IMG/VR virus record: IMGVR_UViG_3300024239_000161
Coordinates: 1-64,000 of that record
Source: a virus
Reading direction: 5' to 3' (one strand)
DNA: 64,000 nt
The notes under the pieces were generated by a model. It worked only from the letters and a program-made list of their open reading frames with translations, did no database searches and had not been told where the DNA came from. This document shows, piece after piece, positions 1-64,000 of this stretch (position 1 is the stretch's first letter; each line of letters begins with the position of its first letter). A program made the position numbers and the translations under genes.

Positions 1-1
1 A

Positions 2-820
2 GGACCTCAAGGTGCTCAGGGTGCTCAAGGCACTCAAGGTAGACAAGGTATTCAAGGACCTCAAGGACCTCAGGGTGCACAAGGTGCACAAGGTGCTCAA
101 GGACCACAAGGACCTCAAGGTGCTCAGGGTGCTCAGGGTGCTCAGGGTGCTCAAGGCACTCAAGGTAGACAAGGTATTCAAGGACCTCAAGGACCTCAGG
201 GTGCACAAGGTGCACAAGGTGCTCAAGGACCACAAGGACCTCAGGGTGCACAAGGTGCTCAAGGTGCTCAAGGCACTCAAGGTAGACAAGGTATTCAAGG
301 ACCTCAAGGACCTCAGGGTGCACAAGGTGCTCAAGGACCACAAGGACCTCAGGGTGCTCAAGGTGCTCAAGGATCTTCTGCAGTTGCAACAATATCTGAT
401 GATACAAGCACAAATGCAACTCGTTACCCTGTTTTTGAAGATTCAACTTCTGGCACAGTATCTACCTTATATGTTTCATCAACCAAACTTGAATATAATC
501 CTTCAAGTGGAACTCTATTTGCGACAGTATTCACATCACTTTCTGATAAAACTCAAAAAACAAATGTAAGAAAGATTGAAAATGCTTTAGATATGGTTAA
601 AAAAATTGATGGTGTTAGATATGATTGGATTGACGGACATAATCAACCATCAATTGGTGTGATTGCTCAAGAAATTGAAAAAGTTTTACCTGAAGTTGTA
701 TCTAAAACGCCAAGAGGATTGAAATCAGTTTCTTATGGAAACATTGTTGCATTACTTATTGAAGCAATCAAAGAACAACAAGTTCGTATTGAAGAAATGG
801 AGAGAAAGTTAAATGCCTAA
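2..820 (+). CDS. Collagen-like tail fibre with S74 chaperone C-terminus (5' partial)
   Basis: The frame is open from the left edge, so the start lies outside the window. About 41 Gly-X-Gln triplets ([15 protein letters not shown]) fill nt 2-370, a collagen-like triple-helical rod. A short beta-rich linker follows, then from about nt 535 a peptidase S74 intramolecular chaperone domain with the SD...K start motif, the [15 protein letters not shown] segment and a final coiled coil. S74 domains trimerise phage fibres and then cleave themselves off. The triplet block is itself built of tandem copies (see repeat entry). The stop overlaps the next gene by 8 nt. An alternative frame over the repeats is only a shadow of the low-complexity sequence. 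Inference: virion fibre; its place on the particle is unknown. Confidence 0.85.
29..370 (+). repeat. Tandem collagen-coding repeat (126/117 nt period)
   Basis: The block beginning GGCACTCAAGGTAGACAAGG recurs at 29, 155 and 272. The spacings are 126 and 117 nt, both multiples of 9, so the Gly-X-Gln register is kept. The copies are almost identical, which suggests recent slippage or unequal recombination. Confidence 0.85.
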
Positions 821-2576
821 TGAATTTTTATCGCCAGAAGGAGATATTGAAAATTACTTTGTAACTGAATATTGGTTAATTGATCAGTATATTGGAGATC
901 AATTATGGACTTGGGGTTCTGGAAGTAATGGAAGACTTGGAAATGGAGTAACAGTAGGATCCATAAGTACTCCAGTCACCACATCCGCTGGAGGATCCAA
1001 CTGGAAACAAGTGAATATTGGAGGTTCTTTCACATCAGCAATCAAGACCGATGGAACCTTATGGCTTTGGGGTATTGGAGTTTCTGGAAAACTTGGAAAT
1101 GGAGTAACAACAGGAAACATAAGTACTCCAGTCACCACATTCGCTGGAGGAACTGACTGGAAACAAGTGAGTGGTACAACTGCTAATACATCAGCAATTA
1201 AGACCGATGGAACCTTGTGGACTTGGGGTTCTGGAAGTGTTGGAAATCTTGGAAATGGAGTAATAACAGGAAACATAAGTACTCCAGTCACTACATTTGC
1301 TGGAGGAACTGACTGGAAACAAGTGAGTGCTGGATCTAGTAATATAGCAGCAATCAAGACTGATGGAACCTTATGGACTTGGGGTTCTGCAGCTAATGGA
1401 CAACTTGGAAATGGAGCTACATCAAGTTTTGTTAGTTTATCTACTCCAATCACTACATTCGCTGGAGGATCCAACTGGAAACAAGTAAGTTCTGGAGGTG
1501 CTCATGCAGCAGCAATCAAGACCGATGGAACCTTATGGACTTGGGGTAATACAGTTTATGGAAAACTTGGAAACGCAGTAGCATCAGGATTCAAAAGTAC
1601 TCCAGTCACCACATTCGCTGGAGGAACTGACTGGAAACAAGTGAGTTGTGGAGGTTATCATACAGCAGCAATCAAGACCGATGGAACCTTGTGGACTTGG
1701 GGTTCTGCATCTAATGGAAAACTTGGAAATGCAACAGCAACAGGAGACATGAGTACTCCAGTCACTACATTTGCTGGAGGAACTGACTGGAAACAAGTGA
1801 GTGCTGGATCTAATAATATAGCAGCAATCAAGACTGATGGAACCTTATGGTCTTGGGGTTATGCAGGCTCCTCATTACTTGGAAACGCAGTAGGATCAGG
1901 AAACATAAGTACTCCAGTCACCACATTCGCTGGAGGAACTGACTGGAAACAAGTGAGTACTAGATCTGATAATACAGGAGCAGTTCAATCAGGCATAGGT
2001 GGAAATGATGCACCGCCACCACCGCCGCCTGATCCTGCATGGTCTGGAGATATAATAACTGCATCAGGAAACAATACAACAACTAGTCCAAATATATGTA
2101 ATATTTATTTTAGGAGACATATTATAATGTGGGTTTATACCTCTGCAGAACTACAATCTGCTCTTGGTACTACATCTGCGACTATAAGTGGATTGAGATT
2201 TGATGTAACCCAACAACCATTATATCAACCATTACCGAATTATGCTATTGGCATGAAAAATGGTAGTTTTGGTGGAGGAACTCCGGGGCATACTGGATAC
2301 ACTATAGTCAAATCAGCATCATCCGAAAGTTTTACTACAGGTACAACTAAAACATTTAGTCTTACTACCTCATTTAATTGGACTGGAGATGATCTAGCAA
2401 TAATTTTTGCCTGGGGTCAATGTCCAACTAACTGGAATTCTTCTGGCACAAGTCCAATAGGTTCAGGAACTTTATGGTTTTCTCTGTCGGATAGTGCAGG
2501 TACTTATACAATTAATGTTGATAATCCAACTTCAACTAGAACCTATAGACCCGTTGTTCAACTTGAGTATGTCTAA
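813..2576 (+). CDS. RCC1-repeat fibre/adhesin 1 with C-terminal beta domain
   Basis: 587 residues. About residues 30-390 hold seven repeats of roughly 52 residues with the core [12 protein letters not shown] followed by GxLGN and [11 protein letters not shown]. This is the RCC1/BNR type of beta-propeller blade, and seven is the classical RCC1 blade number. A proline run (PPPPPP) near residue 403 links to a unique C-terminal domain of about 180 residues rich in Ser/Thr/Gly, probably a beta sandwich. There is no signal peptide. The start lies inside the end of the collagen-like fibre gene and follows a GGAGA-type ribosome site. Neighbours are fibre genes, so a host-contact role is inferred. Blade scaffolds are nearly identical in DNA, while loop residues vary. 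Confidence 0.75.
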
Positions 2577-2579
2577 ATA
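2573..2579 (+). promoter_or_regulatory. Late-promoter-like motif CTAAATA
   Basis: T4-family late promoters use a TATAAATA-type -10 element. This variant overlaps the upstream stop codon and lies 20 nt before the next ATG. Confidence 0.4.
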
Positions 2580-2592
2580 TTAAAAAAAAGAT

Positions 2593-3381
2593 ATGGAATT
2601 TGCATTAGTACACAACAATCAACTCATTCTTGGACCTATTAGATTCAATGTACGTATGATTAATTCTGAATTAGAAGATTTGGAATTAAGAGATAGAATT
2701 TCACCAAAAAGTTATTTACATGTTCCAATTCATTTTTCGGATGGGATTACACATCTTCTTCCAATCGAAAGAGTGATTCCAGAAAATGATTCAAAGTATC
2801 ATAATATAGGAAACTTTATTTGGGAAATTGTTACAGAAAAGTTGAGTAATGATGTGAGTGTGACCGATGATGATAGCGTCAATATGAAAGTCGGTGAAGA
2901 TGGTGAAGTGGTGTATAGTTACGGTACTTTTGCAGACATTGATGTTCCTGCAAAAGTTGTATTTACTTATACAATCACTAATAAAACTTTAGAAGAAGTC
3001 AAAGCACTTCGTAAACAAGAAGTTGCTCCTTATAGAAGAGAAAAAGAAAATACTACCATTACTCTTATAGTAAATGATACTGAAGTAAAAGTATCAACAT
3101 CAAGAGAAGAAAGATTGATGCTTGCAAGTAAACTTTCTGCATCTCCTGGTCCTCATAACTTTAAGTTTGAGAATACTTGGTTGGAGATCACTACAGAACA
3201 ACTTCAGTACATTGTAAGTGAAGTTGATAAAGTAGTTCAGGAAGCATTTGATTGGGAGTTAGCAAAACTTCAAGAGATTGATGCTTGTTTAACAATTGAT
3301 GAGGTTCACGATGTTATTGTTCGTGAAGTATCTGAAGAACTTGAAGGACTCGGAGAATTTCAAATACCAATAGAGGAATGA
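2593..3381 (+). CDS. Fibre-associated protein with DUF4376-like domain
   Basis: 262 residues, acidic, no membrane segment. The region from about residue 130 to 235 has the layout of the DUF4376 domain of tail-fibre assembly/accessory proteins: a Lys/Arg-rich helix (EVKALRKQEVAPYRREKE), a short strand pair with KVSTSREERLMLASK, then WLEITTEQLQYIVSEVDK. The N-terminal 120 residues are unrecognised. It sits between two RCC1 fibre genes and behind a late-promoter motif, so a role in fibre assembly or as a baseplate-fibre adaptor is inferred. The domain call rests on pattern memory only. Confidence 0.5.
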   Translation: MEFALVHNNQLILGPIRFNVRMINSELEDLELRDRISPKSYLHVPIHFSDGITHLLPIERVIPENDSKYHNIGNFIWEIVTEKLSNDVSVTDDDSVNMKVGEDGEVVYSYGTFADIDVPAKVVFTYTITNKTLEEVKALRKQEVAPYRREKENTTITLIVNDTEVKVSTSREERLMLASKLSASPGPHNFKFENTWLEITTEQLQYIVSEVDKVVQEAFDWELAKLQEIDACLTIDEVHDVIVREVSEELEGLGEFQIPIEE

Positions 3382-3382
3382 A

Positions 3383-4618
3383 ATGAGTTTAGAACCAGTA
3401 ACTAACTTTAAAGATAGTAATGGTGTTGATTTGGGGACTAAGTTAGTCACTAAAGACTATTTAATTACTGTTTACCCAGGAATTGCAGATAAGATAGGTA
3501 TTCCTCCAGAGTTATGGACTTGGGGTTTTGGAGTTTCTGGAAAACTTGGAAATGGAGTAATAACAGGATACATAAGTACTCCAGTCACCACATTCTCTGG
3601 AGGAACCAACTGGAAACAAGTGAGTGCTGGTAATGACCACATGGCAGCAATCAAAACTGATGGAACCTTATGGACTTGGGGTGAGGGAAGTGCACTGCTT
3701 GGAAATGGAATAACAATAGGAGACATAAGTACTCCAGTCACCACATTCGCTGGAGGATCCAACTGGAAACAAGTGAGTGCTGGAAGTGAGCATACAGCAG
3801 CAATCAAGACCGATGGAACCTTGTGGAGTTGGGGTACTGCAAGTCGGGTTGGAAATGGAGTAGTATCAGGATTCGCAATTACTCCAGTCACTACATTCGC
3901 TGGAGGAATCAACTGGAAACAAGTGAGTGGTGGAGAATTTCATACAGCAGCAATCAAAACTGATGGAACCTTATGGCTTTGGGGTACTGGATATAATGGA
4001 CAACTTGGAAATGGAGTAACAACAACGATTTTTGGTTACATAAGTACTCCAGTCACTACATTTGCTGGAGGAACCAACTGGAAACAAGTGAGTGCTGGAT
4101 CAGGTAATACAGCAGCAATCAAGACCGATGGAACCTTATGGATTTGGGGTGGTACAACTGATGGAAAACTTGGAAACGCAGTAATAACAGCAAACATAAG
4201 TACTCCAATCACTACATTCGCTGGAGGATCCAACTGGAAACAAGTGAGTGCTGGAAGTCAGCATACAGCAGCAATCAAGACCGATGGAACCTTATGGACT
4301 TGGGGTTATGGTGGTAGAGGAATACTTGGAAATGGAGTAGTGTTAGGAGTCACAGACATAAGTACTCCAATCACTACATTCGCTGGAGGAACCAACTGGA
4401 AACAAGTGAGTGGTGGAAGTCTTACAACAGCAATCAAAACTGATGGAACCTTATGGATTTGGGGTCATGCATTGGCTGGAAGACTTGGAAATGGAATAAC
4501 AACAGGAGACAGAAGTACTCCAATCACCACATTCGCTGGAGGAACTGACTGGAAACAAGTGAGTGGTGGATCAGATTTTGCAGCAGCAATTAAATCAGTA
4601 GACTTTACACCATTCTAA
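3383..4618 (+). CDS. RCC1-repeat fibre/adhesin 2
   Basis: 411 residues. A unique N-terminal stretch of about 45 residues (possible virion attachment) precedes exactly seven RCC1 blades, read as W[TSLI]WG...LGN motifs. It ends right after the last blade, so it lacks the C-terminal domain of the gene at 813. The blade framework matches the first RCC1 gene closely even in codons. Differences cluster in the residues after WG, before ISTP, and between WKQVS and AAIKTDG. It starts 2 nt after the stop of the DUF4376-like gene, so the two are cotranscribed. Confidence 0.75.
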   Translation: MSLEPVTNFKDSNGVDLGTKLVTKDYLITVYPGIADKIGIPPELWTWGFGVSGKLGNGVITGYISTPVTTFSGGTNWKQVSAGNDHMAAIKTDGTLWTWGEGSALLGNGITIGDISTPVTTFAGGSNWKQVSAGSEHTAAIKTDGTLWSWGTASRVGNGVVSGFAITPVTTFAGGINWKQVSGGEFHTAAIKTDGTLWLWGTGYNGQLGNGVTTTIFGYISTPVTTFAGGTNWKQVSAGSGNTAAIKTDGTLWIWGGTTDGKLGNAVITANISTPITTFAGGSNWKQVSAGSQHTAAIKTDGTLWTWGYGGRGILGNGVVLGVTDISTPITTFAGGTNWKQVSGGSLTTAIKTDGTLWIWGHALAGRLGNGITTGDRSTPITTFAGGTDWKQVSGGSDFAAAIKSVDFTPF

Positions 4619-4621
4619 ATA
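4615..4621 (+). promoter_or_regulatory. Late-promoter-like motif CTAAATA
   Basis: It overlaps the stop codon of the second RCC1 gene and lies 31 nt before the ATG of the TPR/glycosyltransferase gene, which heads the sugar-modification cluster. Confidence 0.45.
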
Positions 4622-4645
4622 CTCTAAACACATTATCATTGCACA

Positions 4646-5986
4646 ATGAACCCTCTTGAATTGGTTACAAAAACTCTGTACTCCTTCAACGAAAAGGAAC
4701 TTACAACGGAAGTTCTTCAAGCATTTGGAAAAAGAGCAGAAACTTTTGAGCAGCACGATGATGTTGCTAAGATTTTTTTTGAAATTAAAGATTTCTCAAA
4801 TGCTATTACTTATGGTGAGAAAGCACTTAAGTTAGCAAAGTCAAAAGAAGAAATTTACATTACTGCAAAAAACCTTATAAACGCATACAACCAAAATAAC
4901 TATCCAGAAAAAGCAATAACTCAAATCTCAAAAATCAAATCACAAAATCCTCAAGATTCTGAACTTCTTCTTGAGGAAACTTTTTCATATTCTGCCTTAA
5001 ATCAAAAAGAGAAATCAGAAAAACTTCTATTTGACCTAATTAAAAAAAGACTACCCGAAGAGATTGAAAGAAAGGCATATCATAACCTATCTGGACATTA
5101 CTTTCGTAAAGACGATATTCATACAGGACTTCAGCACTTTCTCAAAGCAGGAGAAGTAGAGGCATATAAGAATAAAAAGTATCCAAACTATGAGAAGTGG
5201 GATGGAACAGTAACTCCAGGTAGAACGATTATTATTGATAGTCAGTGTGGTGCTGGTGATGAAATTATCCATATTCGTTTTATGAAGCATCTGAAGAAAC
5301 TTGGAATGAATCCTATATGGACATCAACTAGAAAAGAATTAGTAAAACTTTTTAACTACAATGAATTTAACTCTGTCTGTGTTTGGGACAAACCAAAGTT
5401 TCCAAAAGATGCTTGTTGGGTTTATGCCCTTGCTCTTCCTTATTATCTTAATCTCAAGGTAGAAGATTTAGGTCAAACTCCTTATCTAAAACCACTACCA
5501 CAAAAAGAAGAGCAATATTCATATCTACAAGAAGACCAAAAATATAAGATTGGTACATTCTGGAACTCTGGTTCTGGATTTGAACAAGCACATTTTCGTT
5601 CTATTGATGCTGATGATTTATTCAAAGTTATATCAAAAACTAATTCGTCATTATATTCACTTCAACTACCTGATCAATTGCCACCAGAGTATTATGAGGT
5701 AAATACTTTTGATATTCCAAATAGGGATTTTACAGATACATTCTCACTTGTATCTCAAATGGACTTGGTGATTACTTCTTGTACCTCTATTGCTCATATA
5801 GCAGCATCACAAGGTAAAGAAGTATGTGTCTTTGTACCGATTATGGAGTATTATGTTTGGACAAGTTCAACAGGAAAGTCTTGGTGGTATGGGGATAATG
5901 TCCATTTGTTCAAGCAAAAGAAACCAAGAAACTGGGACGAACCTTTGAAGCAACTGAAGGAATTTTTAAATGATAGAGGAGTATAA
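4646..5986 (+). CDS. TPR protein with GT9-like glycosyltransferase domain
   Basis: 446 residues. Residues 1-180 are helical repeats of TPR type (SNAITYGEKALKLAKSKEEIY and similar). Residues from about 190 resemble the GT-B fold heptosyltransferase-like family: IIIDSQCGAGDEIIHIRF is the glycine loop opening the first Rossmann domain, and the C-terminal half carries MDLVITSCTSIAHIAASQGKEV-type nucleotide-sugar binding sequence with conserved S/H positions. TPR plus GT fusions are common in bacterial protein O-glycosylation. It heads the glycan island and overlaps the next gene by 17 nt. Substrate unknown. Confidence 0.6.
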   Translation: MNPLELVTKTLYSFNEKELTTEVLQAFGKRAETFEQHDDVAKIFFEIKDFSNAITYGEKALKLAKSKEEIYITAKNLINAYNQNNYPEKAITQISKIKSQNPQDSELLLEETFSYSALNQKEKSEKLLFDLIKKRLPEEIERKAYHNLSGHYFRKDDIHTGLQHFLKAGEVEAYKNKKYPNYEKWDGTVTPGRTIIIDSQCGAGDEIIHIRFMKHLKKLGMNPIWTSTRKELVKLFNYNEFNSVCVWDKPKFPKDACWVYALALPYYLNLKVEDLGQTPYLKPLPQKEEQYSYLQEDQKYKIGTFWNSGSGFEQAHFRSIDADDLFKVISKTNSSLYSLQLPDQLPPEYYEVNTFDIPNRDFTDTFSLVSQMDLVITSCTSIAHIAASQGKEVCVFVPIMEYYVWTSSTGKSWWYGDNVHLFKQKKPRNWDEPLKQLKEFLNDRGV

Positions 5987-6428
5987 CCTTTCTTTTCTCA
6001 ATCTAAATACTATTAAGAGCAAACTTTTTCAAATAGAAACTAGTTCTCACGGTCTTGTAACCAATGGTGTTTCCACTTATAATTACGGAATGCCTACTCT
6101 ATTGTATCCAGAACTGACTGGATTGAGAAATATTCTTAAACAATATGTTAGAATATATTGTAATAAGTATGAGATTTCACCACTCAAATTTATCAATAGT
6201 TGGTTTAATATTTCAAAACCAGGAAATAAACTTAAGGCACATAAGCACGAAGAAAGTATTGTAAGTGGAGCATTTTATATTTCTGGAAAGACTCCTTTAA
6301 TATTTCCAGATACTTCAATCAGTCCTTATCCAGGATTATTAATCATTTTCTCAAGTGATTTGGTTCACTATACTGAAGAAGAAACAGAAGAAAGAATTAT
6401 TATTAGTTTTAATACAGATTACTTATGA
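5970..6428 (+). CDS. Putative 2-oxoglutarate/Fe(II) dioxygenase
   Basis: 152 residues. The C-terminal half has the double-stranded beta-helix signature: KAHKHEESIVSGAFYISG supplies a His and an acidic ligand, and SSDLVHYTEEETEERIIISFN supplies the distal His and the Arg that binds 2-oxoglutarate. The same layout appears in the small cyanophage 2OG-Fe(II) oxygenases. The substrate may be a sugar, a protein side chain or another metabolite. It overlaps both neighbouring genes, so it is translated in a coupled set. A CTAAATA motif at 6003 lies inside the gene and is probably fortuitous. Confidence 0.55.
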   Translation: MIEEYNLSFLNLNTIKSKLFQIETSSHGLVTNGVSTYNYGMPTLLYPELTGLRNILKQYVRIYCNKYEISPLKFINSWFNISKPGNKLKAHKHEESIVSGAFYISGKTPLIFPDTSISPYPGLLIIFSSDLVHYTEEETEERIIISFNTDYL

Positions 6429-7204
6429 AATTTTTATTTTTGGTTGGTTCAGCACTTAAACACTTTCAAGAAGAAAAGTTTAGTGCTTATGATGAGGAGC
6501 AAAGATTTGAGCAAACATTAAAAACGATTGAATGTATAAGAGAAAAAGTACCAAACTCTTATGTCGTTTTATTTGAGTGTTCTTCTAAACCAATTGACGA
6601 AAGGCAAAAAGATGTAATCAAAGAAAAAGCAGATTTGTTTTTGGAATTTTATAATGAACCAGTAATCAAACAAATCTACGAAAATCTAGAATCAAGACCA
6701 GAACTGATTACTTATGTTAAGTCATTATTAGAAACCAGAGGATTATTGAATGCTCTTTATGTAATTAAAAAACATAATCTATTCAGTGATAGTCAAAGAG
6801 TATTCAAATTGACTGGAAGATATTTGTTGAATGAGTATTTTGATATTAAAGATTATGAATCAAAGTTTCTTGAGGAACGATATATAATCAAAAAGTATGA
6901 CTATCTTCCACAAGAAGCAGAGAATTTTGATGGTAAAGAACTTGAGAATGTCTATGCTTATCTTTATGGTGCAAAGGGTATGATGGTAACTGGATTATGG
7001 TCTTTTGACCGTATGCTTTTTAATGAGATTGTTGAGACACTTGAGAAAGCATTTGTTTATATGGAAAAAATGATTCAATATACGGCAGGTACTGATGTTG
7101 AACATTCTCTTTATCGGTTCTTAAATAAAAGGAATGTGATTAGTATTCCAAATCTAGGACTTACAACAATCAAAGGAATGGAAGGAGATAGTTATAATAT
7201 ATGA
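6425..7204 (+). CDS. Putative glycosyltransferase-like protein
   Basis: 259 residues, no membrane segment. The N-terminus MKFLFLVGSALKH and the middle motif VFKLTGRYLLNEYFD resemble GT-A glycosyltransferases that read a wavy nucleotide-sugar site followed by a K(L/I)(T/S)GRY motif. No clear DxD is visible. ATG overlaps the previous stop (ATGA) and the gene abuts the next with a 4-nt overlap. It belongs to the sugar island by position; function inferred only. Confidence 0.4.
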   Translation: MKFLFLVGSALKHFQEEKFSAYDEEQRFEQTLKTIECIREKVPNSYVVLFECSSKPIDERQKDVIKEKADLFLEFYNEPVIKQIYENLESRPELITYVKSLLETRGLLNALYVIKKHNLFSDSQRVFKLTGRYLLNEYFDIKDYESKFLEERYIIKKYDYLPQEAENFDGKELENVYAYLYGAKGMMVTGLWSFDRMLFNEIVETLEKAFVYMEKMIQYTAGTDVEHSLYRFLNKRNVISIPNLGLTTIKGMEGDSYNI

Positions 7205-7869
7205 AACTAGCAATTTTTTATCATATAGCACAAATGGGTCTAGGTGCTTTCATATACCAACAGCAAATTCATAGACTTTATGCTTCAGGATTAATCAAAG
7301 AAGCATCTCATATTCACTTTGGAGTGAATGGAGACCAAGAACTTTTTAATGTTCCAGACAAGGCAATCGTAAAAAGAAATAAAAATTTAGGAGATGAATC
7401 GGACACCTTAATATCTTTAAGAGATTTTTGTAAAGAAAATCCAGACTACAAAGTTTTTTATTTTCACACAAAAGGTGCTAGTAAAAATGATTTACAAACA
7501 AGTGCTTGGAGATTGTATATGGAATACTATACGATTGATAAGTGGAAAGAGTGTGTAGAATATCTAAGTGAATATGATTCTTGTGGTACTGATTGTTATG
7601 GTGCTAAAAAAGTATTTTTAGATGAGTATATTCTCAAGCAAAGATTTGACTCTCATTATTTTGCTGGAAACTTTTGGTGGGCAAATGCTTCTTATGTGAA
7701 TACTTTAAATGATGAATATTTAAATCCAAATCTTCCAAGATTAACAAAAGAATTGTGGATAGGACAAACAACAAATGCTAATCCAAAATGTTTAAATTAT
7801 TCTAAGATGAATGGAGAAATTGGAGATTTTTATATAGACATATACGACGAAAAACTTTATATAAAATGA
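7201..7869 (+). CDS. Glycosyltransferase-like protein, FHTKG family (copy 1)
   Basis: 222 residues. Recognisable features are IFYHIAQMGLG at the start, YKVFYFHTKGAS near residue 86, WRLYMEYY, and HYFAGNFWWANASYV near residue 160. This is a family of small GT-A-like enzymes recurrent in phage and cyanobacterial polysaccharide loci. The downstream gene is a tandem paralogue. The overlap with both neighbours is 4 nt (ATGA). Confidence 0.5.
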   Translation: MKLAIFYHIAQMGLGAFIYQQQIHRLYASGLIKEASHIHFGVNGDQELFNVPDKAIVKRNKNLGDESDTLISLRDFCKENPDYKVFYFHTKGASKNDLQTSAWRLYMEYYTIDKWKECVEYLSEYDSCGTDCYGAKKVFLDEYILKQRFDSHYFAGNFWWANASYVNTLNDEYLNPNLPRLTKELWIGQTTNANPKCLNYSKMNGEIGDFYIDIYDEKLYIK

Positions 7870-8519
7870 AACTAGCAATTTTTTATCACATAACTCAAAT
7901 GGGGTTGGGTGCTTTTGTATATCTACAACAAGTTCATAGATTATATGCTTCTGAATTAATCAAAGAAGCAGATTATATTCACTTTGGTGTAAATGGAGAC
8001 CAAGAACTTTTTAATGTTCCAGAGAATACAAAGATCGTTTATAATCAAAACCATAAAGAAGAAACAGAAACTCTAATCTCTTTAAGAGATTTCTGTAAAG
8101 AAAATCCAGACTACAAAGTTATTTACTTTCACACAAAAGGTATATCTCAACACTGCCTAAATGGAGAGAGTTGGAGACTAATGATGGAATACTTTGTGAT
8201 TGATAGATGGAAAGAATGTGTAGAATATTTGAATGATTATGATGTTGTTGGAAGTAATCTTAAGATTTTAGGACCAACAACTTGGAGTGATGGTACACAA
8301 ACTTGGGAAAAGGTAGGAACTCAACATTTTGTAGGAAACTTTTGGTGGGCAAATGCTTCTTATGTAAATACTTTGGATGATGAGTTCTTGAAGAGTAACT
8401 TTAGATTGGACAGAGAATTCTGGATTGGTACTGGAAATGGTAAGATGAAATCTTTGTATCAACCAGAAGACCACGAACCTTATACATATTTTTATCAGGA
8501 GAAAGATTATGTTTCGTGA
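7866..8519 (+). CDS. Glycosyltransferase-like protein, FHTKG family (copy 2)
   Basis: 217 residues, a tandem duplicate of the preceding gene. The first 17 codons are almost the same in DNA, and FHTKG, WRLMMEYF and HFVGNFWWANASYV are kept. The C-terminal third differs, including a longer segment with TWSDGTQTWEKVG. Divergence after duplication suggests acceptor specialisation. Confidence 0.5.
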   Translation: MKLAIFYHITQMGLGAFVYLQQVHRLYASELIKEADYIHFGVNGDQELFNVPENTKIVYNQNHKEETETLISLRDFCKENPDYKVIYFHTKGISQHCLNGESWRLMMEYFVIDRWKECVEYLNDYDVVGSNLKILGPTTWSDGTQTWEKVGTQHFVGNFWWANASYVNTLDDEFLKSNFRLDREFWIGTGNGKMKSLYQPEDHEPYTYFYQEKDYVS

Positions 8520-8862
8520 ATGTGGAGAATGTACTGCTTGTTGTACTTGGTTGATTGGTGATGCTTTTGCTTGGAAGTTTGGTCAGGGACAGTCTTGTAA
8601 GTTCTTGGAATGTAATGGATGTGGAGTTCATAAAGGACGACCAGAATCTTGTAGGAATTATCAGTGTGCCTGGAGTCAACATTTGCTACCAGAAGAAATG
8701 AGACCTGATAAGTGTAATGTATTAGTATCTGTGGAACGAAATGAAAATGGTCAATACCTTAAAGTGTTTGGGATAAATAATAAAAGAATAACTGATGATA
8801 TGAGAAAGTGGTTTATAGAATGGGGGGAGAAAATGAATACTCTAGTTTTGATATCAGAGTAA
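8509..8862 (+). CDS. Cys-cluster protein, YkgJ-like (zinc/iron chelating)
   Basis: 117 residues with nine or so Cys arranged CGECTACC near the start, then C-x4-C-x2-C and RPESCRNYQCAW. This is the pattern of the YkgJ/CxxCxxCC family, proposed to bind zinc or an iron cluster. It overlaps the previous gene by 11 nt. It has no obvious sugar chemistry, but it travels with the glycan genes; it might be an activating or metal-binding partner of the oxygenases. That link is inference. Confidence 0.55.
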   Translation: MFRECGECTACCTWLIGDAFAWKFGQGQSCKFLECNGCGVHKGRPESCRNYQCAWSQHLLPEEMRPDKCNVLVSVERNENGQYLKVFGINNKRITDDMRKWFIEWGEKMNTLVLISE

Positions 8863-8886
8863 TTTACTAAGTCTTAGAGATTTCCA

Positions 8887-10083
8887 ATGCCTACCTTTTA
8901 TAACTTTAGAGAAAATGGACTTGATTATAGTTTTGATGATATCTTTGTGCCTGCTGATTTATTTCGTGAAGGTAATTTATGGGATTGGGGTTTTGAAGAT
9001 GCTGGAAGACTTGGAAATGCAATAACATCATCAGCATCCATAAGTACTCCAGTCACTACATTCTCTGGAGGAACCAATTGGAAACAAGTACATGCTGGTC
9101 GAGTTAATACAGCAGCAATCAAGACCGATGGAACCTTATGGATTTGGGGTGCTGGAGGTAATGGAAAACTTGGAAACGCAGTAACAACAGGAGACATAAG
9201 TACTCCAGTCACTACATTCTCTGGAGGAACCAATTGGAAACAAGTACACAGTGGGTGGTATCATACAGCAGCAATCAAAACTGATGGAACCTTATGGACT
9301 TGGGGTTATGGTCTACTTGGAATACTTGGAAATGGAATAACAGTAGGAAACATAAGTACTCCAGTCACCACATTCGCTGGAGGATCGAATTGGAAACAAG
9401 TGAGTAATGGGCAGTATTTCACAGCAGCAATCAAGACCGATGGAACCTTATGGACTTGGGGTATTGGAAACCTTGGACAACTTGGAAACGGACAGATATC
9501 TGCTTTTCCTTCTACTCCTGTCACTACATTCGCTGGAGGAACCAACTGGAAACAAGTGAGTTGTGGAGGTTATCATGTAGCAGCAGTCAAAACTGATGGA
9601 ACCTTATGGACTTGGGGTGCTGGAAGTAATGGAAGACTTGGAAATGGAGCAACAGTAGGATCCATAAGTACTCCAGTCACTACATTCTCTGGAGGAACCA
9701 ACTGGAAACAATCGGCATGTGGACGTTTTCATACAACAGCAATCAAGACTGATGGAACCTTATGGACTTGGGGTGCTGGAAGTGGTGGAAAACTTGGAAA
9801 TGCAACAACAACAGGAGACATAAGTACTCCAGTCACTACATTCTCTGGAGGAACCAATTGGAAACAAGTGAGTGGTGCAAGTGATAATACAGCAGCAATC
9901 AAAACCGATGGAACCTTATGGACTTGGGGTAGTGGAACGCAGGGAAAACTTGGAAATGGAGTAGCAACTTTTGCATATATAAGTACTCCAATCACTACAT
10001 TCGCTGGAGGATCCAATTGGAAACAAGTGAGTGGTGGAGATCTTCATATTGCAGCACTAACCTACATCGATTCAGTAATCTAA
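8887..10083 (+). CDS. RCC1-repeat fibre/adhesin 3
   Basis: 398 residues. About 30 unique N-terminal residues are followed by seven RCC1 blades and a short tail, the same build as the gene at 3383. DNA identity to the other two RCC1 genes is very high in the framework, for example the stretch coding [10 protein letters not shown]. The gene lies inside the sugar island, between a Cys-cluster gene and a sulfotransferase, which hints that the glycan enzymes act on these fibres or on the receptor they recognise. Confidence 0.75.
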   Translation: MPTFYNFRENGLDYSFDDIFVPADLFREGNLWDWGFEDAGRLGNAITSSASISTPVTTFSGGTNWKQVHAGRVNTAAIKTDGTLWIWGAGGNGKLGNAVTTGDISTPVTTFSGGTNWKQVHSGWYHTAAIKTDGTLWTWGYGLLGILGNGITVGNISTPVTTFAGGSNWKQVSNGQYFTAAIKTDGTLWTWGIGNLGQLGNGQISAFPSTPVTTFAGGTNWKQVSCGGYHVAAVKTDGTLWTWGAGSNGRLGNGATVGSISTPVTTFSGGTNWKQSACGRFHTTAIKTDGTLWTWGAGSGGKLGNATTTGDISTPVTTFSGGTNWKQVSGASDNTAAIKTDGTLWTWGSGTQGKLGNGVATFAYISTPITTFAGGSNWKQVSGGDLHIAALTYIDSVI

Positions 10084-10086
10084 ATA
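10080..10086 (+). promoter_or_regulatory. Late-promoter-like motif CTAAATA
   Basis: It spans the stop of the third RCC1 gene and lies 29 nt before the sulfotransferase ATG. Confidence 0.45.
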
Positions 10087-10108
10087 CACATAACAACTGA
10101 AAAATACT

Positions 10109-10891
10109 ATGAAGACTTTGTATTTTCTTGGAGGACTTCCAAGAAGTGGTTCCACACTATTAGGGTCACTTCTTAATCAACATCCAGACATTTATGTTTC
10201 TCCAACATCTCCATTAAGTGATTTTGTTACTGATATAGAAAAAATATTCAATAAAGTAAATGAGCAATTTACTTTTGACCGTAAAGAAATATCTTATAAT
10301 GTTTATAAGGCAGTGCTTGCTAACTTTTATAATCATATACCAAAGTCTACAATATTAGATAAGCATAGATTTTGGGGAAAGAATCTTGATATAGTTCAAA
10401 GGTTTCTTTCCAATAAACCAAAGATTGTAGCAACTTATCGTTCTATTCCAGAAGTTCTTACATCTTATATTTCGCTCATAGAAAAATCAAAGCACGAAGA
10501 TAATTTTATCGATAATCACTTAAGAAAAGATAAACTTGCAATCACAAATAATAATCGTGCCGAATATATTTGGAGATATTATGTTTCTCCATCTTATGAG
10601 TCTATGGTTTATGGACTTACAACGTACCCAGATTGGGTTCATTTGGTAGAATATAATAGTCTTGTAGAAAATCCAGAAGCAGAGTTGAATAAAATCTATG
10701 AGTTTCTGGAGATTCCTTCTTACACAAATACCTTTGATAACATTGATAATACTTGTGGAGAACAAAAGGATGATGCTTGGGGGTTGAAAGGTCTTCACGA
10801 TATTCGTCCAAATTTATCCAAAATCTCACAAAATCCTATTGATATAATAGGAGAAGAAAATGTAAAACTTTATTCCAAATTTGATTTATGA
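10109..10891 (+). CDS. Sulfotransferase family protein
   Basis: 260 residues. The N-terminal GLPRSGSTLLGSLLNQHPD is the 5'-phosphosulfate (PAPS) binding loop of the sulfotransferase family. Later KPKIVATYRSIPEVLTSYIS matches the 3'-phosphate-binding R...S region, and LVEYNSLVENPEAELNKIYEFL is the family's C-terminal signature. It would transfer sulfate from PAPS to a hydroxyl or amine of a sugar or tyrosine. Marine cyanophages carry such genes, but the acceptor is unknown. It overlaps the next gene by ATGA. The late motif just upstream suggests use during particle assembly. Confidence 0.75.
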   Translation: MKTLYFLGGLPRSGSTLLGSLLNQHPDIYVSPTSPLSDFVTDIEKIFNKVNEQFTFDRKEISYNVYKAVLANFYNHIPKSTILDKHRFWGKNLDIVQRFLSNKPKIVATYRSIPEVLTSYISLIEKSKHEDNFIDNHLRKDKLAITNNNRAEYIWRYYVSPSYESMVYGLTTYPDWVHLVEYNSLVENPEAELNKIYEFLEIPSYTNTFDNIDNTCGEQKDDAWGLKGLHDIRPNLSKISQNPIDIIGEENVKLYSKFDL

Positions 10892-11694
10892 AAACTCATT
10901 TGTTAGTGGTTATTCAGTCTCATTCAAAGGGGAATAGAGAAACCGATGAAAATCATAAAAGATATTGTAATGCTCCAAAGATTGAAGTATCATCAAGGTG
11001 TATTTTCTCTGTGATCGATAGTCTTAACTACGCTCAAGAACAATATCCAGATTATGAAATAGAACTACAAATCTTTGATGACCATTCAGACCAAGAGTTT
11101 TTAGATATTCTTCAAAGACTGATTGATACTGCAAAGTTTCGAGTTAATTTGACTCATCTTGAAACCTACGGTATAATGCCTTCTATACTTCGTTGTTATG
11201 AGCATGGAAGAGACTATGGAAAGGATTGGGTTTACTTTGTTCAAGATGATTTTTTACATCAACAAAACACAATCGAATTAATGCTACATGCAATCAATCA
11301 GTTTAGTTGCAACTTAGGAAAACCTGCTAGCATCTTTCCATTTAATAAACCGGCAGAATATCATTTACCAGAAAATACTGCTGTTCTTTGTAATCTTGTT
11401 GTTGGAAAAGATCGATACTGGAGAACCAATATTCATCCAGCAGTGACTCTAATGACTCATAGTAGTATTATTAAACTACACTGGGACTTGTTTTACAAAA
11501 TGGCAACAAGTGAAGTGAGTGAAACGATGGAAATGGATAGTATTTGTAAGATTTATTATCAAAGAGGATACTATTGCTTTACACCTATTCCATCATTAGC
11601 ACTTCATATGCAGACAGAATGGGATAAGGACTTCTTCATTGATTGGAAGTCTTGGTGGAATGAATATGATTTGGAGAAATTGAAAAATGTTTAA
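10888..11694 (+). CDS. Glycosyltransferase family 2-like (GT-A)
   Basis: 268 residues. The opening LLVVIQSHSKG, the strand ELQIFDDHSDQEFLD (NDGS-type region) and WVYFVQDDFLHQQ (DxD-type metal/nucleotide site) follow the GT-A order. The C-terminal half includes a Met/Glu-rich helix and a TEWDKDFFIDWKSWWNEYD tail similar in feel to the tail of the gene at 12283. Position in an overlapping run of modification genes supports a glycan role; donor and acceptor are unknown. Confidence 0.55.
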   Translation: MKTHLLVVIQSHSKGNRETDENHKRYCNAPKIEVSSRCIFSVIDSLNYAQEQYPDYEIELQIFDDHSDQEFLDILQRLIDTAKFRVNLTHLETYGIMPSILRCYEHGRDYGKDWVYFVQDDFLHQQNTIELMLHAINQFSCNLGKPASIFPFNKPAEYHLPENTAVLCNLVVGKDRYWRTNIHPAVTLMTHSSIIKLHWDLFYKMATSEVSETMEMDSICKIYYQRGYYCFTPIPSLALHMQTEWDKDFFIDWKSWWNEYDLEKLKNV

Positions 11695-12286
11695 TCATAT
11701 ATCACTACCAAATCCTGGAGTAATAACTGGACAACTTCCAGAAGACGTACATAACCAAGTGATGGAAGAGGTGAATGGAATTTCAACAGACTTTCAATCA
11801 CACTCAAAGTATAATAATGGACTTGCTGGAAATATTGAAAGACAATATGAACTGAAAAAATCCATTCCAATTCTTCAACCATACTTGAATGGTATGTGTA
11901 AGTCTTATACAAATTATTGGAAATTTTATCAAAAAGAAGAAGAATTTAATCTCACTCATTTATGGGTTAATTTTCAAAAGAAGAATGAATTTAATCCTAT
12001 CCATCATCACAGTAGTACTTTTAGTTTTGTCTGCTGGTTAAAAATTCCTTATAAAGTAGAAGAAGAATTGAACGCTTCTCACGTTAAAGACACAAAAGCA
12101 AAAGCAGCATCAACATTCCAGTTCATTTATCCAAACATTCTTGGACAATTAACTACAGAAACTTTATATGTAAATCAAGATTGGTGTGGTAGAATAGTAT
12201 TATTTCCTGCCCATTTATCTCATTGTGTTTATCCATTCACGACAAGTGATGACTACAGAATTTCCATATCAGGTAATTTAGAATGA
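11687..12286 (+). CDS. Putative 2OG-Fe(II) oxygenase
   Basis: 199 residues. LWVNFQKKN, then FNPIHHHSSTFSFVCWLKIP (metal-binding His and acceptor region), and LFPAHLSHCVYPFTTSDDYRISISGN (distal His and Arg) match the cyanophage 2OG-Fe(II) oxygenase family often annotated as PF13759-like. The expected Asp of an HxD pair is not obvious, so activity is uncertain. It is the second of three oxygenase domains in the island and overlaps both neighbours. Confidence 0.5.
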   Translation: MFNHISLPNPGVITGQLPEDVHNQVMEEVNGISTDFQSHSKYNNGLAGNIERQYELKKSIPILQPYLNGMCKSYTNYWKFYQKEEEFNLTHLWVNFQKKNEFNPIHHHSSTFSFVCWLKIPYKVEEELNASHVKDTKAKAASTFQFIYPNILGQLTTETLYVNQDWCGRIVLFPAHLSHCVYPFTTSDDYRISISGNLE

Positions 12287-12981
12287 AAATTAATGTATAT
12301 TTAAGACACTGCTATTACTCAAAAATTCAAGAGTCTCCAGGAAAACAGAGACCTTCTTGGTGGGATAAAGAAAAGGTATTCCAAAATTTTAAAAATACTC
12401 TTAATCCAGAAACCACAAATTATACACTCGTCTATGATGAATATTATGGAAAGATAGAAGATACTTTCTTATCACAGGAGAATAATGTTCATACTATTAA
12501 TTGCGGTGGAGAAGCAAAGAGTTTTATTGAGACATTAAAGTATGTCCAATCTCAAAACCATTCTCCAGATGATATCATTTACTTTCTAGAAGATGATTAT
12601 GTTCATCAACCAGGATGGGATAAAGTTCTAATGGAGGGATTTACTCTACCAGTTTCTTATGTGACCTTGTACGACCATAGAGATAAGTATGGTGAATATT
12701 ATGAAGAGTTTCGTACCAAAGTTTTGTTCACAGATTCTTGTCACTGGATGGCAACACCATCAACGACAAATACTTTTGCCGTTAAGTATTCAACTCTCGT
12801 AGAAGACTTTTATACTCACACTAAATATTCTACAGGAGTGGAACCATCAGCGGACCACCAAAAATTTTTAGAATTATCTCAAAGAGGAAGAGTTCTTATC
12901 TCTTCTATTCCTGGTTATTCTACACACTGTCAAGAAGATTTATTATCACCTTGTATTGATTGGAAAAATTATCTATATTAA
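12283..12981 (+). CDS. GT-A glycosyltransferase-like protein
   Basis: 232 residues. The motif DDIIYFLEDDYVHQPGWDKV holds an EDDY metal-binding site of GT-A type, and the SADHQKFLELSQRG and STHCQEDLLSPCIDW segments form the C-terminus. It is likely a companion of the gene at 10888, sharing the DD-x-x-H layout. ATGA overlap with the previous gene. Confidence 0.45.
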   Translation: MKINVYLRHCYYSKIQESPGKQRPSWWDKEKVFQNFKNTLNPETTNYTLVYDEYYGKIEDTFLSQENNVHTINCGGEAKSFIETLKYVQSQNHSPDDIIYFLEDDYVHQPGWDKVLMEGFTLPVSYVTLYDHRDKYGEYYEEFRTKVLFTDSCHWMATPSTTNTFAVKYSTLVEDFYTHTKYSTGVEPSADHQKFLELSQRGRVLISSIPGYSTHCQEDLLSPCIDWKNYLY

Positions 12982-12985
12982 TAAT

Positions 12986-14548
12986 ATGAAATGGAAAGAT
13001 GTTGAAGGTTATTTTTCTTATACTAACCTTTATGATTTAGTAATTAAATACTGTCCAGATAACTCAACTTTTGTGGAAGTTGGTTCTTGGATGGGAAGGT
13101 CTACTTGTTATATGGGAGAACAAATTAAAAAATCTTCCAAAAATATCAAGTTTTATGCCGTAGATACTTGGGAAGGAAGCGAAGAACCTCAGCATAAAGA
13201 AACAATAGAAAAATTGAAGAATGAAAACCTAACTCTATTTGATATCTTTAATTATCATATTCAAATGTGTGGTATTCAAAAACAAGTAATACCACTCAAA
13301 ACTACTAGTGTAGAAGCAGCAAAACAATTTGAAGATAATAGTCTTGATTTTGTTCATATTGATGCCTCACACGATTATGAAAATGTTTTAGCAGATATTA
13401 TTGCTTGGTATCCAAAAGTAAAACCAGGAGGTTTTATTACTGGTGATGACTATGTAATAAGTTGGGGTGGAGTTATTCAAGCAGTTAAAGAATATTTTAC
13501 AGGAAAATCTGTAGTTCTTTTAGATCGTGGAGATTTTACATTAAACAAAGTTTGGTTACATCAAAAACAAGGAGAAAAAATGGACATCACACTTTATGCT
13601 ATTGCTAAAAACGAAGAAAAGAATGTTGAGAAATTCATTGAAATTTCAAAGAAGTTTACAAATACTGTTGTAGTTGATACGGGAAGCACAGATAATACAG
13701 TTCAACTACTCAAAGATGCTGGTATTGAAGTCTATGAGCATCCACAGACCAGAGAAGAGTTTGATTTTGCCAAAGCGAGAAATCAAGCACTATCTTATGT
13801 AAAGACTGATTGGGCATTTTCTCTTGATTTCAATGAAGATCTGGATGAGTTCTTTCCAGAAGGTCTTGGTGTAATTGCCGAAGAATTCACAGTATTTAAT
13901 CATGAACGATATGATAAGGTTGGAGACGAAGAACCAACATTAGGTCAAGCATCTCACATTCGTTTTCATAGAACCAAAAACTACATTTGGGTGAATGCTG
14001 TTCATGAAACTCCAACATTTGTTCCAACAGAAGAATATTTGAATGAAGTTGCCGTTAATATAACAGTTAAGATTACTAAGAATATCCAACCAAGTGTGGA
14101 TAAGCAACTTTTCTATCTTTCAATTTGCGAAAGAGAATTTGAAAAGAATCCTACAAGTGTTTATTATCTTTGGTTTATCTTCAAGCATTATTTTGAAGTT
14201 AAGAATATTGAGAAGACTATTGAACTTGGTCAAGAATATCTAAATCTTTCAAAAGCATATTTTGACCCATCAAGAATTGATGTGTTCATTATGACTAGTA
14301 TCGCTCTTATTAATACCAAAGATATTCAAAGAGCATCTAATTATGCTTTTCACGCATTAAGTGAAGCAATGAATATTGGTGGGGATGCTATGGGTAAAGC
14401 ATTCACTCATCTACTTAATATTGGTAGATTGACTCAAAATCCAAACATTATTGTATTTGCTTCTGGATTTAATTCTGAAACATTAACACTTCCTGAAAGG
14501 ATAGAAGCAATTCAAAACTTATATTTAAGCATTAAAAATGAAGATTGA
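12986..14548 (+). CDS. Methyltransferase-glycosyltransferase 2 fusion
   Basis: 520 residues from the ATG that follows the previous stop by 4 nt; an in-frame ATG at 12956 overlaps that gene and is less likely. Residues 1-185 are a class I SAM methyltransferase (FVEVGSWMGRSTCYMGEQI as the SAM loop, FVHIDASHDYENVLADI and KPGGFITGDDY), Methyltransf_24-like. From about residue 199 a GT2 domain begins with DITLYAIAKNEEKNVEKF, VVVDTGSTDNTVQLLK and FAKARNQAL, followed by a helical TPR-like tail. The linker contains AAGGAG 7 nt before an internal in-frame ATG at 13580, so the GT may also be made alone. Confidence 0.7.
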   Translation: MKWKDVEGYFSYTNLYDLVIKYCPDNSTFVEVGSWMGRSTCYMGEQIKKSSKNIKFYAVDTWEGSEEPQHKETIEKLKNENLTLFDIFNYHIQMCGIQKQVIPLKTTSVEAAKQFEDNSLDFVHIDASHDYENVLADIIAWYPKVKPGGFITGDDYVISWGGVIQAVKEYFTGKSVVLLDRGDFTLNKVWLHQKQGEKMDITLYAIAKNEEKNVEKFIEISKKFTNTVVVDTGSTDNTVQLLKDAGIEVYEHPQTREEFDFAKARNQALSYVKTDWAFSLDFNEDLDEFFPEGLGVIAEEFTVFNHERYDKVGDEEPTLGQASHIRFHRTKNYIWVNAVHETPTFVPTEEYLNEVAVNITVKITKNIQPSVDKQLFYLSICEREFEKNPTSVYYLWFIFKHYFEVKNIEKTIELGQEYLNLSKAYFDPSRIDVFIMTSIALINTKDIQRASNYAFHALSEAMNIGGDAMGKAFTHLLNIGRLTQNPNIIVFASGFNSETLTLPERIEAIQNLYLSIKNED

Positions 14549-14894
14549 AATTCCAGTATCAGTCGGTGAATTATTAGATAAGATTTCAATTTTAGAAATT
14601 AAATCTATGTTCACCGATAATGAATATGTTATAAAAGAGTTGGAACAATTAAATTCAATTAAGAGTACTCTAACTCAATATACTTTAGAGTATGAAATTA
14701 AACTTAAAAAAGTGAATGAAAAACTTTGGAAGATTGAAGATAGGTTGAGAAAGTTAGAGAAGGAACAAAAATTTGACGAAGAGTTTATTAAACTTGCTCG
14801 TAGTGTTTACATTACTAATGATGAGAGAGCAAGAATTAAAAGAGAAATTAATGAGATGTGCAATTCCGTATTTAAAGAAATTAAGTTATACTAG
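14538..14894 (+). CDS. DUF6165-like small coiled-coil protein
   Basis: 118 residues, strongly charged and helical. The N-terminus IEIPVSVGELLDKISILEIK matches the GELiDKitILEIK signature of DUF6165, a family found beside sugar-modifying genes in bacteria and cyanophages. Start overlaps the fusion gene by 11 nt. Function is unknown; a scaffold or chain-length role would be a guess. Confidence 0.6.
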   Translation: MKIEIPVSVGELLDKISILEIKSMFTDNEYVIKELEQLNSIKSTLTQYTLEYEIKLKKVNEKLWKIEDRLRKLEKEQKFDEEFIKLARSVYITNDERARIKREINEMCNSVFKEIKLY

Positions 14895-14900
14895 TGGTAA

Positions 14901-14907
14901 ATAAATA
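14901..14907 (+). promoter_or_regulatory. Late-promoter-like motif ATAAATA
   Basis: It is part of TAAATAAATA, 31 nt upstream of the ATG of the GH130-like gene and in one of the few gaps of the sugar island. Confidence 0.45.
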
Positions 14908-14931
14908 TATTCAATAACTTATTATGTTTTT

Positions 14932-15909
14932 ATGAACTTTGTAAAACTTGCCTCAGAAAATAGAGGTTCAATCCATCCTCTTATAATTCCTTCAGAATTA
15001 ACGAATGGTACAGGTCTTTTTAATCCCTCAGTTTTTGTGGATGGGAATAAAATATATGTGAATATAAGGCACTGTCAGTATACATTATATCATTCTGAAT
15101 TGAGCAACTATGAGCATCAATGGGGTCCTTTACTGTATTTGAATCCAGAAGATGATTTAACATTAACCACAACCAATTATTTTTGTGAGTTAGATTCTAA
15201 TTTCAATGCAATTGGATTTTCTCAAGTAGACACTGGAAAATTAGATCAAAAACCTTTATGGGAATTTGTAGGATTAGAAGACGGTCGTATAGTAAAATGG
15301 GACAATAAATTTTATTTGTGCGGAGTTCGTAGAGATACAACTACCAACGGCGTTGGTAGAATGGAATTGAGTGAATTGCAAACCATTGATAATAAAGTTG
15401 TGGAAACACAAAGATTTAGAATTCCAATGCCCAATAACCTAGATTCATATTGTGAAAAAAATTGGATGCCTATCTCTAATATTCCTTATCATTTTGTAAA
15501 GTGGGTAAATCCTACAGAAATTGTTAAATACAATCCTTACACAAATGAATGTGATGTAGTTTTTAGTAGTAATCAGCGTATTGAATTACCTAGAGATTTA
15601 AGAGGTGGTTCTCAGGTTATTCCATATAAGGATGGATACATTACGATTACTCACGAAGTCTATTTTTATGATAGTGAGGCAGGAAGAAAGAATGGGACTT
15701 ATCGACATAGATTTGTAATTTGGGATAAGGAATGGAATATAAAAAAGATAACTGAAGAATTTGATTTTATGGGAGCAAAAATAGAATTTGTTTGTGGAAT
15801 GTCTAAATATCGTGACAGTTATTTAATTACTTTTGGATTTCAGGATAACTGTGCTTATTTGTTAAAAGTTACTGAAAAATTTTTAGAGGATTATATCCAT
15901 GCTTCTTGA
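14932..15909 (+). CDS. GH130/GH43-like five-bladed propeller protein
   Basis: 325 residues. NPSVFVDGNKIYVNIRH, FVGLEDGRIVKWDNKFYLCG and KDGYITITHEVYFYDSEAG are typical blade strands of the glycoside phosphorylase/hydrolase propeller superfamily, and GLEDGRI resembles the EDPR motif of GH130. It has no signal peptide, so it acts in the infected cell or on a virion. It may trim or transfer sugar units made by the neighbouring transferases, or be a non-catalytic sugar-binding propeller. The next gene overlaps by 11 nt. Confidence 0.5.
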   Translation: MNFVKLASENRGSIHPLIIPSELTNGTGLFNPSVFVDGNKIYVNIRHCQYTLYHSELSNYEHQWGPLLYLNPEDDLTLTTTNYFCELDSNFNAIGFSQVDTGKLDQKPLWEFVGLEDGRIVKWDNKFYLCGVRRDTTTNGVGRMELSELQTIDNKVVETQRFRIPMPNNLDSYCEKNWMPISNIPYHFVKWVNPTEIVKYNPYTNECDVVFSSNQRIELPRDLRGGSQVIPYKDGYITITHEVYFYDSEAGRKNGTYRHRFVIWDKEWNIKKITEEFDFMGAKIEFVCGMSKYRDSYLITFGFQDNCAYLLKVTEKFLEDYIHAS

Positions 15910-17221
15910 AAGATTACAAGAATATATTCAAAATGTTGAAGATCCTAAAAATAATTTTAATCTTGCATTAGAATATAAAAAAATAAATCAAACAGCATCT
16001 GCAGTTTCATTTTTTATTCGTGCCGCTGATAGAAGCGAAGACTTAAATTTATCATACGAATGCCTATTACATGCGGCAGAATGTTTTGATAGGCAAGGAA
16101 AAAGAGAAGATGCTGTTAGAGGATTATATAAACATGCGATTTCAGTTCTTCCAAAAAGACCTGAAGCATACTTTCTTTTTTCAAGATTTGAAGAGAGAAG
16201 AAGACAATTTGACACTGCTTATATGTTATCATCTTTGTCTTTAGAAATATGTGATTTCGATCTTTCTCCATTAAATGATCATTTGGAGTATCCTGGAAAA
16301 TATGGGTTGATATTTGAAAAGGCAGTATCTTCTTATTGGTGGGGTAAAGGAGAGCAATCTAGGCAATTGTTTTTAGACTTATATCATAATTACTGGGATG
16401 TAATGGATCAAAGTCATAAAGACGCAGTTGATGCTAATATGGATAATTTAAAAATTGAAAGGGGAATAATTCCTGTAATTGGCGTTCCGATCGTAAATGG
16501 CGTGCACTGGTTAAAAAGATTAATTGATAGTGTCGATTACCCTGTTAAAAACTTTTTTATTGTAAACAATAATGGAAAAGGTGAGATTACTGAAGAATTA
16601 AATGAGATATGCAACTCTGGACACCCATTCATAAAAAATTTTCATGTTAGTCATATGCCTTCTAATTTTGGATGTGGAGGTGGATGGAATTTAATTATTA
16701 AATCTTATATGATGGAACCATACTGGATGCTTGTAAGTAACGATGTTGAATTTAGTCCTGGATTATTAAAAAAATTCTATCAAGAATCTTTAAATCCTGA
16801 ATATGGAATGATACATGCTAAAAAATCCGATTGGGGTGGAGGTATGTATGATTTATTTTTAATTAAGGATTGGGTAGTTCAAAAATGTGGATTATTTGAC
16901 GAAAATTTATATCCAGCATATGCAGAAGATGTTGATTATCATATTCGAATTATGAATGAAAATATAAAGTATAAATCTTTAGATGAAAATTATTTGCATG
17001 GTGAAGAAGATTATGCAACTACAGGATCTCAAACTTGGAGATTGGATATGAAGTTGAAAGAAAAATTAGACAATTCTAGAATACTTAATGAATCTGTATA
17101 TTTAACTAATAAATGGGGAAAAGAATTTAAATATTCAAAACCATTTAATATGGAAAATTATGATAATAAGTATACTACTTATGATTTGAATTTTATTAGA
17201 GAAAAAAATTTAGGATTTTAA
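15899..17221 (+). CDS. TPR-glycosyltransferase 2 fusion protein
   Basis: 440 residues. Residues 1-190 are TPR-like helices (NLALEYKKINQTASAVSFF, HAISVLPKRPEAYFLFSR). Residues 195-440 form a GT2 domain: IPVIGVPIVNGVHWLKRLI, FFIVNNNGKGEI, MPSNFGCGGGWNLIIKS, MLVSNDVEFSPGLLKKF (NDV as the DxD-type site) and AEDVDYHIRI (ED-x-D acceptor loop). This matches bacterial GTs that transfer to glycans or glycoproteins. It starts inside the end of the propeller gene. Confidence 0.7.
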   Translation: MLLERLQEYIQNVEDPKNNFNLALEYKKINQTASAVSFFIRAADRSEDLNLSYECLLHAAECFDRQGKREDAVRGLYKHAISVLPKRPEAYFLFSRFEERRRQFDTAYMLSSLSLEICDFDLSPLNDHLEYPGKYGLIFEKAVSSYWWGKGEQSRQLFLDLYHNYWDVMDQSHKDAVDANMDNLKIERGIIPVIGVPIVNGVHWLKRLIDSVDYPVKNFFIVNNNGKGEITEELNEICNSGHPFIKNFHVSHMPSNFGCGGGWNLIIKSYMMEPYWMLVSNDVEFSPGLLKKFYQESLNPEYGMIHAKKSDWGGGMYDLFLIKDWVVQKCGLFDENLYPAYAEDVDYHIRIMNENIKYKSLDENYLHGEEDYATTGSQTWRLDMKLKEKLDNSRILNESVYLTNKWGKEFKYSKPFNMENYDNKYTTYDLNFIREKNLGF

Positions 17222-17224
17222 TTT

Positions 17225-18475
17225 ATGGGAGAAGATAAAAATTATTCTGAAGAAATTTTAAAACAAGTCGAAAAAATTTATCAGGAATATGACCAAAAAT
17301 ATAATCTCTGGGGATGGTGTTCTTTAGAAAAGGCACAAGAAATTATTAAATGTATTCTTGAATTATCTGAAGAACAGGAAGAGTTAAATTGTCTTGAAGT
17401 TGGAGTTTTTGGCGGAAAGAGTTTAATTCCATTCTCTCTCACACTGAAATTTTTATCTAGGGGAACTGTCTATGGAATTGATCCATGGAATACTCAAGAT
17501 GCTTTAACTGGATATGATCATCCAAGTCACCAACAATTTTGGGGAACGGTTGATTTGGAAAATATGTTAAATGTCTGTTGCAATGCGATAGAAGATCTAA
17601 GTGTTTATGAGTATACAAAGTTGATAAGATCTACTAGTGATGATGCTCCAGCAATAGAAAATTTAAGTGTTATCCATATTGATGGTCAACACACAGTGCA
17701 AGTTCTTAAAGACATAAACAAATATGCTAGTAAGGTAGTTTTAAATGGTTATTGTTTTATTGATGATGTAGATTGGTCAGAAGATACTAAAAAATCAATA
17801 AAATTAATCGAATCTTATGGATTCGAAATGGTAAAAAATGTTGATGCCTCTATTCTTTTTAAAAGAGTTAGAGTTGAAAATTTTTCTATAAGTCTAAATC
17901 AAAAGTTAAGAGTATGGACTGTAGATAATTTTTATAATGATCCTTATTTTGTTCGTGATTTTGCTCTTCAACAGGATTATTTTGAGGGTGGAATAGGGAG
18001 GGGGTTTATTGGTAGGAGAACATATCAACAATTTTTGTTTCCAGGATTAAAAGAAAAATTTGAAGAAATTATGGGAAGAAAAATTACGGCATGGGAAGAA
18101 CATAGTGAAAATGGTAAATTTCAAATTGCTTGGGCAGGAGAACCCTTAGTTTATCATTGGGATAGTCAAAAATGGGGTGCTGTGCTATACTTAACACCTG
18201 ATGCTCCTTTTGAATGTGGAACAACATTGTTTGCACATAAAAAAACAAGAGGTAGAGATTATTATGAAGTCTCTTATGACGATGCTTTTTCTGGAGTTAT
18301 AAATGAAACCACAACACATTTAGACAAAACTCCATTCGAACCTGTAGATGTTATGGGAAATGTTTTTAATCGTCTCATAATATTTGATGGAAGTTGCATT
18401 CATTCTGCTTCAGAATATTTTGGTTGTAATAAAAATAGTGGCAGACTTTGGCAGATGTTCTTTTTTGATACTTAA
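17225..18475 (+). CDS. Methyltransferase-2OG oxygenase fusion
   Basis: 416 residues. Residues 1-210: class I methyltransferase of the Methyltransf_24 type (CLEVGVFGGKSLIPFSL, GTVYGIDPWNTQ, SVIHIDGQHTVQVLKDI, GYCFIDDVDW). Residues 215-416: a 2OG-Fe(II) oxygenase-like domain with YHWDSQKWGAVLYLTPDAP, FECGTTLFAHKKTRG and NRLIIFDGSCIHSASEYFG. The distal His and a downstream Arg are present. Fusion of the two suggests consecutive modification of one acceptor. It is separated from its neighbours by only 3-5 nt. Confidence 0.65.
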   Translation: MGEDKNYSEEILKQVEKIYQEYDQKYNLWGWCSLEKAQEIIKCILELSEEQEELNCLEVGVFGGKSLIPFSLTLKFLSRGTVYGIDPWNTQDALTGYDHPSHQQFWGTVDLENMLNVCCNAIEDLSVYEYTKLIRSTSDDAPAIENLSVIHIDGQHTVQVLKDINKYASKVVLNGYCFIDDVDWSEDTKKSIKLIESYGFEMVKNVDASILFKRVRVENFSISLNQKLRVWTVDNFYNDPYFVRDFALQQDYFEGGIGRGFIGRRTYQQFLFPGLKEKFEEIMGRKITAWEEHSENGKFQIAWAGEPLVYHWDSQKWGAVLYLTPDAPFECGTTLFAHKKTRGRDYYEVSYDDAFSGVINETTTHLDKTPFEPVDVMGNVFNRLIIFDGSCIHSASEYFGCNKNSGRLWQMFFFDT

Positions 18476-18480
18476 ACACT

Positions 18481-19260
18481 ATGAAACTAAAAAATTTTCC
18501 AAAAGTATATTGTGTTAGTTTGGAGAATGATATTACTAGAAGAAATATTCTTGTAGGACAATTTGAAAACTATGGAATTGATGATGTAAATTTTTTAATA
18601 TCGAAAAAATATCCAGAGTATTCTGAAAATATAGAAGGTGAATATTTACATCTCTATAGTGATGATGTTTATTCTATGAGAGGTATTGAATGTGGCGTTT
18701 CACATCTTAAACTTATAAAAAAATGGATTGAAGAATGTGATGACTCTTATGGATTTTTTTGTGAAGATGATTTAAGTCTAGAAACAGTTCAGTATTGGAA
18801 TTTTAATTGGGATGAATTTATAGAAAAATTGCCTGAAGATTGGGAATGTGTTCAATTGCTTCTTATTGCCGATCATTTTTATATAACTGAATTGAAATTA
18901 AAAGAAAGGATGTGGGATTTTTGGGGAGCAACCGCATACATTATGAAAAGAGAATATGCTAAAAAATTGGTAGACTCTTATGTTAAAGAAGATAAATTTA
19001 TTTTAAACCTTGTCAATGAAACTCCAAATGTATGGTATCATGATGAAAATTATTCTGCAGATCCATTGTATCACAAACAACCAAATTTAGTAGAAAATAT
19101 AGTTTTTACTGGGATTGGAAAAACTTACACTTTTCCACTGTTTGTTGAAAATATTTCCATAGAATCTACCTTTGTCTCTGGTGGACAAAAAGGATTTCAT
19201 ATCGAATCTTATAATGATGTGCTAAATTTATGGAAGATATATAAAGAAAACAAATTTTAA
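18481..19260 (+). CDS. Glycosyltransferase family 25-like
   Basis: 259 residues. FPKVYCVSLENDITRRNILVG is the diagnostic N-terminus of GT25 LPS-type transferases; MRGIECGVSHLKLIKKWIEE and FFCEDDLSLE (EDD metal site) follow in the expected order, and WGATAYIMKREYAKKLVD matches the family C-terminal motif. It adds a hexose to LPS-like or glycoprotein acceptors in related systems. Last gene of the sugar island. Confidence 0.7.
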   Translation: MKLKNFPKVYCVSLENDITRRNILVGQFENYGIDDVNFLISKKYPEYSENIEGEYLHLYSDDVYSMRGIECGVSHLKLIKKWIEECDDSYGFFCEDDLSLETVQYWNFNWDEFIEKLPEDWECVQLLLIADHFYITELKLKERMWDFWGATAYIMKREYAKKLVDSYVKEDKFILNLVNETPNVWYHDENYSADPLYHKQPNLVENIVFTGIGKTYTFPLFVENISIESTFVSGGQKGFHIESYNDVLNLWKIYKENKF

Positions 19261-19274
19261 TTAATTTTTAACTT

Positions 19275-19511
19275 ATGAACTTTACTGTATATTCAAAAGA
19301 AAATTGTCCTTATTGTTATAAGGTTAAACAAGTATTAGAGTTGACAGGAAGCAACTTTGTCGTGTATAATCTGGATGAACACTTCACCAAAGATGAATTT
19401 TATTCTGAGTTTGGTGAAGGGTCCACATTCCCTCAAGTCATCTGTGATGATAAAAAACTTGGTGGTTGTAGTGATACTGTCAAATATTTGAAAGAAAAAC
19501 AAATTGTCTGA
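19275..19511 (+). CDS. Glutaredoxin
   Basis: 78 residues. The redox motif CPYC lies at residues 11-14 (KENCPYCYKVKQVLE), with the TxPQV cis-Pro motif as STFPQVICD and the GGCSDT glutathione-binding turn. It is a full-length dithiol glutaredoxin. In T4-like phages this type of protein reduces ribonucleotide reductase, although no nrd gene lies in this window. Confidence 0.85.
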   Translation: MNFTVYSKENCPYCYKVKQVLELTGSNFVVYNLDEHFTKDEFYSEFGEGSTFPQVICDDKKLGGCSDTVKYLKEKQIV

Positions 19512-19719
19512 TACTAACATAAATAACTCAGACCACAGAAATCGTGGCGTTGATTTTATTCTTAATGGAGGTAAACGAAAGCAGACTCAACCATTCCATC
19601 TCATTTTTGAGAAGATAGTTTGCTTTCTGAATCGGGAAGTAACTATCTATTTTGAATTTTCCTTAAAGTCAAGGAAGAAAAAAGTAGTTTCCCGGAGAAA
19701 AAGAAATGTTAGCAGTTAG
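19504..19719 (+). CDS. Small basic hypothetical protein (TTG start)
   Basis: 71 residues beginning at TTG within the glutaredoxin end and ending 14 nt inside the next gene. It is rich in Arg/Lys (KKKVVSRRKR tail) and has a plausible globular centre, HLIFEKIVCFLNREVTIYFE. No family recognised. An 8-bp inverted repeat lies in it (19615-19650), so the stretch may instead be a structured leader. Confidence 0.35.
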   Translation: MSDTNINNSDHRNRGVDFILNGGKRKQTQPFHLIFEKIVCFLNREVTIYFEFSLKSRKKKVVSRRKRNVSS

Positions 19720-19951
19720 TTTAGTTTTAGGTTCCTTTCTAACCATATTGTTTCTTATAGTGGGACTTGCTATAGGTTGGGTTGCAAGAGAATACATGAT
19801 GACTCATCAAGAAGGACCAAAGCAAATCGCATATCATCCAGAATTTTATAATAAAGATGGTGACCTAATTGATGAAGAAATTGTATCTGTAAGATTTGAG
19901 CAAGGATATTTTGATGATGACTTTGAAATGGAAGATATAGAAGAAGAATAG
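19706..19951 (+). CDS. Conserved small membrane protein
   Basis: 81 residues. One N-terminal membrane segment (LGSFLTILFLIVGLAIGWVA, about residues 8-27) is followed by a short polar, very acidic tail ending EDIEEE. Ribosome site GGAG is 9 nt upstream. I think similar proteins occur next to glutaredoxin in other T4-like cyanophages, but this cannot be checked here. Confidence 0.6.
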   Translation: MLAVSLVLGSFLTILFLIVGLAIGWVAREYMMTHQEGPKQIAYHPEFYNKDGDLIDEEIVSVRFEQGYFDDDFEMEDIEEE

Positions 19952-19960
19952 TAATAGACA

Positions 19961-19967
19961 ATAAATA
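19961..19967 (+). promoter_or_regulatory. Late-promoter-like motif ATAAATA
   Basis: Located 38 nt upstream of the ATG of the DUF6433-like gene, within a 47-nt gap. Confidence 0.45.
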
Positions 19968-19998
19968 TCACTAACAGTATTCAACATTTTGTAGAATT

Positions 19999-20604
19999 AT
20001 GACAACGACAACAAAATCAAAAACGACCACTAAAAAATCAGTTTCAAAACCAAAAGTAGCAGCTGCTCCAATCCAAGATCTTCCTGCAAATCCTTTTGTC
20101 TTTGAAATTTTAAATTTGATTGCAAAGCAAAGAACCAATTCTAAAAAAATTGAAGTGCTCAGAAAGTATGAGCATCCTTCTTTAAAAGCAATTTTTATTT
20201 GGAATTTTGATGAAAGTGTAATTTCAATTCTTCCTCCTGGCGATGTTCCGTACGCTGCGGTAAATGAAATGGATTCATTTAAAGGAACATTGAGTGAAAA
20301 AATATCCGACGCTGTTGAGAAAATGGGTGAAATTGGATCTAATTCTTTAGGATCTCAAGATCAGGGACGTTCTTCTATTCGCAAAGAGTATCAAAAATTT
20401 TATAACTTTATTAAGGGTGGAAATGATGGACTAAGTTCTATTCGTAGAGAAACTATGTTTATCAATCTTCTTCAGGGTCTTCATCCACTTGAAGCAGAAA
20501 TTGTTTGTCTCATAAAGGATAAAAAACTTCAAACTAAGTATAAGATTACAAAACAAATTGTTTCAGAAGCATATCCTGATATTCATTGGGGAGGACGTTC
20601 GTGA
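19999..20604 (+). CDS. DUF6433-like conserved cyanophage protein
   Basis: 201 residues. A Thr/Lys-rich N-terminal tail (about 25 residues) precedes a mostly helical domain with EVLRKYEHPSLKAIFIWNFD, RREYQKFYNFI-like and GLHPLEAEIVCLIKDKKLQ motifs. The family is widespread in T4-like phages of cyanobacteria and has no established function. It overlaps the next gene at GTGA. Confidence 0.6.
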   Translation: MTTTTKSKTTTKKSVSKPKVAAAPIQDLPANPFVFEILNLIAKQRTNSKKIEVLRKYEHPSLKAIFIWNFDESVISILPPGDVPYAAVNEMDSFKGTLSEKISDAVEKMGEIGSNSLGSQDQGRSSIRKEYQKFYNFIKGGNDGLSSIRRETMFINLLQGLHPLEAEIVCLIKDKKLQTKYKITKQIVSEAYPDIHWGGRS

Positions 20605-20954
20605 GCAGACTTCGTGATGTAATTGAAAGAGCACAAAGTACAGAAAAGCATATGGACTCTTGGACACCAGCAGAAAAAGAAACCTGTAAAGCACGTTATG
20701 GTTGTGAAATTTTAATTCAGGATGGATCTTATGCTGAAGTATGCACTAAGGATGCTCCAAATGATGCTTATATTATCAAGTATATGATTGACGATAAGAT
20801 TTGTTTTGACTTGACTCGTGGTGGAAGAATTAAATTATTTGATATGTATTGGGATAAGTTTCGTGAAAATCTAAAGAGTATTGACTTTGGGTATGGTAGA
20901 GTTAATCCTAAGTTATGGGGGTATCAAAAACCTCAAAAGAAAAAGCGAAAGTGA
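20601..20954 (+). CDS. Conserved hypothetical protein
   Basis: 117 residues from GTG. This start is preferred because GGGAGG lies 7 nt upstream and the GTGA overlaps the previous stop; a TTG at 20586 is possible but would sit on that ribosome site. The protein is basic at the C-terminus (QKPQKKKRK) and has one Cys pair region. Not recognised. A terminator follows directly. Confidence 0.6.
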   Translation: MSRLRDVIERAQSTEKHMDSWTPAEKETCKARYGCEILIQDGSYAEVCTKDAPNDAYIIKYMIDDKICFDLTRGGRIKLFDMYWDKFRENLKSIDFGYGRVNPKLWGYQKPQKKKRK

Positions 20955-20963
20955 TTTCAAAAA

Positions 20964-20992
20964 TGCTGGGAAAAAATCCCGGCAATTTTTTT
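20964..20992 (+). terminator. Intrinsic terminator
   Basis: TGCTGGGA and TCCCGGCA form an 8-bp stem (one G-U) around an A-rich loop, followed by a run of T. It separates the DUF6433 unit from the riboswitch operon. Confidence 0.85.
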
Positions 20993-21015
20993 GACTATTA
21001 AGATTTTTAAAAATT

Positions 21016-21029
21016 GTAACAAAAGTTAC
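21016..21029 (+). promoter_or_regulatory. NtcA-type box (GTA-N8-TAC)
   Basis: GTAACAAAAGTTAC is a perfect match to GTA-N8-TAC and is extended to a 7-bp palindrome TTGTAAC-aaaa-GTTACAA (21014-21031). NtcA is the cyanobacterial 2-oxoglutarate-responsive nitrogen regulator. The box centre is about 51 bp upstream of the predicted start site, one helical turn farther than the classical -41.5 site. Confidence 0.55.
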
Positions 21030-21038
21030 AAAATAAGA

Positions 21039-21067
21039 TTGATATATACGATGAAAGGGTCTATAAT
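21039..21067 (+). promoter_or_regulatory. Sigma70-type promoter of the riboswitch operon
   Basis: TTGATA at 21039-21044, 17-nt spacer, TATAAT at 21062-21067. Predicted transcription start near 21074, right at the 5' end of the aptamer. Confidence 0.85.
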
Positions 21068-21074
21068 GACCTTA

Positions 21075-21172
21075 CGTTCATCTGGAAAACCAGACGGAAG
21101 TAAGCCGACGCGGAACGGAACGTTCATTCGCTATTCTCAAATAGCGGACGCAAACGCCGACTGAAGGAACGC
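21075..21172 (+). ncRNA. Glutamine riboswitch (glnA / downstream-peptide family)
   Basis: P1 is CGTTC (21075-21079) paired with GAACG (21167-21171). P2 is TCTGG-aaaa-CCAGA (21081-21094). The conserved GGAAGTAAG follows at 21096-21104, and CTGAAG at 21161-21166 lies just before the P1 3' strand. This order and the two conserved blocks match the known L-glutamine aptamers of cyanobacteria. P3 is unusually long: an inner hairpin CGCTATT-ctca-AATAGCG (21129-21146) is extended by CGTT/GACG and a distal CG-GCG/CGCCG stem. The repeated GAACG blocks at 21113 and 21118 allow alternative pairings. The downstream gene is a small peptide, as expected for this riboswitch class. Confidence 0.85.
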
Positions 21173-21195
21173 TCTTTAACTTAAAAACTAAGGAG
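21172..21195 (+). promoter_or_regulatory. Possible ribosome-site-masking hairpin
   Basis: CTCTTTA (21172-21178) can pair with TAAGGAG (21189-21195), which includes the ribosome site of the downstream ORF; 7 bp, one G-U, 10-nt loop. It abuts the P1 strand of the aptamer, so ligand-stabilised P1 could compete with or affect it. Confidence 0.5.
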
Positions 21196-21203
21196 AAAAC
21201 CTA

Positions 21204-21341
21204 ATGTCTAAAGTCGTATACAGAGGCGTAGAGTATGATACTCAAAAGCGTCTTGAGTATCAACAGCAAATGATGCAACAACCCCAACAATACAACGAAA
21301 CCTATCGTGGTGTTAAGTTTGTAAAGGAGGGTCATAAGTGA
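21204..21341 (+). CDS. Riboswitch-controlled small peptide with YRG motifs
   Basis: 45 residues starting MSKVVYRGVEYD and ending TYRGVKFVKEGHK, with a Gln-rich middle. Paired YRGV motifs resemble DUF4278-type cyanobacterial peptides, the usual downstream peptide of this riboswitch class. AAGGAG lies 8 nt before the ATG. Related host peptides are linked to nitrogen metabolism; here a role in redirecting host nitrogen or glutamine use during infection is inferred. It overlaps the next ORF at ATGA-type junction. Confidence 0.8.
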   Translation: MSKVVYRGVEYDTQKRLEYQQQMMQQPQQYNETYRGVKFVKEGHK

Positions 21342-21436
21342 TGAAAAAACTCAATGTGCTTCAACTCATTAAAGAGCAAAAGCAAAAAGAGCAACGTCGT
21401 CACCAAGCACTGCTAGCAAACGCAGGAGCAAAGTGA
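21341..21436 (+). CDS. Micro-ORF 2 of the riboswitch operon
   Basis: 31 residues, a charged Lys/Gln/Arg helix (LIKEQKQKEQRRHQALLAN). It starts on the last base of the previous stop codon; AAGGAGG lies inside the end of that gene at a suitable distance. No family recognised. The tight coupling on both sides argues it is translated. Confidence 0.6.
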   Translation: MKKLNVLQLIKEQKQKEQRRHQALLANAGAK

Positions 21437-21519
21437 TGCTAATCATCGCACAAATTTCAGTTGCGTCTGTCGCATTTATTACTTTACTTTCATTGTATAT
21501 TCAGTGGTTGTCTAAGTAA
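21436..21519 (+). CDS. Micro-ORF 3: single-pass membrane peptide
   Basis: 27 residues, almost wholly one hydrophobic helix (IIAQISVASVAFITLLSLYI) with a short WLSK tail. It starts on the last base of the previous stop, with AGGAG 10 nt upstream. It resembles in size the tiny thylakoid or inner-membrane subunits, but no family can be named. Followed 11 nt later by a terminator. Confidence 0.6.
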   Translation: MLIIAQISVASVAFITLLSLYIQWLSK

Positions 21520-21530
21520 AAAAAAATTCA

Positions 21531-21558
21531 AAGGAGGGATTGATTCCCTCCTTTTTTT
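21531..21558 (+). terminator. Intrinsic terminator of the riboswitch operon
   Basis: AAGGAGGGA and TCCCTCCTT form a perfect 9-bp stem with a 5-nt loop, followed by TTTTT. It closes the transcription unit. Confidence 0.95.
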
Positions 21559-21589
21559 ATGCTAAAATTCTGAGAGAGAATGGTATCTT

Positions 21590-21763
21590 ATGGACAAAGA
21601 CAAACTAAAACTCATCGTCCGTAATCTTGAACTGTTGGTTGATTCTCTAAAAGCAGAAGTGTATTCTGATGTTTCTGCTTACTCATATACAGAACCAGAT
21701 GTGAGAAAAAGACCAATCTTAGATTACGACGAAATATTTGAGGATTCTGACTTAGATGACTGA
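21590..21763 (+). CDS. Small acidic hypothetical protein
   Basis: 57 residues. A helical N-terminus (KLKLIVRNLELLVDSLKAEVY) is followed by an acidic tail with YDEIFEDSDLDD. Purine-rich GAGAG precedes the ATG. It overlaps the next gene by 8 nt and appears to form one unit with thyX. Not recognised. Confidence 0.6.
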   Translation: MDKDKLKLIVRNLELLVDSLKAEVYSDVSAYSYTEPDVRKRPILDYDEIFEDSDLDD

Positions 21764-21929
21764 AACATCAAGAGCAAAGCAACTTGTAAAACTTCTTGAA
21801 AGATTAATCAAACAAGATCATCTTTATACTGATGACAAAATTCAAGAAATGAAAGCACAACTTCGTACAGTAAAAGAGCAAATTAAAGAGTTAGAAGCAC
21901 AAACATCAAAAGGATTTGGAAAGAAATGA
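21756..21929 (+). CDS. Small coiled-coil hypothetical protein
   Basis: 57 residues, mostly heptad-like helix (KLLERLIKQ, EMKAQLRTVKEQIKELEAQ). ATGA overlap with thyX and 8-nt overlap upstream indicate coupled translation. No known family. Confidence 0.6.
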   Translation: MTETSRAKQLVKLLERLIKQDHLYTDDKIQEMKAQLRTVKEQIKELEAQTSKGFGKK

Positions 21930-22678
21930 AACCTATTAAAGCAAAAGACCTTCTTGAACTTGATAAAAGACTTGAAGTTGTTAGACTTCAATGTTATCCG
22001 ATTCCGGAACAAGTTATTTGGCAGGCAGGAAAAGGTGATTATTCCGAAGTACCAATTCACGAAGTTAAGGTCCCCAGTCCTCAGGAATGTGGTGAGTGGA
22101 TTGTAGAGCAACTACTCGCAAATGAAAGAGGTCACTGGGGTCCATTAGAGCATCCCGGAATTACTTTTTCGGTATCTGGTTTTGTTCATAATGTAATCGT
22201 TCAGGCAAGAACTCATCGAATTGGCACTTCTTGGGATGTTCAGTCGCAACGATATACTGGAAAGAGAGTTGTAAAGGTTGCTAAGCGTGAACTTGATGTC
22301 GAAGATGTCTTCTATGTGCGTCCTGAGGGATTCTACACCAATCGTAAGGGTAAGAAGTATGAATGGACCGAAGAGAACCGACAACGCAAGTTAGAGCGCA
22401 TTCTGAGTGAGTGTGAGGAGTATGCTGAGTATTATGAGCAAGGTATGTGTGAAGAGCATATTCGTGATTATCTTCCTCAGGCAATTCGGCAAAACTTTGT
22501 AGTTTCATTTAACCTTCGTTCTGTTCTTCACTTTATGGACCTTCGTTCTAAACTTGATGCTCAAATTGAGATTCAAGCACTTTGTGACGCAATTGCTCCA
22601 GAACTTCAAAAGTGGTCTCCAAATGTTTGGAAGTATTATGAAGAAAAGAGACTACATCGTGCTCGTTTGAGTCCCTAA
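21926..22678 (+). CDS. thyX: Flavin-dependent thymidylate synthase ThyX
   Basis: 250 residues, normal length for the family. The ThyX motif RHRxxS-x-S-x-R appears as RTHRIGTSWDVQSQRYTG near residue 95, and HWGPLEHPGITFSVSG and FNLRSVLHFMDLRSKLDAQIEIQ complete the FAD/dUMP site. It makes dTMP from dUMP with FAD, NADPH and methylene-tetrahydrofolate, supplying thymidine for AT-rich phage DNA. Starts on the previous stop (ATGA). Widespread in marine cyanophages, replacing the T4 thymidylate synthase type. Confidence 0.95.
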   Translation: MKPIKAKDLLELDKRLEVVRLQCYPIPEQVIWQAGKGDYSEVPIHEVKVPSPQECGEWIVEQLLANERGHWGPLEHPGITFSVSGFVHNVIVQARTHRIGTSWDVQSQRYTGKRVVKVAKRELDVEDVFYVRPEGFYTNRKGKKYEWTEENRQRKLERILSECEEYAEYYEQGMCEEHIRDYLPQAIRQNFVVSFNLRSVLHFMDLRSKLDAQIEIQALCDAIAPELQKWSPNVWKYYEEKRLHRARLSP

Positions 22679-22682
22679 TTTA

Positions 22683-22690
22683 TATAAATA
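22683..22690 (+). promoter_or_regulatory. Late promoter motif TATAAATA
   Basis: A perfect T4-type late element 32 nt upstream of the GIY-YIG gene and just after thyX. Confidence 0.6.
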
Positions 22691-22714
22691 TTGGTAGAGT
22701 AAAACTATCGTATT

Positions 22715-23425
22715 ATGGTTTCACACTACATTTACAAAATAACAAATATTCTTAATGAGCAGATTTATATTGGTAAATCCAAAAGACCAAAAGTAAGATG
22801 GAGACAGCATAAATCTCATTCAAAAGTAAGAAATACAAAATTATATTATGCTATGAGAAAGTATGGTGTTGAAAATTTTGTATTTGAAATTATAGAAGAG
22901 TGTTTTGAAAATAAAGTAAATGAAAGAGAAATGTATTATGTCTCTCTTTTGAAACCATATTATAATATGACTAATGGAGGCGACGGTGGTGGATTTCTCA
23001 ATAAAAAGCACGGGGATAGATGGAAACAAGCAATTAAACAAAGCAATTCTAAAAAAGTTGCTTGTTATGATTTGGATGGAAATCTAGTCAATGTTTATGA
23101 AAGTTGTAGAGATGCTTCTTATGATGTTTTTGGTAAAGATTGTAAAGGCATTGGTGCCGTGATAAGAGGAGAATATCAAACTTGTGGTGGGTTTCAATGG
23201 AAAACTTTTGAAAATCAACCACTATCAAAAATATCTTCATATAAAAGAACCTCTCATAAAATTAAAAAAATAGGAAAATATGATACTAATGGAAATTTAA
23301 TTGAAGTTTATGATAGTATGACCATTGCCGCAGAAAAAAATAACGCCTCAACTTCCAAAATAACTTTAGTTTGTCAAAATAAAAGGAAAAAACATAAAGG
23401 ATATGTTTGGAAGTATGTGGTATAA
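22715..23425 (+). CDS. GIY-YIG homing endonuclease with NUMOD repeats
   Basis: 236 residues. Residues 4-95 form the GIY-YIG nuclease: YIYKITN and IYIGKS, catalytic Arg in KVRWRQHK, and a Glu in VNEREMYYV, ending MTNGGDGG. Two NUMOD1-like DNA-binding repeats follow (ACYDLDGNLVNVYESCRDAS and KYDTNGNLIEVYDSMTIAA), each ending near a G-[FY]-x-WK motif. This is a free-standing homing nuclease inserted between thyX and the phoH unit, with its own late promoter. Confidence 0.85.
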   Translation: MVSHYIYKITNILNEQIYIGKSKRPKVRWRQHKSHSKVRNTKLYYAMRKYGVENFVFEIIEECFENKVNEREMYYVSLLKPYYNMTNGGDGGGFLNKKHGDRWKQAIKQSNSKKVACYDLDGNLVNVYESCRDASYDVFGKDCKGIGAVIRGEYQTCGGFQWKTFENQPLSKISSYKRTSHKIKKIGKYDTNGNLIEVYDSMTIAAEKNNASTSKITLVCQNKRKKHKGYVWKYVV

Positions 23426-23430
23426 TGACT

Positions 23431-23437
23431 CTAAATA
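23431..23437 (+). promoter_or_regulatory. Late-promoter-like motif CTAAATA
   Basis: 30 nt upstream of the ATG at 23461, in the gap after the homing endonuclease. A TATAAT-like string at 23421 overlaps the end of that gene. Confidence 0.45.
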
Positions 23438-23460
23438 AATTATCTTGAATTCGTAACTTT

Positions 23461-23709
23461 ATGCCTGTATATCCGATAGTCAATACCAAAACTGGTGAAC
23501 AGAAAGAAGTGGAAATGAGTATCCACGACTGGGACCAGTGGAAAACTGATAATCCTGATTGGATTCGTGATTGGTCCGACCCATCAACTTGCCCTCAACC
23601 AGGAGAAGTTGGTGAGTGGAGGAATAAACTTGTAAGTAAAAATCCTGGATGGAATGATGTCTTAGAAAAAGCAAGTAAAGCACCTGGATCAACTGTAAAA
23701 AAACTATAA
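23461..23709 (+). CDS. Small conserved hypothetical protein
   Basis: 82 residues, Trp-rich (DWDQWKTDNPDWIRDWSD), with a short basic C-terminus. The N-terminal VYPIVNTKTGEQKEVEMSI looks like a small beta-hairpin or zinc-ribbon-like fold that lacks the cysteines. It lies 6 nt before phoH; function unknown. Confidence 0.6.
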   Translation: MPVYPIVNTKTGEQKEVEMSIHDWDQWKTDNPDWIRDWSDPSTCPQPGEVGEWRNKLVSKNPGWNDVLEKASKAPGSTVKKL

Positions 23710-23715
23710 CCAACT

Positions 23716-24468
23716 ATGGCAAGAAGAAAAAGAGCAGAGCAACCAATCGGGGTTGGTCTTACTACTCGTCAAATGAAGCGCAAAAAACCACTGAGTTCTG
23801 AATATCTTGTAGATATTGAACCTCTTACAGACAACCAAAGAAAGTTATTTGAATCTTATAAAGAGCAAAAGCACTTGGTTGCCTATGGATGCGCTGGAAC
23901 TGGTAAAACGTTTATCACACTTTATAATGCTATTCAAGATGTATTGAATGAAAGAAGTCCATACGAAAGAGTTTATATTGTCCGCTCACTAGTTGCTACT
24001 CGTGAAATTGGATTCTTGCCTGGAAGTCACGATGATAAGGCAGACATTTACCAAATTCCTTATAAGAATATGGTAAAGTATATGTTCCAGATGCCTTCTG
24101 ATGCTGATTTTGAAATGCTTTATGGAAATCTAAAGTCACAAGAAACAATCAAGTTTTGGTCTACTTCATTCCTTCGTGGTACAACTCTTGATAACGCTAT
24201 TATTATTGTCGATGAGTTTCAGAATCTAAACTTCCATGAATTAGATTCTATTATCACCCGCGTTGGTGAAAATACTAAGATTATGTTTTGTGGTGATGCC
24301 ACTCAGTCTGATTTACAAAAGACAAATGAAAGAAATGGTATTGTAGATTTTATGTCAGTCTTGCGTAAAATGCCTTCCTTTGATATAATTGAATTTGGTA
24401 TAGAAGATATTGTTCGCTCTGGACTTGTCAAGGAATACATCACCGCAAAAATGGAGGCAGGTTTTTGA
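23716..24468 (+). CDS. phoH: PhoH-like ATPase
   Basis: 250 residues. Walker A GCAGTGKT near residue 58, Walker B NAIIIVDEFQN near residue 172, and VYIVRSLVATREIGFLPG between them are characteristic of PhoH. It is common in marine phages; its RNA- or stress-related role is unproven. It precedes the nuclease by a TTGA overlap and groups with replication and recombination genes, as in other cyanophages. Confidence 0.9.
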   Translation: MARRKRAEQPIGVGLTTRQMKRKKPLSSEYLVDIEPLTDNQRKLFESYKEQKHLVAYGCAGTGKTFITLYNAIQDVLNERSPYERVYIVRSLVATREIGFLPGSHDDKADIYQIPYKNMVKYMFQMPSDADFEMLYGNLKSQETIKFWSTSFLRGTTLDNAIIIVDEFQNLNFHELDSIITRVGENTKIMFCGDATQSDLQKTNERNGIVDFMSVLRKMPSFDIIEFGIEDIVRSGLVKEYITAKMEAGF

Positions 24469-25148
24469 TATTTAATCACATTGATTTGAATTTACCCCAA
24501 CTCGAAAGAGAAACAATTGATGGGGTAAGATACTATAAAGTTCCTGATAATCATGAATTAATCAAACTTGTTTCTATCACTTCTGTCACCAGTCATAAAA
24601 ATCGCCAGATATTTATTAACTGGCGAAAAAAAGTTGGTGAAGAAGAAGCAGATAAGATTACTCGACAAGCAACAAGTCGTGGCACTGATATGCACACACT
24701 TGTTGAGTATCATTTAAAAAATGAGACTCTTCCAGAAGTTCAACCTCTGTCTGATTTCTTATTCAAGATTTCTAAGTCAACTCTCAATCGTATAAATAAT
24801 ATTCATGCTCTTGAAGGGTCACTCTACAGTAAACAACTAGGCATTGCTGGCACTGTTGACTGTATAGCAGAGTTTGATGGAGAATTGTCAATCATAGACT
24901 TTAAGACTTCTAAAAAACCAAAACCACGAGAGTGGATCGAACACTATTTTGTTCAATGTATGGCATATGGTTGTATGCTTTACGAACTGACTGGTATTCC
25001 AGTTAAAAAACTTGTAATTATTATGGCTTGCGAAAATGGAGAATGCGTCGTCTATGAAGAAAGAGACAAAACAAAATACATCAAACTACTCACCGAATAC
25101 ATTAGAGAGTTTGTTAGAGATAAATTGGAATCATATGGAACCCAATAA
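24465..25148 (+). CDS. RecB-like PD-(D/E)XK exonuclease
   Basis: 227 residues from a TTG start overlapping the PhoH stop. SRGTDMHTLVEYHL (His of motif I), then GIAGTVDCIAEFDGELSIIDFKTSKKP carries the D...DxK catalytic core (motifs II and III), and HYFVQCMAYGCML is the QxxxY motif. This is the PDDEXK_1/Cas4-like layout without iron-sulfur cysteines. Probably acts in phage DNA recombination or host DNA degradation. Confidence 0.8.
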   Translation: MIFNHIDLNLPQLERETIDGVRYYKVPDNHELIKLVSITSVTSHKNRQIFINWRKKVGEEEADKITRQATSRGTDMHTLVEYHLKNETLPEVQPLSDFLFKISKSTLNRINNIHALEGSLYSKQLGIAGTVDCIAEFDGELSIIDFKTSKKPKPREWIEHYFVQCMAYGCMLYELTGIPVKKLVIIMACENGECVVYEERDKTKYIKLLTEYIREFVRDKLESYGTQ

Positions 25149-25395
25149 AGAATTAGAACAAGTCATAGAAAATAAGTTTCTTACGCCCTCTAAGTTTGCT
25201 CTAGAAATAGAGAACATTGTGGCAGTGGAGAATATGAATTACATTGATGCTATTTGTCATTATTGCGAAATCAATAATCTTGAAGTAGACTCAGTAACGA
25301 AACTTATTTCAAAACCACTTAAAGAAAGACTGAAATGGGATGCCATTCGTCTTAACTTTATGAAGAAAACTTCCCGAGCAAAACTGCCTCTATGA
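25135..25395 (+). CDS. gp33: Late transcription coactivator gp33
   Basis: 86 residues from the ATG at 25135; upstream in-frame codons overlap the nuclease in another frame. LTPSKFALEIENIVAVENMNY, DAICHYCEINNLEVDSV and KPLKERLKWDAIRLNFMKK match the T4 gp33 pattern, including the helix that binds the RNA polymerase flap and the C-terminal clamp-binding tail (here SRAKLPL). It should link RNA polymerase and sigma-like gp55 to the sliding clamp to activate late promoters, consistent with the many ATAAATA motifs here. Confidence 0.8.
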   Translation: MEPNKELEQVIENKFLTPSKFALEIENIVAVENMNYIDAICHYCEINNLEVDSVTKLISKPLKERLKWDAIRLNFMKKTSRAKLPL

Positions 25396-25988
25396 TTGTG
25401 ACTCCTTTTGAAACTTATCAACATTATTTGTCACTTAAAAATCATTTCACAAATCCAAAATACGACTTCTTTAAATACGGTGCGAAGACCCGTGCCAGTG
25501 TAACTTCTTTCAATAAAAGAAAGGACAAATACTGGTTTGAAAAAACTTCGCGTAAGTATGATGACAAAGAAGTCGTAAATTTTCTTGTATCAAACTTTGT
25601 ATCTGCAGACAACCCACAAAACTTATGGATTGGAGAAATTATAAATTCTGGCGAAAGAACATACGCAGAATGGATGCGGAGACAACAGAGTTTGACTTAC
25701 TTATTCAAAGAGCAAAGCAACGAATTGCTCTCGGAGAACAAATTAGAGGATGTTTTCAATTGTTCCAAAGGACACCCAATCATCCTCAAAAAGTTTCTAA
25801 GCGGGCAATTGTCGCTAGAAACCTTAACAATATACGAAAAAATATTTGGTTTCTCAAAAACTTTTGATAAAAAACTTGACGACCCTGTGTGGGAAACCGT
25901 AAGTTTGAAAATAAAAAAATACACTCCATTCATAAATACTGACATATTCCAGTTTAAGAAAATTTTACGGGACATTATAAATGAGTAA
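25392..25988 (+). CDS. gp59: Helicase loader gp59
   Basis: 198 residues. YQHYLSLKNHFTNPKYDFFKYG, FNKRKDKYWFEKTSRKYDD and VVNFLVSNFVSADNPQNLWIGEI align in order with T4 gp59, the all-helical loader of replicative helicase gp41 at forks and recombination intermediates. Starts on the gp33 end (ATGA) and overlaps the next gene by 8 nt. The partner gp32 lies one gene downstream. Confidence 0.85.
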   Translation: MIVTPFETYQHYLSLKNHFTNPKYDFFKYGAKTRASVTSFNKRKDKYWFEKTSRKYDDKEVVNFLVSNFVSADNPQNLWIGEIINSGERTYAEWMRRQQSLTYLFKEQSNELLSENKLEDVFNCSKGHPIILKKFLSGQLSLETLTIYEKIFGFSKTFDKKLDDPVWETVSLKIKKYTPFINTDIFQFKKILRDIINE

Positions 25989-26313
25989 CTTTTTTGACTC
26001 CGATATTATTCAAGATGAACTGAAAGAAATCAATCAGTTACAAGAAAGTATCTACGGAAGTCTTTTGACTTTTGGTATGATGGACCGTGAAACCAAACTG
26101 GAGCATATTGAAAAACTTGAATCCTTGCTAGAAAAGCAAAGAGTGATGTATACTAGGTTGTCCCTTTCAGACGACCCTAAAGCGGTTGAGATGAAAGATA
26201 ACCTACGCAAATCAGTCGCACTGATGGGTTTCCCACCAGAGACTGATATGCAAATCTTATTCAATAGTATGACCAAGACTATCCAATCCCTCAAACAATA
26301 CATTGACGGTTGA
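25981..26313 (+). CDS. DUF1825 family protein
   Basis: 110 residues: FFDSDIIQDELKEINQLQESIYGSLLTF, HIEKLESLLEKQRVMYTRLSLSDDPKA and MGFPPETDMQILF are near-consensus for DUF1825, a cyanobacterial family of unknown function that cyanophages also carry beside gp32. It is helical, with no catalytic motif visible. The shared family with the host suggests an exchange between phage and cyanobacterium. Confidence 0.8.
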   Translation: MSNFFDSDIIQDELKEINQLQESIYGSLLTFGMMDRETKLEHIEKLESLLEKQRVMYTRLSLSDDPKAVEMKDNLRKSVALMGFPPETDMQILFNSMTKTIQSLKQYIDG

Positions 26314-26331
26314 GGGAATCCCTGTTATACT
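26303..26331 (+). promoter_or_regulatory. Sigma70-type promoter of gp32
   Basis: TTGACG at 26303, 17-nt spacer, TATACT at 26326. It overlaps the end of the DUF1825 gene, 43 nt before the gp32 ATG. Confidence 0.7.
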
Positions 26332-26373
26332 ATCCGAGTAATCCCCCGAATCCAATTTATCCGAGGTATCCAA

Positions 26374-27306
26374 ATGGGTTTTTCCGACCTTAAAAAACAA
26401 TCTAAACTTGGTTCTCTCACCGCAAAACTGGTGAAAGAAGTAGAAAAAATGAATACTATTGGAAGTCCTTCCGATGATCGTCTGTGGAAAATGGACGTAG
26501 ATAAAAGCGGTAATGGATATGCCGTAATCCGTTTTCTGCCTGCCCCTGATGGTGAAGACATTCCTTTTGTGAAGGTTTATAGTCACGCATTCCAAGGTCC
26601 TGGTGGTTGGTTGATTGACACCTGCCTGACGACTATGAATCAAAAGTGCCCTGTATGTGAGCACAACTCTGGTCTCTGGAATAACGGCACTGATGCTGGT
26701 AAAGAGGTTGCACGTAAGCAGAAGCGCAAACTGACTTATGTTTCCAACATCTATGTGGTAAAAGATCCTGCCAATCCTGAAAATGAAGGTAAAGTCTTCC
26801 TCTTCAAGTATGGTAAGAAGATCTTTGACAAACTGACTGCTGCAATGCAACCTGAGTTTGAAGATGAAGAAGCAATCGATCCGTTTGACTTCTGGCAAGG
26901 CGCCAACTTCAAACTGAAGGCAAAGAATGTTGCTGGTTATCGTAACTATGATTCCAGTGAGTTTGCTCCTCAGAGTGCTTTGCTGGATGATGATGATGCT
27001 CTGGAAGCAATCTGGAAGAAGCAGTATTCTCTTGCTGAATTTGTTTCTCCCGATCAATTCAAGACTTATGAAGAACTGAAAGCACGTCTTCATTCTGTGC
27101 TTGGATCGAAAGCAAATGTGCGTCTTGATGTCGAAGAAGGTGAAGAGGAAGAATATACTCGTGGGTCTTCCCGTGAGTTGACTGATGACCTTCGTGAGGA
27201 AATCAGCAATCTGAAACCAACTCGCCGCGCTGCTGCTCCTGCGGCAGAAGAAGATGAGGACGATGATGCGCTTTCGTATTTCGCAAAATTAGCATCTGAT
27301 GATTGA
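26374..27306 (+). CDS. gp32: Single-stranded DNA-binding protein gp32
   Basis: 310 residues. The OB-fold core has a zinc site built from a His and DTCLTTMNQKCPVCEHNSG cysteines, a basic N-terminal cooperativity segment (LKKQSKLGSLTAKLVKEVEK), and a strongly acidic C-terminal tail (EEDEDDDALSYFAKLASDD) that recruits other replication proteins. These match T4 gp32. It coats ssDNA in replication, recombination and repair. GC content and codon use are higher than in neighbours, typical of strongly expressed genes. Confidence 0.95.
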   Translation: MGFSDLKKQSKLGSLTAKLVKEVEKMNTIGSPSDDRLWKMDVDKSGNGYAVIRFLPAPDGEDIPFVKVYSHAFQGPGGWLIDTCLTTMNQKCPVCEHNSGLWNNGTDAGKEVARKQKRKLTYVSNIYVVKDPANPENEGKVFLFKYGKKIFDKLTAAMQPEFEDEEAIDPFDFWQGANFKLKAKNVAGYRNYDSSEFAPQSALLDDDDALEAIWKKQYSLAEFVSPDQFKTYEELKARLHSVLGSKANVRLDVEEGEEEEYTRGSSRELTDDLREEISNLKPTRRAAAPAAEEDEDDDALSYFAKLASDD

Positions 27307-27348
27307 TGTCTAAATACTAATGCTCTAACAAGGTCGCACTTTTAGAGA

Positions 27349-27377
27349 AGGGTGGAGAAATCCACCCTATTTTATTA
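27349..27377 (+). terminator. Intrinsic terminator after gp32
   Basis: AGGGTGGA-gaaa-TCCACCCT forms an 8-bp stem with a GNRA-type tetraloop, followed by ATTTTATT. Confidence 0.85.
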
Positions 27378-27383
27378 TAAATA
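27376..27383 (+). promoter_or_regulatory. Late promoter motif TATAAATA
   Basis: 34 nt upstream of the GIY-YIG gene, immediately after the gp32 terminator. CTAAATACTAATGC at 27309 is a near-copy of the sequence around it. Confidence 0.6.
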
Positions 27384-27409
27384 CTATTGCGACCTTAATT
27401 TAGAAGCAG

Positions 27410-28081
27410 ATGGACTATTATACTTACGCATATTTGCGTGAAGATGGGACACCCTATTATATTGGTAAGGGAAAGGGTAGAAGAGCATTTTTAAAACACG
27501 GAAGTTTTTATCCACCATCAAAGGAAAGAATTTTATTTTTAAAAAGAAATCTTACAGAGGAACAAGCATTTAATCACGAAATCTATATGATTGCTGTGTT
27601 TGGCAGAAAAGATCTAGGAACTGGAATTCTTCATAATAAAACTAATGGTGGGGATGGATGTTCTGGAAAAATAATGACTGAAAAGGATATTGAAAATAGA
27701 AGAAAAGCAAGACTTGGAAAACCTTTATCAGAATCTCATAAAAGAAAAATTGCAGAAGCAAATAGAGGAACTCCAAAGACTATTACTGAAAAAAGAAGAC
27801 AGTCAGATATAGAAAAAGGTTTAAGAGCAAGAGGAAAATTAGTTGGAGATAAAAATCCAACTAAAAGACCAGAAGTTAGGAAAAAAATAAGTGATTCTTG
27901 TAAGGGAAGAAAACCTTGGAATAAGGGTATTCAAAATTCAGATATAATGGGAGGTAAAAATCCAAGAGCGAGAAAACTATGCTATAATGGCGTAGTATAT
28001 GATTGCATAAAAGATGCTGTAAAAATGACTGGTAGATCAAAATATTATATTTACAAGTATAGTGTTTTTTATGAAAAGTGA
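27410..28081 (+). CDS. GIY-YIG homing endonuclease (SegA-like)
   Basis: 223 residues. YTYAYLRE and PYYIGKGKGRR form the GIY-YIG core, with EEQAFNHEIYMIAVFGRKDLGTGIL holding the catalytic Glu and NKTNGGDGCSG closing the domain. NUMOD3-like helices follow (LSESHKRKIAEANRG, RPEVRKKISDSCKGRKPWNKG). It is inserted between gp32 and the Mom-like gene. It is a clear paralogue of the minus-strand gene at 32893. Confidence 0.85.
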   Translation: MDYYTYAYLREDGTPYYIGKGKGRRAFLKHGSFYPPSKERILFLKRNLTEEQAFNHEIYMIAVFGRKDLGTGILHNKTNGGDGCSGKIMTEKDIENRRKARLGKPLSESHKRKIAEANRGTPKTITEKRRQSDIEKGLRARGKLVGDKNPTKRPEVRKKISDSCKGRKPWNKGIQNSDIMGGKNPRARKLCYNGVVYDCIKDAVKMTGRSKYYIYKYSVFYEK

Positions 28082-28664
28082 TTATTATATTCAAAGGGTT
28101 CCCAAATCAGAAATAAAAGAATTATTGTATAATTACCATTATCTAAAAGACATATCAAAAGATTTCAAAAGTGGATATAATTATTCTTTATATAAAAAAT
28201 CTTTTACAGATGTGTTAAATATTGGAGGTCCTGTTGGGGTCTGTATTTTCACTGGACTTCCTGTTCCTGAAATCGCAAAAGGTGCCTTTGGATTAGAGAG
28301 AAATGAACAACAAGGATTATTCGAACTTTCACGACTCTGCATTCATCCACAAACTCAACAGAGCGAGTATAATATCACTTCTTGGTTTGTTTCAAAAGCG
28401 ATTAGACAGTTACGAAAAGATACTGAAGTTAAGGCAATTATCTCTTACGCTGATAGTGATTTTCATTCTGGCACAATCTATCGCGCTTGTAACTTTAAGT
28501 ATATGGGTCTCACAGATCCAAAAAAAGATTTCTACTATTCAGACGGAACTAAGCACTCTCGTGGAAAAGTAAAAGGTGCTGAGGGAGAATGGAAAGAACG
28601 CTCCCGCAAGCACCGTTATGTGATAGTTTTTGATAAGAATCTAGAATTAAAATGGAATAGTTGA
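28071..28664 (+). CDS. Mom-like DNA modification / GNAT-fold protein
   Basis: 197 residues from the ATG that overlaps the homing endonuclease end. ELSRLCIHPQTQQSEYNITSW, FVSKAIRQLRKDTEVKAIIS and YADSDFHSGTIYRACNFKYMG match the GNAT-like Mom family; phage Mu Mom modifies adenine to evade host restriction. GNAT features (beta strands and helix with the acetyl-CoA-like pocket) are present, but the catalytic step in Mom is unusual. It ends 18 nt inside the opposing gp53. A genome-protection role is inferred. Confidence 0.6.
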   Translation: MKSDYYIQRVPKSEIKELLYNYHYLKDISKDFKSGYNYSLYKKSFTDVLNIGGPVGVCIFTGLPVPEIAKGAFGLERNEQQGLFELSRLCIHPQTQQSEYNITSWFVSKAIRQLRKDTEVKAIISYADSDFHSGTIYRACNFKYMGLTDPKKDFYYSDGTKHSRGKVKGAEGEWKERSRKHRYVIVFDKNLELKWNS

Positions 28665-29339
28665 TTTAGTATTCTCAGTTTTAATTAGAGTATCATTTAC
28701 ATACTGCGATGACCTATCATAAATCATCGCTTTTCTTGTGTCATTAATAACTTGCTGTAGGTATCTTGGTTTTAATACATAGATACCTCTCTTATCATTA
28801 TTCTTTCTCACTTCATACTCATAATTACTCACTCCTACTATAGGATCTGGAATACGAATCACATCATCTCCTAATCTTGTTGCATCATTTGTATAAAGAG
28901 TGCCATCATCATAGTAAGAAACCTTAAAGTCTGCATCTACAACTTGACCAGCAGGAAGAATTAATCTATCTTCTGAGTCTCTGACTTCTGTAGTTTCGTA
29001 ATGATGAATCGCATTCAAATTATTTCCATAAATTGACTCTGCATAATCATAAACTTGCTTATCGGAAAGTGGCCATTGGTCTCTGAGTCTTGTGATTCCT
29101 GCAGATACGATGACTACCCAATCATATTGAGTGCTACCATAAAGTTCTTGAGCAACTAATTCTGGTCTAGACCCATCTGGAATTTGATATTTGTCAAAGA
29201 CAGTAAAAACATTTTGTAAGTCATCACGCAGTTTGACTCTACGGAAAAGATTCTTGACAATCAAATACTGATCAGATGAATTAGAATCTGATAGGAATGA
29301 CTGATATTCTAAGTTGGGTAGTTCTCTGAAGTAAGTCAT
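28647..29339 (-). CDS. gp53: Baseplate wedge protein gp53
   Basis: 230 residues. TYFRELPNLEYQSFLSDSNSSDQYLIVKNLFRRVKLRDD opens it in the form known for gp53, and YGSTQYDWVVIVSAGITRLRDQWPLSD with HYETTEVRDS and ILPAGQVVD continue the family pattern. It joins wedges of the T4-type baseplate. Overlaps the gp48 stop by one base on the minus strand and converges on the Mom-like gene. Confidence 0.85.
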   Translation of the reverse strand: MTYFRELPNLEYQSFLSDSNSSDQYLIVKNLFRRVKLRDDLQNVFTVFDKYQIPDGSRPELVAQELYGSTQYDWVVIVSAGITRLRDQWPLSDKQVYDYAESIYGNNLNAIHHYETTEVRDSEDRLILPAGQVVDADFKVSYYDDGTLYTNDATRLGDDVIRIPDPIVGVSNYEYEVRKNNDKRGIYVLKPRYLQQVINDTRKAMIYDRSSQYVNDTLIKTENTKSTIPF

Positions 29340-30250
29340 TAGTATCCGACTCCTGTTGCTCCTTCTGTGCTGTTGTAATCTTCCGCGTAAATTGGAGTCA
29401 ATTCTTGGAATTGTAAGGTCAACTGCATATGAACGGGTGTGCCGTCAGAATAAGTTGCATAGGTATTAGAACCTGTAAAGTTTAATCCCAAATTTTGAAG
29501 GGCACATATTTTGTACTTATTTAGATATGGGTGGGGTTTTCCACCACTCATATATTGAATTTTAAAAACACTTGGGGCAGTTAAGAATAATCCTCCTGCA
29601 GCACCTGATGTAGTTCCTTTTCTTGGTGACATTTCCTTTTTTAAGAAATATGCCAAATCTTTAATTACTCTTCCCTCATCAGCATCTCTTGGTGATAAAT
29701 CAAATGCTAAAGAAAAAGGCTCTCTCAAGCTTACTCCTCTAAAAAGTAACTCAATATTTTCATTAATCACTGCTCCAGTATCTCTTGATAGAAGTTCTCC
29801 AAATAAGTTTGGATCGGTTCCAAGTAACTGCTCAACTGCTTTCGTTGCAAAAAAATCTTGAATTGCTTTTTGTCCCAATCCAGTCTGTGCCGAAGATGTT
29901 ACTTTTTTAATAAAAGCAGATACTCCTTGACCAAAACCTTGAAATGAATTTCCCGCTTTTATTGTTTCCTGTGCAACGCCTACCCCAGCAGCTATTATAC
30001 CACTCATACCACCAGAACCCCATCCTGCAGATTGTGAATTGACTGGTAAAGATTGTGGAATTGGAAGAATAACACTACCTCGTATATCTTTTTGACCTAT
30101 AGATTGATAATATGTATCTGAAGTTGGTACTACAAAATTGGTAGAACTTAATTGCCCAACACCTGGAGGGCGATATTCATAAGCATCAATTTTCACATAG
30201 TCGGTATTATTTTCTAATCTTTTTTGTGGATACCTGAATGTGGGTGCCAT
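29339..30250 (-). CDS. gp48: Baseplate tail tube cap gp48
   Basis: 303 residues. FRYPQKRLENNTDYVKIDAYEYRPP is the N-terminus seen in cyanophage gp48; the C-terminal half has MSPRKGTTSGAAGGLFLTAPSVFKIQYMSGGKPHPYLNKYK and ends with tube-like strands (VHMQLTLQFQELTPIYAEDY). gp48 caps the tail tube at the baseplate with gp54. Middle Gly/Ala-rich segment may be a flexible loop. Confidence 0.8.
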   Translation of the reverse strand: MAPTFRYPQKRLENNTDYVKIDAYEYRPPGVGQLSSTNFVVPTSDTYYQSIGQKDIRGSVILPIPQSLPVNSQSAGWGSGGMSGIIAAGVGVAQETIKAGNSFQGFGQGVSAFIKKVTSSAQTGLGQKAIQDFFATKAVEQLLGTDPNLFGELLSRDTGAVINENIELLFRGVSLREPFSLAFDLSPRDADEGRVIKDLAYFLKKEMSPRKGTTSGAAGGLFLTAPSVFKIQYMSGGKPHPYLNKYKICALQNLGLNFTGSNTYATYSDGTPVHMQLTLQFQELTPIYAEDYNSTEGATGVGY

Positions 30251-30265
30251 TTATTTTTTTTTGAA

Positions 30266-30640
30266 CTATTTAGTCCTGACATTGCCGAAAGATAATCTTT
30301 TTAAGTCTTCAATTTCGGATGGATAAATTTCATATAACTTACCCGCGATTTCATCCCAAGTATACTGTCTATCTTTCCCCCAATGATAATTTAATCCAGT
30401 AAATCCCCAGTTATAAACTTTTTTCACATAGACAAAAGGATTTTGGTCATAATTTATGTTTGGAGTTTTTGCATTGTAAACAAAAACATAATACTTTCCT
30501 GCTACTGGAGGTAATGGAGATTCAGTCAATACATTCATAATTTCAATCATTGTATCATCAGCATCTTCAGTACCAATAAACTTTTTTACAAGACCAGCAA
30601 GGCGACTTCTTTGTCTTTGTTGAAGAGTTTTTCTTGGCAT
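30266..30640 (-). CDS. Hypothetical protein of the gp48-gp4 operon
   Basis: 124 residues. N-terminus very basic (RKTLQQRQRSRLAGLVKKF), then a beta-rich segment (GKYYVFVYNAKTPNINYDQ, FVYVKKVYNWGFTGLNYHW) and a helix ending in SFGNVRTK. Not recognised. Its place between gp48 and gp4 suggests a neck or baseplate accessory role. Confidence 0.55.
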   Translation of the reverse strand: MPRKTLQQRQRSRLAGLVKKFIGTEDADDTMIEIMNVLTESPLPPVAGKYYVFVYNAKTPNINYDQNPFVYVKKVYNWGFTGLNYHWGKDRQYTWDEIAGKLYEIYPSEIEDLKRLSFGNVRTK

Positions 30641-31077
30641 TACTTAATCCCTAACTCGTGCTCGGTGATTACTTTAAACTCATAACCTCTATCAGCACAC
30701 CATTCTCTTGCTGCTTCCCACTTTGATTGATTTTTAGCATACTCATAGACCTCAGCAATATATTTTTGTGTTTGCCTCTTTGGTTTAGTAGGAGGGACAG
30801 TTTGCTTCGATGGTTTAATCTCAATCATATATTTTTTGATGCTTCCATCAGACTCTTTAACCTTGATAAGAAAGTCTGGAAAGTATCTGTGAATTCTCCC
30901 ATCTAAAGGTGATCGATAAGGGATACATTTTTCCTCAGATGACCATTCAATTATTTTTTCGTTGGTGTCGCAATATACACAAAACTTTCTTTCCCACAAT
31001 GATCTATAGATGATATTAGTTGGGTCACCATTATATTTTTCTGGATATGATGGTTTATATTTACCTTTATATGACAT
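30640..31077 (-). CDS. gp4: Head completion protein gp4
   Basis: 145 residues: GKYKPSYPEKYNGDPTNIIYRSLWERKFCVYC, then HRYFPDFLIKVKES and YMIEIKPSKQ. The E..D..ExK arrangement is that of a PD-(D/E)XK nuclease-like fold, as proposed for T4 gp4 (gp50/gp4), which completes the head and joins it to the tail. It is the first gene of the minus-strand operon. No late motif was seen on its own strand upstream. Confidence 0.85.
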   Translation of the reverse strand: MSYKGKYKPSYPEKYNGDPTNIIYRSLWERKFCVYCDTNEKIIEWSSEEKCIPYRSPLDGRIHRYFPDFLIKVKESDGSIKKYMIEIKPSKQTVPPTKPKRQTQKYIAEVYEYAKNQSKWEAAREWCADRGYEFKVITEHELGIK

Positions 31078-31084
31078 CTAAATA
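31078..31084 (+). promoter_or_regulatory. Late-promoter-like motif CTAAATA
   Basis: In the 42-nt divergent gap between gp4 and gp54, 42 nt upstream of gp54 on the plus strand. Confidence 0.45.
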
Positions 31085-31119
31085 CTTAATAATATAAACA
31101 GTCGTATAAGGTATTTAGA

Positions 31120-31965
31120 GTGGCAACACCCCGCAGAATATCTGATATTAAGCCATTGATGACCAATCTGGCACAAACTTCTCACTATGAGGTGAAGTTT
31201 GGTACTCTGCCACCACAGTTAATGTCATATCTCCGTAATAAAGGTATTAACTCTAGATTTATTGCTGAAAGTGCAGGTCTTCTCTGCTATTCTGCTGTTC
31301 TTCCAACAACTACATTAGGTTCTTTCACGGTTGATGGAAACTTTATGGGTGTTCAGGAGAAGTTTGCAAACTCTAGAATTTATTCAGAAATCACTCTAGA
31401 TTTTTATGTTGATAGTGATTATCAAATGCTTAATTTCTTAGAGTGTTGGATGGAATTCATTGCAAGTGGATCTTTTTATCGTAATCCTAATACACCTCTT
31501 ACTGGAGAAAATCCTCCAATCAACCAAAATGTAGATGGGTATTTTGTAAGGATGCAATATCCCAAATATTACAAAGCAGATGCTGTATCCATTGTTAAGT
31601 TTGATAGAGATTATAGAAGAGAGATTGAATACAACTTCAGAGGACTATTTCCTCTGAATATAAGTTCTATTCCAGTTTCTTACATGGCATCCGATGTTAT
31701 GAAAGTGTCTGCTTCTTTCCAGTATGACAGATACATTGTTGGAAAGGCAAATTCATTCAATATCTTTAATGGAAACAACAATAATCTTAATCCTCTACAA
31801 CCACAAAATACACCATCCGCTCCACAGTCTGCAGAAGATGTTTACAGAGCATCTCAGGAAACTTTCACCTTTGGCACGCAAACTAATCAAACAATTCAGA
31901 CTGCATCAGAATCTTTATCAGCAAATCCATTATCTACGCAAGCAAACCCCGAAACTCTCTTCTAA
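31120..31965 (+). CDS. gp54: Baseplate tail tube initiator gp54
   Basis: 281 residues. Strand-rich N-terminal 200 residues (SHYEVKFGTLPP, SRIYSEITLDFYVDSDYQMLNFLECWMEFIASG) resemble the tail-tube fold used by gp54 and gp19, with the typical loop FRNPN-like region. C-terminal 80 residues are Gln/Pro/Asn-rich low complexity. gp54 starts tube polymerisation on the baseplate. Starts at a GTG (GTGGCAACACC). Confidence 0.7.
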   Translation: MATPRRISDIKPLMTNLAQTSHYEVKFGTLPPQLMSYLRNKGINSRFIAESAGLLCYSAVLPTTTLGSFTVDGNFMGVQEKFANSRIYSEITLDFYVDSDYQMLNFLECWMEFIASGSFYRNPNTPLTGENPPINQNVDGYFVRMQYPKYYKADAVSIVKFDRDYRREIEYNFRGLFPLNISSIPVSYMASDVMKVSASFQYDRYIVGKANSFNIFNGNNNNLNPLQPQNTPSAPQSAEDVYRASQETFTFGTQTNQTIQTASESLSANPLSTQANPETLF

Positions 31966-31968
31966 ATA
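31962..31968 (+). promoter_or_regulatory. Late-promoter-like motif CTAAATA
   Basis: It spans the gp54 stop and lies 34 nt before the gp26 ATG. Confidence 0.45.
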
Positions 31969-31995
31969 ATTTTAACTGAAATTCTATAGGTCATT

Positions 31996-32715
31996 ATGCC
32001 TTTACCAAAAATATCTACACCAACATATGAGTTGGAAATTCCTTCACTGAAAAAGAGCATTAAGTATCGTCCATTTCTTGTGAAGGAGGAGAAAATTCTA
32101 ATTATTGCGATGGAAAGTGAAGATCCAAAGCAAATTGCCGAAGCTGTTAAGAATGTAATTGGAAATTGTATTATCAGTCGTGGAATCAAGGTTGAGAAAC
32201 TTGCAACCTTTGATATTGAATATTTGTTTCTGAATATTCGAGGAAAATCTGTTGGAGAGTCGGTTGATATTTTAATTACCTGCCCTGATGATGGCACTAC
32301 ACAAGTTCCTATGAGTATCAACTTAGACGATATTCAAGTTGAATTTGATAAGGAGCATTCGAGAGATATTAAACTTGATGATAATCTAACTCTGAGAATG
32401 AGATATCCATCAATGCAAGAGTTTGTGAAGAGTAACTTTGTAGTTGGAGAAGAGATTTCTGTTGATGACACTTTTGATATGATTATTTCTTGTATTGAGC
32501 AGATTTATAGTGAAGAAGAATCTTGGGCAGCATCAGATTCGACTAAAAAAGAATTGAAAGAATTTCTTGAGCAACTCACTTCTCAACAATTCAAAGACAT
32601 TGAAAAGTTTTTTGAAACAATGCCAAAACTTTCTCATACAATTAAAGTGAAGAATCCAAATACTGGAGTTGAAAGTGAAGTTGTCTTGGAGGGTCTAACA
32701 AGTTTTTTCGCCTAG
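31996..32715 (+). CDS. gp26: Baseplate hub assembly protein gp26-like
   Basis: 239 residues. PKISTPTYELEIPSLKKSIKYRPFLVKEEKILIIAMES and RGIKVEKLATFDIEYLFLNIRG are the hallmarks of the T4 gp26-type baseplate protein family (PF12322). Later ITCPDDGTTQVPMSINL and EFLEQLTSQQFKDIEKFFETMP. It is a chaperone-like baseplate hub assembly protein in T4. The following 57-residue gene is likely coupled. Confidence 0.8.
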   Translation: MPLPKISTPTYELEIPSLKKSIKYRPFLVKEEKILIIAMESEDPKQIAEAVKNVIGNCIISRGIKVEKLATFDIEYLFLNIRGKSVGESVDILITCPDDGTTQVPMSINLDDIQVEFDKEHSRDIKLDDNLTLRMRYPSMQEFVKSNFVVGEEISVDDTFDMIISCIEQIYSEEESWAASDSTKKELKEFLEQLTSQQFKDIEKFFETMPKLSHTIKVKNPNTGVESEVVLEGLTSFFA

Positions 32716-32717
32716 CG

Positions 32718-32891
32718 ATGATGCATGAGGATCTTGCATCATATTACAAGACAAATTTTGCCCTTGTACAACATCATCGATGGTCTTTAACTGAACTAGA
32801 AAATCTTATACCTTGGGAAAGGGAAGTTTACATTACTCTTCTCCAACAATATATTGAAGAGGAAAACTTAAAAAATAATCAAAATTCTTAA
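32718..32891 (+). CDS. Small helical protein after gp26 (gp51 position)
   Basis: 57 residues starting MMHEDLASYYKTNFAL, with WSLTELENLIPWEREVYITLL and an acidic, Asn-rich tail. It starts 2 nt after the gp26 stop. The W..L...ip..ER..Yi pattern recalls small tail-assembly partners made after gp26-like proteins (T4 gp51, or GpE-like frameshift partners). I cannot tell which. Confidence 0.55.
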   Translation: MMHEDLASYYKTNFALVQHHRWSLTELENLIPWEREVYITLLQQYIEEENLKNNQNS

Positions 32892-32892
32892 A

Positions 32893-33522
32893 TTATCTTA
32901 TTTTTTCAACTTTTATAATGTCTTTATGTTTTTTTCTATTTCCTAGATAAACCATATGAATATTTCCACAACTATAATTATTTTCCTTTGCCCAACTAGG
33001 CAATCCACATATTTCTATCGTGTTTCCATTTGAGAAAGTAAGTTTCCACCAGTTTGCCCTAGGATGTTTTTCGCCTAATTGTGCATTACTCATTTTTTCT
33101 CTGGTTTCTTTGGATGCAGATTTTCCATAATTATGATTTTTTTCTCCTTTCTGTGCATTGCCTATTTTTTCTTTATGCTCCTTTGAGAGAATTTTATTTT
33201 TGTTTATTTCACTCAAATTTAATTTAAATTCTAAAGAACGAATGGCACCACTTGATCCTTCGCCCCCGCTTGTTTTATTAAGAAGAATACCTGTGCCTAA
33301 ATCTTTTCTACCAAAGACATAAATCATATATTCTTCGTGATTAAATGCTTCTTTTTCTGTGAGATTTTGTTTTAATATTATTATTCTAGATTTATCTTTT
33401 GGAGGCTTTACATCACTCTTTTTTCTTTTGTGCAGTCTATTATTACTTCCTTTACCAATATAATATGGTGTTTTGTTTTCACGCAAATATGCGTAAGTGT
33501 AAAATCTTTTAAGATTTTTCAT
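32893..33522 (-). CDS. GIY-YIG homing endonuclease (minus strand)
   Basis: 209 residues. YTYAYLRENKTPYYIGKGSNN, EKEAFNHEEYMIYVFGRKDL and NKTSGGEGSSG parallel the gene at 27410 almost residue by residue; NUMOD3-like helices (LSKEHKEKIGNAQKG, KETREKMSNAQLG) follow. It is inserted opposite to the surrounding baseplate genes, between the gp26 unit and the hub genes, and has its own minus-strand late motif. Confidence 0.85.
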   Translation of the reverse strand: MKNLKRFYTYAYLRENKTPYYIGKGSNNRLHKRKKSDVKPPKDKSRIIILKQNLTEKEAFNHEEYMIYVFGRKDLGTGILLNKTSGGEGSSGAIRSLEFKLNLSEINKNKILSKEHKEKIGNAQKGEKNHNYGKSASKETREKMSNAQLGEKHPRANWWKLTFSNGNTIEICGLPSWAKENNYSCGNIHMVYLGNRKKHKDIIKVEKIR

Positions 33523-33532
33523 TGTTACTCTA

Positions 33533-33608
33533 ATCTGGTGGTTATTGCTATTTATACAGGAAAAGCACCCAAAGGTGCTTTATCCCAACCTGAAAAGAAC
33601 CACCAGAT
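33533..33608. repeat. Nested inverted repeats in a divergent gap
   Basis: Outer arms ATCTGGTGGTT (33533-33543) and AACCACCAGAT (33598-33608) are an 11-bp perfect match. Inside lie CAGG/CCTG (33557-33560 and 33589-33592) and an 8-bp hairpin AAAGCACC-caaa-GGTGCTTT (33562-33581). No T-run follows, so this is not a standard terminator. Confidence 0.85.
33549..33556 (-). promoter_or_regulatory. Late promoter motif TATAAATA (minus strand)
   Basis: Reads TATAAATA on the minus strand, 34 nt upstream of the minus-strand GIY-YIG start and inside the nested palindrome. Confidence 0.5.
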
Positions 33609-33628
33609 CAGGTATTCATATTTATCAA

Positions 33629-33635
33629 ATAAATA
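33629..33635 (+). promoter_or_regulatory. Late-promoter-like motif ATAAATA
   Basis: 44 nt upstream of the hub/tape-measure gene at 33673. Confidence 0.45.
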
Positions 33636-33672
33636 ACTTATATTGAAGAAGAAACCCTGAAGAATCAATCGA

Positions 33673-35322
33673 ATGGATAGGGCAGAAGCTGGTTTAAGAG
33701 CACAAACAGGCGAAAAGCCAAGTGGTGGTTACTATACCAGCTCGGAAAGAATTACCCTACAAAAATTTTCTCTTGGTAGAATCACTACATTACCAAGATC
33801 AGTTTTTGGTGGTCGTACAGTAGCAGGTGGTGGGGGTGGTACCGCTGGCGGTGGAGCAGGTGGCGGAGGAGCAGTTGCTGCAGGATCTGCGATTGTAGTA
33901 AGACCACAAACAAGTTTAGTAGATAGGGCACAGACATTACAAATACAAACAAACGCACAATCAATTGGAGGTCTTCAGCAGAGTCTTGATGTTATTCGCG
34001 TACAAGTAACTGAATTAAATCAAGGAATTCAAAACACTGCAAAACAACTTCAAGCAGAAAGTGCTTTAGAGCAGAATCAACTTAAACAAGAACAAGAAGC
34101 AGAAAGAAGATTAGCAGAGCGTAAAGTTCGTCTTGGGAAGGAAAGTGAATTAGAGAAAAATATTCAAGCAGCATTAATGAGACCGATTGCTAAACTTCAG
34201 CAAACGGTTACAAGTCTTTTTGACCGAATAATGGGTGCCTTGACGACATTATTCTTTGGATGGTTGACAAATCAGGGGATTGAAACCCTAAAAGCACTTG
34301 CTGAAGGTGATACTAAGAAACTTGAAGAGATTAAAAACAATGTCATTAAGAATGTATTATTTGCAATAGGTGCTTTTGCTGCTGTAAATCTAGGATTCGG
34401 TCTCTTAATGAGAACCATTACTGGATTGACTCTTAAGTTGGCAAGTTTTGTTGCTAGAATCGCTCTGGCACCGTTTAGATTAGCAGGTGCTGCAATTGGA
34501 AGACTACTTGGGTTTGGTGCTAACGCAGCAAAAACAATTACAAGACCCGGTGGAAGAGTACCTATTACTACCAGTGGTGGAAAGGTATTGGGTGCAGGTA
34601 GTCCAATGTCAAGATTTTTGGGAGGCGTTAATAATATAGGAAAGGGCGCTCGGAGTTTTTTAAAGGGTACTGGTAGTATTGCTTCTAAAATTCTTACTCC
34701 ATTGGCAATTGGTGTTGGAACTTATAGAATTTCGCAAGGAGACATTGTTGGTGGTTTATTATCTTATGGATCTGCAATTCCTGGTATTGGATTAGGATTT
34801 GCTGGATTGGATGTAGCAAGAGAATTTGGATTTGGAAAGGGCACATTCTTTGGCAAAAAAGAAGACCAACCAACACCAACAGCAGCACAGCCATCCGCAC
34901 AACCAGCAGCAACTCCAGCACCACCAGCAGCACAAGTAGCAGCACCATCACAACCACAAACACCTGCAATACCATCAATGTCTGAAATGACATTTGGGGT
35001 AGATACTGCAAATATGCTACAAGGTCCAGCACAATCACCAACACAAGAAACAGCACCTCCATATGGCACAGTAAATCTTGAAGGTTTACTTCAAGAAAAA
35101 GCACCTGCTGCAGATATTCAAGCACCGCCAAAACCAAATACACCTGTTGGCACTTTACCTGAAGCAAAACCAAATATTATTATGGCAGGTGGTGGAAAAG
35201 ATAGAACCCAGACAATGGTTTCTCAACAAGAACCTTTAACTGATGTGCCATTTATACCATCTTCAAACACTGATAATTTCTATGTGCTCTACTCACAACT
35301 TAACTACAATGTGGTGATGTAA
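33673..35322 (+). CDS. Virion protein, tape-measure/hub-like
   Basis: 549 residues. A Gly-rich run (GGGGGTAGGGAGGGG, about residue 52) precedes a coiled coil (residues about 100-180), then hydrophobic amphipathic segments (LFDRIMGALTTLFFGWLTNQG, GFGLLMRTITGLTLKLASFV) like those of tape-measure proteins, and a Pro/Ala/Gln-rich C-terminus. It shares with the next gene an [F/Y]..GWL segment after a hydrophobic stretch. Position suggests a gp29-like tail component. Not identified to family. Confidence 0.55.
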   Translation: MDRAEAGLRAQTGEKPSGGYYTSSERITLQKFSLGRITTLPRSVFGGRTVAGGGGGTAGGGAGGGGAVAAGSAIVVRPQTSLVDRAQTLQIQTNAQSIGGLQQSLDVIRVQVTELNQGIQNTAKQLQAESALEQNQLKQEQEAERRLAERKVRLGKESELEKNIQAALMRPIAKLQQTVTSLFDRIMGALTTLFFGWLTNQGIETLKALAEGDTKKLEEIKNNVIKNVLFAIGAFAAVNLGFGLLMRTITGLTLKLASFVARIALAPFRLAGAAIGRLLGFGANAAKTITRPGGRVPITTSGGKVLGAGSPMSRFLGGVNNIGKGARSFLKGTGSIASKILTPLAIGVGTYRISQGDIVGGLLSYGSAIPGIGLGFAGLDVAREFGFGKGTFFGKKEDQPTPTAAQPSAQPAATPAPPAAQVAAPSQPQTPAIPSMSEMTFGVDTANMLQGPAQSPTQETAPPYGTVNLEGLLQEKAPAADIQAPPKPNTPVGTLPEAKPNIIMAGGGKDRTQTMVSQQEPLTDVPFIPSSNTDNFYVLYSQLNYNVVM

Positions 35323-35323
35323 T

Positions 35324-37246
35324 ATGGCAGTATCAGCACCAGTTAGAAGAGTAATTTTTACAGCAAATGAATCTAAGAAGGGAGTTGCTCAAGGTAGAGA
35401 GGGCATAAAAAACATAGGGCAAGTCATTCTAAAGAGAACTAAGGTTAAGAGAGAAGCATTTGCCCAAACAAATCTCTTCAGAAAAAGAAGAGAAGAAAGT
35501 GAAAAGAGAATGATGCTTGAGGATGAACTTGAAGCGCCTAGAGTTGCTGCTATTCCAACAGGCGCTCAACAGTTAGTAGAAAAAACTGGCGCTAAAGGAT
35601 TTTTTAACAGAATTTTAGGATTTCTTGGTTATCTTGCTGCTGGTTGGTTGATGAATAATCTTCCAACCTGGATTGCAATGGGTAAAGAGTTTATTGCAAG
35701 AATTCAGAAAGCGGGTGAGATTGTATCCGGATTTTTCAATAATACAATTAAACTGTTTACTGGGGTTGGAAGTCTTTTAAGTTCTTTAGGGCAAAACTTA
35801 TTGCAGTTTGATTTCTTTGATACATCAAATCGTGTGAAAAATTCGATGAGTGAATTGAATAGCACTATGGGAAGTCTAACTGGACAAATTGAAGAAGCGT
35901 TTAGTTTATTAACAACACCACTTACAGAAGGTAAGTATAGTGGTGAAGAAATTCCTGAAACAGGAACACAACAAACCGATCAAGGTGCCTATCAAGAACC
36001 ACCTCCTTATAGTGGTAGTGCTCCTTCTTCTGGGGGAACAAAATACCCAGAGTTAGCATCCTTAGTTGTAAAAGGTGAAGGTGGAATTAATTCAGTTAAT
36101 AGGGGCAATGCTGGCGATACTCCAGGTGGTGCGAAATCTATTTTTGGTAAAAACCTAACTGATATGACAGTTGGTGAAATTATGCAAGCTCAAAGACAAG
36201 GTAGAGTTGTTGCAGTTGGTAAATATCAATTTATTCCTTCCACTTTATCTGGTGCTGTCAAATATACCAAAATTCCATTAAATGCTAAATTTAACTCTGC
36301 AACTCAAAACAGACTCTTTGATTACTTAATTGATGTTAAAAGACCGGAAATTGGTGCATACATTAATGGGAAATCAAATGATAGAAGAACAGCTGTTCAA
36401 CAATTGGCAAGAGAATTTGCTTCAGTTGGTCTAGAATATCCAGAAGCAGGCAGAGTTCGTGGGCAATCTAGGTATGCTGGTATTGGCAGAAATAAAGCTA
36501 GTATTTCACCAGAAGCAGCAGCAAGTGTTCTTGATAAACAAAGAAGGGGAGGTCCTGCTCAACTTCAACCATCAAAACAAGAATCGCAAATACAACAAGT
36601 TCCTGTTGGAAATGTGAATCCAACAATTGGTGATAGACTTGGTGCTGGAAGGGGACATAAAGGAGTTGATTTGCAAGTTAAAATGGGAACACCATTAAGA
36701 GCAATTTCTGACGGTGTTATTGTCGATTCTGATTTTGAAAAAGGTTGGGGAAACTTTCTAGTAATGAAAGATGATCGTGGAATTTATCACTTGTATGGTC
36801 ATATGCAATCGGGATATAAAAGGGGAGGTCCAGTTAAAAAGGGTGAGGTGATAGGAAAAGTTGGTATGACTGGTAGAACATCCGGACCTCATTTACATTG
36901 GGAGGCTGGAACTGGATGGAATGGGGGGCAAGTAACAGGAAGATTTGATGCTCTCAGTAGATATAGTAAGTTTGCCCCATTTAATACTCAACCTGGACCT
37001 GGAGTTGTATCAGCAACACCAGCACAAATCGCAGCAGCGCCTCAACAGTCACAAACAGTTCCTTCTGCGCTTACTCCAGAAAGAAGAGGGCAAGACATTA
37101 TAATTGTAGACCAACCAAGACAACAGCAAAATATTATTACTCCTGCTGCAAGTGGTGGGGGAGCAGCACCTTCTCCAATCAGTGATTTTGACTTGTTAAA
37201 TAACTTTATCAAGAATAAACTTCTCCTGGATCTAGCTTACCTATAA
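35324..37246 (+). CDS. Virion muramidase-M23 endopeptidase protein
   Basis: 640 residues. The N-terminal 130 residues hold amphipathic helices with GYLAAGWLMNNLPTW. Around residues 240-400 is a lysozyme-like fold with KGEGGINSVNRGN and VAVGKYQFIPSTLSGAV (transglycosylase/muramidase type). Residues about 430-540 are an M23 zinc metallopeptidase: GHKGVDLQVKMGTP, YHLYGHMQSG, and SGPHLHWEAG supply the zinc ligands. It probably cuts host peptidoglycan during DNA entry. The gp5 homologue downstream lacks a lysozyme domain, so this protein may take over that role. Confidence 0.75.
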   Translation: MAVSAPVRRVIFTANESKKGVAQGREGIKNIGQVILKRTKVKREAFAQTNLFRKRREESEKRMMLEDELEAPRVAAIPTGAQQLVEKTGAKGFFNRILGFLGYLAAGWLMNNLPTWIAMGKEFIARIQKAGEIVSGFFNNTIKLFTGVGSLLSSLGQNLLQFDFFDTSNRVKNSMSELNSTMGSLTGQIEEAFSLLTTPLTEGKYSGEEIPETGTQQTDQGAYQEPPPYSGSAPSSGGTKYPELASLVVKGEGGINSVNRGNAGDTPGGAKSIFGKNLTDMTVGEIMQAQRQGRVVAVGKYQFIPSTLSGAVKYTKIPLNAKFNSATQNRLFDYLIDVKRPEIGAYINGKSNDRRTAVQQLAREFASVGLEYPEAGRVRGQSRYAGIGRNKASISPEAAASVLDKQRRGGPAQLQPSKQESQIQQVPVGNVNPTIGDRLGAGRGHKGVDLQVKMGTPLRAISDGVIVDSDFEKGWGNFLVMKDDRGIYHLYGHMQSGYKRGGPVKKGEVIGKVGMTGRTSGPHLHWEAGTGWNGGQVTGRFDALSRYSKFAPFNTQPGPGVVSATPAQIAAAPQQSQTVPSALTPERRGQDIIIVDQPRQQQNIITPAASGGGAAPSPISDFDLLNNFIKNKLLLDLAYL

Positions 37247-38595
37247 TGTCAATTCAAAAGTCCATTTACGAGCAGTTAGTTTTAGAGTCAAGCGATCGTA
37301 GTAGGACGATTGACATCTCAACAGGTGCGATTGCGATTGACTATTATGAGGATATTTTTTCACCAACAATCACAGCGAAAGTTAAGGTTATCAACACAGG
37401 AAACACAATTGTTGCAGAAGGTGGCACAGGAAGGCAATCAATTTACAATGGTCTTCCTTTAAGAGGTGGTGAAAGAGTTTTAATGAAGATTGCAGGAAAC
37501 TCAGAAACTAATCCTGGATTGGATTTTTCTAAAAGAGTAGAAGATTATTTTTATGTTTCAAGTATCAGTGATGTAATCTCGGAGACAAATCAAGAAAGTT
37601 TTACTCTTCATCTAGTTTCAAGAGAAGCGATTACCAATGAAACTGTGAGAGTGGGTAAAAAGTTTAAGGTTGATAATTCTATTAGTGATTCTGTAGAAGA
37701 CATCTTAAAAAATTACCTTAAGACAAATAGAATAGGAACTATTAATAAGTCTTCAAATAAGTATGGATTTATTGGAAATATGAGAAAACCTTTTACGGTT
37801 TTAGTTTGGTTGGCATCAAAAGCAGTTCCTGAATCTTCTGGAAGTGCAACTGCTGGATTTTTATTCTATCAAACTCAGGATGGATTTCAGTTTAGGTCAA
37901 TTGATGACTTAATTAATCAGGAGCCTAGAACCGACACAAATGATAATAGAGTCGTATTTACATATAATCAAGTCAATCAGGCATATGATGAAAATAATAA
38001 TAAGGTAAACAACAATTTCAATATCCTTAACTATTATGTTGAAAAGAATCAAAACTTACTTGAAAAGTTAAAACTAGGAACATATGCCAGTCAAAGAATA
38101 TTTTTCAATCCTTTAAACGGATCAATAACAGGTCCTGGACAAGATGTTTTCAAGTTTCAAAATTATTCCGATAAGACAAGTAATCTTGGCAGTAAAATTA
38201 AACTTCCGCCATTATCTGAAGGAAGTGAAAAAACTCTAGGTGACACACCAACAAGAATTATTACTGGAATTCTTGATGTCGGCACCTTAAACTCTGATAT
38301 CTCAACCGATGTGAATGCAGATCCTACAGAGTATCAATCACAATCTTTAATGAGATACAATAGTCTATTCACTCAGACATTAAATGTTGTAGTTCCTTCG
38401 AATACTAACTTGAGAGCAGGTGATGTTGTAGAATGTCAATTCCCTAAAATCACACAAGCTGATGAAAAAGAATATGACACTGAAACTAGTGGTCTATATA
38501 TGATTAAGGAATTGTGTCATCACTTTGATGCAAATAATTCATATACATCTATGAAATTAATTAGAGATACTTTCGGAATCAACAAAAAGGCATAA
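37246..38595 (+). CDS. gp27: Baseplate hub protein gp27-like
   Basis: 449 residues. SIYEQLVLESSDRSRTIDISTGAIAIDYYEDIFSPTITAKVKV is the familiar N-terminus of the gp27-type hub protein in cyanophages; VLWLASKAVP and QFRSIDDLINQEP follow. gp27 forms the hub trimer that binds gp5. Overlaps the previous stop at TAATG and is 3 nt before gp5. Confidence 0.75.
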   Translation: MSIQKSIYEQLVLESSDRSRTIDISTGAIAIDYYEDIFSPTITAKVKVINTGNTIVAEGGTGRQSIYNGLPLRGGERVLMKIAGNSETNPGLDFSKRVEDYFYVSSISDVISETNQESFTLHLVSREAITNETVRVGKKFKVDNSISDSVEDILKNYLKTNRIGTINKSSNKYGFIGNMRKPFTVLVWLASKAVPESSGSATAGFLFYQTQDGFQFRSIDDLINQEPRTDTNDNRVVFTYNQVNQAYDENNNKVNNNFNILNYYVEKNQNLLEKLKLGTYASQRIFFNPLNGSITGPGQDVFKFQNYSDKTSNLGSKIKLPPLSEGSEKTLGDTPTRIITGILDVGTLNSDISTDVNADPTEYQSQSLMRYNSLFTQTLNVVVPSNTNLRAGDVVECQFPKITQADEKEYDTETSGLYMIKELCHHFDANNSYTSMKLIRDTFGINKKA

Positions 38596-38598
38596 TAA

Positions 38599-40644
38599 AT
38601 GATAGACGAATCACTTCTTAAAAGTCATTTTATAGGTAGAGATGGTTTCCGTTGGTGGTTAGGGCAAATTGCACCTATAGAAGCGTGGGAAGAGCAAGCA
38701 AATGGTGGTGGATGGGGATATAGATATAAGGTTAGAATACTTGGTTATCATCCTTTAGATGTAGCAGAACTATCAAATGATGATCTTCCTTGGGCACAAG
38801 TGATGTTTCCAACCACTACAGGAAGTGGTGCTGCAAAATATGCTGTAAATCCAAAAATAAGACCAGGTGATATGGTCATTGGATTTTTCTTAGATGGTGA
38901 TAATGCACAAATCCCAGTTATTATGGGAGCACTTGGACACACAAGTGAGTGGTCTACTTCTGGATATACTAATCCATTTCAACCTTTTACAGGATTTACA
39001 ACTAATATTAAAAATCCTGGACCAAGTGGAAGAAATTATGCAGATCAAACAAATGAATCTACAAGAGAATCTCAAAAGACTCCAAGAGCAGTTCCTCCAG
39101 AAGTAGCAGCAAGACTTAGAGAAATATCTGCTTATACTGGTATTGGAAGAGAAGTTGTATTTGCCGATACTTGTGAAGATACAACAATTAAGACCATAAA
39201 ATCTGAAGTTAATAACTTACTTAAAGATATACAAGAAACACAAGGAAAAATTGCAGAGTATAAACAAGCAATTCAGAATACTGCTGAAGTCATTAAATCT
39301 GCCGTGAATTGGATAGTCGGTAGAATAATGGATTCAATTTATAATTTCTTAGTTGGGGATGAAGAAAATCCTGGAATTATTCCAAAAGCATTGAAGGCAT
39401 TATATATCAGTGTTTATGGATCTGTTTTTGCCGCAACTGGAAATCCTGCTGTAGCACACACCGCTGGTTATAAATCTAATGAAGTTTTTGTAATTCCAAT
39501 TAAAATCTTAGAAGAAGCACTTTCTTGTGTTACAAATGCAATTGTTGAAGGTCTCACTACTATAATTGTACAATTATTAGAGTCTCTTCTTGAAAATGTG
39601 GATAGATTTGTAACTTGTGTAGCAGAGCAATTTATTGGTTCTTTAGTCAATACAATTGTTGATGCTGTTGCTGACGGATTATCTGCTGCCTTAGATGGTG
39701 TATCTGCACTTCTAGGTGGCGTATTCAGTGTTGTTGATTTTGTCACCAGCACTGTAGATGCAATTCTTGGGTTGGGAGGACTATTTGACTGCAATCAAAA
39801 TAATACAAAGTGTGATGGAACTAAGGAATGGATAATTGGTGTTGGTCCAAAGAGCAGTTTAGATCCACTCGAATCTTTCAATAATATTTTCGAAATTGCA
39901 AATACGATTGGAGGTGTTGTAGGAGATGTAACTTCTGCAGTTGAAGGTGTTGCAGGAATCGCAGATGTTTTCTCAAATGATATTTTACAAGATGCTCTTA
40001 ATGGTCTAGGAGAATGTATTCCAACTTTCCCAACAACTTGCGGATCTCCAACGATTAATATTTTTGGTGGAGGAGGATCTGGAGCAACTGCATTTCCAAT
40101 TCTTGGAGTTCCATCTCCAATCAATAATACAATTAATAATGTAACACAGACTGCAAATATTATTGGTGCTGTAGTTACAAATCCTGGATCTGGATATCGT
40201 TTCTCACCATTTGTTGAATTCTCTGATAGTTGTGGATTGGGATATGGTGCAAAAGGTAGAGCAGTTTTAAATGATGCTGGTGAAGTGACTGCAATTTATA
40301 TGACATCCTCTGGAGAAGGATATCCAGTAGTTCAGAATCAAGACCCATATGGTGTTGTTGATGTTGAAGTTCCGACGGCAGGTTTAAATTACTCTAGTGG
40401 TGATACTGCAATTGATAATTTTGGAAACACTTATAGTTTAACCATTGACAATGGTAGAATACTTTCAGCAACTCCTCTAAATATTTTAGAAGTTACAGAC
40501 ATTCCTGTAATTACAATCAATTCTGAAACTGGATTTGGTGCTGTATTAAAACCGATTCTTGGGTCCATTTCTCAACCATCAGAAACACAAAGATTAGTCG
40601 GAGATTTTGTAGGTATTAAGACATCAGTAGACTGCCCAACATAA
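38599..40644 (+). CDS. gp5: Baseplate hub/spike protein gp5-like
   Basis: 681 residues. The N-terminal OB fold (HFIGRDGFRWWLGQI, WGYRYKVRILGYHPLD, LPWAQVMFPTTTGSG, IRPGDMVIGFFLDGDNAQIPVIMGALG) is the gp5/VgrG-type. No lysozyme domain is visible. The centre is a long helical segment with Ala/Leu/Val heptads and hydrophobic Cys-containing stretches, and the C-terminus (about 490-681) is beta-rich (GSGYRFSPFVEFSD). In T4 this protein is the spike and carries the lysozyme. Confidence 0.75.
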   Translation: MIDESLLKSHFIGRDGFRWWLGQIAPIEAWEEQANGGGWGYRYKVRILGYHPLDVAELSNDDLPWAQVMFPTTTGSGAAKYAVNPKIRPGDMVIGFFLDGDNAQIPVIMGALGHTSEWSTSGYTNPFQPFTGFTTNIKNPGPSGRNYADQTNESTRESQKTPRAVPPEVAARLREISAYTGIGREVVFADTCEDTTIKTIKSEVNNLLKDIQETQGKIAEYKQAIQNTAEVIKSAVNWIVGRIMDSIYNFLVGDEENPGIIPKALKALYISVYGSVFAATGNPAVAHTAGYKSNEVFVIPIKILEEALSCVTNAIVEGLTTIIVQLLESLLENVDRFVTCVAEQFIGSLVNTIVDAVADGLSAALDGVSALLGGVFSVVDFVTSTVDAILGLGGLFDCNQNNTKCDGTKEWIIGVGPKSSLDPLESFNNIFEIANTIGGVVGDVTSAVEGVAGIADVFSNDILQDALNGLGECIPTFPTTCGSPTINIFGGGGSGATAFPILGVPSPINNTINNVTQTANIIGAVVTNPGSGYRFSPFVEFSDSCGLGYGAKGRAVLNDAGEVTAIYMTSSGEGYPVVQNQDPYGVVDVEVPTAGLNYSSGDTAIDNFGNTYSLTIDNGRILSATPLNILEVTDIPVITINSETGFGAVLKPILGSISQPSETQRLVGDFVGIKTSVDCPT

Positions 40645-40645
40645 G

Positions 40646-41203
40646 ATGAATTACGAAGCAAGAGATTATATTAGTATAGGACCTAAGTTTAGAATTACTA
40701 CCAATGATCCCTTAATGGGAGGAGATGGCACATCTGTTTATCATATGTATGCCTATACAAATGATAATGATGTTCATTTGCAAACCTTTACTGAAACTGG
40801 TGCCTATAAAATTTTAAATGACAAAGGAATTGAAATCGTTGCAGGAAACACAGGATCTGAAGGAAGTGTTGATATCTGTCTCACTGGAATGGGTGGGGAT
40901 ATTTGTATCACTGCAATGAGTAATGGAACTGTGAAGATTAAAGGAAAAACCGTGATGATTGAAGCAGTCGAAGATTTAGATCTCAAAGCAGGTAGAAATA
41001 TTAACATGGTTTCTGGATCTGGAAGAATTATTCAGAAAGCAAACAAAATAGACCAGGTTGCACTTACTGGAAACGCAATTCTTGACACATTTGGTAAGAG
41101 AGCGTTTGCACTTTCTCCTGTTGGTAATGAATATATTACTGATGTATTTGTTGGCGGTCTAAATGTAATTGGTGCTATTAAATCTATTGTGGGAGTAGGA
41201 TAA
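40646..41203 (+). CDS. Beta-helical spike protein (gp5 C-terminus-like)
   Basis: 185 residues of short beta repeats: GTSVYHMYAYTNDNDVHLQTF, KGIEIVAGNTGSEGSVDIC, TAMSNGTVKIKGKTVMIEAVEDLDLKAGRNINMVSG. The hexad or octad repetition is typical of the triple-stranded needle at the end of VgrG/gp5-type spikes. It begins 1 nt after the gp5 stop, so it may supply the needle separately. Confidence 0.6.
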   Translation: MNYEARDYISIGPKFRITTNDPLMGGDGTSVYHMYAYTNDNDVHLQTFTETGAYKILNDKGIEIVAGNTGSEGSVDICLTGMGGDICITAMSNGTVKIKGKTVMIEAVEDLDLKAGRNINMVSGSGRIIQKANKIDQVALTGNAILDTFGKRAFALSPVGNEYITDVFVGGLNVIGAIKSIVGVG

Positions 41204-41910
41204 TGTCAGCAGTTAATACACTATTCAGTTTAATTGGATTTCCTTTATTACCTCAAAGGGGAGAGGAAAAGTTTTATCACGATAATAGCACCTTTAATCA
41301 AAATGTGAGAATTACTGGAGATTTAATCTCCCAAAGCAATTCACTAACTCTTGGTGAGAAAGTTATTTGTGGTAATACGTACTTAGTTTTAAATCCATTA
41401 AACAGAAAAGCACAACTTCCAAATCTTTTTGTATCTGGAAGTATCTTTGGATTTAGAAATTTAACAATATCTGGAATATCTGTTTTTAACAATACAGTTA
41501 TTGCAAATCGCAATGTGATTGTAAATGGTAGAATAATTCTTGCTAACTGTGGTGATGTTGCATCTAGAATTAATAGAGCAGACACTCTCCCATCATCGGA
41601 CATAAAATTAAAAGAAAATATTTCACCAATTAAAAACGCTTTAGAAAAAGTATCTAAATTAAATGGTGTTGAGTATGATTTTAAAGATTCTAAAGACTAC
41701 GGATATCTTAGAAAACATCAGATAGGATTGATTGCACAAGAAGTAGATAAAGTTATTCCAGAAGTTGTATCTCAACAAGAAAATGGAAATCTAGGAGTAT
41801 CATATCAACACTTAACTGCAGTATTAGTAGAAGCAATTAAAGAGCAACAAACACAAATTGATAGTCTTAGAAAAGAGATTGAAAACTTAAAAAATGGAGA
41901 AAGTAAATGA
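41203..41910 (+). CDS. Fibre/spike protein with S74 chaperone
   Basis: 235 residues. About 125 residues of beta structure (VRITGDLISQSNSLTLGEKV, GSIFGFRNLTISGISVF) precede the S74 chaperone domain from SSDIKLKENISPIKNAL, with HQIGLIAQEVDKVIPEVV and a coiled-coil end (LVEAIKEQQTQIDSLRKEI). One-base overlap with the previous gene and ATGA with the next. Confidence 0.75.
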   Translation: MSAVNTLFSLIGFPLLPQRGEEKFYHDNSTFNQNVRITGDLISQSNSLTLGEKVICGNTYLVLNPLNRKAQLPNLFVSGSIFGFRNLTISGISVFNNTVIANRNVIVNGRIILANCGDVASRINRADTLPSSDIKLKENISPIKNALEKVSKLNGVEYDFKDSKDYGYLRKHQIGLIAQEVDKVIPEVVSQQENGNLGVSYQHLTAVLVEAIKEQQTQIDSLRKEIENLKNGESK

Positions 41911-42590
41911 GCGAGCAACTTACTAATTTATTATCAGGAAAAATATCAGGAAATAATGATTCTATAGAGGTACTTGCAGAGAGAAGACCTGGAATACAAA
42001 CAAATATTGATTTGTTTTCTCCAATATGTAACACCGTAGATAGTCAAATTGTTTCCATCGCAGCAAGTATTGTTACTATTCAGTCAGAGATTGTTGGATT
42101 ATCTACAAATGCTTACGCTGTCGGTTGCGGCACCACTGGAGTTGGAGTATCCACAATATACCCAGATACTGTAAGAAATTATAGTTATAATATTTCTACG
42201 CAGTCATACGACGGGGACTCCCCATATGATGTAAATGTCGCTTTTCTTAGCTCTGGCAATGTTGGATTTGGAACTTTTTTAGTTTATACACAAAATGATT
42301 CTTCACAATCAGGAATTGGAACTCTTTATGATGATATAGGAACTTGTTACAGAATACCTTGTGTTTCAGGAAACTGTGTATCTTTTGCATCCTCTATTAC
42401 CGCAAAACAAAGTCAACTTACAACACTTAGAAATCAACTAACAGATTTAGTTACTTCATCCAATAATGTAAGAACAGAAAGAGTTGACTATGAAATTGAA
42501 AGATATGCTGGAAATTATACTATTAGAATTTTAACTCAAGAAAATACAAGAATATCTACAGCAATTACTACAATCAGAAATTATTCTTAA
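41907..42590 (+). CDS. Hypothetical virion protein
   Basis: 227 residues, with coiled-coil regions at both ends (IEVLAERRPGIQTNIDLF; KQSQLTTLRNQLTDLVTSSNN) and a Cys-rich beta centre (GCGTTGVGVSTIY, CYRIPCVSGNC). Not recognised. Position at the end of the hub/spike run suggests a structural role. Confidence 0.55.
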   Translation: MSEQLTNLLSGKISGNNDSIEVLAERRPGIQTNIDLFSPICNTVDSQIVSIAASIVTIQSEIVGLSTNAYAVGCGTTGVGVSTIYPDTVRNYSYNISTQSYDGDSPYDVNVAFLSSGNVGFGTFLVYTQNDSSQSGIGTLYDDIGTCYRIPCVSGNCVSFASSITAKQSQLTTLRNQLTDLVTSSNNVRTERVDYEIERYAGNYTIRILTQENTRISTAITTIRNYS

Positions 42591-42597
42591 AACCCCC

Positions 42598-42626
42598 TTG
42601 ACACCAGGACCCAGACCCCCTATAAT
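42598..42626 (+). promoter_or_regulatory. Consensus sigma70 promoter
   Basis: TTGACA at 42598, 17-nt spacer, TATAAT at 42621: full consensus. The -10 box is flanked by CCCCC (42616-42620) and GGGGG (42629-42633), a GC clamp or possible operator. Confidence 0.9.
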
Positions 42627-42652
42627 ATGGGGGTAATCAACGAAACACCCCA

Positions 42653-42853
42653 ATGAGCACCACACAAGAGACTGTTAAAGGTATTGTGATTGATGTCTGC
42701 ACCCGCACTTTTCTTCTTACCAGCGACCAAGGAAGTGAGCGTATGGTAGAATGTGAGACTGTTCAAGAGTTTATGAATGTGTTGGAAGTTGTGACTGCGA
42801 ATCTTGACCCCGACCAAATCGAATATGCAGACCTTGCGGTTTATGGGCAGTGA
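42653..42853 (+). CDS. Small early protein
   Basis: 66 residues, acidic beta/alpha sequence (GIVIDVCTRTFLLTSDQGSER, EFMNVLEVVTANLDPDQIEYADL). No family known. It is the first gene behind the strong promoter at 42598. Confidence 0.6.
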   Translation: MSTTQETVKGIVIDVCTRTFLLTSDQGSERMVECETVQEFMNVLEVVTANLDPDQIEYADLAVYGQ

Positions 42854-42884
42854 TGCTATAATATAAGTATCCTCAAAGGAAAGA

Positions 42885-43058
42885 ATGGAAATTTTCACAG
42901 TAGAAGAGTTTCAGGAAAGATTTGATGAATTGATGGAGAGAGTAGAAATGGGAGAGCATATAGGAATTGTGGATGAGAATGGAAAGGCAGCAGTTATGTT
43001 GCCTGCGGATGATGACCTCATACGAATACACACTGAGTGTAATAACGAGGCATCATAA
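42885..43058 (+). CDS. Phd/YefM-like antitoxin (orphan)
   Basis: 57 residues: EIFTVEEFQERFDELMERVEMGEHIGIVDENGKAAVML matches the Phd/YefM fold with the dimerising helix and the final GxxxAVMLP strand. A TATAAT at 42857 precedes it. No toxin gene is adjacent. In a phage it could neutralise a host toxin or act as a repressor; both are inference. Confidence 0.55.
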   Translation: MEIFTVEEFQERFDELMERVEMGEHIGIVDENGKAAVMLPADDDLIRIHTECNNEAS

Positions 43059-43069
43059 TTCATCATCTG

Positions 43070-43157
43070 GGAAGTGAGACTTGGTAGTCAGAGGAGTCTT
43101 ATAAACTCTTTCCGCCAGATTAGCGGCTTTGAGGTGGTTCGAATCCACCCACTTCTA
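43070..43157 (+). tRNA. Class II-like tRNA, anticodon uncertain (TAT by canonical loop)
   Basis: Acceptor GGAAGTG pairs with CACTTCT (7 bp, one G-U); T-arm GGTGG-TTCGAAT-CCACC is perfect; discriminator A. A long variable arm CCGC-cagatta-GCGG places it in class II (Leu/Ser/Tyr). The anticodon stem GGAGT/ACTCT leaves the 7-nt loop CTTATAA, giving TAT (Ile) with U33. The D arm is short. The combination is odd, so it may be degenerate. Confidence 0.65.
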
Positions 43158-43173
43158 CTTACATATATCATTT

Positions 43174-43181
43174 TATAAATA
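43174..43181 (+). promoter_or_regulatory. Late promoter motif TATAAATA
   Basis: 36 nt upstream of the HNH gene, between arms ACATATA (43161) and TATATGT (43184). Confidence 0.55.
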
Positions 43182-43209
43182 GGTATATGTATAACTTCAT
43201 AACACCATA

Positions 43210-43641
43210 ATGTATACTACTATCACTACCTGTCAGAGTTGCGGATGCGACATTCTAAATGAGAGAATGACGAAAGGGCGACTAAAAAAATGGTGTAGTG
43301 AATCTTGTAGAGCAAAATGGAGATATGAAAACGATCCTGTAATTAAAGATAGGAACACTTATACCGAACAAAAAGCAAGAGGTTATTCCAATAAATGGAA
43401 AGCACTTCAATACAAAGGTAGTAAGTGTCAAACTTGTGGCGAAAGTAGACCAGCAACTCTATGTTTTCATCATAGAGACCCATCAGAAAAATCGTTTAAT
43501 CTTGATGGGAGAACTTTTGCTAATAGAAAATGGAATTCTGTTAAGGAAGAAGTTGATAAATGCGACCTTCTTTGCCATAACTGCCATCATATGTTACACT
43601 ATGGTGATAGTTGGGAAGAATTCCTAAACGAGCAGGTTTAG
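43210..43641 (+). CDS. HNH homing endonuclease
   Basis: 143 residues. An N-terminal zinc-ribbon-like part (CQSCGCDILNERM, WCSESCRAKWRYE) and the HNH core: CQTCGESRPATLCFHHRDPSE and LLCHNCHHMLHYGDSWEEF, with the His-His pair and structural Cys pairs. Its last codons and stop (43632-43641) lie within the following tRNA. It sits between two tRNA-like genes, a frequent target of homing genes. Confidence 0.85.
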   Translation: MYTTITTCQSCGCDILNERMTKGRLKKWCSESCRAKWRYENDPVIKDRNTYTEQKARGYSNKWKALQYKGSKCQTCGESRPATLCFHHRDPSEKSFNLDGRTFANRKWNSVKEEVDKCDLLCHNCHHMLHYGDSWEEFLNEQV

Positions 43642-43705
43642 CTCTCTGGTTGAAAGCAGCGAACTCATAATTCGCCTAAGGTGGGTTCGATCCCCACAAC
43701 CTGCA
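43632..43705 (+). tRNA. tRNA with CAT anticodon (Met or Ile2)
   Basis: Acceptor GCAGGTT/AACCTGC, anticodon arm GCGAA-CTCATAA-TTCGC (anticodon CAT), T-arm GTGGG-TTCGATC-CCCAC, discriminator A. Met versus lysidine-modified Ile cannot be told from sequence. The HNH stop codon lies in its first 10 nt. Confidence 0.9.
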
Positions 43706-43709
43706 CCTT

Positions 43710-43783
43710 GCCCGCATAATCCAACAGGCAGAGATAGGGAGCTTAAAACTCCTCCAGTGTCGGTTCGAATCCGACTGCGGGTA
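43710..43783 (+). tRNA. tRNA with TAA anticodon but class I variable loop
   Basis: Acceptor GCCCGCA/TGCGGGT, anticodon arm GGGAG-CTTAAAA-CTCCT (anticodon TAA, reads UUA), variable loop only CCAGT, T-arm GTCGG-TTCGAAT-CCGAC. Leu tRNAs normally have a long variable arm, so the identity is unusual. Confidence 0.85.
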
Positions 43784-43789
43784 TTAAAA

Positions 43790-43796
43790 ATAAATA
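43790..43796 (+). promoter_or_regulatory. Late-promoter-like motif ATAAATA
   Basis: 28 nt upstream of the ATG at 43818, right after the last tRNA. Confidence 0.4.
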
Positions 43797-43817
43797 TAAG
43801 ATACGGGAGTAAGTCCT

Positions 43818-44120
43818 ATGTCTTATCGTATCGACCAAGCATATTGTTGGTATCTAGATGGAAGTATGATTGTAAAAATGTATTTTATTAATCATATTCC
43901 ATTTACATTCGACGAACTTCCAGATGGTCATTTATACGATCAAGATCTTTGTAGGGAAGCGGACAAAAATCGCACATTTGAACCAGAAGATTTATATAAA
44001 AACTCATTTTATTTGATAGATGAAGAAGTTCATCCTTGTTTTTTTCCAGTTGAATTGGAAAATCCAGAAGACCTTCCAGACGACTTTGAGTTTGAATGTG
44101 GAGAGGATTTGACTTCATAA
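43818..44120 (+). CDS. Acidic hypothetical protein
   Basis: 100 residues, strongly acidic and aromatic (YCWYLDGSMIVKMYFINHIPF, EVHPCFFPVELENPEDLPDDFEFECGEDL). Not recognised. GGGAG ribosome site 13 nt upstream of the ATG. It sits just before the giant fibre gene. Confidence 0.55.
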   Translation: MSYRIDQAYCWYLDGSMIVKMYFINHIPFTFDELPDGHLYDQDLCREADKNRTFEPEDLYKNSFYLIDEEVHPCFFPVELENPEDLPDDFEFECGEDLTS

Positions 44121-44123
44121 ATA
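44117..44123 (+). promoter_or_regulatory. Late-promoter-like motif ATAAATA
   Basis: It overlaps the previous stop codon and lies 39 nt before the giant fibre ATG. Confidence 0.5.
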
Positions 44124-44155
44124 AAAGATAGCAATATCTTAGAAGTCATAATACG

Positions 44156-47100
44156 ATGCCTCTGAATAAGTTAAGCAACTTCATCAAAAATACTGATGGG
44201 CGCACGCTGTATGTAAATCCAAACGATTTAGACGCTACAGATTCGATTACTAATACTGGCAATTCCCTTGCACAACCTTTTAAAACGATTCAGAGAGCAC
44301 TTTTAGAAGCAGCAAGATTCTCTTTTGTGAATGGGAAAGATAATGATTTAGTAGAAAAGACAACGATTCTTGTTTTTCCTGGTGAGCATTTAATCGACAA
44401 CAGACCTGGATTTTCTATTTACGATAATAGCGACACTGCATATGCTGTTCCTCCAACTGGTGGTGTAGGAACTCCTGCACTTTCAACATTATCATTAGAA
44501 TTAGATTCTAACTTTGATCTTACACAAGATGATAATATTCTTTATAAGTTCAATAGTGTCAATGGTGGTGTTGTTGTACCTAGAGGCACCTCCATTGTCG
44601 GTCTTGACTTAAGAAAAACAAAAGTCAGACCAAAGTATGTTCCTAATCCTACTGACCCATTAGTAGGAAAATCTGCAATATTCAGAGTTACTGGAGCGTG
44701 TTATTTCTGGCAGTTTTCATTCTTTGATGCTGATGAGTCTGGTCTTGTTTATACTCACCCATCATTTTTTACAAGTGGTTATCAATCAATTCCAAGATTC
44801 TCTCACCATAAACTAACTTGTTTTGAATATGCTGATGGTGTCAACGAAGTTGGCACTTACGGTCTCACAGACCTTGATATGTATTATAGCAAACTTTCGA
44901 ATGCATTTAACTCATATCGTCCAATTCCTGCAGATGCAAAGTTTCCTGCAAGTGATGAAGACTTTGCAAAAATGGATCCAGAGTGGCAGATTGTTGGAGC
45001 ATTTGCTTCAGATCCGATTGATATACAGACAGTTATTTCTGGAAACGGCACTACAGCAAGCACATTAGTTACAGTCACAACTACTGAAGATCATAACTTA
45101 AATGCTGGCACACCAATTAAAATTAGAGGTGTTGCTTCTCCAACTTATAATATTTCTACAAAAGTTCAAAATGTCTTAAGTGCAACACAATTTACATACT
45201 TACTTGAGTCTTTCCCAATTACTTTGGATCCAACTCCAACAGCGACTGGAGCAACGGTAACTGTAGAGACTGACACCGTATCTGGAGCGTCTCCTTACAT
45301 CTTCAACTGCTCATTAAGATCAGTATGGGGTATGAATGGAATGCACGCTGATGGTAGAAAGTCATCAGGTTTCCGCTCAATGGTTGTTGCACAGTTTACC
45401 GCTGTGTCCCTACAGAAAGATGATAGAGCATTCGTAAAATATGACCCAACCTCAAGATCTTATAATGGTGTAAATTATACGACTGTTTACGGTGCAGATC
45501 TTCCTACAGGATCTTCACAAACAGATACAACAAAAGTTTATCACTTAGATCCTGACGCAATTTACAGAAAAGATTGGGAATCAAGTCACATTAAAGTTTC
45601 TAATGATTCCTTTATTCAGGTAGTATCTGTATTCGCAATCGGATTTAATAAGCACTTTGATATTGAGTCTGGTGGTGATGCTTCAATTACAAACTCCAAC
45701 TCAAACTTTGGTCAGATATCTCTTAACTCTGATGGATTTAAAGCAGAGGCATTTAACAAAGACGATAATGCCTTTATCACATCTATCATTGCTCCAAGAA
45801 ATATTGATTCTACAACCGAAGAAGATATTGAATGGTTGTCGATTGATGTTGGATTAACGACTAATGTAACTTTTAATCCAACTGGAAATAAATTATACCT
45901 TTACGGATTAAATGCATCAGATAGTCTTCCTGTAAGTGTGACTCAGGGACATAGAATTGGTGCTCGTCATAACGATAAATTATATCTTTCGATCGATAAC
46001 ACTGAATATTCTGCAAACATTTACATGCAGGATGGTGTAACGAGTGCATATAAAGTTTATGATGTATCTAGTGTTTCTTCATCTATTCTTACTTTCACAA
46101 GTAATCATACTCTTAAAGATGGTGAAAAGATCATCATCAATAGTGAAACTGGAGACCTACCAGAAAATGTAACTCCACATATAGTTGGATATGCAGTTAC
46201 TTCTGGATTATCTGCAAATCAAATTAAGTTAGCAACTTCATTTACGAACGCTCTAAACAATGAAGCACTAACAATTTATGGTGGAGAGCAACTCAAGGTT
46301 TATAGTAGAGTCTCTGATAAATCTGCAGGAGACATTGGATCTCCAATTCAATTTGATACTGCTGCTGGTAACTGGTATATTACAGTCAATTCTGGAAATG
46401 ATATCTATAATGAAATCGATACTCTTGGTGTTGCTGGTCTCAGTGAAACTACAGACTTAACTTATGTAAAGAGAATTATTGATGATAGAAGTTTAGACGA
46501 AAAAGTTTATAAGTTAAGAGTCGTTATTCCAAAAGAATTAACTGGTGCAAAAGATCCTGAAGATGGTTTTATTCTTCAAGAGTCTAGCACAACAGGTGCA
46601 AGAGCAGGAGACTTTACTCGTACAAGTATTGCTAGCACTGACTTTGAATATGATAAAAATCCTAGATTCATTACAACTTGCACATTAGCATCCACAACAG
46701 TTACCGTATTAACTTCACTTCCTCACGGATTGAATACGGGAGACTTGGTAGTTATTCGTAATGTGACTGACAGCAGTAATCCAAGTGGTCTGTATGATAG
46801 AGGATATAATGGTAAGTTTGCTGTAGCATCAATTGTGAATGATATGTCATTCACATATTCAACAACCGATGTAAATGGAAGAGTTCATACACCAGGAGCA
46901 TCAAGCACTAACGATATTAATTCAAGAACGACAGCAGACCAAGTAAGAGATCTTCCTCGTTTTGAAAGAAACGATTGGAAATCAAATCTTTATGTTTATC
47001 GTAATGAAGTTATTTCTCCTTATGTTGAAGGAGCACAAGATGGAATTTACCACTTGTATGTTTTAAATGCAAGTAATGCGATTACAGAAGAGTTTACAAA

Positions 47101-49630
47101 TCTTGAATATTCACAAAGTCCAGTAGATCTTTATCCTCAATTAGATAGAGATAATGCTGATGCAAACCCACCTTCAGCGAAGACATTTGCTCTCCGTGCT
47201 CCTATTGGAGATACAAATACAAGTGATCTTAAGAAGAGTATTACAAGAGAAACTATTGATAAATTATCAACTACTTTAAGAATTGGGCAAACAATTCAAA
47301 CAGTTTCTTCAACAACATCAAGTGCATCTTTAAGTTTTGATAGAAGGCATGGTCTTGGTAGCATTGCTACTGGTGCAATTACTGGTGGCGCTTCATATAA
47401 TAATGGCACCTACTATGATGTAAAACTTCTGAATACTGCCGCTGATCCCGGTACAGGCACTTGGAAAGGTGCGACTGCAAAAGTTGTTGTAACTGGAGGT
47501 GTGGTTACATCTGTTGATATTATTTCAGGTGGTTCTTATTATACTGATAGTGAAGCACTTTACTTTGACAATACAAGAATTGGTGCGGGAGATGGCAATG
47601 CAAGATATACACTTGCAACAGCAGGAATCTCTACAAGCATTGGTGATGTAGTTCAAGTTACTGGTATTGGCACTACATCTGATGGATATTATAGAATTAG
47701 TGCAGTCGATTCAGAAACACAAATTTCAGTTGCTAAAACTGCTGGAGACCCGACACCAATCGCAGGGCAATATGCCTTTGTTGTAGGATCATCATCTAAA
47801 ATTGATTCTAGTCCATATGTTTCTGCAACTGGAATTACAACCTTTACAACTGCAACTCCTCACGGATTGTTAAAGGGTAATAAGTTTAGAGTCATCAACT
47901 CTTCTAATAATAATCTTGGAGACTATGTTGTTGCTGAAAGAGTAGGTGTTACTACATTCACTGCTGTTACTAATCAGTCTCTGAGTGCTACAAATGGATA
48001 TATTCTGAAGCACGGTTTCTCAGCAAATGAAGCAATTTCAGACATTAGAGAAGAAAACTTTGGAATTCGCCAAGTCCCATTCTATGATAGTGAAATTACT
48101 AGTCTCTCGACTGCAATTACAGATGATGCTGGGGCAACTACATTAGTCATTTCTTCTATCAACTCTGGTATTGGCACTGCTGCAAGATTCTCATTAGGAT
48201 CTTACATTCAGGTTGATAATGAGATTATGAGAATTACAACATCAAACAATAATACTCAGTTTGATGTTATTCGTGGTGCTCTCGGAACAAGAAAGGAAGC
48301 ACACGATGCTGGATCTCTGATTCGTAAGATTAATCCAATCGCAGTTGAATTCCGCAGACCATCTATTCTTCGCGCTTCTGGTCATACATTTGAGTATCTT
48401 GGTTATGGTCCAGGTAACTATTCAACTGGTCTTCCTCAAGTTCAAGTTAAGTCTCTCACAGAAAGAGAAGATTTCTTAGTCCAATCTCAAGAAAGATCAG
48501 GTGGTATTGTTGTTTATACTGGTATGAGCAATAGTGGAGACTTCTTCACTGGAAATACCAAGACTTCATCTTCTTCTGGTGAAGTTACATCTTATGATAT
48601 TCCAAGACCAACTGTTACAGGTGAAGATCCTTCTAAGTCAAGTGTTGTTTACGATGAAGTCACTGTTAAGGAAAGACTACTTGTTGAAGGTGGAGATTCT
48701 GGCACAGTTCTTTCTCAGTTTGACGGTCCAGTTACTTTCAACAAACAAATCAGAAGTAAAGATACCTCAACCTTTAGTGGTCAAGTAAGAGTTACAAACA
48801 CAACAACTTCAGATTCTGCAACAAAAGGTGCTTTAACTGTCAAAGGTGGTGTTGGTGTTGGAGAGAACTTGAATGTTGGTGGGTTACTAAATGTCACTGG
48901 AAATGCAACTTTTGATGCAGACATAATAACTCCATTGACAGACAATCGGGTCGTTGTTGTGGGAAGTGGTGGTGCTCTTGAAGATGATAGTAACTTAACA
49001 TTTGATGGTAATACATTGAGTATTGGAGCAGTCACAGAATCAACTAGTACTTCCACTGGAGCATTAGTTGTTGACGGTGGTGTTGGAATAGCAAAGACTC
49101 TCAATGTTGGTGGAGACATCAATGTTAATGGAGATATTATTATTGCATCCGCATCAACTCTTGTTTCTTCTGCTGGTAGTTTTGGCAATATACAAGTAGC
49201 AGTAACAGATGATAATACCATTGATACATTAACTGGTGATCTCAAACTATCAGCAGTCGCAGGAAATCTAGTTGCGATTCAGACAAATACCACCATCACT
49301 GGTATTCTGAGTGTAACCGATGACATCACCGCATTCTGGTCTTCTGACGAAAGACTGAAGGACAACATTACTCCTATTGATGATCCTCTTGCCAAGGTTC
49401 TCTCAATCAGTGGTAATACATTTGATTGGAATGATAATTCCAACAAGTCAGGACATGATGTTGGTTTGATTGCACAAGAGATTGAGAAAGTTCTTCCAGA
49501 AGCAGTCACAACAAGAGATAATGGATACCTTGCAGTTGATTACCACAAAGTTGTTCCATTGCTTGTAGAGGCAATTAAAGAAATCTCAAGTAAAGTCGAA
49601 TCACTTGAGCAAAAACTGCAAGATAAATAA
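44156..49630 (+). CDS. Giant tail fibre/baseplate fibre protein (S74 C-terminus)
   Basis: 1824 residues, the longest gene here. The N-terminus TDGRTLYVNPNDLDATDS and LAQPFKTIQRALLEAARFS is the usual opening of a right-handed beta-helix fibre domain. Long Ser/Thr/Asn/Gly beta-rich repeats follow, including pairs such as PHGLLKGNKFRVINS and PHGLNTGDLVVIRN. Near the C-terminus come two copies of a GALTVKGGVGVGENLNVGG-type motif, then the S74 chaperone ([35 protein letters not shown], coiled-coil end). It is probably a virion fibre; the attachment site is unknown. Confidence 0.8.
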   Translation: MPLNKLSNFIKNTDGRTLYVNPNDLDATDSITNTGNSLAQPFKTIQRALLEAARFSFVNGKDNDLVEKTTILVFPGEHLIDNRPGFSIYDNSDTAYAVPPTGGVGTPALSTLSLELDSNFDLTQDDNILYKFNSVNGGVVVPRGTSIVGLDLRKTKVRPKYVPNPTDPLVGKSAIFRVTGACYFWQFSFFDADESGLVYTHPSFFTSGYQSIPRFSHHKLTCFEYADGVNEVGTYGLTDLDMYYSKLSNAFNSYRPIPADAKFPASDEDFAKMDPEWQIVGAFASDPIDIQTVISGNGTTASTLVTVTTTEDHNLNAGTPIKIRGVASPTYNISTKVQNVLSATQFTYLLESFPITLDPTPTATGATVTVETDTVSGASPYIFNCSLRSVWGMNGMHADGRKSSGFRSMVVAQFTAVSLQKDDRAFVKYDPTSRSYNGVNYTTVYGADLPTGSSQTDTTKVYHLDPDAIYRKDWESSHIKVSNDSFIQVVSVFAIGFNKHFDIESGGDASITNSNSNFGQISLNSDGFKAEAFNKDDNAFITSIIAPRNIDSTTEEDIEWLSIDVGLTTNVTFNPTGNKLYLYGLNASDSLPVSVTQGHRIGARHNDKLYLSIDNTEYSANIYMQDGVTSAYKVYDVSSVSSSILTFTSNHTLKDGEKIIINSETGDLPENVTPHIVGYAVTSGLSANQIKLATSFTNALNNEALTIYGGEQLKVYSRVSDKSAGDIGSPIQFDTAAGNWYITVNSGNDIYNEIDTLGVAGLSETTDLTYVKRIIDDRSLDEKVYKLRVVIPKELTGAKDPEDGFILQESSTTGARAGDFTRTSIASTDFEYDKNPRFITTCTLASTTVTVLTSLPHGLNTGDLVVIRNVTDSSNPSGLYDRGYNGKFAVASIVNDMSFTYSTTDVNGRVHTPGASSTNDINSRTTADQVRDLPRFERNDWKSNLYVYRNEVISPYVEGAQDGIYHLYVLNASNAITEEFTNLEYSQSPVDLYPQLDRDNADANPPSAKTFALRAPIGDTNTSDLKKSITRETIDKLSTTLRIGQTIQTVSSTTSSASLSFDRRHGLGSIATGAITGGASYNNGTYYDVKLLNTAADPGTGTWKGATAKVVVTGGVVTSVDIISGGSYYTDSEALYFDNTRIGAGDGNARYTLATAGISTSIGDVVQVTGIGTTSDGYYRISAVDSETQISVAKTAGDPTPIAGQYAFVVGSSSKIDSSPYVSATGITTFTTATPHGLLKGNKFRVINSSNNNLGDYVVAERVGVTTFTAVTNQSLSATNGYILKHGFSANEAISDIREENFGIRQVPFYDSEITSLSTAITDDAGATTLVISSINSGIGTAARFSLGSYIQVDNEIMRITTSNNNTQFDVIRGALGTRKEAHDAGSLIRKINPIAVEFRRPSILRASGHTFEYLGYGPGNYSTGLPQVQVKSLTEREDFLVQSQERSGGIVVYTGMSNSGDFFTGNTKTSSSSGEVTSYDIPRPTVTGEDPSKSSVVYDEVTVKERLLVEGGDSGTVLSQFDGPVTFNKQIRSKDTSTFSGQVRVTNTTTSDSATKGALTVKGGVGVGENLNVGGLLNVTGNATFDADIITPLTDNRVVVVGSGGALEDDSNLTFDGNTLSIGAVTESTSTSTGALVVDGGVGIAKTLNVGGDINVNGDIIIASASTLVSSAGSFGNIQVAVTDDNTIDTLTGDLKLSAVAGNLVAIQTNTTITGILSVTDDITAFWSSDERLKDNITPIDDPLAKVLSISGNTFDWNDNSNKSGHDVGLIAQEIEKVLPEAVTTRDNGYLAVDYHKVVPLLVEAIKEISSKVESLEQKLQDK
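49623..49629 (+). promoter_or_regulatory. Late-promoter-like motif ATAAATA
   Basis: It overlaps the giant fibre stop codon, 25 nt before the next ATG. Confidence 0.45.
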
Positions 49631-49647
49631 CTTTAAAACCATAAAAG

Positions 49648-51900
49648 ATGGCAAATTTTAATAAGTCTTTTAACTTTAGGAATGGTGTACAAGTTGATAA
49701 TGATAATTTCATTGTAAACTCAAATGGTTTGGTTGGAATTGGTACGACTATTCCTAGAGATTATATTTTGAATGTCTATGGTGATACAAGAGTTACAGGA
49801 TTAGTTACAGCAAATAATTTATATACAGTAAATTCTGTAACTACTGGTATTTCTACAGTAGGATTTCTTACTGCATCAGATATTAATGTTTCTGGTATAG
49901 TTACAGCAACATCATTCTCAGGAAGTGCTTCTGGATTAACTGGAATTTACGCTATTGCAGTAGATGGATGGTATGTAGACTCAGGGTTTATTTCAACAAC
50001 ATCTAATGTTGGAATAGGAACCACAATTCCAAGAGCGGCACTTGATGTCAATGGAACTCTAAATGTCTCTGGTGTATCAACAATATCGGTCAACAGCACT
50101 TCTGATGCATTAAGAATCACTCAAACTGGAACTGGTAATGCTATAATTGTTGAAGATTCTACTAACCCAGATTCGAGTCCTTTTGTTGTAAATAGGGACG
50201 GAAGAATTGGAATAGGAACCACAAATCCTGGTGGTTCAAGATATTCTTTGTTTTACACTAGTTTAGTAGTAAGTGGTCCTGATAGTTCTTTAAGACAAGG
50301 AATTACAATTGATGGATATACCCAACCAACAATAGCATTTCAAGGAAAATTTTTTGAGGCAGAAAATTCTGTAAAAGGACTCTTACACTATTTTCCTTTT
50401 AATTCCTCTTCAGTTGATCTTGATGATTCACAATCAATTTCTGGAAGATCTTTCTTTATTGCTCCAAGTGAAAGAAGGGTAGTAGCAATTACTAGTTCAC
50501 TTTTAGCAACTTCATCCAATATTGATATTGGTATTGGAACCGCAAATCCAACAGCAAAACTTGATGTAATTGGGAATACTTATATTTCTGGTAATACTGG
50601 TATTGGATCCACAATTCCAACAGCAAAACTTGATGTCAATGGAACTCTGAATGTCTCTGGAGTATCAACAATATCGGTCAACAGCACTTCCGATGCATTA
50701 AGAATCACTCAAACTGGTTCTGGTAATGCTTTGGTTGTTGAAGATTCCACTAATCCCGATGCAACTCCTTTTGTTGTTAATGCAGACGGCAGTGTTGGAA
50801 TAGGAACCACTGATACAAGTGGGCATAGTTTGTGTCTTTATAATTCTTCTTTTCAAATATCTAATTCAACAGAAGGAAATGGGTTTTTTAGTGGTTTTAT
50901 ATTTTCTTATGAACCTGTATTAAATGGGAATTATATAATTTCTTGGTCTAAACCACTCAATATCCTTTCTGGTTTTTCCAATGTAATAATTCAAGGTGGT
51001 AATAATGATCGCAAAGTCGGAATTGGTAGCACATTACCAAATAATAAACTTGATGTAATTGGAAATACTTATATTTCTGGTAATATTGGCGTAGGAACCA
51101 CAAATCCAACATCAGATATTCAAGTAAGAAAAGCATCTGGTTCTCTTGTAGAGGTTGTTTCTGATAGTGGGCAGGCAAGAATTAGTATTGGTCAATCTGT
51201 AGGCGTTGGTAACAGTAGTTCTGTATTGAGATTCGGGAATTCTGATGGCGTATTAGATATTATCAATAATGATGTTGGTGATATTAAGACTATTATTCAT
51301 GGAGGAACTGGTGCAGGAAGCACTGGTAACTTTAAGTGGGTTTATGGACAGACAAACTCAGAGACAATGACTCTGACTTATGATGGAAATCTTGGAATTA
51401 ATGATATTACACCATCGCAAAAATTATCTGTCGGTGGTGGCGTAACAGTTACGGGAAATGTTTATATTAATTCTAATTTAACAGTCGATGGTAATATCAG
51501 TGGAAACATTGATTATCCAGATGTAATTTCTGGATCTAATTTATACACCACGTCTGGAATCACTACATTAGTTTCACTAAATGTTAATAACAATGTAGAC
51601 TTTAATGGTGCAACTTTTGTTGGTTTAGGTACTATAGTTGGTGTTGGAACTACGGTACCTGAAAGTTATGGTGATGATATAATTGGATTAACAGTTAAAA
51701 ATTCAATAGCGACGAATAAAATTTATGTTGATGATTTGATTGCAATAAATTCTGGAGTGATAACCGCTACAACTGTGAGTGCGTCATTTAATAGTTCCGA
51801 TTCATCAAATCCATCTGTACAAATTGAAGTTTTATCATCTCCAGATAGAATAGTTTTTACAGTTCTCGGAGTTGGGTCTACCACATTAAACTTATTCTAA
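49648..51900 (+). CDS. Long tail fibre protein with IGIGTT repeats
   Basis: 750 residues. About eight copies of (V/I)GIGTT or GIGST-x-P turns are spaced along a beta-rich fibre, and a larger duplicated block, ALRITQTGTGNAIIVEDSTN and ALRITQTGSGNALVVEDSTN, appears twice about 200 residues apart. The N-terminus NKSFNFRNGVQVDNDNFIVN is a common fibre cap. No S74 domain is seen. Starts 18 nt after the giant fibre. Confidence 0.75.
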   Translation: MANFNKSFNFRNGVQVDNDNFIVNSNGLVGIGTTIPRDYILNVYGDTRVTGLVTANNLYTVNSVTTGISTVGFLTASDINVSGIVTATSFSGSASGLTGIYAIAVDGWYVDSGFISTTSNVGIGTTIPRAALDVNGTLNVSGVSTISVNSTSDALRITQTGTGNAIIVEDSTNPDSSPFVVNRDGRIGIGTTNPGGSRYSLFYTSLVVSGPDSSLRQGITIDGYTQPTIAFQGKFFEAENSVKGLLHYFPFNSSSVDLDDSQSISGRSFFIAPSERRVVAITSSLLATSSNIDIGIGTANPTAKLDVIGNTYISGNTGIGSTIPTAKLDVNGTLNVSGVSTISVNSTSDALRITQTGSGNALVVEDSTNPDATPFVVNADGSVGIGTTDTSGHSLCLYNSSFQISNSTEGNGFFSGFIFSYEPVLNGNYIISWSKPLNILSGFSNVIIQGGNNDRKVGIGSTLPNNKLDVIGNTYISGNIGVGTTNPTSDIQVRKASGSLVEVVSDSGQARISIGQSVGVGNSSSVLRFGNSDGVLDIINNDVGDIKTIIHGGTGAGSTGNFKWVYGQTNSETMTLTYDGNLGINDITPSQKLSVGGGVTVTGNVYINSNLTVDGNISGNIDYPDVISGSNLYTTSGITTLVSLNVNNNVDFNGATFVGLGTIVGVGTTVPESYGDDIIGLTVKNSIATNKIYVDDLIAINSGVITATTVSASFNSSDSSNPSVQIEVLSSPDRIVFTVLGVGSTTLNLF

Positions 51901-51901
51901 T

Positions 51902-53119
51902 ATGTCTCTCACAGTAAGTAAAGTAGGTCCATATTTTTCTAGTGGATCAATTTCATTTAGTCAATTAAGATCTAATTTTAAAGAGACTTCTTCTAGTGCA
52001 GTAAGTGCTTCGGAACTTTTAAGAGTTACTGATTTAACTAATACCAATCCCATTGTCCCTGATGCCACTGAAAATGCAAATATAGCAACATCACAAAACC
52101 TTAAATTATCCCAATTTAGAAATTCTATCAAATATTACGATTTAAATCAAGGGTCTGGAGATACTGATCTTAACCTAGACATTGCCTCTTCTAGTTTATG
52201 GAATAGTAATTTAGGGAAAAATATTGTAAAAAGGGTTAATCTTGCAGGTACTTCGGCATCATCTAATGGAAATGCTGCTGCCAGTTTAATTGCTTCTGCC
52301 GTTTATAATGTAATTCTGAATATTAGTGGTTCTATACTAGGTACAGGAGGAGCATCTGGAGGTGGAAATGGTGGAAATGCCCTCAGTATTAATACAAATA
52401 ATACTGGAACAGTTATTGTAAAGACTATTGGGTCCTCATCAAAAGTATATGGTGGAGGTGGTGGAGGTGGTAATAGCGGTAGTGGTGGACGAGGTGGAGG
52501 TGGATATTATATTGAATACTATACTTACTATGGATATAGTGCTGATACAGGTGAACAAACTGGATTGAGTGGTGCATATTATCAACAATGCGATCAAGCC
52601 TGTAAAAGAATTGGTCCCAATTATTGGTGGGATAGTAATTGTTATAAAACCCTCAATCAGTATCCTACAACTTGTGGAGATAGTCGTCCTACTTGTTGGA
52701 GCATTGAAGCACAAGGTAAAGCTAGAGTAAGTAACTGTAGATTTAGTGCTACAGGCTCGAATACTTATTTTACTAGTGGTGGTAATGGAGGATCTGCACA
52801 AGCAGGTGGTTTAGGGCAAGGTTACGGGCAAAATAAAAGTTTCGGTATACGTGTAAGTGGTTTTGCTGGTGGAACTAACGCAGGAACTGGAGGAAATAGT
52901 GGTAAGAGTGGGGATGGTGGAAATTGGGGTCAAGATGGTACTGATGGTGAAAATGGTGTTAAAGGAACTGACGGTAATGCTTCCGTTGCTCCAAATATTG
53001 GTTCAGGTGGTGGTCCTACTTACGGCAGTTCTAAAGGAACTGCTGGAAGAGCGGTTGCTGGTAGTGGATATATTATAGATCCTAACAGTGTTTCTTCTGC
53101 ATATTTGGGACTTAAATAG
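51902..53119 (+). CDS. Glycine-rich adhesin (gp38-like)
   Basis: 405 residues. Residues 1-150 are ordinary beta/alpha fibre sequence. From about 150 onward it is glycine-rich (GTGGASGGGNGGNALS, KVYGGGGGGGNSGSGGRGGGG, GKSGDGGNWGQDGTDGENG), with a Cys/Trp/Tyr-rich island (QQCDQACKRIGPNYWWDSNC) in the middle. T-even phages use a glycine-rich gp38 adhesin at the fibre tip to choose the receptor, and this gene follows the long fibre in the same way. Confidence 0.65.
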   Translation: MSLTVSKVGPYFSSGSISFSQLRSNFKETSSSAVSASELLRVTDLTNTNPIVPDATENANIATSQNLKLSQFRNSIKYYDLNQGSGDTDLNLDIASSSLWNSNLGKNIVKRVNLAGTSASSNGNAAASLIASAVYNVILNISGSILGTGGASGGGNGGNALSINTNNTGTVIVKTIGSSSKVYGGGGGGGNSGSGGRGGGGYYIEYYTYYGYSADTGEQTGLSGAYYQQCDQACKRIGPNYWWDSNCYKTLNQYPTTCGDSRPTCWSIEAQGKARVSNCRFSATGSNTYFTSGGNGGSAQAGGLGQGYGQNKSFGIRVSGFAGGTNAGTGGNSGKSGDGGNWGQDGTDGENGVKGTDGNASVAPNIGSGGGPTYGSSKGTAGRAVAGSGYIIDPNSVSSAYLGLK

Positions 53120-53146
53120 ATATTATATGAGTTTATAATAAATCTT

Positions 53147-53602
53147 ATGGAAAATGAATATCCATCTCTACCAGAGCAAGGAAAAAATCTGGCAAAATTT
53201 ACTTTTGAGATTCTAAAAAGGGCAGTCGCAAACGGAGGAGTTTCACTTTTTGTATCTGAAGATGTGCAAAGAGAAAGATTGGAAATTTGTAAAAAGTGTC
53301 CAAAATACGATGATTTGCAACACAGATGTAAAGAATGTGGTTGCAATCTAGGTGGAAAGGTAAAGTTTGCATTAGATTCTTGCCCTCTTGGTAAATGGAA
53401 GGAATCTGATCAGGATTGGATTTCTGAAGAATATGAAAACATCGTCAAAAATTTAGATAAAGATATTCCTAAGAATATGCCACCAGAACCAATGTTTCCA
53501 AACCCAGAAGAGAATAATTTAAATATTGGAGACAGATATACTTGGAATTATAAAGAATGGGAATGGGATGGTAATGAATGGAAACCATTGACAAACTCAT
53601 AA
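53147..53602 (+). CDS. Cys-motif small virion-region protein (DUF6171-like)
   Basis: 151 residues. CKKCPKYDDLQHRCKECGCNLGG with a further SCPLGKW Cys forms a zinc-ribbon/knuckle. The C-terminus contains NIGDRYTWNYKEWEWDGNEWKPL, a small Trp-rich repeat common in phage fibres. Its place right after the adhesin suggests a fibre or assembly role. Confidence 0.5.
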   Translation: MENEYPSLPEQGKNLAKFTFEILKRAVANGGVSLFVSEDVQRERLEICKKCPKYDDLQHRCKECGCNLGGKVKFALDSCPLGKWKESDQDWISEEYENIVKNLDKDIPKNMPPEPMFPNPEENNLNIGDRYTWNYKEWEWDGNEWKPLTNS

Positions 53603-53675
53603 AAACCCTGTAGACTACCTTTGTCCTGGTTGAAGATCCTAATATAAGAGCTCTCAGATATCTTTAAGACACTTT

Positions 53676-53721
53676 AGAAACCGTCCACTGGGTCGCACCA
53701 GAGGCGGTTTTCTGCTATAAT
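53676..53721 (+). promoter_or_regulatory. Hairpin followed by TATAAT upstream of the helicase gene
   Basis: AAACCG and CGGTTT with inner CTGG/CCAG form a hairpin ending in TTTTC; TATAAT follows at 53716-53721, just before the ATG at 53735. Same terminator-then-promoter order as elsewhere in the early region. Confidence 0.55.
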
Positions 53722-53734
53722 AGTCCTATACGCA

Positions 53735-54970
53735 ATGAGACCTGTGATTCAACTCCGTCCTCACCAGCAGACTGCTCTTGAAGCACTGCGTCAGAATGAC
53801 AAAGGTATCTGTGTGTTTCCTACTGGTGGTGGCAAGACCAATGTAGGAATCTTTGATGCCATTCAAGAGTTTCTGAAAGATATTCCTCAGACGATTGTAG
53901 TTGTTGCTCCTCGCATTCTGCTTGCTGAGCAGTTGTCTTCTGAGTATCTTGAGTTTATCACCAATGCCCGTGTGCTTCATGTTCACAGTGGTGAGACGCA
54001 TCACTTCAGCAGCACTCGTCCGAATGTGATTCACACTTGGGTAGAAGCAACTCAAGGTCACAAACTGATTTTCACTACTTATAACTCCCTTCAGCAACTT
54101 CAGAAGGCAGATATTACTGTCAATACTATCTACTTTGACGAGGCACACAACTCTGTGCGTCGTGATTTCTTCCCTGCGGTAGAGTATTTCTCTCAGGAAG
54201 CAAATCGTTGTTACTTCTTCACTGCCACTCCGAAGTATTCGGCAACGATTTCTAAACCTGGTATGAATGATACTGCTGTCTACGGTAGTATCATTGCTAA
54301 AGTTCCTGCTCCTGAGTTGGTGGAGAATGGTTATATCATTCCTCCTAAGGTGATTGCTTCCCAGATGCGTCTGTCTGTCAAGGGTGAGGATATTGCCCAA
54401 CGGGACTGTGAGTATCTGATGAATGTGATTTCGGAGAATCCTGTCAACAAGATTCTGATTTGTGCGAAAGCAACCAAGCACATTATCAATCTGCTGTCTG
54501 AAACTGACTTTGCTAATCAACTGGCAGAGGAAGGTTACTCTGTGCTTCATATTACTGCCAAGCACGGTGCTTTTATTGATGGGCAGAAGGTCAACCGTGA
54601 GGTATTCTTTGACACTCTGAATGCTTGGGGCAAGGATGCTGACAAGAAGTTTGTTGTTCTTCACCACTCTATTCTGGCAGAAGGCATCAACATTTCGGCA
54701 CTGGAGGCAGTGGTGTTTATGCGCTCTATGGATACTGTGGGTATCGGTCAGACGGTTGGGCGTACGCTGCGTCTACACCCCGATGACGCTGCTGGAATCC
54801 GCTCTGGGGCGCTTCAGGCAGGCGCTCTGGGGTCCTACACCAAGTCCTATGGTCTGGTAGTGTGCCCCGTGTTTGACCGTGCTTCTGAGGGCACTGCGAA
54901 GGCAGTCCAGAATGTGGTGGACATTATCTTCAAGCAGGGTGATGTGGCAGTGTCTGTGGTGCGCCGCTGA
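53735..54970 (+). CDS. UvsW-like superfamily 2 helicase
   Basis: 411 residues. Motif I FPTGGGKTNVG (residue about 28), motif Ia VVVAPRILLAEQL, motif II YFDEAHNSVRRDF (DEAH), motif III FFTATPK and motif VI QTVGRTLRL. The order is that of SF2 helicases such as UvsW, which unwinds branched DNA and ends origin-type replication. GC content is well above its neighbours and codons are more host-like (many CTG, GGC), a possible sign of later acquisition or high expression. Confidence 0.8.
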   Translation: MRPVIQLRPHQQTALEALRQNDKGICVFPTGGGKTNVGIFDAIQEFLKDIPQTIVVVAPRILLAEQLSSEYLEFITNARVLHVHSGETHHFSSTRPNVIHTWVEATQGHKLIFTTYNSLQQLQKADITVNTIYFDEAHNSVRRDFFPAVEYFSQEANRCYFFTATPKYSATISKPGMNDTAVYGSIIAKVPAPELVENGYIIPPKVIASQMRLSVKGEDIAQRDCEYLMNVISENPVNKILICAKATKHIINLLSETDFANQLAEEGYSVLHITAKHGAFIDGQKVNREVFFDTLNAWGKDADKKFVVLHHSILAEGINISALEAVVFMRSMDTVGIGQTVGRTLRLHPDDAAGIRSGALQAGALGSYTKSYGLVVCPVFDRASEGTAKAVQNVVDIIFKQGDVAVSVVRR

Positions 54971-54978
54971 GCAGTTGG

Positions 54979-55006
54979 GAAACTGGACCACACCAGTTTC
55001 CTTTTT
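54979..55006 (+). terminator. Intrinsic terminator after the helicase
   Basis: GAAACTGG-accaca-CCAGTTTC is an 8-bp stem followed by CTTTTT. TATAAT of the next unit follows at 55020. Confidence 0.85.
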
Positions 55007-55053
55007 CCCTCTTTTGCCTTATAATACACTCAAACAAACAGGAGTTTCTCCAA

Positions 55054-55197
55054 ATGCGTTGTAAAGTTCAATTGTATGTTTGTGGTAAGGTCTTTGACGA
55101 AATTGTCGAAGCACGGGATTATGATGATGCCAAGCGCACTGCTATAGCACGCAATCCAACTGCTAAAGTCATCAGTGTCACTGCTATTTTCGGATGA
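55054..55197 (+). CDS. Small early protein
   Basis: 47 residues (RCKVQLYVCGKVFDEIVEAR, DYDDAKRTAIARNPTAKVIS), a small alpha/beta fold, GGAG 12 nt upstream. ATGA overlap with the next gene. Many cyanophages have a similar small protein; no function known. Confidence 0.6.
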   Translation: MRCKVQLYVCGKVFDEIVEARDYDDAKRTAIARNPTAKVISVTAIFG

Positions 55198-55436
55198 CTG
55201 AAAAGTTTCAGAAACCTTTCATCGACCATCCTAGTATTCTTAATCCTAAACCAGGAGATCCGAATGGTTATGTGAGTAAGGATGGAATGTGGGCAGCAGT
55301 GCCTTATGGTAAAAAGTTTATTATCCTTCATAATGGACAACAAGTTCATACTGCCAACAATTATAAGTCCGCAAAAACCTACATTCAAAAGTCCGTAAAA
55401 GGTGCATCGGTAGCGACTCTTAAGGAATTTTTATGA
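55194..55436 (+). CDS. Small basic early protein
   Basis: 80 residues, with KFIILHNGQQVHTANNYKSAKTYIQKS forming a short alpha/beta unit. ATGA at both ends. Not recognised. Confidence 0.55.
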   Translation: MTEKFQKPFIDHPSILNPKPGDPNGYVSKDGMWAAVPYGKKFIILHNGQQVHTANNYKSAKTYIQKSVKGASVATLKEFL

Positions 55437-55636
55437 CGACAACATTCAAAGTCACATCTGAAGCACCCTATGATAAGCACGACTATGAAGTTGTGCTGAA
55501 AAATAACAAAAAGGTATTTTTCGACAATTGGGAGGACACGCAGGTGTATTGGTATCAAAACTCACAGGTTCCTGATTTTTTAGATGTTATAATCGTCAAA
55601 GATAAAAAGAAGGTTAAGAGTAAAGGTTTCTCCTGA
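55433..55636 (+). CDS. Small basic early protein
   Basis: 67 residues, Lys-rich end (KDKKKVKSKGFS), with YDKHDYEVVLKNNKKVFFDNWEDTQ. Possibly nucleic-acid-binding, by charge only. Confidence 0.5.
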   Translation: MTTTFKVTSEAPYDKHDYEVVLKNNKKVFFDNWEDTQVYWYQNSQVPDFLDVIIVKDKKKVKSKGFS

Positions 55637-55642
55637 TAAATA
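55636..55642 (+). promoter_or_regulatory. Late-promoter-like motif ATAAATA
   Basis: 28 nt upstream of the ATG at 55664. Confidence 0.35.
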
Positions 55643-55663
55643 TTCGAAATATGGGAGACGGTA

Positions 55664-55834
55664 ATGGTTACTCTATTACTTACAATGACCATATCTTGTG
55701 CTGATGCTTTAGGTATCATTCATCGTCTTACAAAAGTTGTTGGATTGACTCCGATTCAAAAATCAGAAATCATCCAGGAAGTGCGTAAGACCATTCCCTT
55801 TTGTCCTGTAACAGTTAAAAAAGATGACAAATGA
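55664..55834 (+). CDS. Small exported-like protein
   Basis: 56 residues. A hydrophobic N-terminal stretch ending in SCADALG looks like a signal peptide (or lipoprotein signal with a Cys). The rest is short and basic (RLTKVVGLTPIQKSEIIQEVR). GGGAG lies 9 nt upstream. Could act in the periplasm or membrane during infection. Confidence 0.55.
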   Translation: MVTLLLTMTISCADALGIIHRLTKVVGLTPIQKSEIIQEVRKTIPFCPVTVKKDDK

Positions 55835-55985
55835 TCAATGGAATCGTGGTCTTGACTTGTTTATCGAGTCCGTCCATAAACCAGACCATGAGTTGCGACA
55901 GTGTGCTCATAATCAGAAATGTTACAATGAGTTGATGGCAGTCAGAGAAAATGTGTTAGAATATCTGAAAACAATTCGCAAATGA
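55824..55985 (+). CDS. Small helical early protein
   Basis: 53 residues (WNRGLDLFIESVHKPDHELRQCAHN, YNELMAVRENVLEYLKTI). Overlaps the previous gene by 11 nt and the next by 4. No family seen. Confidence 0.55.
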   Translation: MTNDQWNRGLDLFIESVHKPDHELRQCAHNQKCYNELMAVRENVLEYLKTIRK

Positions 55986-56221
55986 ATACCATTTACATCT
56001 ACTTTGTCATATTCTTTTGTATTGGATACTTGATTGTCACAGACCAATCAGTAGCGAGGGCATTTTATATGCTAACTCAACTGGCAAGAGTTCAATACGA
56101 AAAGACAAAATGGTGGATACTTCACAATCCTGCAAATCCGATTGTGAAGTATATTATGTGGAGAAGAGCATATAAACTTGCGGAAGAACTGCAAAAAGAG
56201 ATAGAATCCAAAAATAAATAG
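55982..56221 (+). CDS. Small membrane protein with cytosolic helix
   Basis: 79 residues. A hydrophobic segment (IYIYFVIFFCIGYLIVT) at the N-terminus and a basic helical rest (RAYKLAEELQKEIESKNK). Orientation is probably N-out. Overlaps the previous gene at ATGA. Confidence 0.55.
   Translation: MNTIYIYFVIFFCIGYLIVTDQSVARAFYMLTQLARVQYEKTKWWILHNPANPIVKYIMWRRAYKLAEELQKEIESKNK
56214..56220 (+). promoter_or_regulatory. Late-promoter-like motif ATAAATA
   Basis: 28 nt upstream of the ATG at 56242; it overlaps the previous stop. Confidence 0.35.
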
Positions 56222-56241
56222 TACATATCTGGAAAAAACTT

Positions 56242-56565
56242 ATGCTTTCTACACAATACAGACTTAGACTTGAAGAAATTTGTGAGAAGATTGCGAAACA
56301 CGAAGAAGTTAGTCTGGAAGATATGATTTGGGCAGAGAAACTTGCAAAAGCAAATCGTTCTGCTGCTACTATCCTTCGTCAAGCAAGAAGAAAGGCAGAG
56401 AATCCAGATATGGTTGAGGGTAGTTTAGATGACTTTATGAATCAGATGGATCTTGGTGGTCTGGGTCATGAAAGATTTGGTATTCGCGGATTCAATTCTC
56501 CAGAAGATCTACACGATTGGTTTAGGAGAGACGATGATGAAACCGATTGGAGACAGAGAGATTGA
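56242..56565 (+). CDS. Hypothetical acidic protein
   Basis: 107 residues. Helical N-terminal half (RLRLEEICEKIAKHEEVSLEDMIWAEKLAKANRSAATILRQ type) and Gly/Asp-rich C-terminus (MDLGGLGHERFGIRGFNSPED). Not recognised; possibly a virion or assembly protein. Confidence 0.55.
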   Translation: MLSTQYRLRLEEICEKIAKHEEVSLEDMIWAEKLAKANRSAATILRQARRKAENPDMVEGSLDDFMNQMDLGGLGHERFGIRGFNSPEDLHDWFRRDDDETDWRQRD

Positions 56566-56590
56566 CATAAGACTCTAATTACCCTATAAT
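56562..56590 (+). promoter_or_regulatory. Consensus sigma70 promoter
   Basis: TTGACA at 56562, 17-nt spacer, TATAAT at 56585. The -35 overlaps the stop codon of the preceding gene. Confidence 0.9.
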
Positions 56591-56612
56591 ACACCCATAT
56601 ACACCCATTATT

Positions 56613-56801
56613 ATGGACTACAAACCTTATTCAGCAGAGTGGAGCAGGAAAAGATACTTAGCAGAAGCAATTCGCAAGTATTTTGAAGATGATGCTTCTC
56701 CAGAGGTTGTGTTGGATGATATTACAGATATTCTTCAAGAATGGGAAAACTACCATACAAAAGTATTAAGTAAAACTCAATCCATTCTCAAGCAAATATA
56801 A
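56613..56801 (+). CDS. Small helical early protein
   Basis: 62 residues (WSRKRYLAEAIRKYFEDDASPEVV). Its stop overlaps the ATG of the HNH gene. Not recognised. Confidence 0.55.
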   Translation: MDYKPYSAEWSRKRYLAEAIRKYFEDDASPEVVLDDITDILQEWENYHTKVLSKTQSILKQI

Positions 56802-57277
56802 TGGACTACAGGAAAATCAAAGTCAATACTTCTGTTCTTGTATTAAACAGCGATTACAATCCAATTAACATTTGCAACTCACGTCGTGCTATTGTGCTTC
56901 TACTTAAGGAAAAAGCACATATGATTACCGAAAAAGTAATACGTTTGATTGATTATGTGAAACTTCCTTATCATAAATTAACTCAAAATCGACCGACAAG
57001 AAATCTGGTAATGAAGCGTGACAACTATACTTGTGCTTATTGTGGTGCTAAGGAAAGTCTTACAATTGATCACATTCACCCAACTTCCAGAGGTGGTCAA
57101 AATACTTGGGATAATTTGGTAACTGCTTGTAATCATTGTAATTCTAAAAAAGGTAATCGCACTCCAACAGAAGCAGGTATGATTCTAAAGTTCATTCCAA
57201 AAACTCCATACAATAAAATTCATTTGGCAATTTCGACTTCAAATGTCAAAGATTGGAAAGATTACATTTATACTTAA
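56801..57277 (+). CDS. HNH endonuclease (McrA-like)
   Basis: 158 residues. CAYCGAKESLTIDHIHPTSRGG, NLVTACNHCNSKKGN and TPTEAGMIL form the HNH core with its zinc Cys pairs. The N-terminal STLVLNSDYNPINICNSRRAIVLL-type part is standard for cyanobacterial and phage free-standing HNH proteins. Could be homing or nicking; overlapping starts suggest a settled gene. Confidence 0.8.
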   Translation: MDYRKIKVNTSVLVLNSDYNPINICNSRRAIVLLLKEKAHMITEKVIRLIDYVKLPYHKLTQNRPTRNLVMKRDNYTCAYCGAKESLTIDHIHPTSRGGQNTWDNLVTACNHCNSKKGNRTPTEAGMILKFIPKTPYNKIHLAISTSNVKDWKDYIYT

Positions 57278-57289
57278 GGAATAAAATTA

Positions 57290-57589
57290 ATGAACCTCAT
57301 AAAATTCTGTCATCGATACGATTTTGGTCATGATTGGTATGTTCAAATCATTAACATCAAAAGAATCTCATTACTTCAAATTTCCATAAGTTGGAATGAT
57401 TGTCCATCTTGGCCTTATCTTCAAATTAAGTCGGGAACTGGTGATATTCTTGATATTCTGTTCTGGGCATATAAGTTTGGAATTGATGTGACAATTTTAG
57501 GAAGAACCTGGAGTTGGGATTATCTGAAAGATATTGAATTTGATACATCACTGGATGATGTTGATGGTGACATTGGAGTTAGAGAATAA
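57290..57589 (+). CDS. Hypothetical protein
   Basis: 99 residues, Trp/Asp-rich (FGHDWYVQIINIKRISLLQISISW, DCPSWPYLQIKSGTGD). Beta-rich by eye. Start follows the HNH stop by 12 nt with AAGGA upstream; stop overlaps the next ATG. Confidence 0.55.
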   Translation: MNLIKFCHRYDFGHDWYVQIINIKRISLLQISISWNDCPSWPYLQIKSGTGDILDILFWAYKFGIDVTILGRTWSWDYLKDIEFDTSLDDVDGDIGVRE

Positions 57590-57996
57590 TGTTTAGCACA
57601 CCAGTTAGAGGCACACATCCTAATAAAACCAAGATGAACTGGTGGGAGTATTGGATTGGACATTGTTGGATGACTGGATGGCAAAGTATGCGAATGACAT
57701 TCCGCATCTGGGCAAATCTAATGACATCAGATTATGCTGGTTATGCTCTACTTAAAGAAGACGATCCTGAAACAGAATGTATCGAATGGTTCTGGGCATC
57801 ACTGAATGAAGATGATGTTTATCCGAAAGAGTTTCTTGAATACCTGATGCAGATGGTGGATGATATTGAAACTGGAAAAGAAAAAGTAGTTCCACTTGAT
57901 GAGGATTTCTTTGATAGAATAAAAGACCTTGTAAAAGATGTGGAGTTGGGTGACGATTATGAAACTGGCACATTGGACGAAGCATCTGAGACTTGA
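57589..57996 (+). CDS. Hypothetical acidic protein
   Basis: 135 residues. Trp-rich N-terminus (MNWWEYWIGHCWMTGWQSMR) and acidic C-terminus (DRIKDLVKDVELGDDYETG). No family recognised. Confidence 0.5.
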   Translation: MFSTPVRGTHPNKTKMNWWEYWIGHCWMTGWQSMRMTFRIWANLMTSDYAGYALLKEDDPETECIEWFWASLNEDDVYPKEFLEYLMQMVDDIETGKEKVVPLDEDFFDRIKDLVKDVELGDDYETGTLDEASET

Positions 57997-58030
57997 TGCT
58001 TTATAATAATTTTACAGACATCATAATATT

Positions 58031-58828
58031 ATGAAAGTCAAAATTGTATCTGATTTGCACCTTGAGTGCTGTGAGTATGAGCACGAACTTCCTAATCTTG
58101 GTGAAGGTGAAGTTTTGATTCTTGGTGGTGACATTCTATGTGCTCGCCACTTCAAGAAAGATGGAAACTTTCGTAAGAACTACGAAAGATTTGTAAAGCG
58201 TTGTTATGATAATTTTAATACCATTCTTTACATCGCAGGCAATCATGAAGCATATGGATACAACTATGAAGGTAGTTGGAATGTCCTGAAAGAGCATCTT
58301 GGTAACCACTTTCATGTTATGGAAGATAGTGTTGTCAAGATTCAAGACTGGGTTTTTATTGGTTCAACTTTCTGGACTGATTTCCGTAATGGAAATGCTC
58401 TGGAAATGATGGAAGCATCTCAGTGTCTGAATGATTATAAGACCATTCGTATCACTTCGAAGTATCGCAAGATGAACCCTGACGATACTTATGCTTTTCA
58501 TAACAACTCCAAGCAATTCCTACTGGATCAGTTAGAACTTTTCAAAAATCAGAAAATCTGGATTCTGACGCACCACGCACCCTCTTACCAGTCGGTTCAC
58601 GAAAAATTCAAAAGTAGTGGAATCGCAAACGGTGCCTACGTCAGCGATCTTGACGGTCTCATTCTAGACCATCCTGAGATTCGGGTCTGGTCGCACGGAC
58701 ATACCCATACTTCCTTTGACTATAAGATTGGTGATTGTAGAGTAGTGTGTAATCCCAGAGGATATTATCCACTGGAAATGAATCCAGATTTTGACCCTAA
58801 CTTTGAAATCGATACGGACAATCTCTAA
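58031..58828 (+). CDS. Metallophosphoesterase
   Basis: 265 residues. Calcineurin-type motifs in order: KIVSDLHLE (motif I), GGDILCARHF (II), YIAGNHEAYGYNY (III), LTHHAPSYQS (IV) and WSHGHTHTSFDY (V), giving the two-metal site. It may act on cyclic nucleotides, RNA ends or DNA. Its GC is higher than that of neighbours. A terminator-promoter cassette follows directly. Confidence 0.85.
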   Translation: MKVKIVSDLHLECCEYEHELPNLGEGEVLILGGDILCARHFKKDGNFRKNYERFVKRCYDNFNTILYIAGNHEAYGYNYEGSWNVLKEHLGNHFHVMEDSVVKIQDWVFIGSTFWTDFRNGNALEMMEASQCLNDYKTIRITSKYRKMNPDDTYAFHNNSKQFLLDQLELFKNQKIWILTHHAPSYQSVHEKFKSSGIANGAYVSDLDGLILDHPEIRVWSHGHTHTSFDYKIGDCRVVCNPRGYYPLEMNPDFDPNFEIDTDNL

Positions 58829-58837
58829 ACTGGCACA

Positions 58838-58873
58838 GGGGCACTTCACAGGTGCCCTTTTCTGCTGTATAAT
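58838..58873 (+). promoter_or_regulatory. Terminator hairpin overlapping an early promoter
   Basis: GGGCAC/GTGCCC (58839-58857) with T-run is a terminator for the phosphoesterase unit. The loop contains TTCACA, which works as a -35 17 nt before TATAAT at 58868-58873. Confidence 0.75.
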
Positions 58874-58894
58874 ACTTCCATAAGCAAAAGACCA

Positions 58895-59071
58895 ATGCAC
58901 TATCTTTGTCTTCTGGACGGCACCATAGAGTATGCTGCTAATGACTGGAATCAATTTCAGCATTATCAGGTAATGTATGCCGAAGAGCACCAAGATGCTG
59001 AAGTCCAGTATCTTACTCTCACTGATGAAGAATATGACCAATTTTTTGCTCCTTTGGATGAAGAAGAATGA
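58895..59071 (+). CDS. Small early protein, HYLCLLDG family (copy 1)
   Basis: 58 residues: YLCLLDGTIEYAANDWNQFQ, then YAEEHQDAEVQYLTLTDEEYD. A clear paralogue of the gene at 60568. ATGA overlap with the next gene. No known function. Confidence 0.65.
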   Translation: MHYLCLLDGTIEYAANDWNQFQHYQVMYAEEHQDAEVQYLTLTDEEYDQFFAPLDEEE

Positions 59072-59283
59072 GAAAAGTCGTAGTAAAACCTAAATCCAGC
59101 AAGGCAAAGAATCGTCTAGCGAATACAATGGACAATAACCCTGTCTGCATTGTAGAGCAGGATACTGGTGGTGAATTGTTTCTTGCCAGTGAGAACCGCA
59201 AATACTTCTTCTGGGTCAGCACTCGTCAGGGCACAAATCGTTTCGGTGACAAATCTGATGCACATTGGGAGGTGATTGAATGA
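59068..59283 (+). CDS. Small basic early protein
   Basis: 71 residues: a basic N-terminus (RKVVVKPKSSKAKNRLANT) and a beta-hairpin C-terminus (NRKYFFWVSTRQGTNRFGDK). Overlaps both neighbours by 4 nt. Confidence 0.55.
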   Translation: MRKVVVKPKSSKAKNRLANTMDNNPVCIVEQDTGGELFLASENRKYFFWVSTRQGTNRFGDKSDAHWEVIE

Positions 59284-59456
59284 AACCAAAATTCCGTGTT
59301 ATTCTAGAACAAGCAATCGAAGAGGGTGTGCGTCGTGGTTATTCCCGAGCATTCAAGTATATTGACAATCCCACTGAAGGTGCTATCATTGAAGCAGTGG
59401 AAGACGCTGTGATGTCTTCCATCTACGAATACTTTAATTTTGAGGAGGATGAATGA
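59280..59456 (+). CDS. Small hypothetical protein
   Basis: 58 residues, helical (FRVILEQAIEEGVRRGYSRAF), with an acidic tail (NFEEDE). Similar small proteins recur in cyanophages, but none is understood. Confidence 0.55.
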   Translation: MKPKFRVILEQAIEEGVRRGYSRAFKYIDNPTEGAIIEAVEDAVMSSIYEYFNFEEDE

Positions 59457-59725
59457 GTTTTTCTAAGACTGTTTCTGTTTGTGCTGCTCTCGCAAGTATC
59501 TTTGCTGCTGGTGCTGCTGGTTGGAAACTGGCAAATGAAAATCAATCTCAACCTGTAGAGCAAACACAAGATGTTTCTGCTTTTGAAGAAAAAATTAATC
59601 AACTTGAAGAAGAACTAAAACAAGTAAAGGAACAACCAAAACCTGAAACTGTAGTAGTTCAGAAACCTGTAATTCTTCCACCTCTTCCACCAGTTCCAGA
59701 ACCTAAACCAGGAGAATTTGAATGA
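59453..59725 (+). CDS. Membrane-anchored coiled-coil protein
   Basis: 90 residues. A hydrophobic N-terminal segment (VSVCAALASIFAAGAAGWKLA) is followed by a coiled coil (EEKINQLEEELKQVKEQ) and a Pro-rich end (PVILPPLPPVPEPKPGEFE). Probably anchored with the coil outside the membrane; role unknown. Confidence 0.6.
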   Translation: MSFSKTVSVCAALASIFAAGAAGWKLANENQSQPVEQTQDVSAFEEKINQLEEELKQVKEQPKPETVVVQKPVILPPLPPVPEPKPGEFE

Positions 59726-59931
59726 CCTACGATGAACTCTACGAGCACATTGTAAACTATGTTGCGATGCCACATACCACTATCACGGTGCATGATAAGC
59801 GTCGTGCTTGTTTGATTCTTGGTGCTGTTATGGAGTTTCACCTTGATTGTGCTGATGAAGGTATAGACCCTCGCACACTTGATATGACTGGTTTTGTGAA
59901 TGAAAAACTTGATGAATTGGAGGGCAAATGA
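59722..59931 (+). CDS. Small hypothetical protein
   Basis: 69 residues: YDELYEHIVNYVAMPHTTITVHDKR and a C-terminal helix ending FVNEKLDELEGK. ATGA overlaps on both sides. Confidence 0.55.
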   Translation: MTYDELYEHIVNYVAMPHTTITVHDKRRACLILGAVMEFHLDCADEGIDPRTLDMTGFVNEKLDELEGK

Positions 59932-60197
59932 GGTTTCGTAACATAGAATTTAGATGGAGCAAATGTAACAACAAGTATGAACTCGTCAAGTGGAATACAC
60001 CAACAGAAGATAGTTTCTTCAAAGACCCAACCTGTTATGTGATTGCTTTTTTTGATAAAGACAAAGAATCTTACAATATGAGAACCATTGGAGACCGATT
60101 CTTTGAGGATAAAGATGCTTGGGTTGTTGGTAAGTATAGTCTGGAGTTTCTAAATGCTATTTTTGATATTGAGAAACAAGAAGAGGACAATCTCTAA
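59928..60197 (+). CDS. Small hypothetical protein
   Basis: 89 residues with a beta-sheet feel (RNIEFRWSKCNNKYELVKWN, CYVIAFFDKDKESYNMRTIGD). Not recognised. It ends at the repeated terminator-promoter cassette. Confidence 0.55.
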   Translation: MRFRNIEFRWSKCNNKYELVKWNTPTEDSFFKDPTCYVIAFFDKDKESYNMRTIGDRFFEDKDAWVVGKYSLEFLNAIFDIEKQEEDNL

Positions 60198-60206
60198 ACT
60201 GGCACA

Positions 60207-60241
60207 GGGCATCTCCACAGGTGCCCTTTTTGGTCTATAAT
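60207..60241 (+). promoter_or_regulatory. Terminator hairpin plus early promoter (cassette copy)
   Basis: GGGCA/TGCCC stem (60207-60226) followed by TTTTT. TCCACA at 60214 is a weak -35; TATAAT at 60236-60241. The flanking AAACTGG and CTTCATA bases match the other cassettes. Confidence 0.65.
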
Positions 60242-60262
60242 GACTTCATACACAACAAACCA

Positions 60263-60571
60263 ATGATTGAACTCCAATTTACAAGAGAAGAACTCCGTCA
60301 TCTTTATGATGTTCTTCTTAGAAATCATCTTCAAGTCAAGCAATCAGTAATGAATAAGATTGATAAAGAACTTATTGCCGATGAGATCTTTGAACTTCTT
60401 GGTGATCTTGAGTGTTTGGATCCTATTCTTGATGAGGAATGGCAGAACAAACTATGGTATGATGACCCAGAAGATGAGTACACAATTGCTGTAAAAAGAG
60501 ATCCTAAAATGTGGAATCGCCAAACGATTGCTGAACTTAAAACTCTTATTGGTAAACTGGAGGCAAAATGA
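60263..60571 (+). CDS. Small hypothetical protein
   Basis: 102 residues from the ATG that follows the cassette. An ATG at 60221 is in frame but would sit on the promoter. Helical (TREELRHLYDVLLRNHLQVKQSVM), with an acidic middle. ATGA overlap with the next gene. Confidence 0.6.
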   Translation: MIELQFTREELRHLYDVLLRNHLQVKQSVMNKIDKELIADEIFELLGDLECLDPILDEEWQNKLWYDDPEDEYTIAVKRDPKMWNRQTIAELKTLIGKLEAK

Positions 60572-60741
60572 ACTACCTTTGCCTTGTTGATGGTCTTGTA
60601 GAATACGCCAGCACTTCTGAAAGTTCCTTTGCTCATTACCAACTGATGTATGCCGAAGAACACCAAGATGCTGATGTCCAGTATCTCACACTGACTGATG
60701 AAGAGTATGATGCTATGTTCCCTGTGGAGGATGAAGAATGA
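60568..60741 (+). CDS. Small early protein, HYLCLLDG family (copy 2)
   Basis: 57 residues; NYLCLVDGLVEYASTSESS and YAEEHQDADVQYLTLTDEEYD match the gene at 58895 closely, with near-identical DNA in the second half. A segmental duplicate of that gene. Confidence 0.65.
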   Translation: MNYLCLVDGLVEYASTSESSFAHYQLMYAEEHQDADVQYLTLTDEEYDAMFPVEDEE

Positions 60742-60917
60742 CTGACACCTGGAAGAAATGGACTATCTGGACTTCTATTCATCTCTTTGAGTATTGTGTG
60801 TATTCTTGGAGAAATCATATGTGGAACCATCTTGACGGGTATCCTAATGAAACCAGAATGAGAAACTTATTCTGGCACTATCTAAACTACGGCAACACAA
60901 ACACTTATTATGACTAA
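60738..60917 (+). CDS. Small aromatic hypothetical protein
   Basis: 59 residues, Trp/His/Tyr-rich (WKKWTIWTSIHLFEYCVYSW, MWNHLDGYPNETRM). It overlaps the next gene by 8 nt. Confidence 0.5.
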   Translation: MTDTWKKWTIWTSIHLFEYCVYSWRNHMWNHLDGYPNETRMRNLFWHYLNYGNTNTYYD

Positions 60918-61116
60918 AACATACACAAGAGAACAATTTATTCAAAAACTGAATAAGGGTGATATTCCAGAAAGATATTGTCTTTTTGCTGGGAAAGGAT
61001 ATGTTCCTAAAAAAGTTCCATTCACTATCTACCAAGAGTTTGATAATCTAACGGATTTCTTGAATATGAGACAATCACATATCCAGAATGGTCTAAATGT
61101 TTTATGTTTTGCTTGA
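60910..61116 (+). CDS. Small hypothetical protein
   Basis: 68 residues: YTREQFIQKLNKGDIPERYCLF and VPFTIYQEFDNLTDFLNMRQ. Looks like a compact alpha/beta domain; no known family. Confidence 0.5.
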   Translation: MTKTYTREQFIQKLNKGDIPERYCLFAGKGYVPKKVPFTIYQEFDNLTDFLNMRQSHIQNGLNVLCFA

Positions 61117-61121
61117 TTATT

Positions 61122-61403
61122 ATGACTAACGAAGAATACCCAGTATCAAACGAATTCATCACATTTGTAAGAATTCGACTGAACCACGAACAAAAGCAAC
61201 AACTCAATCGTTTCCTCAATCTCCATTATCTTGGTGATGTGAATTGTAATGAAATGGATGAGAATGGTCATTTTGTTGCCAAGTATCCAGAGAAAGAAAC
61301 AGAAGAGTTCAAAGATGCTATGTGGAGAGCACACACAACTCACGAATGTGAAGTCAAAGTGGTGTTTGATGTAAATGGTAATTGTAGGTTAGAACTACCA
61401 TAA
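61122..61403 (+). CDS. Small hypothetical protein
   Basis: 93 residues from the ATG after the previous stop (an in-frame upstream ATG at 61104 overlaps that gene). EFITFVRIRLNHEQKQQLNRFLNL and a C-terminal beta segment. Unknown. Confidence 0.5.
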   Translation: MTNEEYPVSNEFITFVRIRLNHEQKQQLNRFLNLHYLGDVNCNEMDENGHFVAKYPEKETEEFKDAMWRAHTTHECEVKVVFDVNGNCRLELP

Positions 61404-61444
61404 ATAATAATGCTTGTGTGTGTCGTAACCAGAAGCAGAGATTA

Positions 61445-61467
61445 GGTGTCTTCGGACACCTTTTCTT
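61445..61467 (+). terminator. Intrinsic terminator with TTCG tetraloop
   Basis: GGTGTC-ttcg-GACACC followed by TTTTCTT. The stable UUCG-type loop makes this a strong terminator; the late motif of the next gene follows at 61469. Confidence 0.9.
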
Positions 61468-61468
61468 G

Positions 61469-61476
61469 TATAAATA
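61469..61476 (+). promoter_or_regulatory. Late promoter motif TATAAATA
   Basis: 36 nt upstream of the GIY-like gene ATG at 61505, directly after a terminator. Confidence 0.55.
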
Positions 61477-61504
61477 GTAATACGACACACAACAAGGCAG
61501 AACT

Positions 61505-62248
61505 ATGACTTCACAAAGTCCAAGAATATACTTGTATAAGATTACCTTTGAAGAAGTTTCTTATTACTATTATGGTGCTCATAAAGAAAAAAAGTTTAAT
61601 GAATACTATATGGGAACTCCTGTAACCCATAAGTGGATGTGGAAATTTTATACTCCTAAAAAGCAAATACTTCAATTTTTTGACTTCACAGATGAAGGTT
61701 GGATAGAAGCACAGGAAGTTGAAAAGAGATTAATAAAACCATTTTATAACACCGATAAGTGGTGTCTTAATGAAAATGTTGGTGGTAAAGTTTTTATTGA
61801 TTTGTGCTCAAAGGGTGGAAGAAAAGCATATGAACTTGGAATAGGAGGACACGCAAGGACTAAAGAACAAATGACCAAAGATGGGAAAAGTGGAGGAAAA
61901 AAAGCATACGAACTTGGATTGGGCATTCATGGAAGAACTAAAGAACAAATGAGTGAAGATGCAAAAAATGGAGGACTAACCGCATATAAACTTGGTGTTG
62001 GAGTTCACGGAAGAACTAAAGAACAAATGAGTGAAGATGGTAAAAAAGCAACACAAAGAGCAAAAGAACTTCGTGTAGGTCTTTATGGACTGGCAACCGA
62101 AGAAAGAAGAGAAAATGTAAAAATTACCAATTCACAAAGATGGGAATGTTGTATGACTGGTTATGTATCAACTTCTGCTGGAGTAGTTTCTTATCAAAAA
62201 GGAAAAGGAATAGATACATCTAAAAATAATAGAAGACGCATATCATAA
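61505..62248 (+). CDS. GIY-YIG-like nuclease with NUMOD3-like repeats
   Basis: 247 residues. YLYKITFEEVSYYYYGAHKEKK and YYMGTPVTHKWMWKF are a divergent GIY-YIG core; EAQEVEKRLIKPFYNTDKWCLN may carry the Glu. Three tandem repeats follow, each with GRTKEQMSEDGK-type sequence (ELGIGGHARTKEQMTKDG, ELGLGIHGRTKEQMSED, KLGVGVHGRTKEQMSEDG), a repeat like NUMOD3 DNA-binding motifs. A lone homing-type gene in the small-gene region with its own late motif. Confidence 0.7.
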   Translation: MTSQSPRIYLYKITFEEVSYYYYGAHKEKKFNEYYMGTPVTHKWMWKFYTPKKQILQFFDFTDEGWIEAQEVEKRLIKPFYNTDKWCLNENVGGKVFIDLCSKGGRKAYELGIGGHARTKEQMTKDGKSGGKKAYELGLGIHGRTKEQMSEDAKNGGLTAYKLGVGVHGRTKEQMSEDGKKATQRAKELRVGLYGLATEERRENVKITNSQRWECCMTGYVSTSAGVVSYQKGKGIDTSKNNRRRIS

Positions 62249-62271
62249 GGACACTTTCTAAACTGGAACAA

Positions 62272-62306
62272 GGGCACTTGAAATCAGGTGTCCTTTGTCG
62301 TATAAT
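62272..62306 (+). promoter_or_regulatory. Hairpin plus early promoter (cassette copy)
   Basis: GGGCAC/GTGTCC stem (62272-62293) with CTTT after it. TTGAAA at 62278 is a -35 17 nt before TATAAT at 62301-62306. Confidence 0.7.
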
Positions 62307-62328
62307 GACTTCATAAGCAACTAAACCG

Positions 62329-62592
62329 ATGAACTACGAAACTGAAATCATAGATGGGCACAAAGCAGTTGTCCGTCATTTCTTTGAACCACACGAAATC
62401 CAAGTTGGTTCTCGTTGGGCACGGGCAGATGGTTCCAAAGGTTTTGTGACCGTTGAGGGTTTCAATTATTATGGAAGTGTAAATCCTTATGAATGGGATG
62501 TTGTGTATTCTTGGGAAGAGAACGGTGTAAAGAAAACCTGGCAAAAGGAAATGTTTATTTTTCAAACCAGATATTGCCTGATTGTAGAATGA
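62329..62592 (+). CDS. Small hypothetical protein
   Basis: 87 residues, beta-rich (EIIDGHKAVVRHFFEPHEIQVGSRW, YYGSVNPYEWDVVYSWEENG), possibly a small barrel. First gene of its cassette-driven unit. Confidence 0.55.
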   Translation: MNYETEIIDGHKAVVRHFFEPHEIQVGSRWARADGSKGFVTVEGFNYYGSVNPYEWDVVYSWEENGVKKTWQKEMFIFQTRYCLIVE

Positions 62593-62678
62593 AACTCAAC
62601 ACTATTGTTTTACTGAATGCCTACCAAACAATTGTTCTTTGTTGGGGAGTAGCAATTGCTCTTGGTATTCTAAAATGA
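62589..62678 (+). CDS. Micro-ORF: single-pass membrane peptide
   Basis: 29 residues with a hydrophobic helix (IVLCWGVAIALGIL). ATGA at both ends. Confidence 0.5.
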   Translation: MKLNTIVLLNAYQTIVLCWGVAIALGILK

Positions 62679-62827
62679 ACCTCATAATCAAATACTTACT
62701 TCAAGTTCCTTTACTTTTCTTTTTTGTTACTGGGATAAACTCAATTGTTGGTGATGACTATTTGATTTCTATTCTGGTGGCATTTGGTGCCTTACTTCTT
62801 TATACTACCGGTGATTATCTTGACTAA
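62675..62827 (+). CDS. Small two-segment membrane protein
   Basis: 50 residues with two hydrophobic stretches (YLLQVPLLFFFVTGI, SILVAFGALLLYTTGD). Starts at the ATGA of the previous gene. Phage small membrane proteins such as this can be holins or inhibitors; that is only a possibility. Confidence 0.55.
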   Translation: MNLIIKYLLQVPLLFFFVTGINSIVGDDYLISILVAFGALLLYTTGDYLD

Positions 62828-63080
62828 ACTCTTTCAATACGATAAAAAAGTTTGGGATGATGGTGATACTGACTACACTTGGCAGCTTGGTATCATCAAC
62901 AATAAAACATTACTCTGGGTTCATTATGAAAATCCCAGTCGTTTAGTTTTTAGTGATGGTGGATTACACATCCTATTCTCATTTTTTACTAATTCTTTAT
63001 TTGGAGTAGATTTTCAAGTTGGTAAGGTTGGTTTGAGTTTAAACTTTTTTACAGAATACTTTGATGGATGGAATGACTAA
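62820..63080 (+). CDS. Small hypothetical protein (TTG start)
   Basis: 86 residues from TTG overlapping the previous stop; the in-frame codons before it lie inside the previous gene. Phe/Trp/Tyr-rich (KKVWDDGDTDYTWQLGIINN, LHILFSFFTNSLFGVDF). Unknown. Confidence 0.45.
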   Translation: MTKLFQYDKKVWDDGDTDYTWQLGIINNKTLLWVHYENPSRLVFSDGGLHILFSFFTNSLFGVDFQVGKVGLSLNFFTEYFDGWND

Positions 63081-63280
63081 TGTTTAACTTCAAAGAGGAC
63101 TGGGAAGAACCAACCAAAAAAGCAATTCAACAAATTATCTCCTATAAAGGATACATTCCATCCAAAGACCTCAACGAGTATCAGTATCAAACCTATCTCC
63201 AAGTAGCAACACCACAAGAACTGGAAAAAGACATTATCTTTGAAGCAACGATGCGTAAAGTTATTAGAGGTGTATTATGA
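63080..63280 (+). CDS. Small hypothetical protein
   Basis: 66 residues: FNFKEDWEEPTKKAIQQIISY and YLQVATPQELEKDIIFEATMRK. Overlaps neighbours by 1 and 4 nt. Unknown. Confidence 0.5.
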   Translation: MFNFKEDWEEPTKKAIQQIISYKGYIPSKDLNEYQYQTYLQVATPQELEKDIIFEATMRKVIRGVL

Positions 63281-63477
63281 AAGTTTATGATTACCGAATT
63301 GTAGAGTGCTTTGATTTTGATGAGATGAGCACCTATTACAGCATTCAAAAATATAGTGTTGCTCAAGAAGAATATGTTCTTTACTCACCTAAACGATTTC
63401 TAGAACTTATGCAAGCAAGAGCAGCAATTAAGATGTTGAGGAAATATAAACAACCAATTTACCATTATGTGGAGTGA
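63277..63477 (+). CDS. Small hypothetical protein
   Basis: 66 residues: YDYRIVECFDFDEMSTYYSIQ and RAAIKMLRKYKQPIYH. A short alpha/beta protein. Confidence 0.5.
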   Translation: MKVYDYRIVECFDFDEMSTYYSIQKYSVAQEEYVLYSPKRFLELMQARAAIKMLRKYKQPIYHYVE

Positions 63478-63480
63478 GAA

Positions 63481-63696
63481 ATGACTAACGAACAAATCCT
63501 TGAACTTGTGAGATTTCACTTTCAAGAGGGTGGATTGAGAGACGATGGTAGTTGTTCTGAATATTTTGGAACTCCTGAAAATTTTATTGAGTTTGCCCGA
63601 GCAATCTATGAAATTGGTAATGAAAATGGTTGGGAAAGTCACCAAGAAAGTGTATCCCTGAACTCCTCTTATCCTACTGATTATAACTATGACTAA
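63481..63696 (+). CDS. Small hypothetical protein
   Basis: 71 residues: NEQILELVRFHFQEGGLRDDG and ENFIEFARAIYEIGNENGWES, helical. Start is 3 nt after the previous stop. Overlaps the next by 8 nt. Confidence 0.5.
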   Translation: MTNEQILELVRFHFQEGGLRDDGSCSEYFGTPENFIEFARAIYEIGNENGWESHQESVSLNSSYPTDYNYD

Positions 63697-63862
63697 ACTA
63701 CTTAAATACATCAAATCTTTAAAAACAATCTATGTTCCTTCACTTTGGTTTGGTGTTTTGTTAGTTGCTTTGTTCTTTCCACAGTATGTTTTGTGGTTTA
63801 TGTTTGGAACTGTTTGGGGAGTTTTATGGATGATTGCTTATAATTGGTTTCACGACGAATAA
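63689..63862 (+). CDS. Small two-segment membrane protein
   Basis: 57 residues. Two hydrophobic helices (LWFGVLLVALFFPQYVLWFM, WGVLWMIAYNW) after a basic start (KLLKYIKSLK). Unknown role at the host membrane. Confidence 0.55.
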   Translation: MTKLLKYIKSLKTIYVPSLWFGVLLVALFFPQYVLWFMFGTVWGVLWMIAYNWFHDE

Positions 63863-63892
63863 GGACACTTCCCAAACTGTTCACTGACCTCA

Positions 63893-63919
63893 CCACAGAC
63901 CCTGTGGATGCCTTATAAT
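63893..63919 (+). promoter_or_regulatory. Hairpin plus early promoter (cassette copy)
   Basis: CCACAG-acc-CTGTGG (63893-63907) precedes TATAAT at 63914-63919. Downstream bases TCATAAGCAA match the other cassettes. Confidence 0.65.
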
Positions 63920-63941
63920 ACTCTCATAAGCAACCAAACCG

Positions 63942-64000
63942 ATGACTAATCCCATCATTCCCAAAGTCGCATACATTCCTCTTGAATACCATATGTCTGT
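63942..64000 (+). CDS. Early gene, 3' end beyond the window
   Basis: Starts ATGACTAATCCC, 22 nt after the TATAAT of the cassette. Only MTNPIIPKVAYIPLEYHMSV is visible. Partial. Confidence 0.5.
   Translation, partial: MTNPIIPKVAYIPLEYHMS

Follow-up and report, generated by a model that had tools for sequence, protein, structure and literature searches.

A predicted TPR-glycosyltransferase gene linked to RCC1-repeat genes in a sugar-modification island of a virus of cyanobacteria

FlmG, the flagellin O-glycosyltransferase of Caulobacter, is a cytoplasmic enzyme with an N-terminal TPR part, which binds the protein acceptor, and a C-terminal GT-B domain; its donor is pseudaminic acid, according to the portion of its published account used here (PMC7591256). 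The autotransporter heptosyltransferases (BAHT) TibC and AAH, in the part of their description considered (PMC4358343), glycosylate adhesins and combine a GT9-like GT-B fold with an N-terminal beta-barrel and a four-cysteine iron finger. SPINDLY and OGT also modify proteins, and unite TPR and GT-B in their layout. In large T4-like cyanophages such as P-SSM2 and S-SSM7, the LPS clusters, in what the excerpted source reports (PMC3037559), lie near hli03 or phoH. The island analysed here resembles these clusters in its many sugar enzymes and in the putative nature of its function, but it sits within the operon of the fibre genes and shows a link to RCC1.

The record in question, IMGVR_UViG_3300024239_000161, is a fragment of 89,329 bp related to the freshwater Synechococcus phage S-SRM01, and its source is a virus of cyanobacteria. 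The window, that is, the whole stretch of 64,000 nucleotides analysed, holds between positions 4646 and 19260 a densely packed series of 17 ORFs, all on the + strand, where neighbouring ORFs overlap at 10 of the 16 junctions and no gap is longer than 37 bp. This confirms the overlapping-gene sugar-modification island described in an earlier note, which had counted about 16 genes. The same note had the island wrapped around a fibre gene. An RCC1-repeat gene does lie inside (g07, 8887..10083, 398 aa; Pfam WD40_RLD 1.3e-83, RCC1 over the curated cut-off; 29/30 full relatives), but the description was understated, since the region has three RCC1 genes in all, plus a DUF4376 fibre gene. Upstream of the island, also on the + strand, are found rccA (813..2576), encoding a 587-aa RCC1-repeat protein, putatively a fibre or adhesin (Pfam WD40_RLD 5.9e-57, RCC1 3.2e-41), a DUF4376 protein of tail-fibre type (2593..3381; Pfam 3e-6, over cut-off; PHROG tail fiber 1.1e-6), and, directly before g01, rccB (3383..4618), encoding an RCC1-repeat protein of 411 aa (Pfam WD40_RLD 4.2e-62). 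rccA is syntenic with gp335 of S-SRM01, which adjoins the long tail fibre gene of that phage, and the RCC1 proteins may well be virion fibres. The serine plus threonine content of four RCC1 proteins is 0.23-0.26, a value that has no control set and is not used as evidence.

The first gene of the island, g01 (4646..5986), encodes a proposed protein glycosyltransferase, a role suggested by AlphaFold2, VIA, Foldseek and its linkage to RCC1. The predicted model (pLDDT 86.9) and the fold matches of both halves place a TPR superhelix (residues ~1-175) and a GT-B domain (~190-446) in one chain, the layout by which g01 can be compared with FlmG. The nearest folds are those of GT9 enzymes and heptosyltransferases, with VIA Z-scores of 17.1 to the GT9 structure 3tov (243 residues, 2.9 A), 16.0 to WaaF, and 16.0 to the protein heptosyltransferase TibC. 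The best whole-chain Foldseek matches are instead two TPR-containing protein glycosyltransferases, SPINDLY and OGT, at a TM of about 0.3 and a whole-chain VIA rmsd of about 17 A (among the matches listed, E 1e-8 to 1e-5, TM 0.26-0.33, rmsd 13-22 A); the catalytic domain, however, scores better against GT9 folds than against OGT and SPINDLY (GT41). Because the Pfam GT9 score is far under its cut-off (11.7 vs 22 bits), g01 is classified as having a GT9-like fold and not as a member of GT9. A broad g01 profile found TPR proteins alone among the 60 matches listed, and PDB profile searches with the families of g01, g03, g05 and g06 returned nothing useful. Contrary to TibC and AAH, as these are partially described in PMC4358343, g01 has in place of the beta-barrel an N-terminal half predicted to be all-helical TPR, and lacks the iron finger: its cysteines are at 201, 245, 257, 379 and 394, with no CxxC, and a loose iron-finger pattern matches 17 of 234 g01 homologues. 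The TPR portion is short in homologues of the type found in phage BUCT-ZZ01, which, like the low GT9 profile score, counts against the reading proposed below.

The linkage between g01 and RCC1 is both specific and widespread. Counting loci fetched with g01 and leaving out those fetched with RCC1 itself, an RCC1 gene is present in 79 of 83 non-redundant viral loci of at least 12 kb (both seeds pooled). With g01 as seed, RCC1 lies within six upstream ORFs in 56 of 58 clusters at 90% identity, and immediately upstream in 43; with a divergent g01 as seed, it lies within 8 kb in 41 of 45. Each of the 15 clusters formed at 50% identity has RCC1 in at least one locus. In three RCC1-less loci that were scanned, the upstream neighbour encodes a cadherin/RTX surface protein, a collagen-repeat protein or a helicase. 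Bacterial contigs carry RCC1 within 8 kb of g01 in 13 of 26 clusters, immediately upstream in 9. As a counter-point, the other half of the tested bacterial clusters (13/26) has no RCC1 nearby. The link is not general to sugar enzymes in hot spots, since none of the distant homologues of g17 (0/6) or g10 (0/16) is near RCC1. Among 50,697 phage records, RCC1 relatives occur in 14 and g01 relatives in 4 (3 viruses), all of them among the RCC1 bearers. As a further counter-point, RCC1 can do without g01, which is missing from 10 of the 14 loci fetched with the RCC1 of BUCT-ZZ01, several of these loci being short. The tail-fibre cluster of BUCT-ZZ01 itself, in the order fibre gene, short gene, RCC1 and g01 homologue, with no other island gene found by phmmer within 24 kb, shows a reduced fibre/RCC1/g01 version. 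The conserved g01-RCC1 partnership in related viruses and some bacteria is new here, and no description of an RCC1-glycosyltransferase pair was found among the papers listed in searches of the freely accessible, non-preprint literature on the family or on phage protein glycosylation.

The remaining island genes are largely predicted to be sugar-modifying. Next to g01 are located g02 (5970..6428), a 2OG-Fe(II) oxygenase (Pfam 2OG-FeII_Oxy_5 5.8e-12, over the curated cut-off; PHROG 1.7e-19), and g03 (6425..7204), conserved in 30/30 full relatives, GT-like by the earlier reader's eye only and without a significant match to Pfam, PHROG or PDB profiles. The product of g05 (7866..8519) is a putative glycosyltransferase of GT-A fold, whose AlphaFold2 model (pLDDT 83.0) matches heparosan synthase 2 with a VIA Z of 13.1 and further GT-A enzymes with about 12; its Foldseek list is headed by nucleotidyltransferases. 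Its paralogue g04 (7201..7869; 58% identical) is found in 1 of 39 representatives. The small protein encoded by g06 (8509..8862; 30/30 full relatives), which matches PHROG 9155 of unknown function, is probably metal-binding, judging from eight invariant cysteines (CxxCTxCC; alignment n=13). After g07 come the sulfotransferase g08 (10109..10891; Pfam Sulfotransfer_3 1.9e-16, with Sulfotransfer_1 also over the curated cut-off; 28/30 full relatives), with a homologue in 55 of the 83 g01 loci, the GT2-family glycosyltransferase g09 (10888..11694; 3.3e-6, over cut-off; 9/30), and a second 2OG-Fe(II) oxygenase, g10 (11687..12286; 2OG-FeII_Oxy_5 9.6e-12, over cut-off; 8/30). The putative GT2-like g11 (12283..12981; 30/30) has an invariant E-D-D-Y-x-H stretch (alignment n=13) and a GT2 profile match far under the cut-off (0.053; 13.9 vs 23.3 bits). 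It is followed by g12 (12986..14548; 29/30), a fusion of Methyltransf_24 and GT2 (8.4e-22 and 3.2e-9, both over cut-off) whose GT2 half is weakly like the peptide S-glycosyltransferase SunS (NCBIfam 1.2e-6, below cut-off), and by g13 (14538..14894; 26/30), a DUF6165 protein of unknown function (8.6e-11, over cut-off). g14 (14932..15909; 9/30) is GH130-like below threshold (2.6e-5; 23.7 vs 26 bits). The three accessory genes at the 3' end are g15 (15899..17221), a GT2 enzyme (2.6e-6, over cut-off) with weak N-terminal TPR-like matches, g16 (17225..18475), with Methyltransf_24 and DUF6445 domains (4.8e-7 and 1.3e-7, both over cut-off), and the GT25-family glycosyltransferase g17 (18481..19260; 7.3e-8, over cut-off). 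Genes at 4646-14894 are largely kept among relatives, while g15-g17 are found in 0/39 representatives; for g15 this follows from the coverage rule, yet matches of 39-46% exist in seven loci.

Set against these results, the earlier domain census was mostly right and slightly overstated. Its sulfotransferase and two methyltransferase domains stand. Its "at least eight" GT-like domains become seven: profiles support four, predicted folds another two, and one is counted as a paralogue, while neither g11 nor g03 is proven. Two of its three 2OG domains pass the Pfam cut-off, and the third is the possible one of g16, based on DUF6445 and a PHROG match that is also weakly common to g10. The GH130-like propeller is retained as a sub-threshold match.

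The absence of polymerase, flippase and sugar-nucleotide synthesis genes, also claimed earlier, holds for the 89,329-bp record, where CTP_transf_like, GDP_Man_Dehyd, PfkB, NTP_transferase, Polysacc_synt and Wzy_C gave no match, but not for relatives such as S-SRM01. This phage has a Gmd and an Fcl-like gene outside its island and a 4,6-dehydratase-like gene inside it; 5 of 14 records have Gmd-like matches at E 1e-143 or lower, of which the S-SRM01 pair alone was checked further. S-SRM01 thus has both kinds of sugar cluster, since besides its fibre-linked island a second glycosyltransferase cluster, with Gmd/Fcl, adjoins hli genes. HldE-like genes are present in 19 of the 83 related g01 loci, and inside the island in marine relatives, a further likeness to the TibC/AAH systems as partially described in PMC4358343. 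The 89-kb record has no HldE-type gene, and ADP-heptose is not claimed as donor. Little weight can be put on the missing sugar-nucleotide genes as an argument, because the record is fragmentary and such genes are present in relatives.

With moderate confidence, the island is read as a module of phage genes that glycosylates RCC1 tail-fibre proteins in the cytoplasm, with g01 and RCC1 as its enzyme-substrate core. The TPR domain of g01 would grip the newly made RCC1 protein, the likely acceptor, and its GT-B domain would add the first sugar. The acceptor would thus be an RCC1 propeller, in contrast to the flagellin of FlmG (PMC7591256, as far as the part consulted describes it). The other glycosyltransferases might then lengthen the sugar. 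Trimming or capping it, or hydroxylating residues, would fall to the 2OG oxygenases, methyltransferases and sulfotransferase, and would take place before the fibre is attached to the baseplate. Such a decoration could change how the fibre adsorbs, how stable it is or how it is recognised, and the decorating enzymes would be exchangeable around a FlmG-like core module. A point against this reading is that fibre genes diverge faster than island enzymes in the comparison of relatives, so that an acceptor motif would have to persist in all fibre genes. The motif ATAAATA is strand-biased (17 on + vs 4 on - in the window; 13 vs 3 in the S-SRM01 stretch) and lies upstream of several fibre and baseplate genes, but not upstream of g01-g06, so that late expression of the island can be suggested through read-through only.

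The earlier note favoured direct decoration of either a fibre or a host surface sugar. The fibre half is the better supported, given the predicted TPR-GT protein g01, tied to RCC1 in most viral loci, the reduced version in BUCT-ZZ01, and a simple hydropathy scan in which no island protein has a membrane-spanning stretch. The other half, a rather unlikely explanation that still deserves weight, is that the island alters a host surface glycan (LPS/O-antigen or S-layer glycan), excluding phages with the same receptor or keeping released virions off debris. Here the island would travel with fibre genes because fibre and receptor change must match, and this agrees with the phage-specific accessory 3' genes, with the second S-SRM01 cluster beside hli genes, and with the LPS-type sugar clusters known in large cyanophages, as far as the cited source goes in its excerpted part (PMC3037559). 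Polysacc_synt and Wzy_C, nevertheless, have no match in any of four records (this one and three long relatives), which speaks against a surface pathway, as does the lack of membrane stretches. Flippases and polymerases are not defining for every phage LPS or capsule cluster. The TPR fusion of g01, in its predicted model, points rather to a protein partner, and the RCC1-specific link extends to some bacterial contigs, where a phage receptor game need not apply. Against the RCC1 reading, in turn, it counts that fibre and receptor-modifying genes may be linked for other reasons.

A protein target other than RCC1 is improbable. The island would then decorate the capsid or other fibres, RCC1 genes being mere neighbours in a fibre hot spot, and in S-SRM01 and AG-345-E08 it does lie among structural genes; but the distant g17 and g10 homologues show no such linkage, and RCC1 is the very next upstream ORF in 43 of 58 clusters. 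Hypermodification of phage DNA, which uses the same two enzyme classes, 2OG oxygenase and glycosyltransferase, is highly improbable even though some PHROG matches have names such as 'DNA methyltransferase', for the methyltransferase domains are Methyltransf_24/TylF-like, the 2OG domains belong to the 2OG-FeII_Oxy_5 family, and the genes adjoin fibre genes and not nucleotide-metabolism genes.

Beyond this island, it is tentatively proposed, at somewhat less than even confidence, that RCC1 propeller adhesins are the substrates of a TPR-GT9-like transferase, and that the two make up a widespread virus-encoded cytoplasmic O-glycosylation pair for receptor-binding proteins, also present in some bacteria. 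Phages would add their own enzymes for extension, sulfation, methylation and oxidation, and marine and other relatives heptose-activation genes, giving a custom fibre glycan, perhaps heptose-based and sulfated. Through the g01-RCC1 pairing, a large family of unannotated glycosyltransferases would gain a definite candidate substrate that can be put to the test, and the pair is present in the cultured phages S-SRM01 and BUCT-ZZ01. If the proposal is true, phages would own glycosylation systems devoted to their receptor-binding proteins, and predictions made from sequence alone about the specificity and stability of fibres and about escape from host recognition would have to change.

An earlier note had described a sugar-modification island at 4646-19260, and this description holds with small corrections. 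The interval is filled by 17 tightly packed ORFs (g01 to g17), all on the + strand and overlapping at 10 of their 16 junctions, and g07 encodes an RCC1 protein within the island. Two more RCC1 genes, flanking a DUF4376 fibre gene, lie directly upstream. The window covers the first 64 kb of a virus record that is itself a fragment (89,329 bp), and the nearest named phage is S-SRM01 (Kyanoviridae, freshwater Synechococcus). Both have in common the gene order RCC1, hypothetical, RCC1, g01, 2OG oxygenase and, further on, RCC1, sulfotransferase and additional genes. Elsewhere, the window carries three tRNA genes (Ile-tat, Met-cat and Leu-taa; 43070-43784), and S-SRM01 has a homing endonuclease gene between two annotated pieces of psbA (NC_070963.1, 207378-209040; L001).

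The AlphaFold2 model of g01 (15 sequences, mean pLDDT 86.9) joins an N-terminal TPR superhelix to a C-terminal GT-B domain. Its VIA Z scores were 17.1 to the GT9 protein 3tov, 16.0 to both heptosyltransferase II and TibC, and 15.7 to WaaC; as the score against the Pfam GT9 model is below its cut-off, the protein is named here GT9-like. In whole-chain Foldseek searches SPINDLY and OGT ranked top with a TM near 0.3 only, so that this likeness is one of layout. A GxGD motif is found in 229 of 234 viral g01 homologues. The product of g05 has a predicted GT-A fold and is likely a transferase, although this is less than sure because nucleotidyltransferases lead its Foldseek list.

The linkage between g01 and RCC1 was analyzed in loci retrieved by g01 only, RCC1 being asked for afterwards. 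Of the 61 clusters (90% identity) formed by a first set of 158 loci, 58 had 1.5 kb or more of upstream sequence. RCC1 was among the six nearest upstream ORFs in 56 of these, and the very first of them in 43; the exceptions are L213 and L158, the latter with RCC1 further downstream. A second set of 76 loci, seeded with a divergent g01 homologue, gave 49 clusters; of the 45 tested, 41 had RCC1 within 8 kb and 16 had it as the next upstream ORF, leaving L233, L246, L279 and L287 without it within 8 kb. When the two sets are joined (234 loci, 101 clusters), 79 of the 83 representatives that span 12 kb or more contain RCC1, as do one or more loci in 95/101 clusters and in 15/15 clusters at 50% identity; these counts cover the nearer g01 homologues, the loci being the best 80 of 335, of 327 and of 578 confirmed candidates per scan. 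The loci L383/L384 carry six consecutive RCC1 genes upstream of the g01 homologue.

The pair also occurs in more distant contexts. BUCT-ZZ01 has, among structural genes, a run of tail fiber, hypothetical, RCC1 (700 aa) and a g01 homologue (571 aa, 26% identical) with a short N-terminal part and a weak methyltransferase match at its C-terminus; phmmer found no other island gene in the surrounding 24 kb. In the marine virus AG-345-E08 (g01 identity 24-25%), a single run holds three RCC1 genes, g01, a sulfotransferase, GT25, and g10-, g06- and g04/g05-like genes, then a 4,6-dehydratase-like gene and genes with sub-threshold matches to HldE domain II (3.9e-30) and domain I (5e-39). Among 83 g01 loci, HldE-type genes are found in 19, a sulfotransferase homologue in 55 and GT25 in 32.

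As for controls, RCC1 is rare among phages (14 of 50,697 records by tblastn). It accompanies close homologues of the oxygenase gene g10, from the same island, in 21/23 loci, distant ones in 0/16 (several of these loci being short), and distant homologues of the GT25 gene g17 in 0/6. A profile search that covered 13 of these 22 control records detected no RCC1 in any of them, the sole positive among the 14 searched being another assembly matching the window. In the opposite direction, g01 is present in 48/48 window-like RCC1 loci of at least 15 kb, and absent from 10 of 14 loci fetched with the BUCT-ZZ01 RCC1 protein. Thus g01 is tied to RCC1 but RCC1 is not strictly tied to g01, the pattern predicted for an enzyme and its substrate; such one-way dependence fits an enzyme-substrate pair, though it does not prove it.

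The earlier note had proposed decoration of either a fibre or a host-surface sugar. This stands in part: its fibre half gains support, and the picture of a fibre in the midst of an island sharpens to that of a conserved RCC1-transferase pair. We consider it somewhat probable that the island glycosylates the fibre, and rather unlikely that it modifies the host surface. For glycosylation of the fibre, the TPR half of g01 would bind the RCC1 protein and g01 would start the glycan, which the remaining island enzymes would extend and cap, in the cytoplasm and ahead of assembly. Island proteins hold no membrane-like stretch (maximum 19-residue hydropathy 1.25, vs 2.68 for a control ORF), and neither flippase nor Wzy was found in the 89,329-bp record or three long relatives. 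As candidate sources of the sugar donor, GDP-fucose genes are present in S-SRM01 and HldE-like genes in other relatives, neither being found in the window's 89,329-bp fragment. S-SRM01 also has a second glycosyltransferase cluster (NC_070963.1, 191592-205028; L396), separate from the fibre island and adjoining hli genes; it includes a Gmd gene that scores over its cut-off, an Fcl-like and a SIS isomerase-like gene, and NDP-sugar synthase genes.

FlmG and TibC are the closest experimental parallels to g01. The TPR part of FlmG binds flagellin (PMC7591256) and TibC heptosylates an adhesin (PMC4358343). Membership of g01 in the TibC family is ruled out, since both the iron finger and the beta-barrel of TibC are missing from it.

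Conservation was surveyed in 39 representatives of close relatives. For 30 of them the sequence reached at least 4 kb before the g01 start and at least 10 kb beyond it; a gene was scored as present when a blastp match covered at least 60% of the query. Among these 30, g01, g03, g06 and g11 are present in all, g05, g07 and g12 in 29, g08 in 28, g13 in 26, g02 in 22, g09 and g14 in 9, g10 in 8, and g04 in none (1/39 overall). The genes g15, g16 and g17 were found in 0/39, a weaker absence than the others, as the 10-kb flank may stop short of them in many loci. By these gene-by-gene counts, the conserved part extends over about 4646-14894, with an exchangeable 3' end. Eight cysteines, beginning with a CxxCTxCC stretch, are invariant across 13 aligned sequences of the g06 product (8509-8862), which is perhaps metal-binding, and one relative encodes a collagen-like (GTQGIQGSTGSQG) protein downstream of the island (L020, 9852-11306). 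Where g01 is at least 80% identical, identity medians are near 66% for the RCC1 genes (n = 6, 10, 10) and 75-88% for the widely kept enzymes, the rarer g04, g10 and g14 standing at 66.7, 68.3 and 54.3% (n = 1, 3, 3). Change is thus faster in the fibres than in the enzymes.

On GTDB genome contigs, mostly from MAGs and some possibly viral, RCC1 lies within 8 kb of g01 homologues in 13 of 26 tested clusters and is the next upstream ORF in 9. Two homologues without nearby RCC1 directly follow other repeat proteins, a cadherin/RTX surface protein in a Ruegeria atlantica contig (L331) and a collagen-repeat protein in a Methylovulum MAG (L325), hinting that the g01 transferase family may pair with repeat surface proteins in general.

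Follow-up and report, generated by a model that had tools for sequence, protein, structure and literature searches.

A putative nested glutamine riboswitch upstream of a small peptide gene in T4-like cyanophages

The locus and its outer glutamine-I site

The window is a stretch of viral DNA of 64,000 nucleotides (IMG/VR record IMGVR_UViG_3300024239_000161, positions 1 to 64,000). Conserved sequences of the glutamine-I (glnA) aptamer can be read at 21073-21172, at the head of a small unit that runs from a sigma-70-type promoter through ORFs of 45, 32 and 28 codons to a terminator-like hairpin, see Table 1. The first two peptides, YRG and LIKxQ..KE..H.AQ, are separate ORFs in the window (21204-21436) and are fused in several phages (L006, L009, L010).

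Table 1. Coordinates of the features at the locus
Feature	Position	Strand	Remarks
Sigma-70-type promoter TTGATA-17-TATAAT	21039-21067	+	11 of 12 consensus matches; ends 7 nt 5' of CGTTC
Outer P1, 5' strand CGUUC	21075-21079	+	At or beside the inferred transcript 5' end
Outer P2 hairpin UCUGG AAAA CCAGA	21081-21094	+	Double changes in relatives at 4 of 4 tested pairs
G equivalent to G23	21097	+	Long-range pair with C21172 (C60)
Loop E, 5' strand AAGUA, outer junction	21098-21102	+	Loop E in glutamine-I (PMC5393176, PMC6698751)
Shared P3, 5' strand AGCCGACG	21103-21110	+	Pairing tested across relatives
Inner P1' hairpin GAACG-GAA-CGUUC, circularly permuted P1 of the inner site	21113-21125	+	Strands kept in relatives
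Inner P2' hairpin UUCGCUAUU CUCA AAUAGCGGA	21127-21148	+	ORF at the same position in most relatives
Inner junction strand CGCAAA	21149-21154	+	G22/C23 equivalents 21150-21151; C21151 faces G21118
Shared P3, 3' strand CGCCGACU	21155-21162	+	Pairing tested across relatives
Loop E 3' strand GAA (21163-21165), outer P1 3' strand GAACG (21167-21171), C60 (21172)	21163-21172	+	
Candidate expression platform	21172-21195	+	CUCUUUA (21172-21178) pairs with SD UAAGGAG (21189-21195); hairpin uses C60
45-aa YRG peptide, DUF4278-like, phrog_5049	21204-21341	+	SD upstream; PF14105 19.1 bits, cut-off 25.3
32-aa ORF (..LNVLQLIKEQKQKEQRRHQALL..), probably same transcript	21338-21436	+	Similar sequence fused to the YRG peptide in other phages
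28-aa hydrophobic ORF, probably same transcript	21433-21519	+	
Terminator-like hairpin closing the small unit	21530-21554	+	

The position of the promoter supports an earlier note on this DNA, which had placed the RNA 5' end at P1. Among the matches listed, 110 of the 133 related loci with a recognisable -10 box are alike, the box ending 7-8 nt 5' of CGTTCA. Upstream of the leaders of S-ShM2, Syn33 and ACG-2014b, a TATAAATA-like sequence, which resembles a T4 late promoter and has a hairpin behind it, replaces the sigma-70 promoter. The S-TIM5 leader is also without a clear sigma-70 box.

The P1 stem, P2 hairpin, GGAAGTAAG block (21096-21104) and CTGAAGGAACG closure (21161-21171) that the same note had named are all present at 21075-21171, and its relation of the leader to the glutamine-I aptamer holds for the outer site. 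Here, P1 (CGUUC/GAACG), P2 and the CGUUCA and GGAACG blocks are all found, and loop E is represented by AAGUA opposite GAA at the base of P3. G21097 and C21172 correspond to G23 and C60, which pair in the solved aptamer when the ligand is bound (PMC5393176). However, P3 is not closed by a simple loop; it leads into an inner junction.

A scan of the window against Rfam at gathering cut-offs gave nothing at 21073-21172. At a relaxed threshold, two half-matches to RF01739 appear, 21075-21117 (26.3 bits, E 1e-3) and 21119-21175 (29.1 bits, E 2e-4), both below the cut-off of 35 bits. For glutamine-II (RF01704), which forms a pseudoknot with a downstream P2 strand, the window scores 13.0 bits against an Rfam cut-off of 33. 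Likewise, the Rfam scan of eight classic phage records found none of their nested leaders. A dedicated covariance model (R2), built from 18 relatives of the S=C class only and excluding the window and its whole class, matches the 64-kb window exactly once, at 21073-21172 with 82.6 bits (E 8e-19), which lies far beyond chance. With a sister model (R1), nested leaders reach 90-102 bits, and single or tandem aptamers stay at or below 41. The covariance check named in the earlier note thus divides: no Rfam match rises above threshold, which that note would have taken as evidence against a glutamine riboswitch, while the dedicated model recognises the leader. The miss and the split halves are explained by a two-in-one architecture, as the RNA fits neither a single aptamer with an elongated P3 nor two ordinary aptamers in tandem.

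A shared P3 and a permuted inner junction

More than 200 relatives of the leader were gathered from phage records, viral contigs and protein searches. The sequence patterns used to find them contain conserved blocks, so part of the conservation reflects the selection of the sample. Two units can be written in register, unit 1 as CGTTCA-P2-ACGSAAGTA-AGCCGACx-CGGAACG and unit 2 as CGTTCA-P2'-ACGCAAA-x'GCCGACT-RAAGGAACG. Loop E is split, with one strand in unit 1 and the other in unit 2, so a complete glutamine-I aptamer only results if the start of unit 1 pairs with the end of unit 2. Judged by this comparison, the leader is a nested double junction, in which P3 is common to a canonical glutamine-I site on the outside and a circularly permuted site on the inside. 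Both the base-pairing architecture and the position ahead of a DUF4278-like peptide emerge from the comparison of the relatives.

Between the P3 strands, the inner site reads GGAACG-GAN-CGUUCA-P2'-ACGCAAA. This is a circular permutation of the same core, with the P1 strands in reverse order and a short loop joining them. The inner site keeps the C1:G59 and G2:C58 pairs and G22, and these nucleotides, which contact the ligand in the solved aptamers (PMC6698751), occur in both sites of the window. It could be argued that the leader is a single glutamine-I aptamer and that the hairpin-rich insertion merely spaces P3. The outer site alone holds every defining element, and the homologue in S-CREM1 is annotated in this way (99 nt, 44 bits; PMC9964418). 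We find this rather unlikely, as the inner part retains CGUUCA, GGAACGG and ACGCAA including the ligand-contacting positions, and its long-range pair is C-G in 208 of 212 relatives among the matches listed. It has also lost both strands of loop E together. Further, when contigs were chosen by their 3' half only, inspection found the inner CGGAACG and CGTTCA in all but one genuine case, so the search pattern alone does not account for the conservation of the inner P1' strands. The much longer P3 of one aptamer, as the leader had been described in the earlier note, therefore gives way to a second, permuted junction.

The fold could also be conserved but no longer sense glutamine, acting instead as a phage translational operator or an RNA-stability element, for example one bound by a phage protein. 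The glutamine-binding reading comes from sequence comparison, the phage class shows either C23-G60 or G23-C60, and in some relatives that share the leader a late-type sequence seems to stand upstream in place of the sigma-70 promoter. Against this, the leader conserves the pocket nucleotides described in the two solved glutamine riboswitches, and the peptide that follows it is of the family found behind host glutamine-II riboswitches. We regard a loss of sensing as unlikely.

The nested pairing is best seen in the long-range 23-60 pair. Read in the nested way it is C-G in 169 and G-C in 43 relatives and broken in none of the 212 among the matches listed. If each unit closes on itself, as two ordinary glutamine-I aptamers in tandem would, it is broken in 11 of 36 aligned sequences on each side. 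This covariation without exception rules against simple tandem pairing. In a tree of the inner ORFs the pair switches seven times, both sides together; three of these switches fall on supported branches, which is too few for significance alone.

P3 also covaries between the units. Among 44 distinct strand pairs from the relatives its pairing is 0.80, compared with 0.71+-0.013 for shuffled partners. In the 36 ORF-free relatives, position x pairs with x' as U-A in 10, G-C in 9 and A-U in 7. A short class of relatives pairs AGUCG perfectly with CGACU, and rare variants change in concert (GGACGG/CCGCCC, AGUCA/UGACU and GGCUAACG/CGUUGAGCU). The P3 of the window class has two mismatches, A-C and C-A. 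Over the same 36 ORF-free relatives, the nested structure leaves 94.8% of the cells paired, and its covariation is 0.282 vs 0.086+-0.007 for shuffled and at most 0.075 for slid alignments. RNAalifold, given no instruction, pairs the P1s in the nested way and does not predict P3. Both P1s are invariant across the aligned sequences and so give no covariation of their own.

A tandem has some points in its favour. Rfam splits the leader into two halves, true tandems exist among viral contigs (L042, L046 and L051, for instance), and the P1 strands are interchangeable in sequence. The constrained energy is also slightly better for the tandem (-24.8) than for the nested form (-22.9), in Vienna energies that ignore loop E, the long-range pair and the ligand. 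The unconstrained minimum (-28.0) retains both nested P1s, and the nested P3 does not come first. However, unit 1 is without the GAA strand of loop E and unit 2 without AGUA, so that neither is complete alone. Together with the pairing data above, this makes a tandem very unlikely.

Genes in the hairpins of relatives and the spread of the leader

The window carries plain P2 and P2' hairpins, and its P2' hairpin is present in one copy only when searched for as a mobile repeat within the window. Among the 216 cores listed, 47 have two plain hairpins like the window; the rest carry ORFs or are incomplete or unresolved. The ORFs lie in the inner P2' only in 106 cores, in the outer P2 only in 23 and in both in 33. 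These embedded ORFs have about 50-75 codons; their start codons lie within or next to the 5' strand of the stem, and they end at or past its 3' strand.

The inner ORFs begin 3-5 nt past CGTTCA, and 102 of 110 among the matches listed stop at the UGA or UAA of C-URA-AGGAACG. Their last codons (GAC GCA AAC GAC or GAC GCA AAA GCC GAC) are at the same time the junction and a P3 strand. The A of the inner start codon lies within a continuous stem in 129 of 141 cases listed. The outer ORFs often finish ..GRK-stop with the UAA of ACGCAAGUAAG; the stop codons of others lie shortly ahead of the closing strand, inside it or close to it. No Shine-Dalgarno sequence precedes the outer ORFs in any of 56 cases, and their inferred leader is about 12 nt long.

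Both ORFs and stems appear to be maintained. A pN/pS of 0.34 for the inner ORFs (627 pairs) and of 0.33 for the outer ORFs (271 pairs) points to purifying selection. The stems that enclose inner ORFs have 5.84 of 7 positions paired, compared with 4.83+-0.10 for shuffled partners, and those around outer ORFs 5.72 compared with 5.20+-0.13. The inner proteins belong to phrog_504, the outer to phrog_6471 and others. Neither the inner nor the outer proteins have a Pfam match, and each family has two invariant cysteines. An AlphaFold model of one inner protein is a two-helix hairpin (pLDDT 78).

The hairpins and ORFs look as if they were exchangeable modules. A hairpin of the form TTCGCTATT-N4-AATAGCGAA is found in P2 or P2' of different phages, at 21127-21148 in the window and in the outer P2 of L004, L145, L187 and L210. 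One small protein family (MLSLALIFFSHVP..LRCED..) lies in the outer hairpin of L151 and in the inner hairpin of L145, L232 and L238. That the repeated flanks are a DNA-level cassette site that attracts small genes, with incidental RNA structure, would fit different ORF families at the same two sites and one family in either (outer in L151, inner in L145 and L232), but is hardly credible, as P2, P2', P3 and the 23-60 pair all show compensatory changes, which concern RNA pairing, and 47 listed relatives, the window included, are without any ORF.

The nested architecture is present in all 26 named cyanophage records examined, 15 fetched by protein matches and 11 by DNA, where it surrounds the inner ORF or stands in its place. 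In syn9, gp196 is the outer ORF, gp197 the inner ORF and gp198 lies downstream. The window's form, with hairpins only, is also that of S-PM2, Bellamy, S-CREM1, P-TIM68 and AG-345-P14. A protein search found the inner protein encoded in 311 phage records. With model R1, no nested form was found in 151 host-family genomes; the single match has the size of an ordinary aptamer (55 nt, 32.5 bits). Within these collections the nested architecture is thus, by sequence, restricted to phages. A pattern scan of a genome collection returned mostly chance matches of the 16-base pattern. One contig with the nested motif (L295), from a Rhodospirillaceae MAG, was considered as a cellular case and is most likely viral DNA that was binned with the MAG. 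Viral contigs also hold glutamine-I aptamers in ordinary head-to-tail tandem, often only about 6-10 nt apart and with a loop E in each aptamer (L042, 6879-6982; L046, L051, L053, L062, L071, L077, L113, L126).

Single glutamine-II aptamers are found in 42 of 61 host-family genomes. At the eight host loci read, the aptamer is followed by a YRG (DUF4278) peptide of one to three repeats, and one such peptide of 55 aa matches DUF4278 at 41.2 bits. These loci link the Downstream-peptide ORFs to a Pfam family. Among the matches listed, 193 of 203 nested phage leaders have a YRG-type peptide downstream. The phage cassette therefore parallels that of the host with a different aptamer, since a YRG peptide stands behind both. 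The expectation in the earlier note of a small peptide of the Downstream-peptide kind agrees with the DUF4278-like ORF behind the leader and with the host loci. PirA, a small PII-binding protein, was dropped as an identity for the peptide; it is absent from marine picocyanobacteria and DUF4278 is unmentioned in its description (PMC8092223).

Proposed working and relation to known riboswitches

We consider it probable that the leader acts as a glutamine riboswitch and that its nested build is new, with two sites joined through a shared P3 and the inner one circularly permuted. In the outer glutamine-I junction, P1 would join the 5' end to the far 3' strand, together with P2, loop E and the G23-C60 pair. 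P3 would continue into the permuted junction, consisting of P1' with a 3-nt loop, P2', CGCAAA and a 23-60 pair of its own, with no loop E. Glutamine would stabilise the outer site, in which C21172 is drawn into the 23-60 pair, and may do the same at the inner site. The ligand-bound fold should compete with a CUCUUUA/UAAGGAG hairpin that would hide the ribosome site, as C21172 is needed by both.

Because the anti-SD hairpin uses the C60 that the ligand-bound aptamer needs, an ON switch is suggested, i.e., more YRG peptide may be made when glutamine is plentiful. This direction would match that of the host glutamine-II riboswitch, which is described as ON (PMC6698751). In the predicted downstream fold, 27 of 32 distinct leaders of the S=G class have position 60 paired, and it is only in this class that most relatives show a clear anti-SD hairpin. 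Of the marine S=C leaders, some have a clear anti-SD hairpin, and as a group they fold no better than shuffled sequences.

In the ORF-bearing relatives, the starts and ends of the ORFs lie in or beside the P2 strands, so translating the hairpin genes and folding the sensor would exclude each other. It can be speculated, and we do so with some reserve, that many T4-like cyanophages carry a two-site sensor with hairpin genes, in which ribosome passage and glutamine-stabilised folding exclude each other, so that a single RNA couples the nitrogen state of the host to at least three small phage proteins.

That a cyanophage should have a glutamine riboswitch is no novelty. Such riboswitches occur in Melnitz-like and other marine phages (PMC9004378), and a 99-nt element homologous to ours is annotated as glnA in S-CREM1 (PMC9964418). 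One published survey reported no riboswitches in either pelagimyophages or cyanomyophages (PMC7029224). The S-CREM1 element (164232-164330) is a direct homologue with the same nested sequence; its annotation is that of one simple glnA riboswitch, without the architecture or the gene-hosting relatives. It is the fused, gene-hosting form that appears to be new. In open-licence PMC papers we found no report of the shared-P3 permuted form, and nothing relevant on ORFs within aptamers or on circularly permuted glutamine riboswitches.

The outer site has everything that marks glutamine-I (glnA, RF01739): the three-way junction, CGUUCA, loop E (AGUA/GAA), G23-C60 and GGAACG. Unlike RF01739, its P3 enters a second, permuted junction, P2 and P2' can hold genes, and the window falls below the Rfam cut-off. 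With glutamine-II (Downstream-peptide, RF01704) it shares the position ahead of a DUF4278/YRG small peptide, the same family as in host cyanobacteria. The C-G long-range pair is also common to both, found here in the inner site and, among marine relatives, in the outer one as well; the glutamine-II equivalent of G23-C60 is C19-G41 (PMC6698751). However, the host form is a single pseudoknot aptamer, whereas a true P3 helix and loop E belong to the phage form. Riboswitches of the glnA kind in tandem have been reported (PMC2864571), and like these the phage leader has two predicted binding cores. Unlike them, the cores share one helix and one is permuted, so that they are not two consecutive complete aptamers.

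If the proposed reading is right, this is a new riboswitch topology, with two ligand sites connected by a shared helix and one of them circularly permuted. Genes living inside a riboswitch aptamer, as in the relatives, would then be the first case known to us, and two abundant hypothetical families, phrog_504 and phrog_6471, would gain a regulatory context. Group I and II introns are also structured RNAs with a gene in a peripheral loop whose flanks still pair, as in the ORF-bearing leaders; they differ in being ribozymes with endonuclease or maturase ORFs, while the ORFs in the phage leaders encode small proteins with two cysteines. The nested leader is carried by many lytic cyanophages, including the laboratory models syn9, S-PM2 and Syn19. 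It makes testable whether a phage reads host glutamine during infection, and how translation competes with folding on a single RNA.

Elsewhere in the window, a GIY-YIG homing endonuclease with NUMOD domains (22715-23425) lies directly 3' of the thymidylate synthase gene thyX (21926-22678), and three tRNA genes (Ile-TAT, Met-CAT and Leu-TAA), two of them nearly adjacent, are found at 43070-43784.
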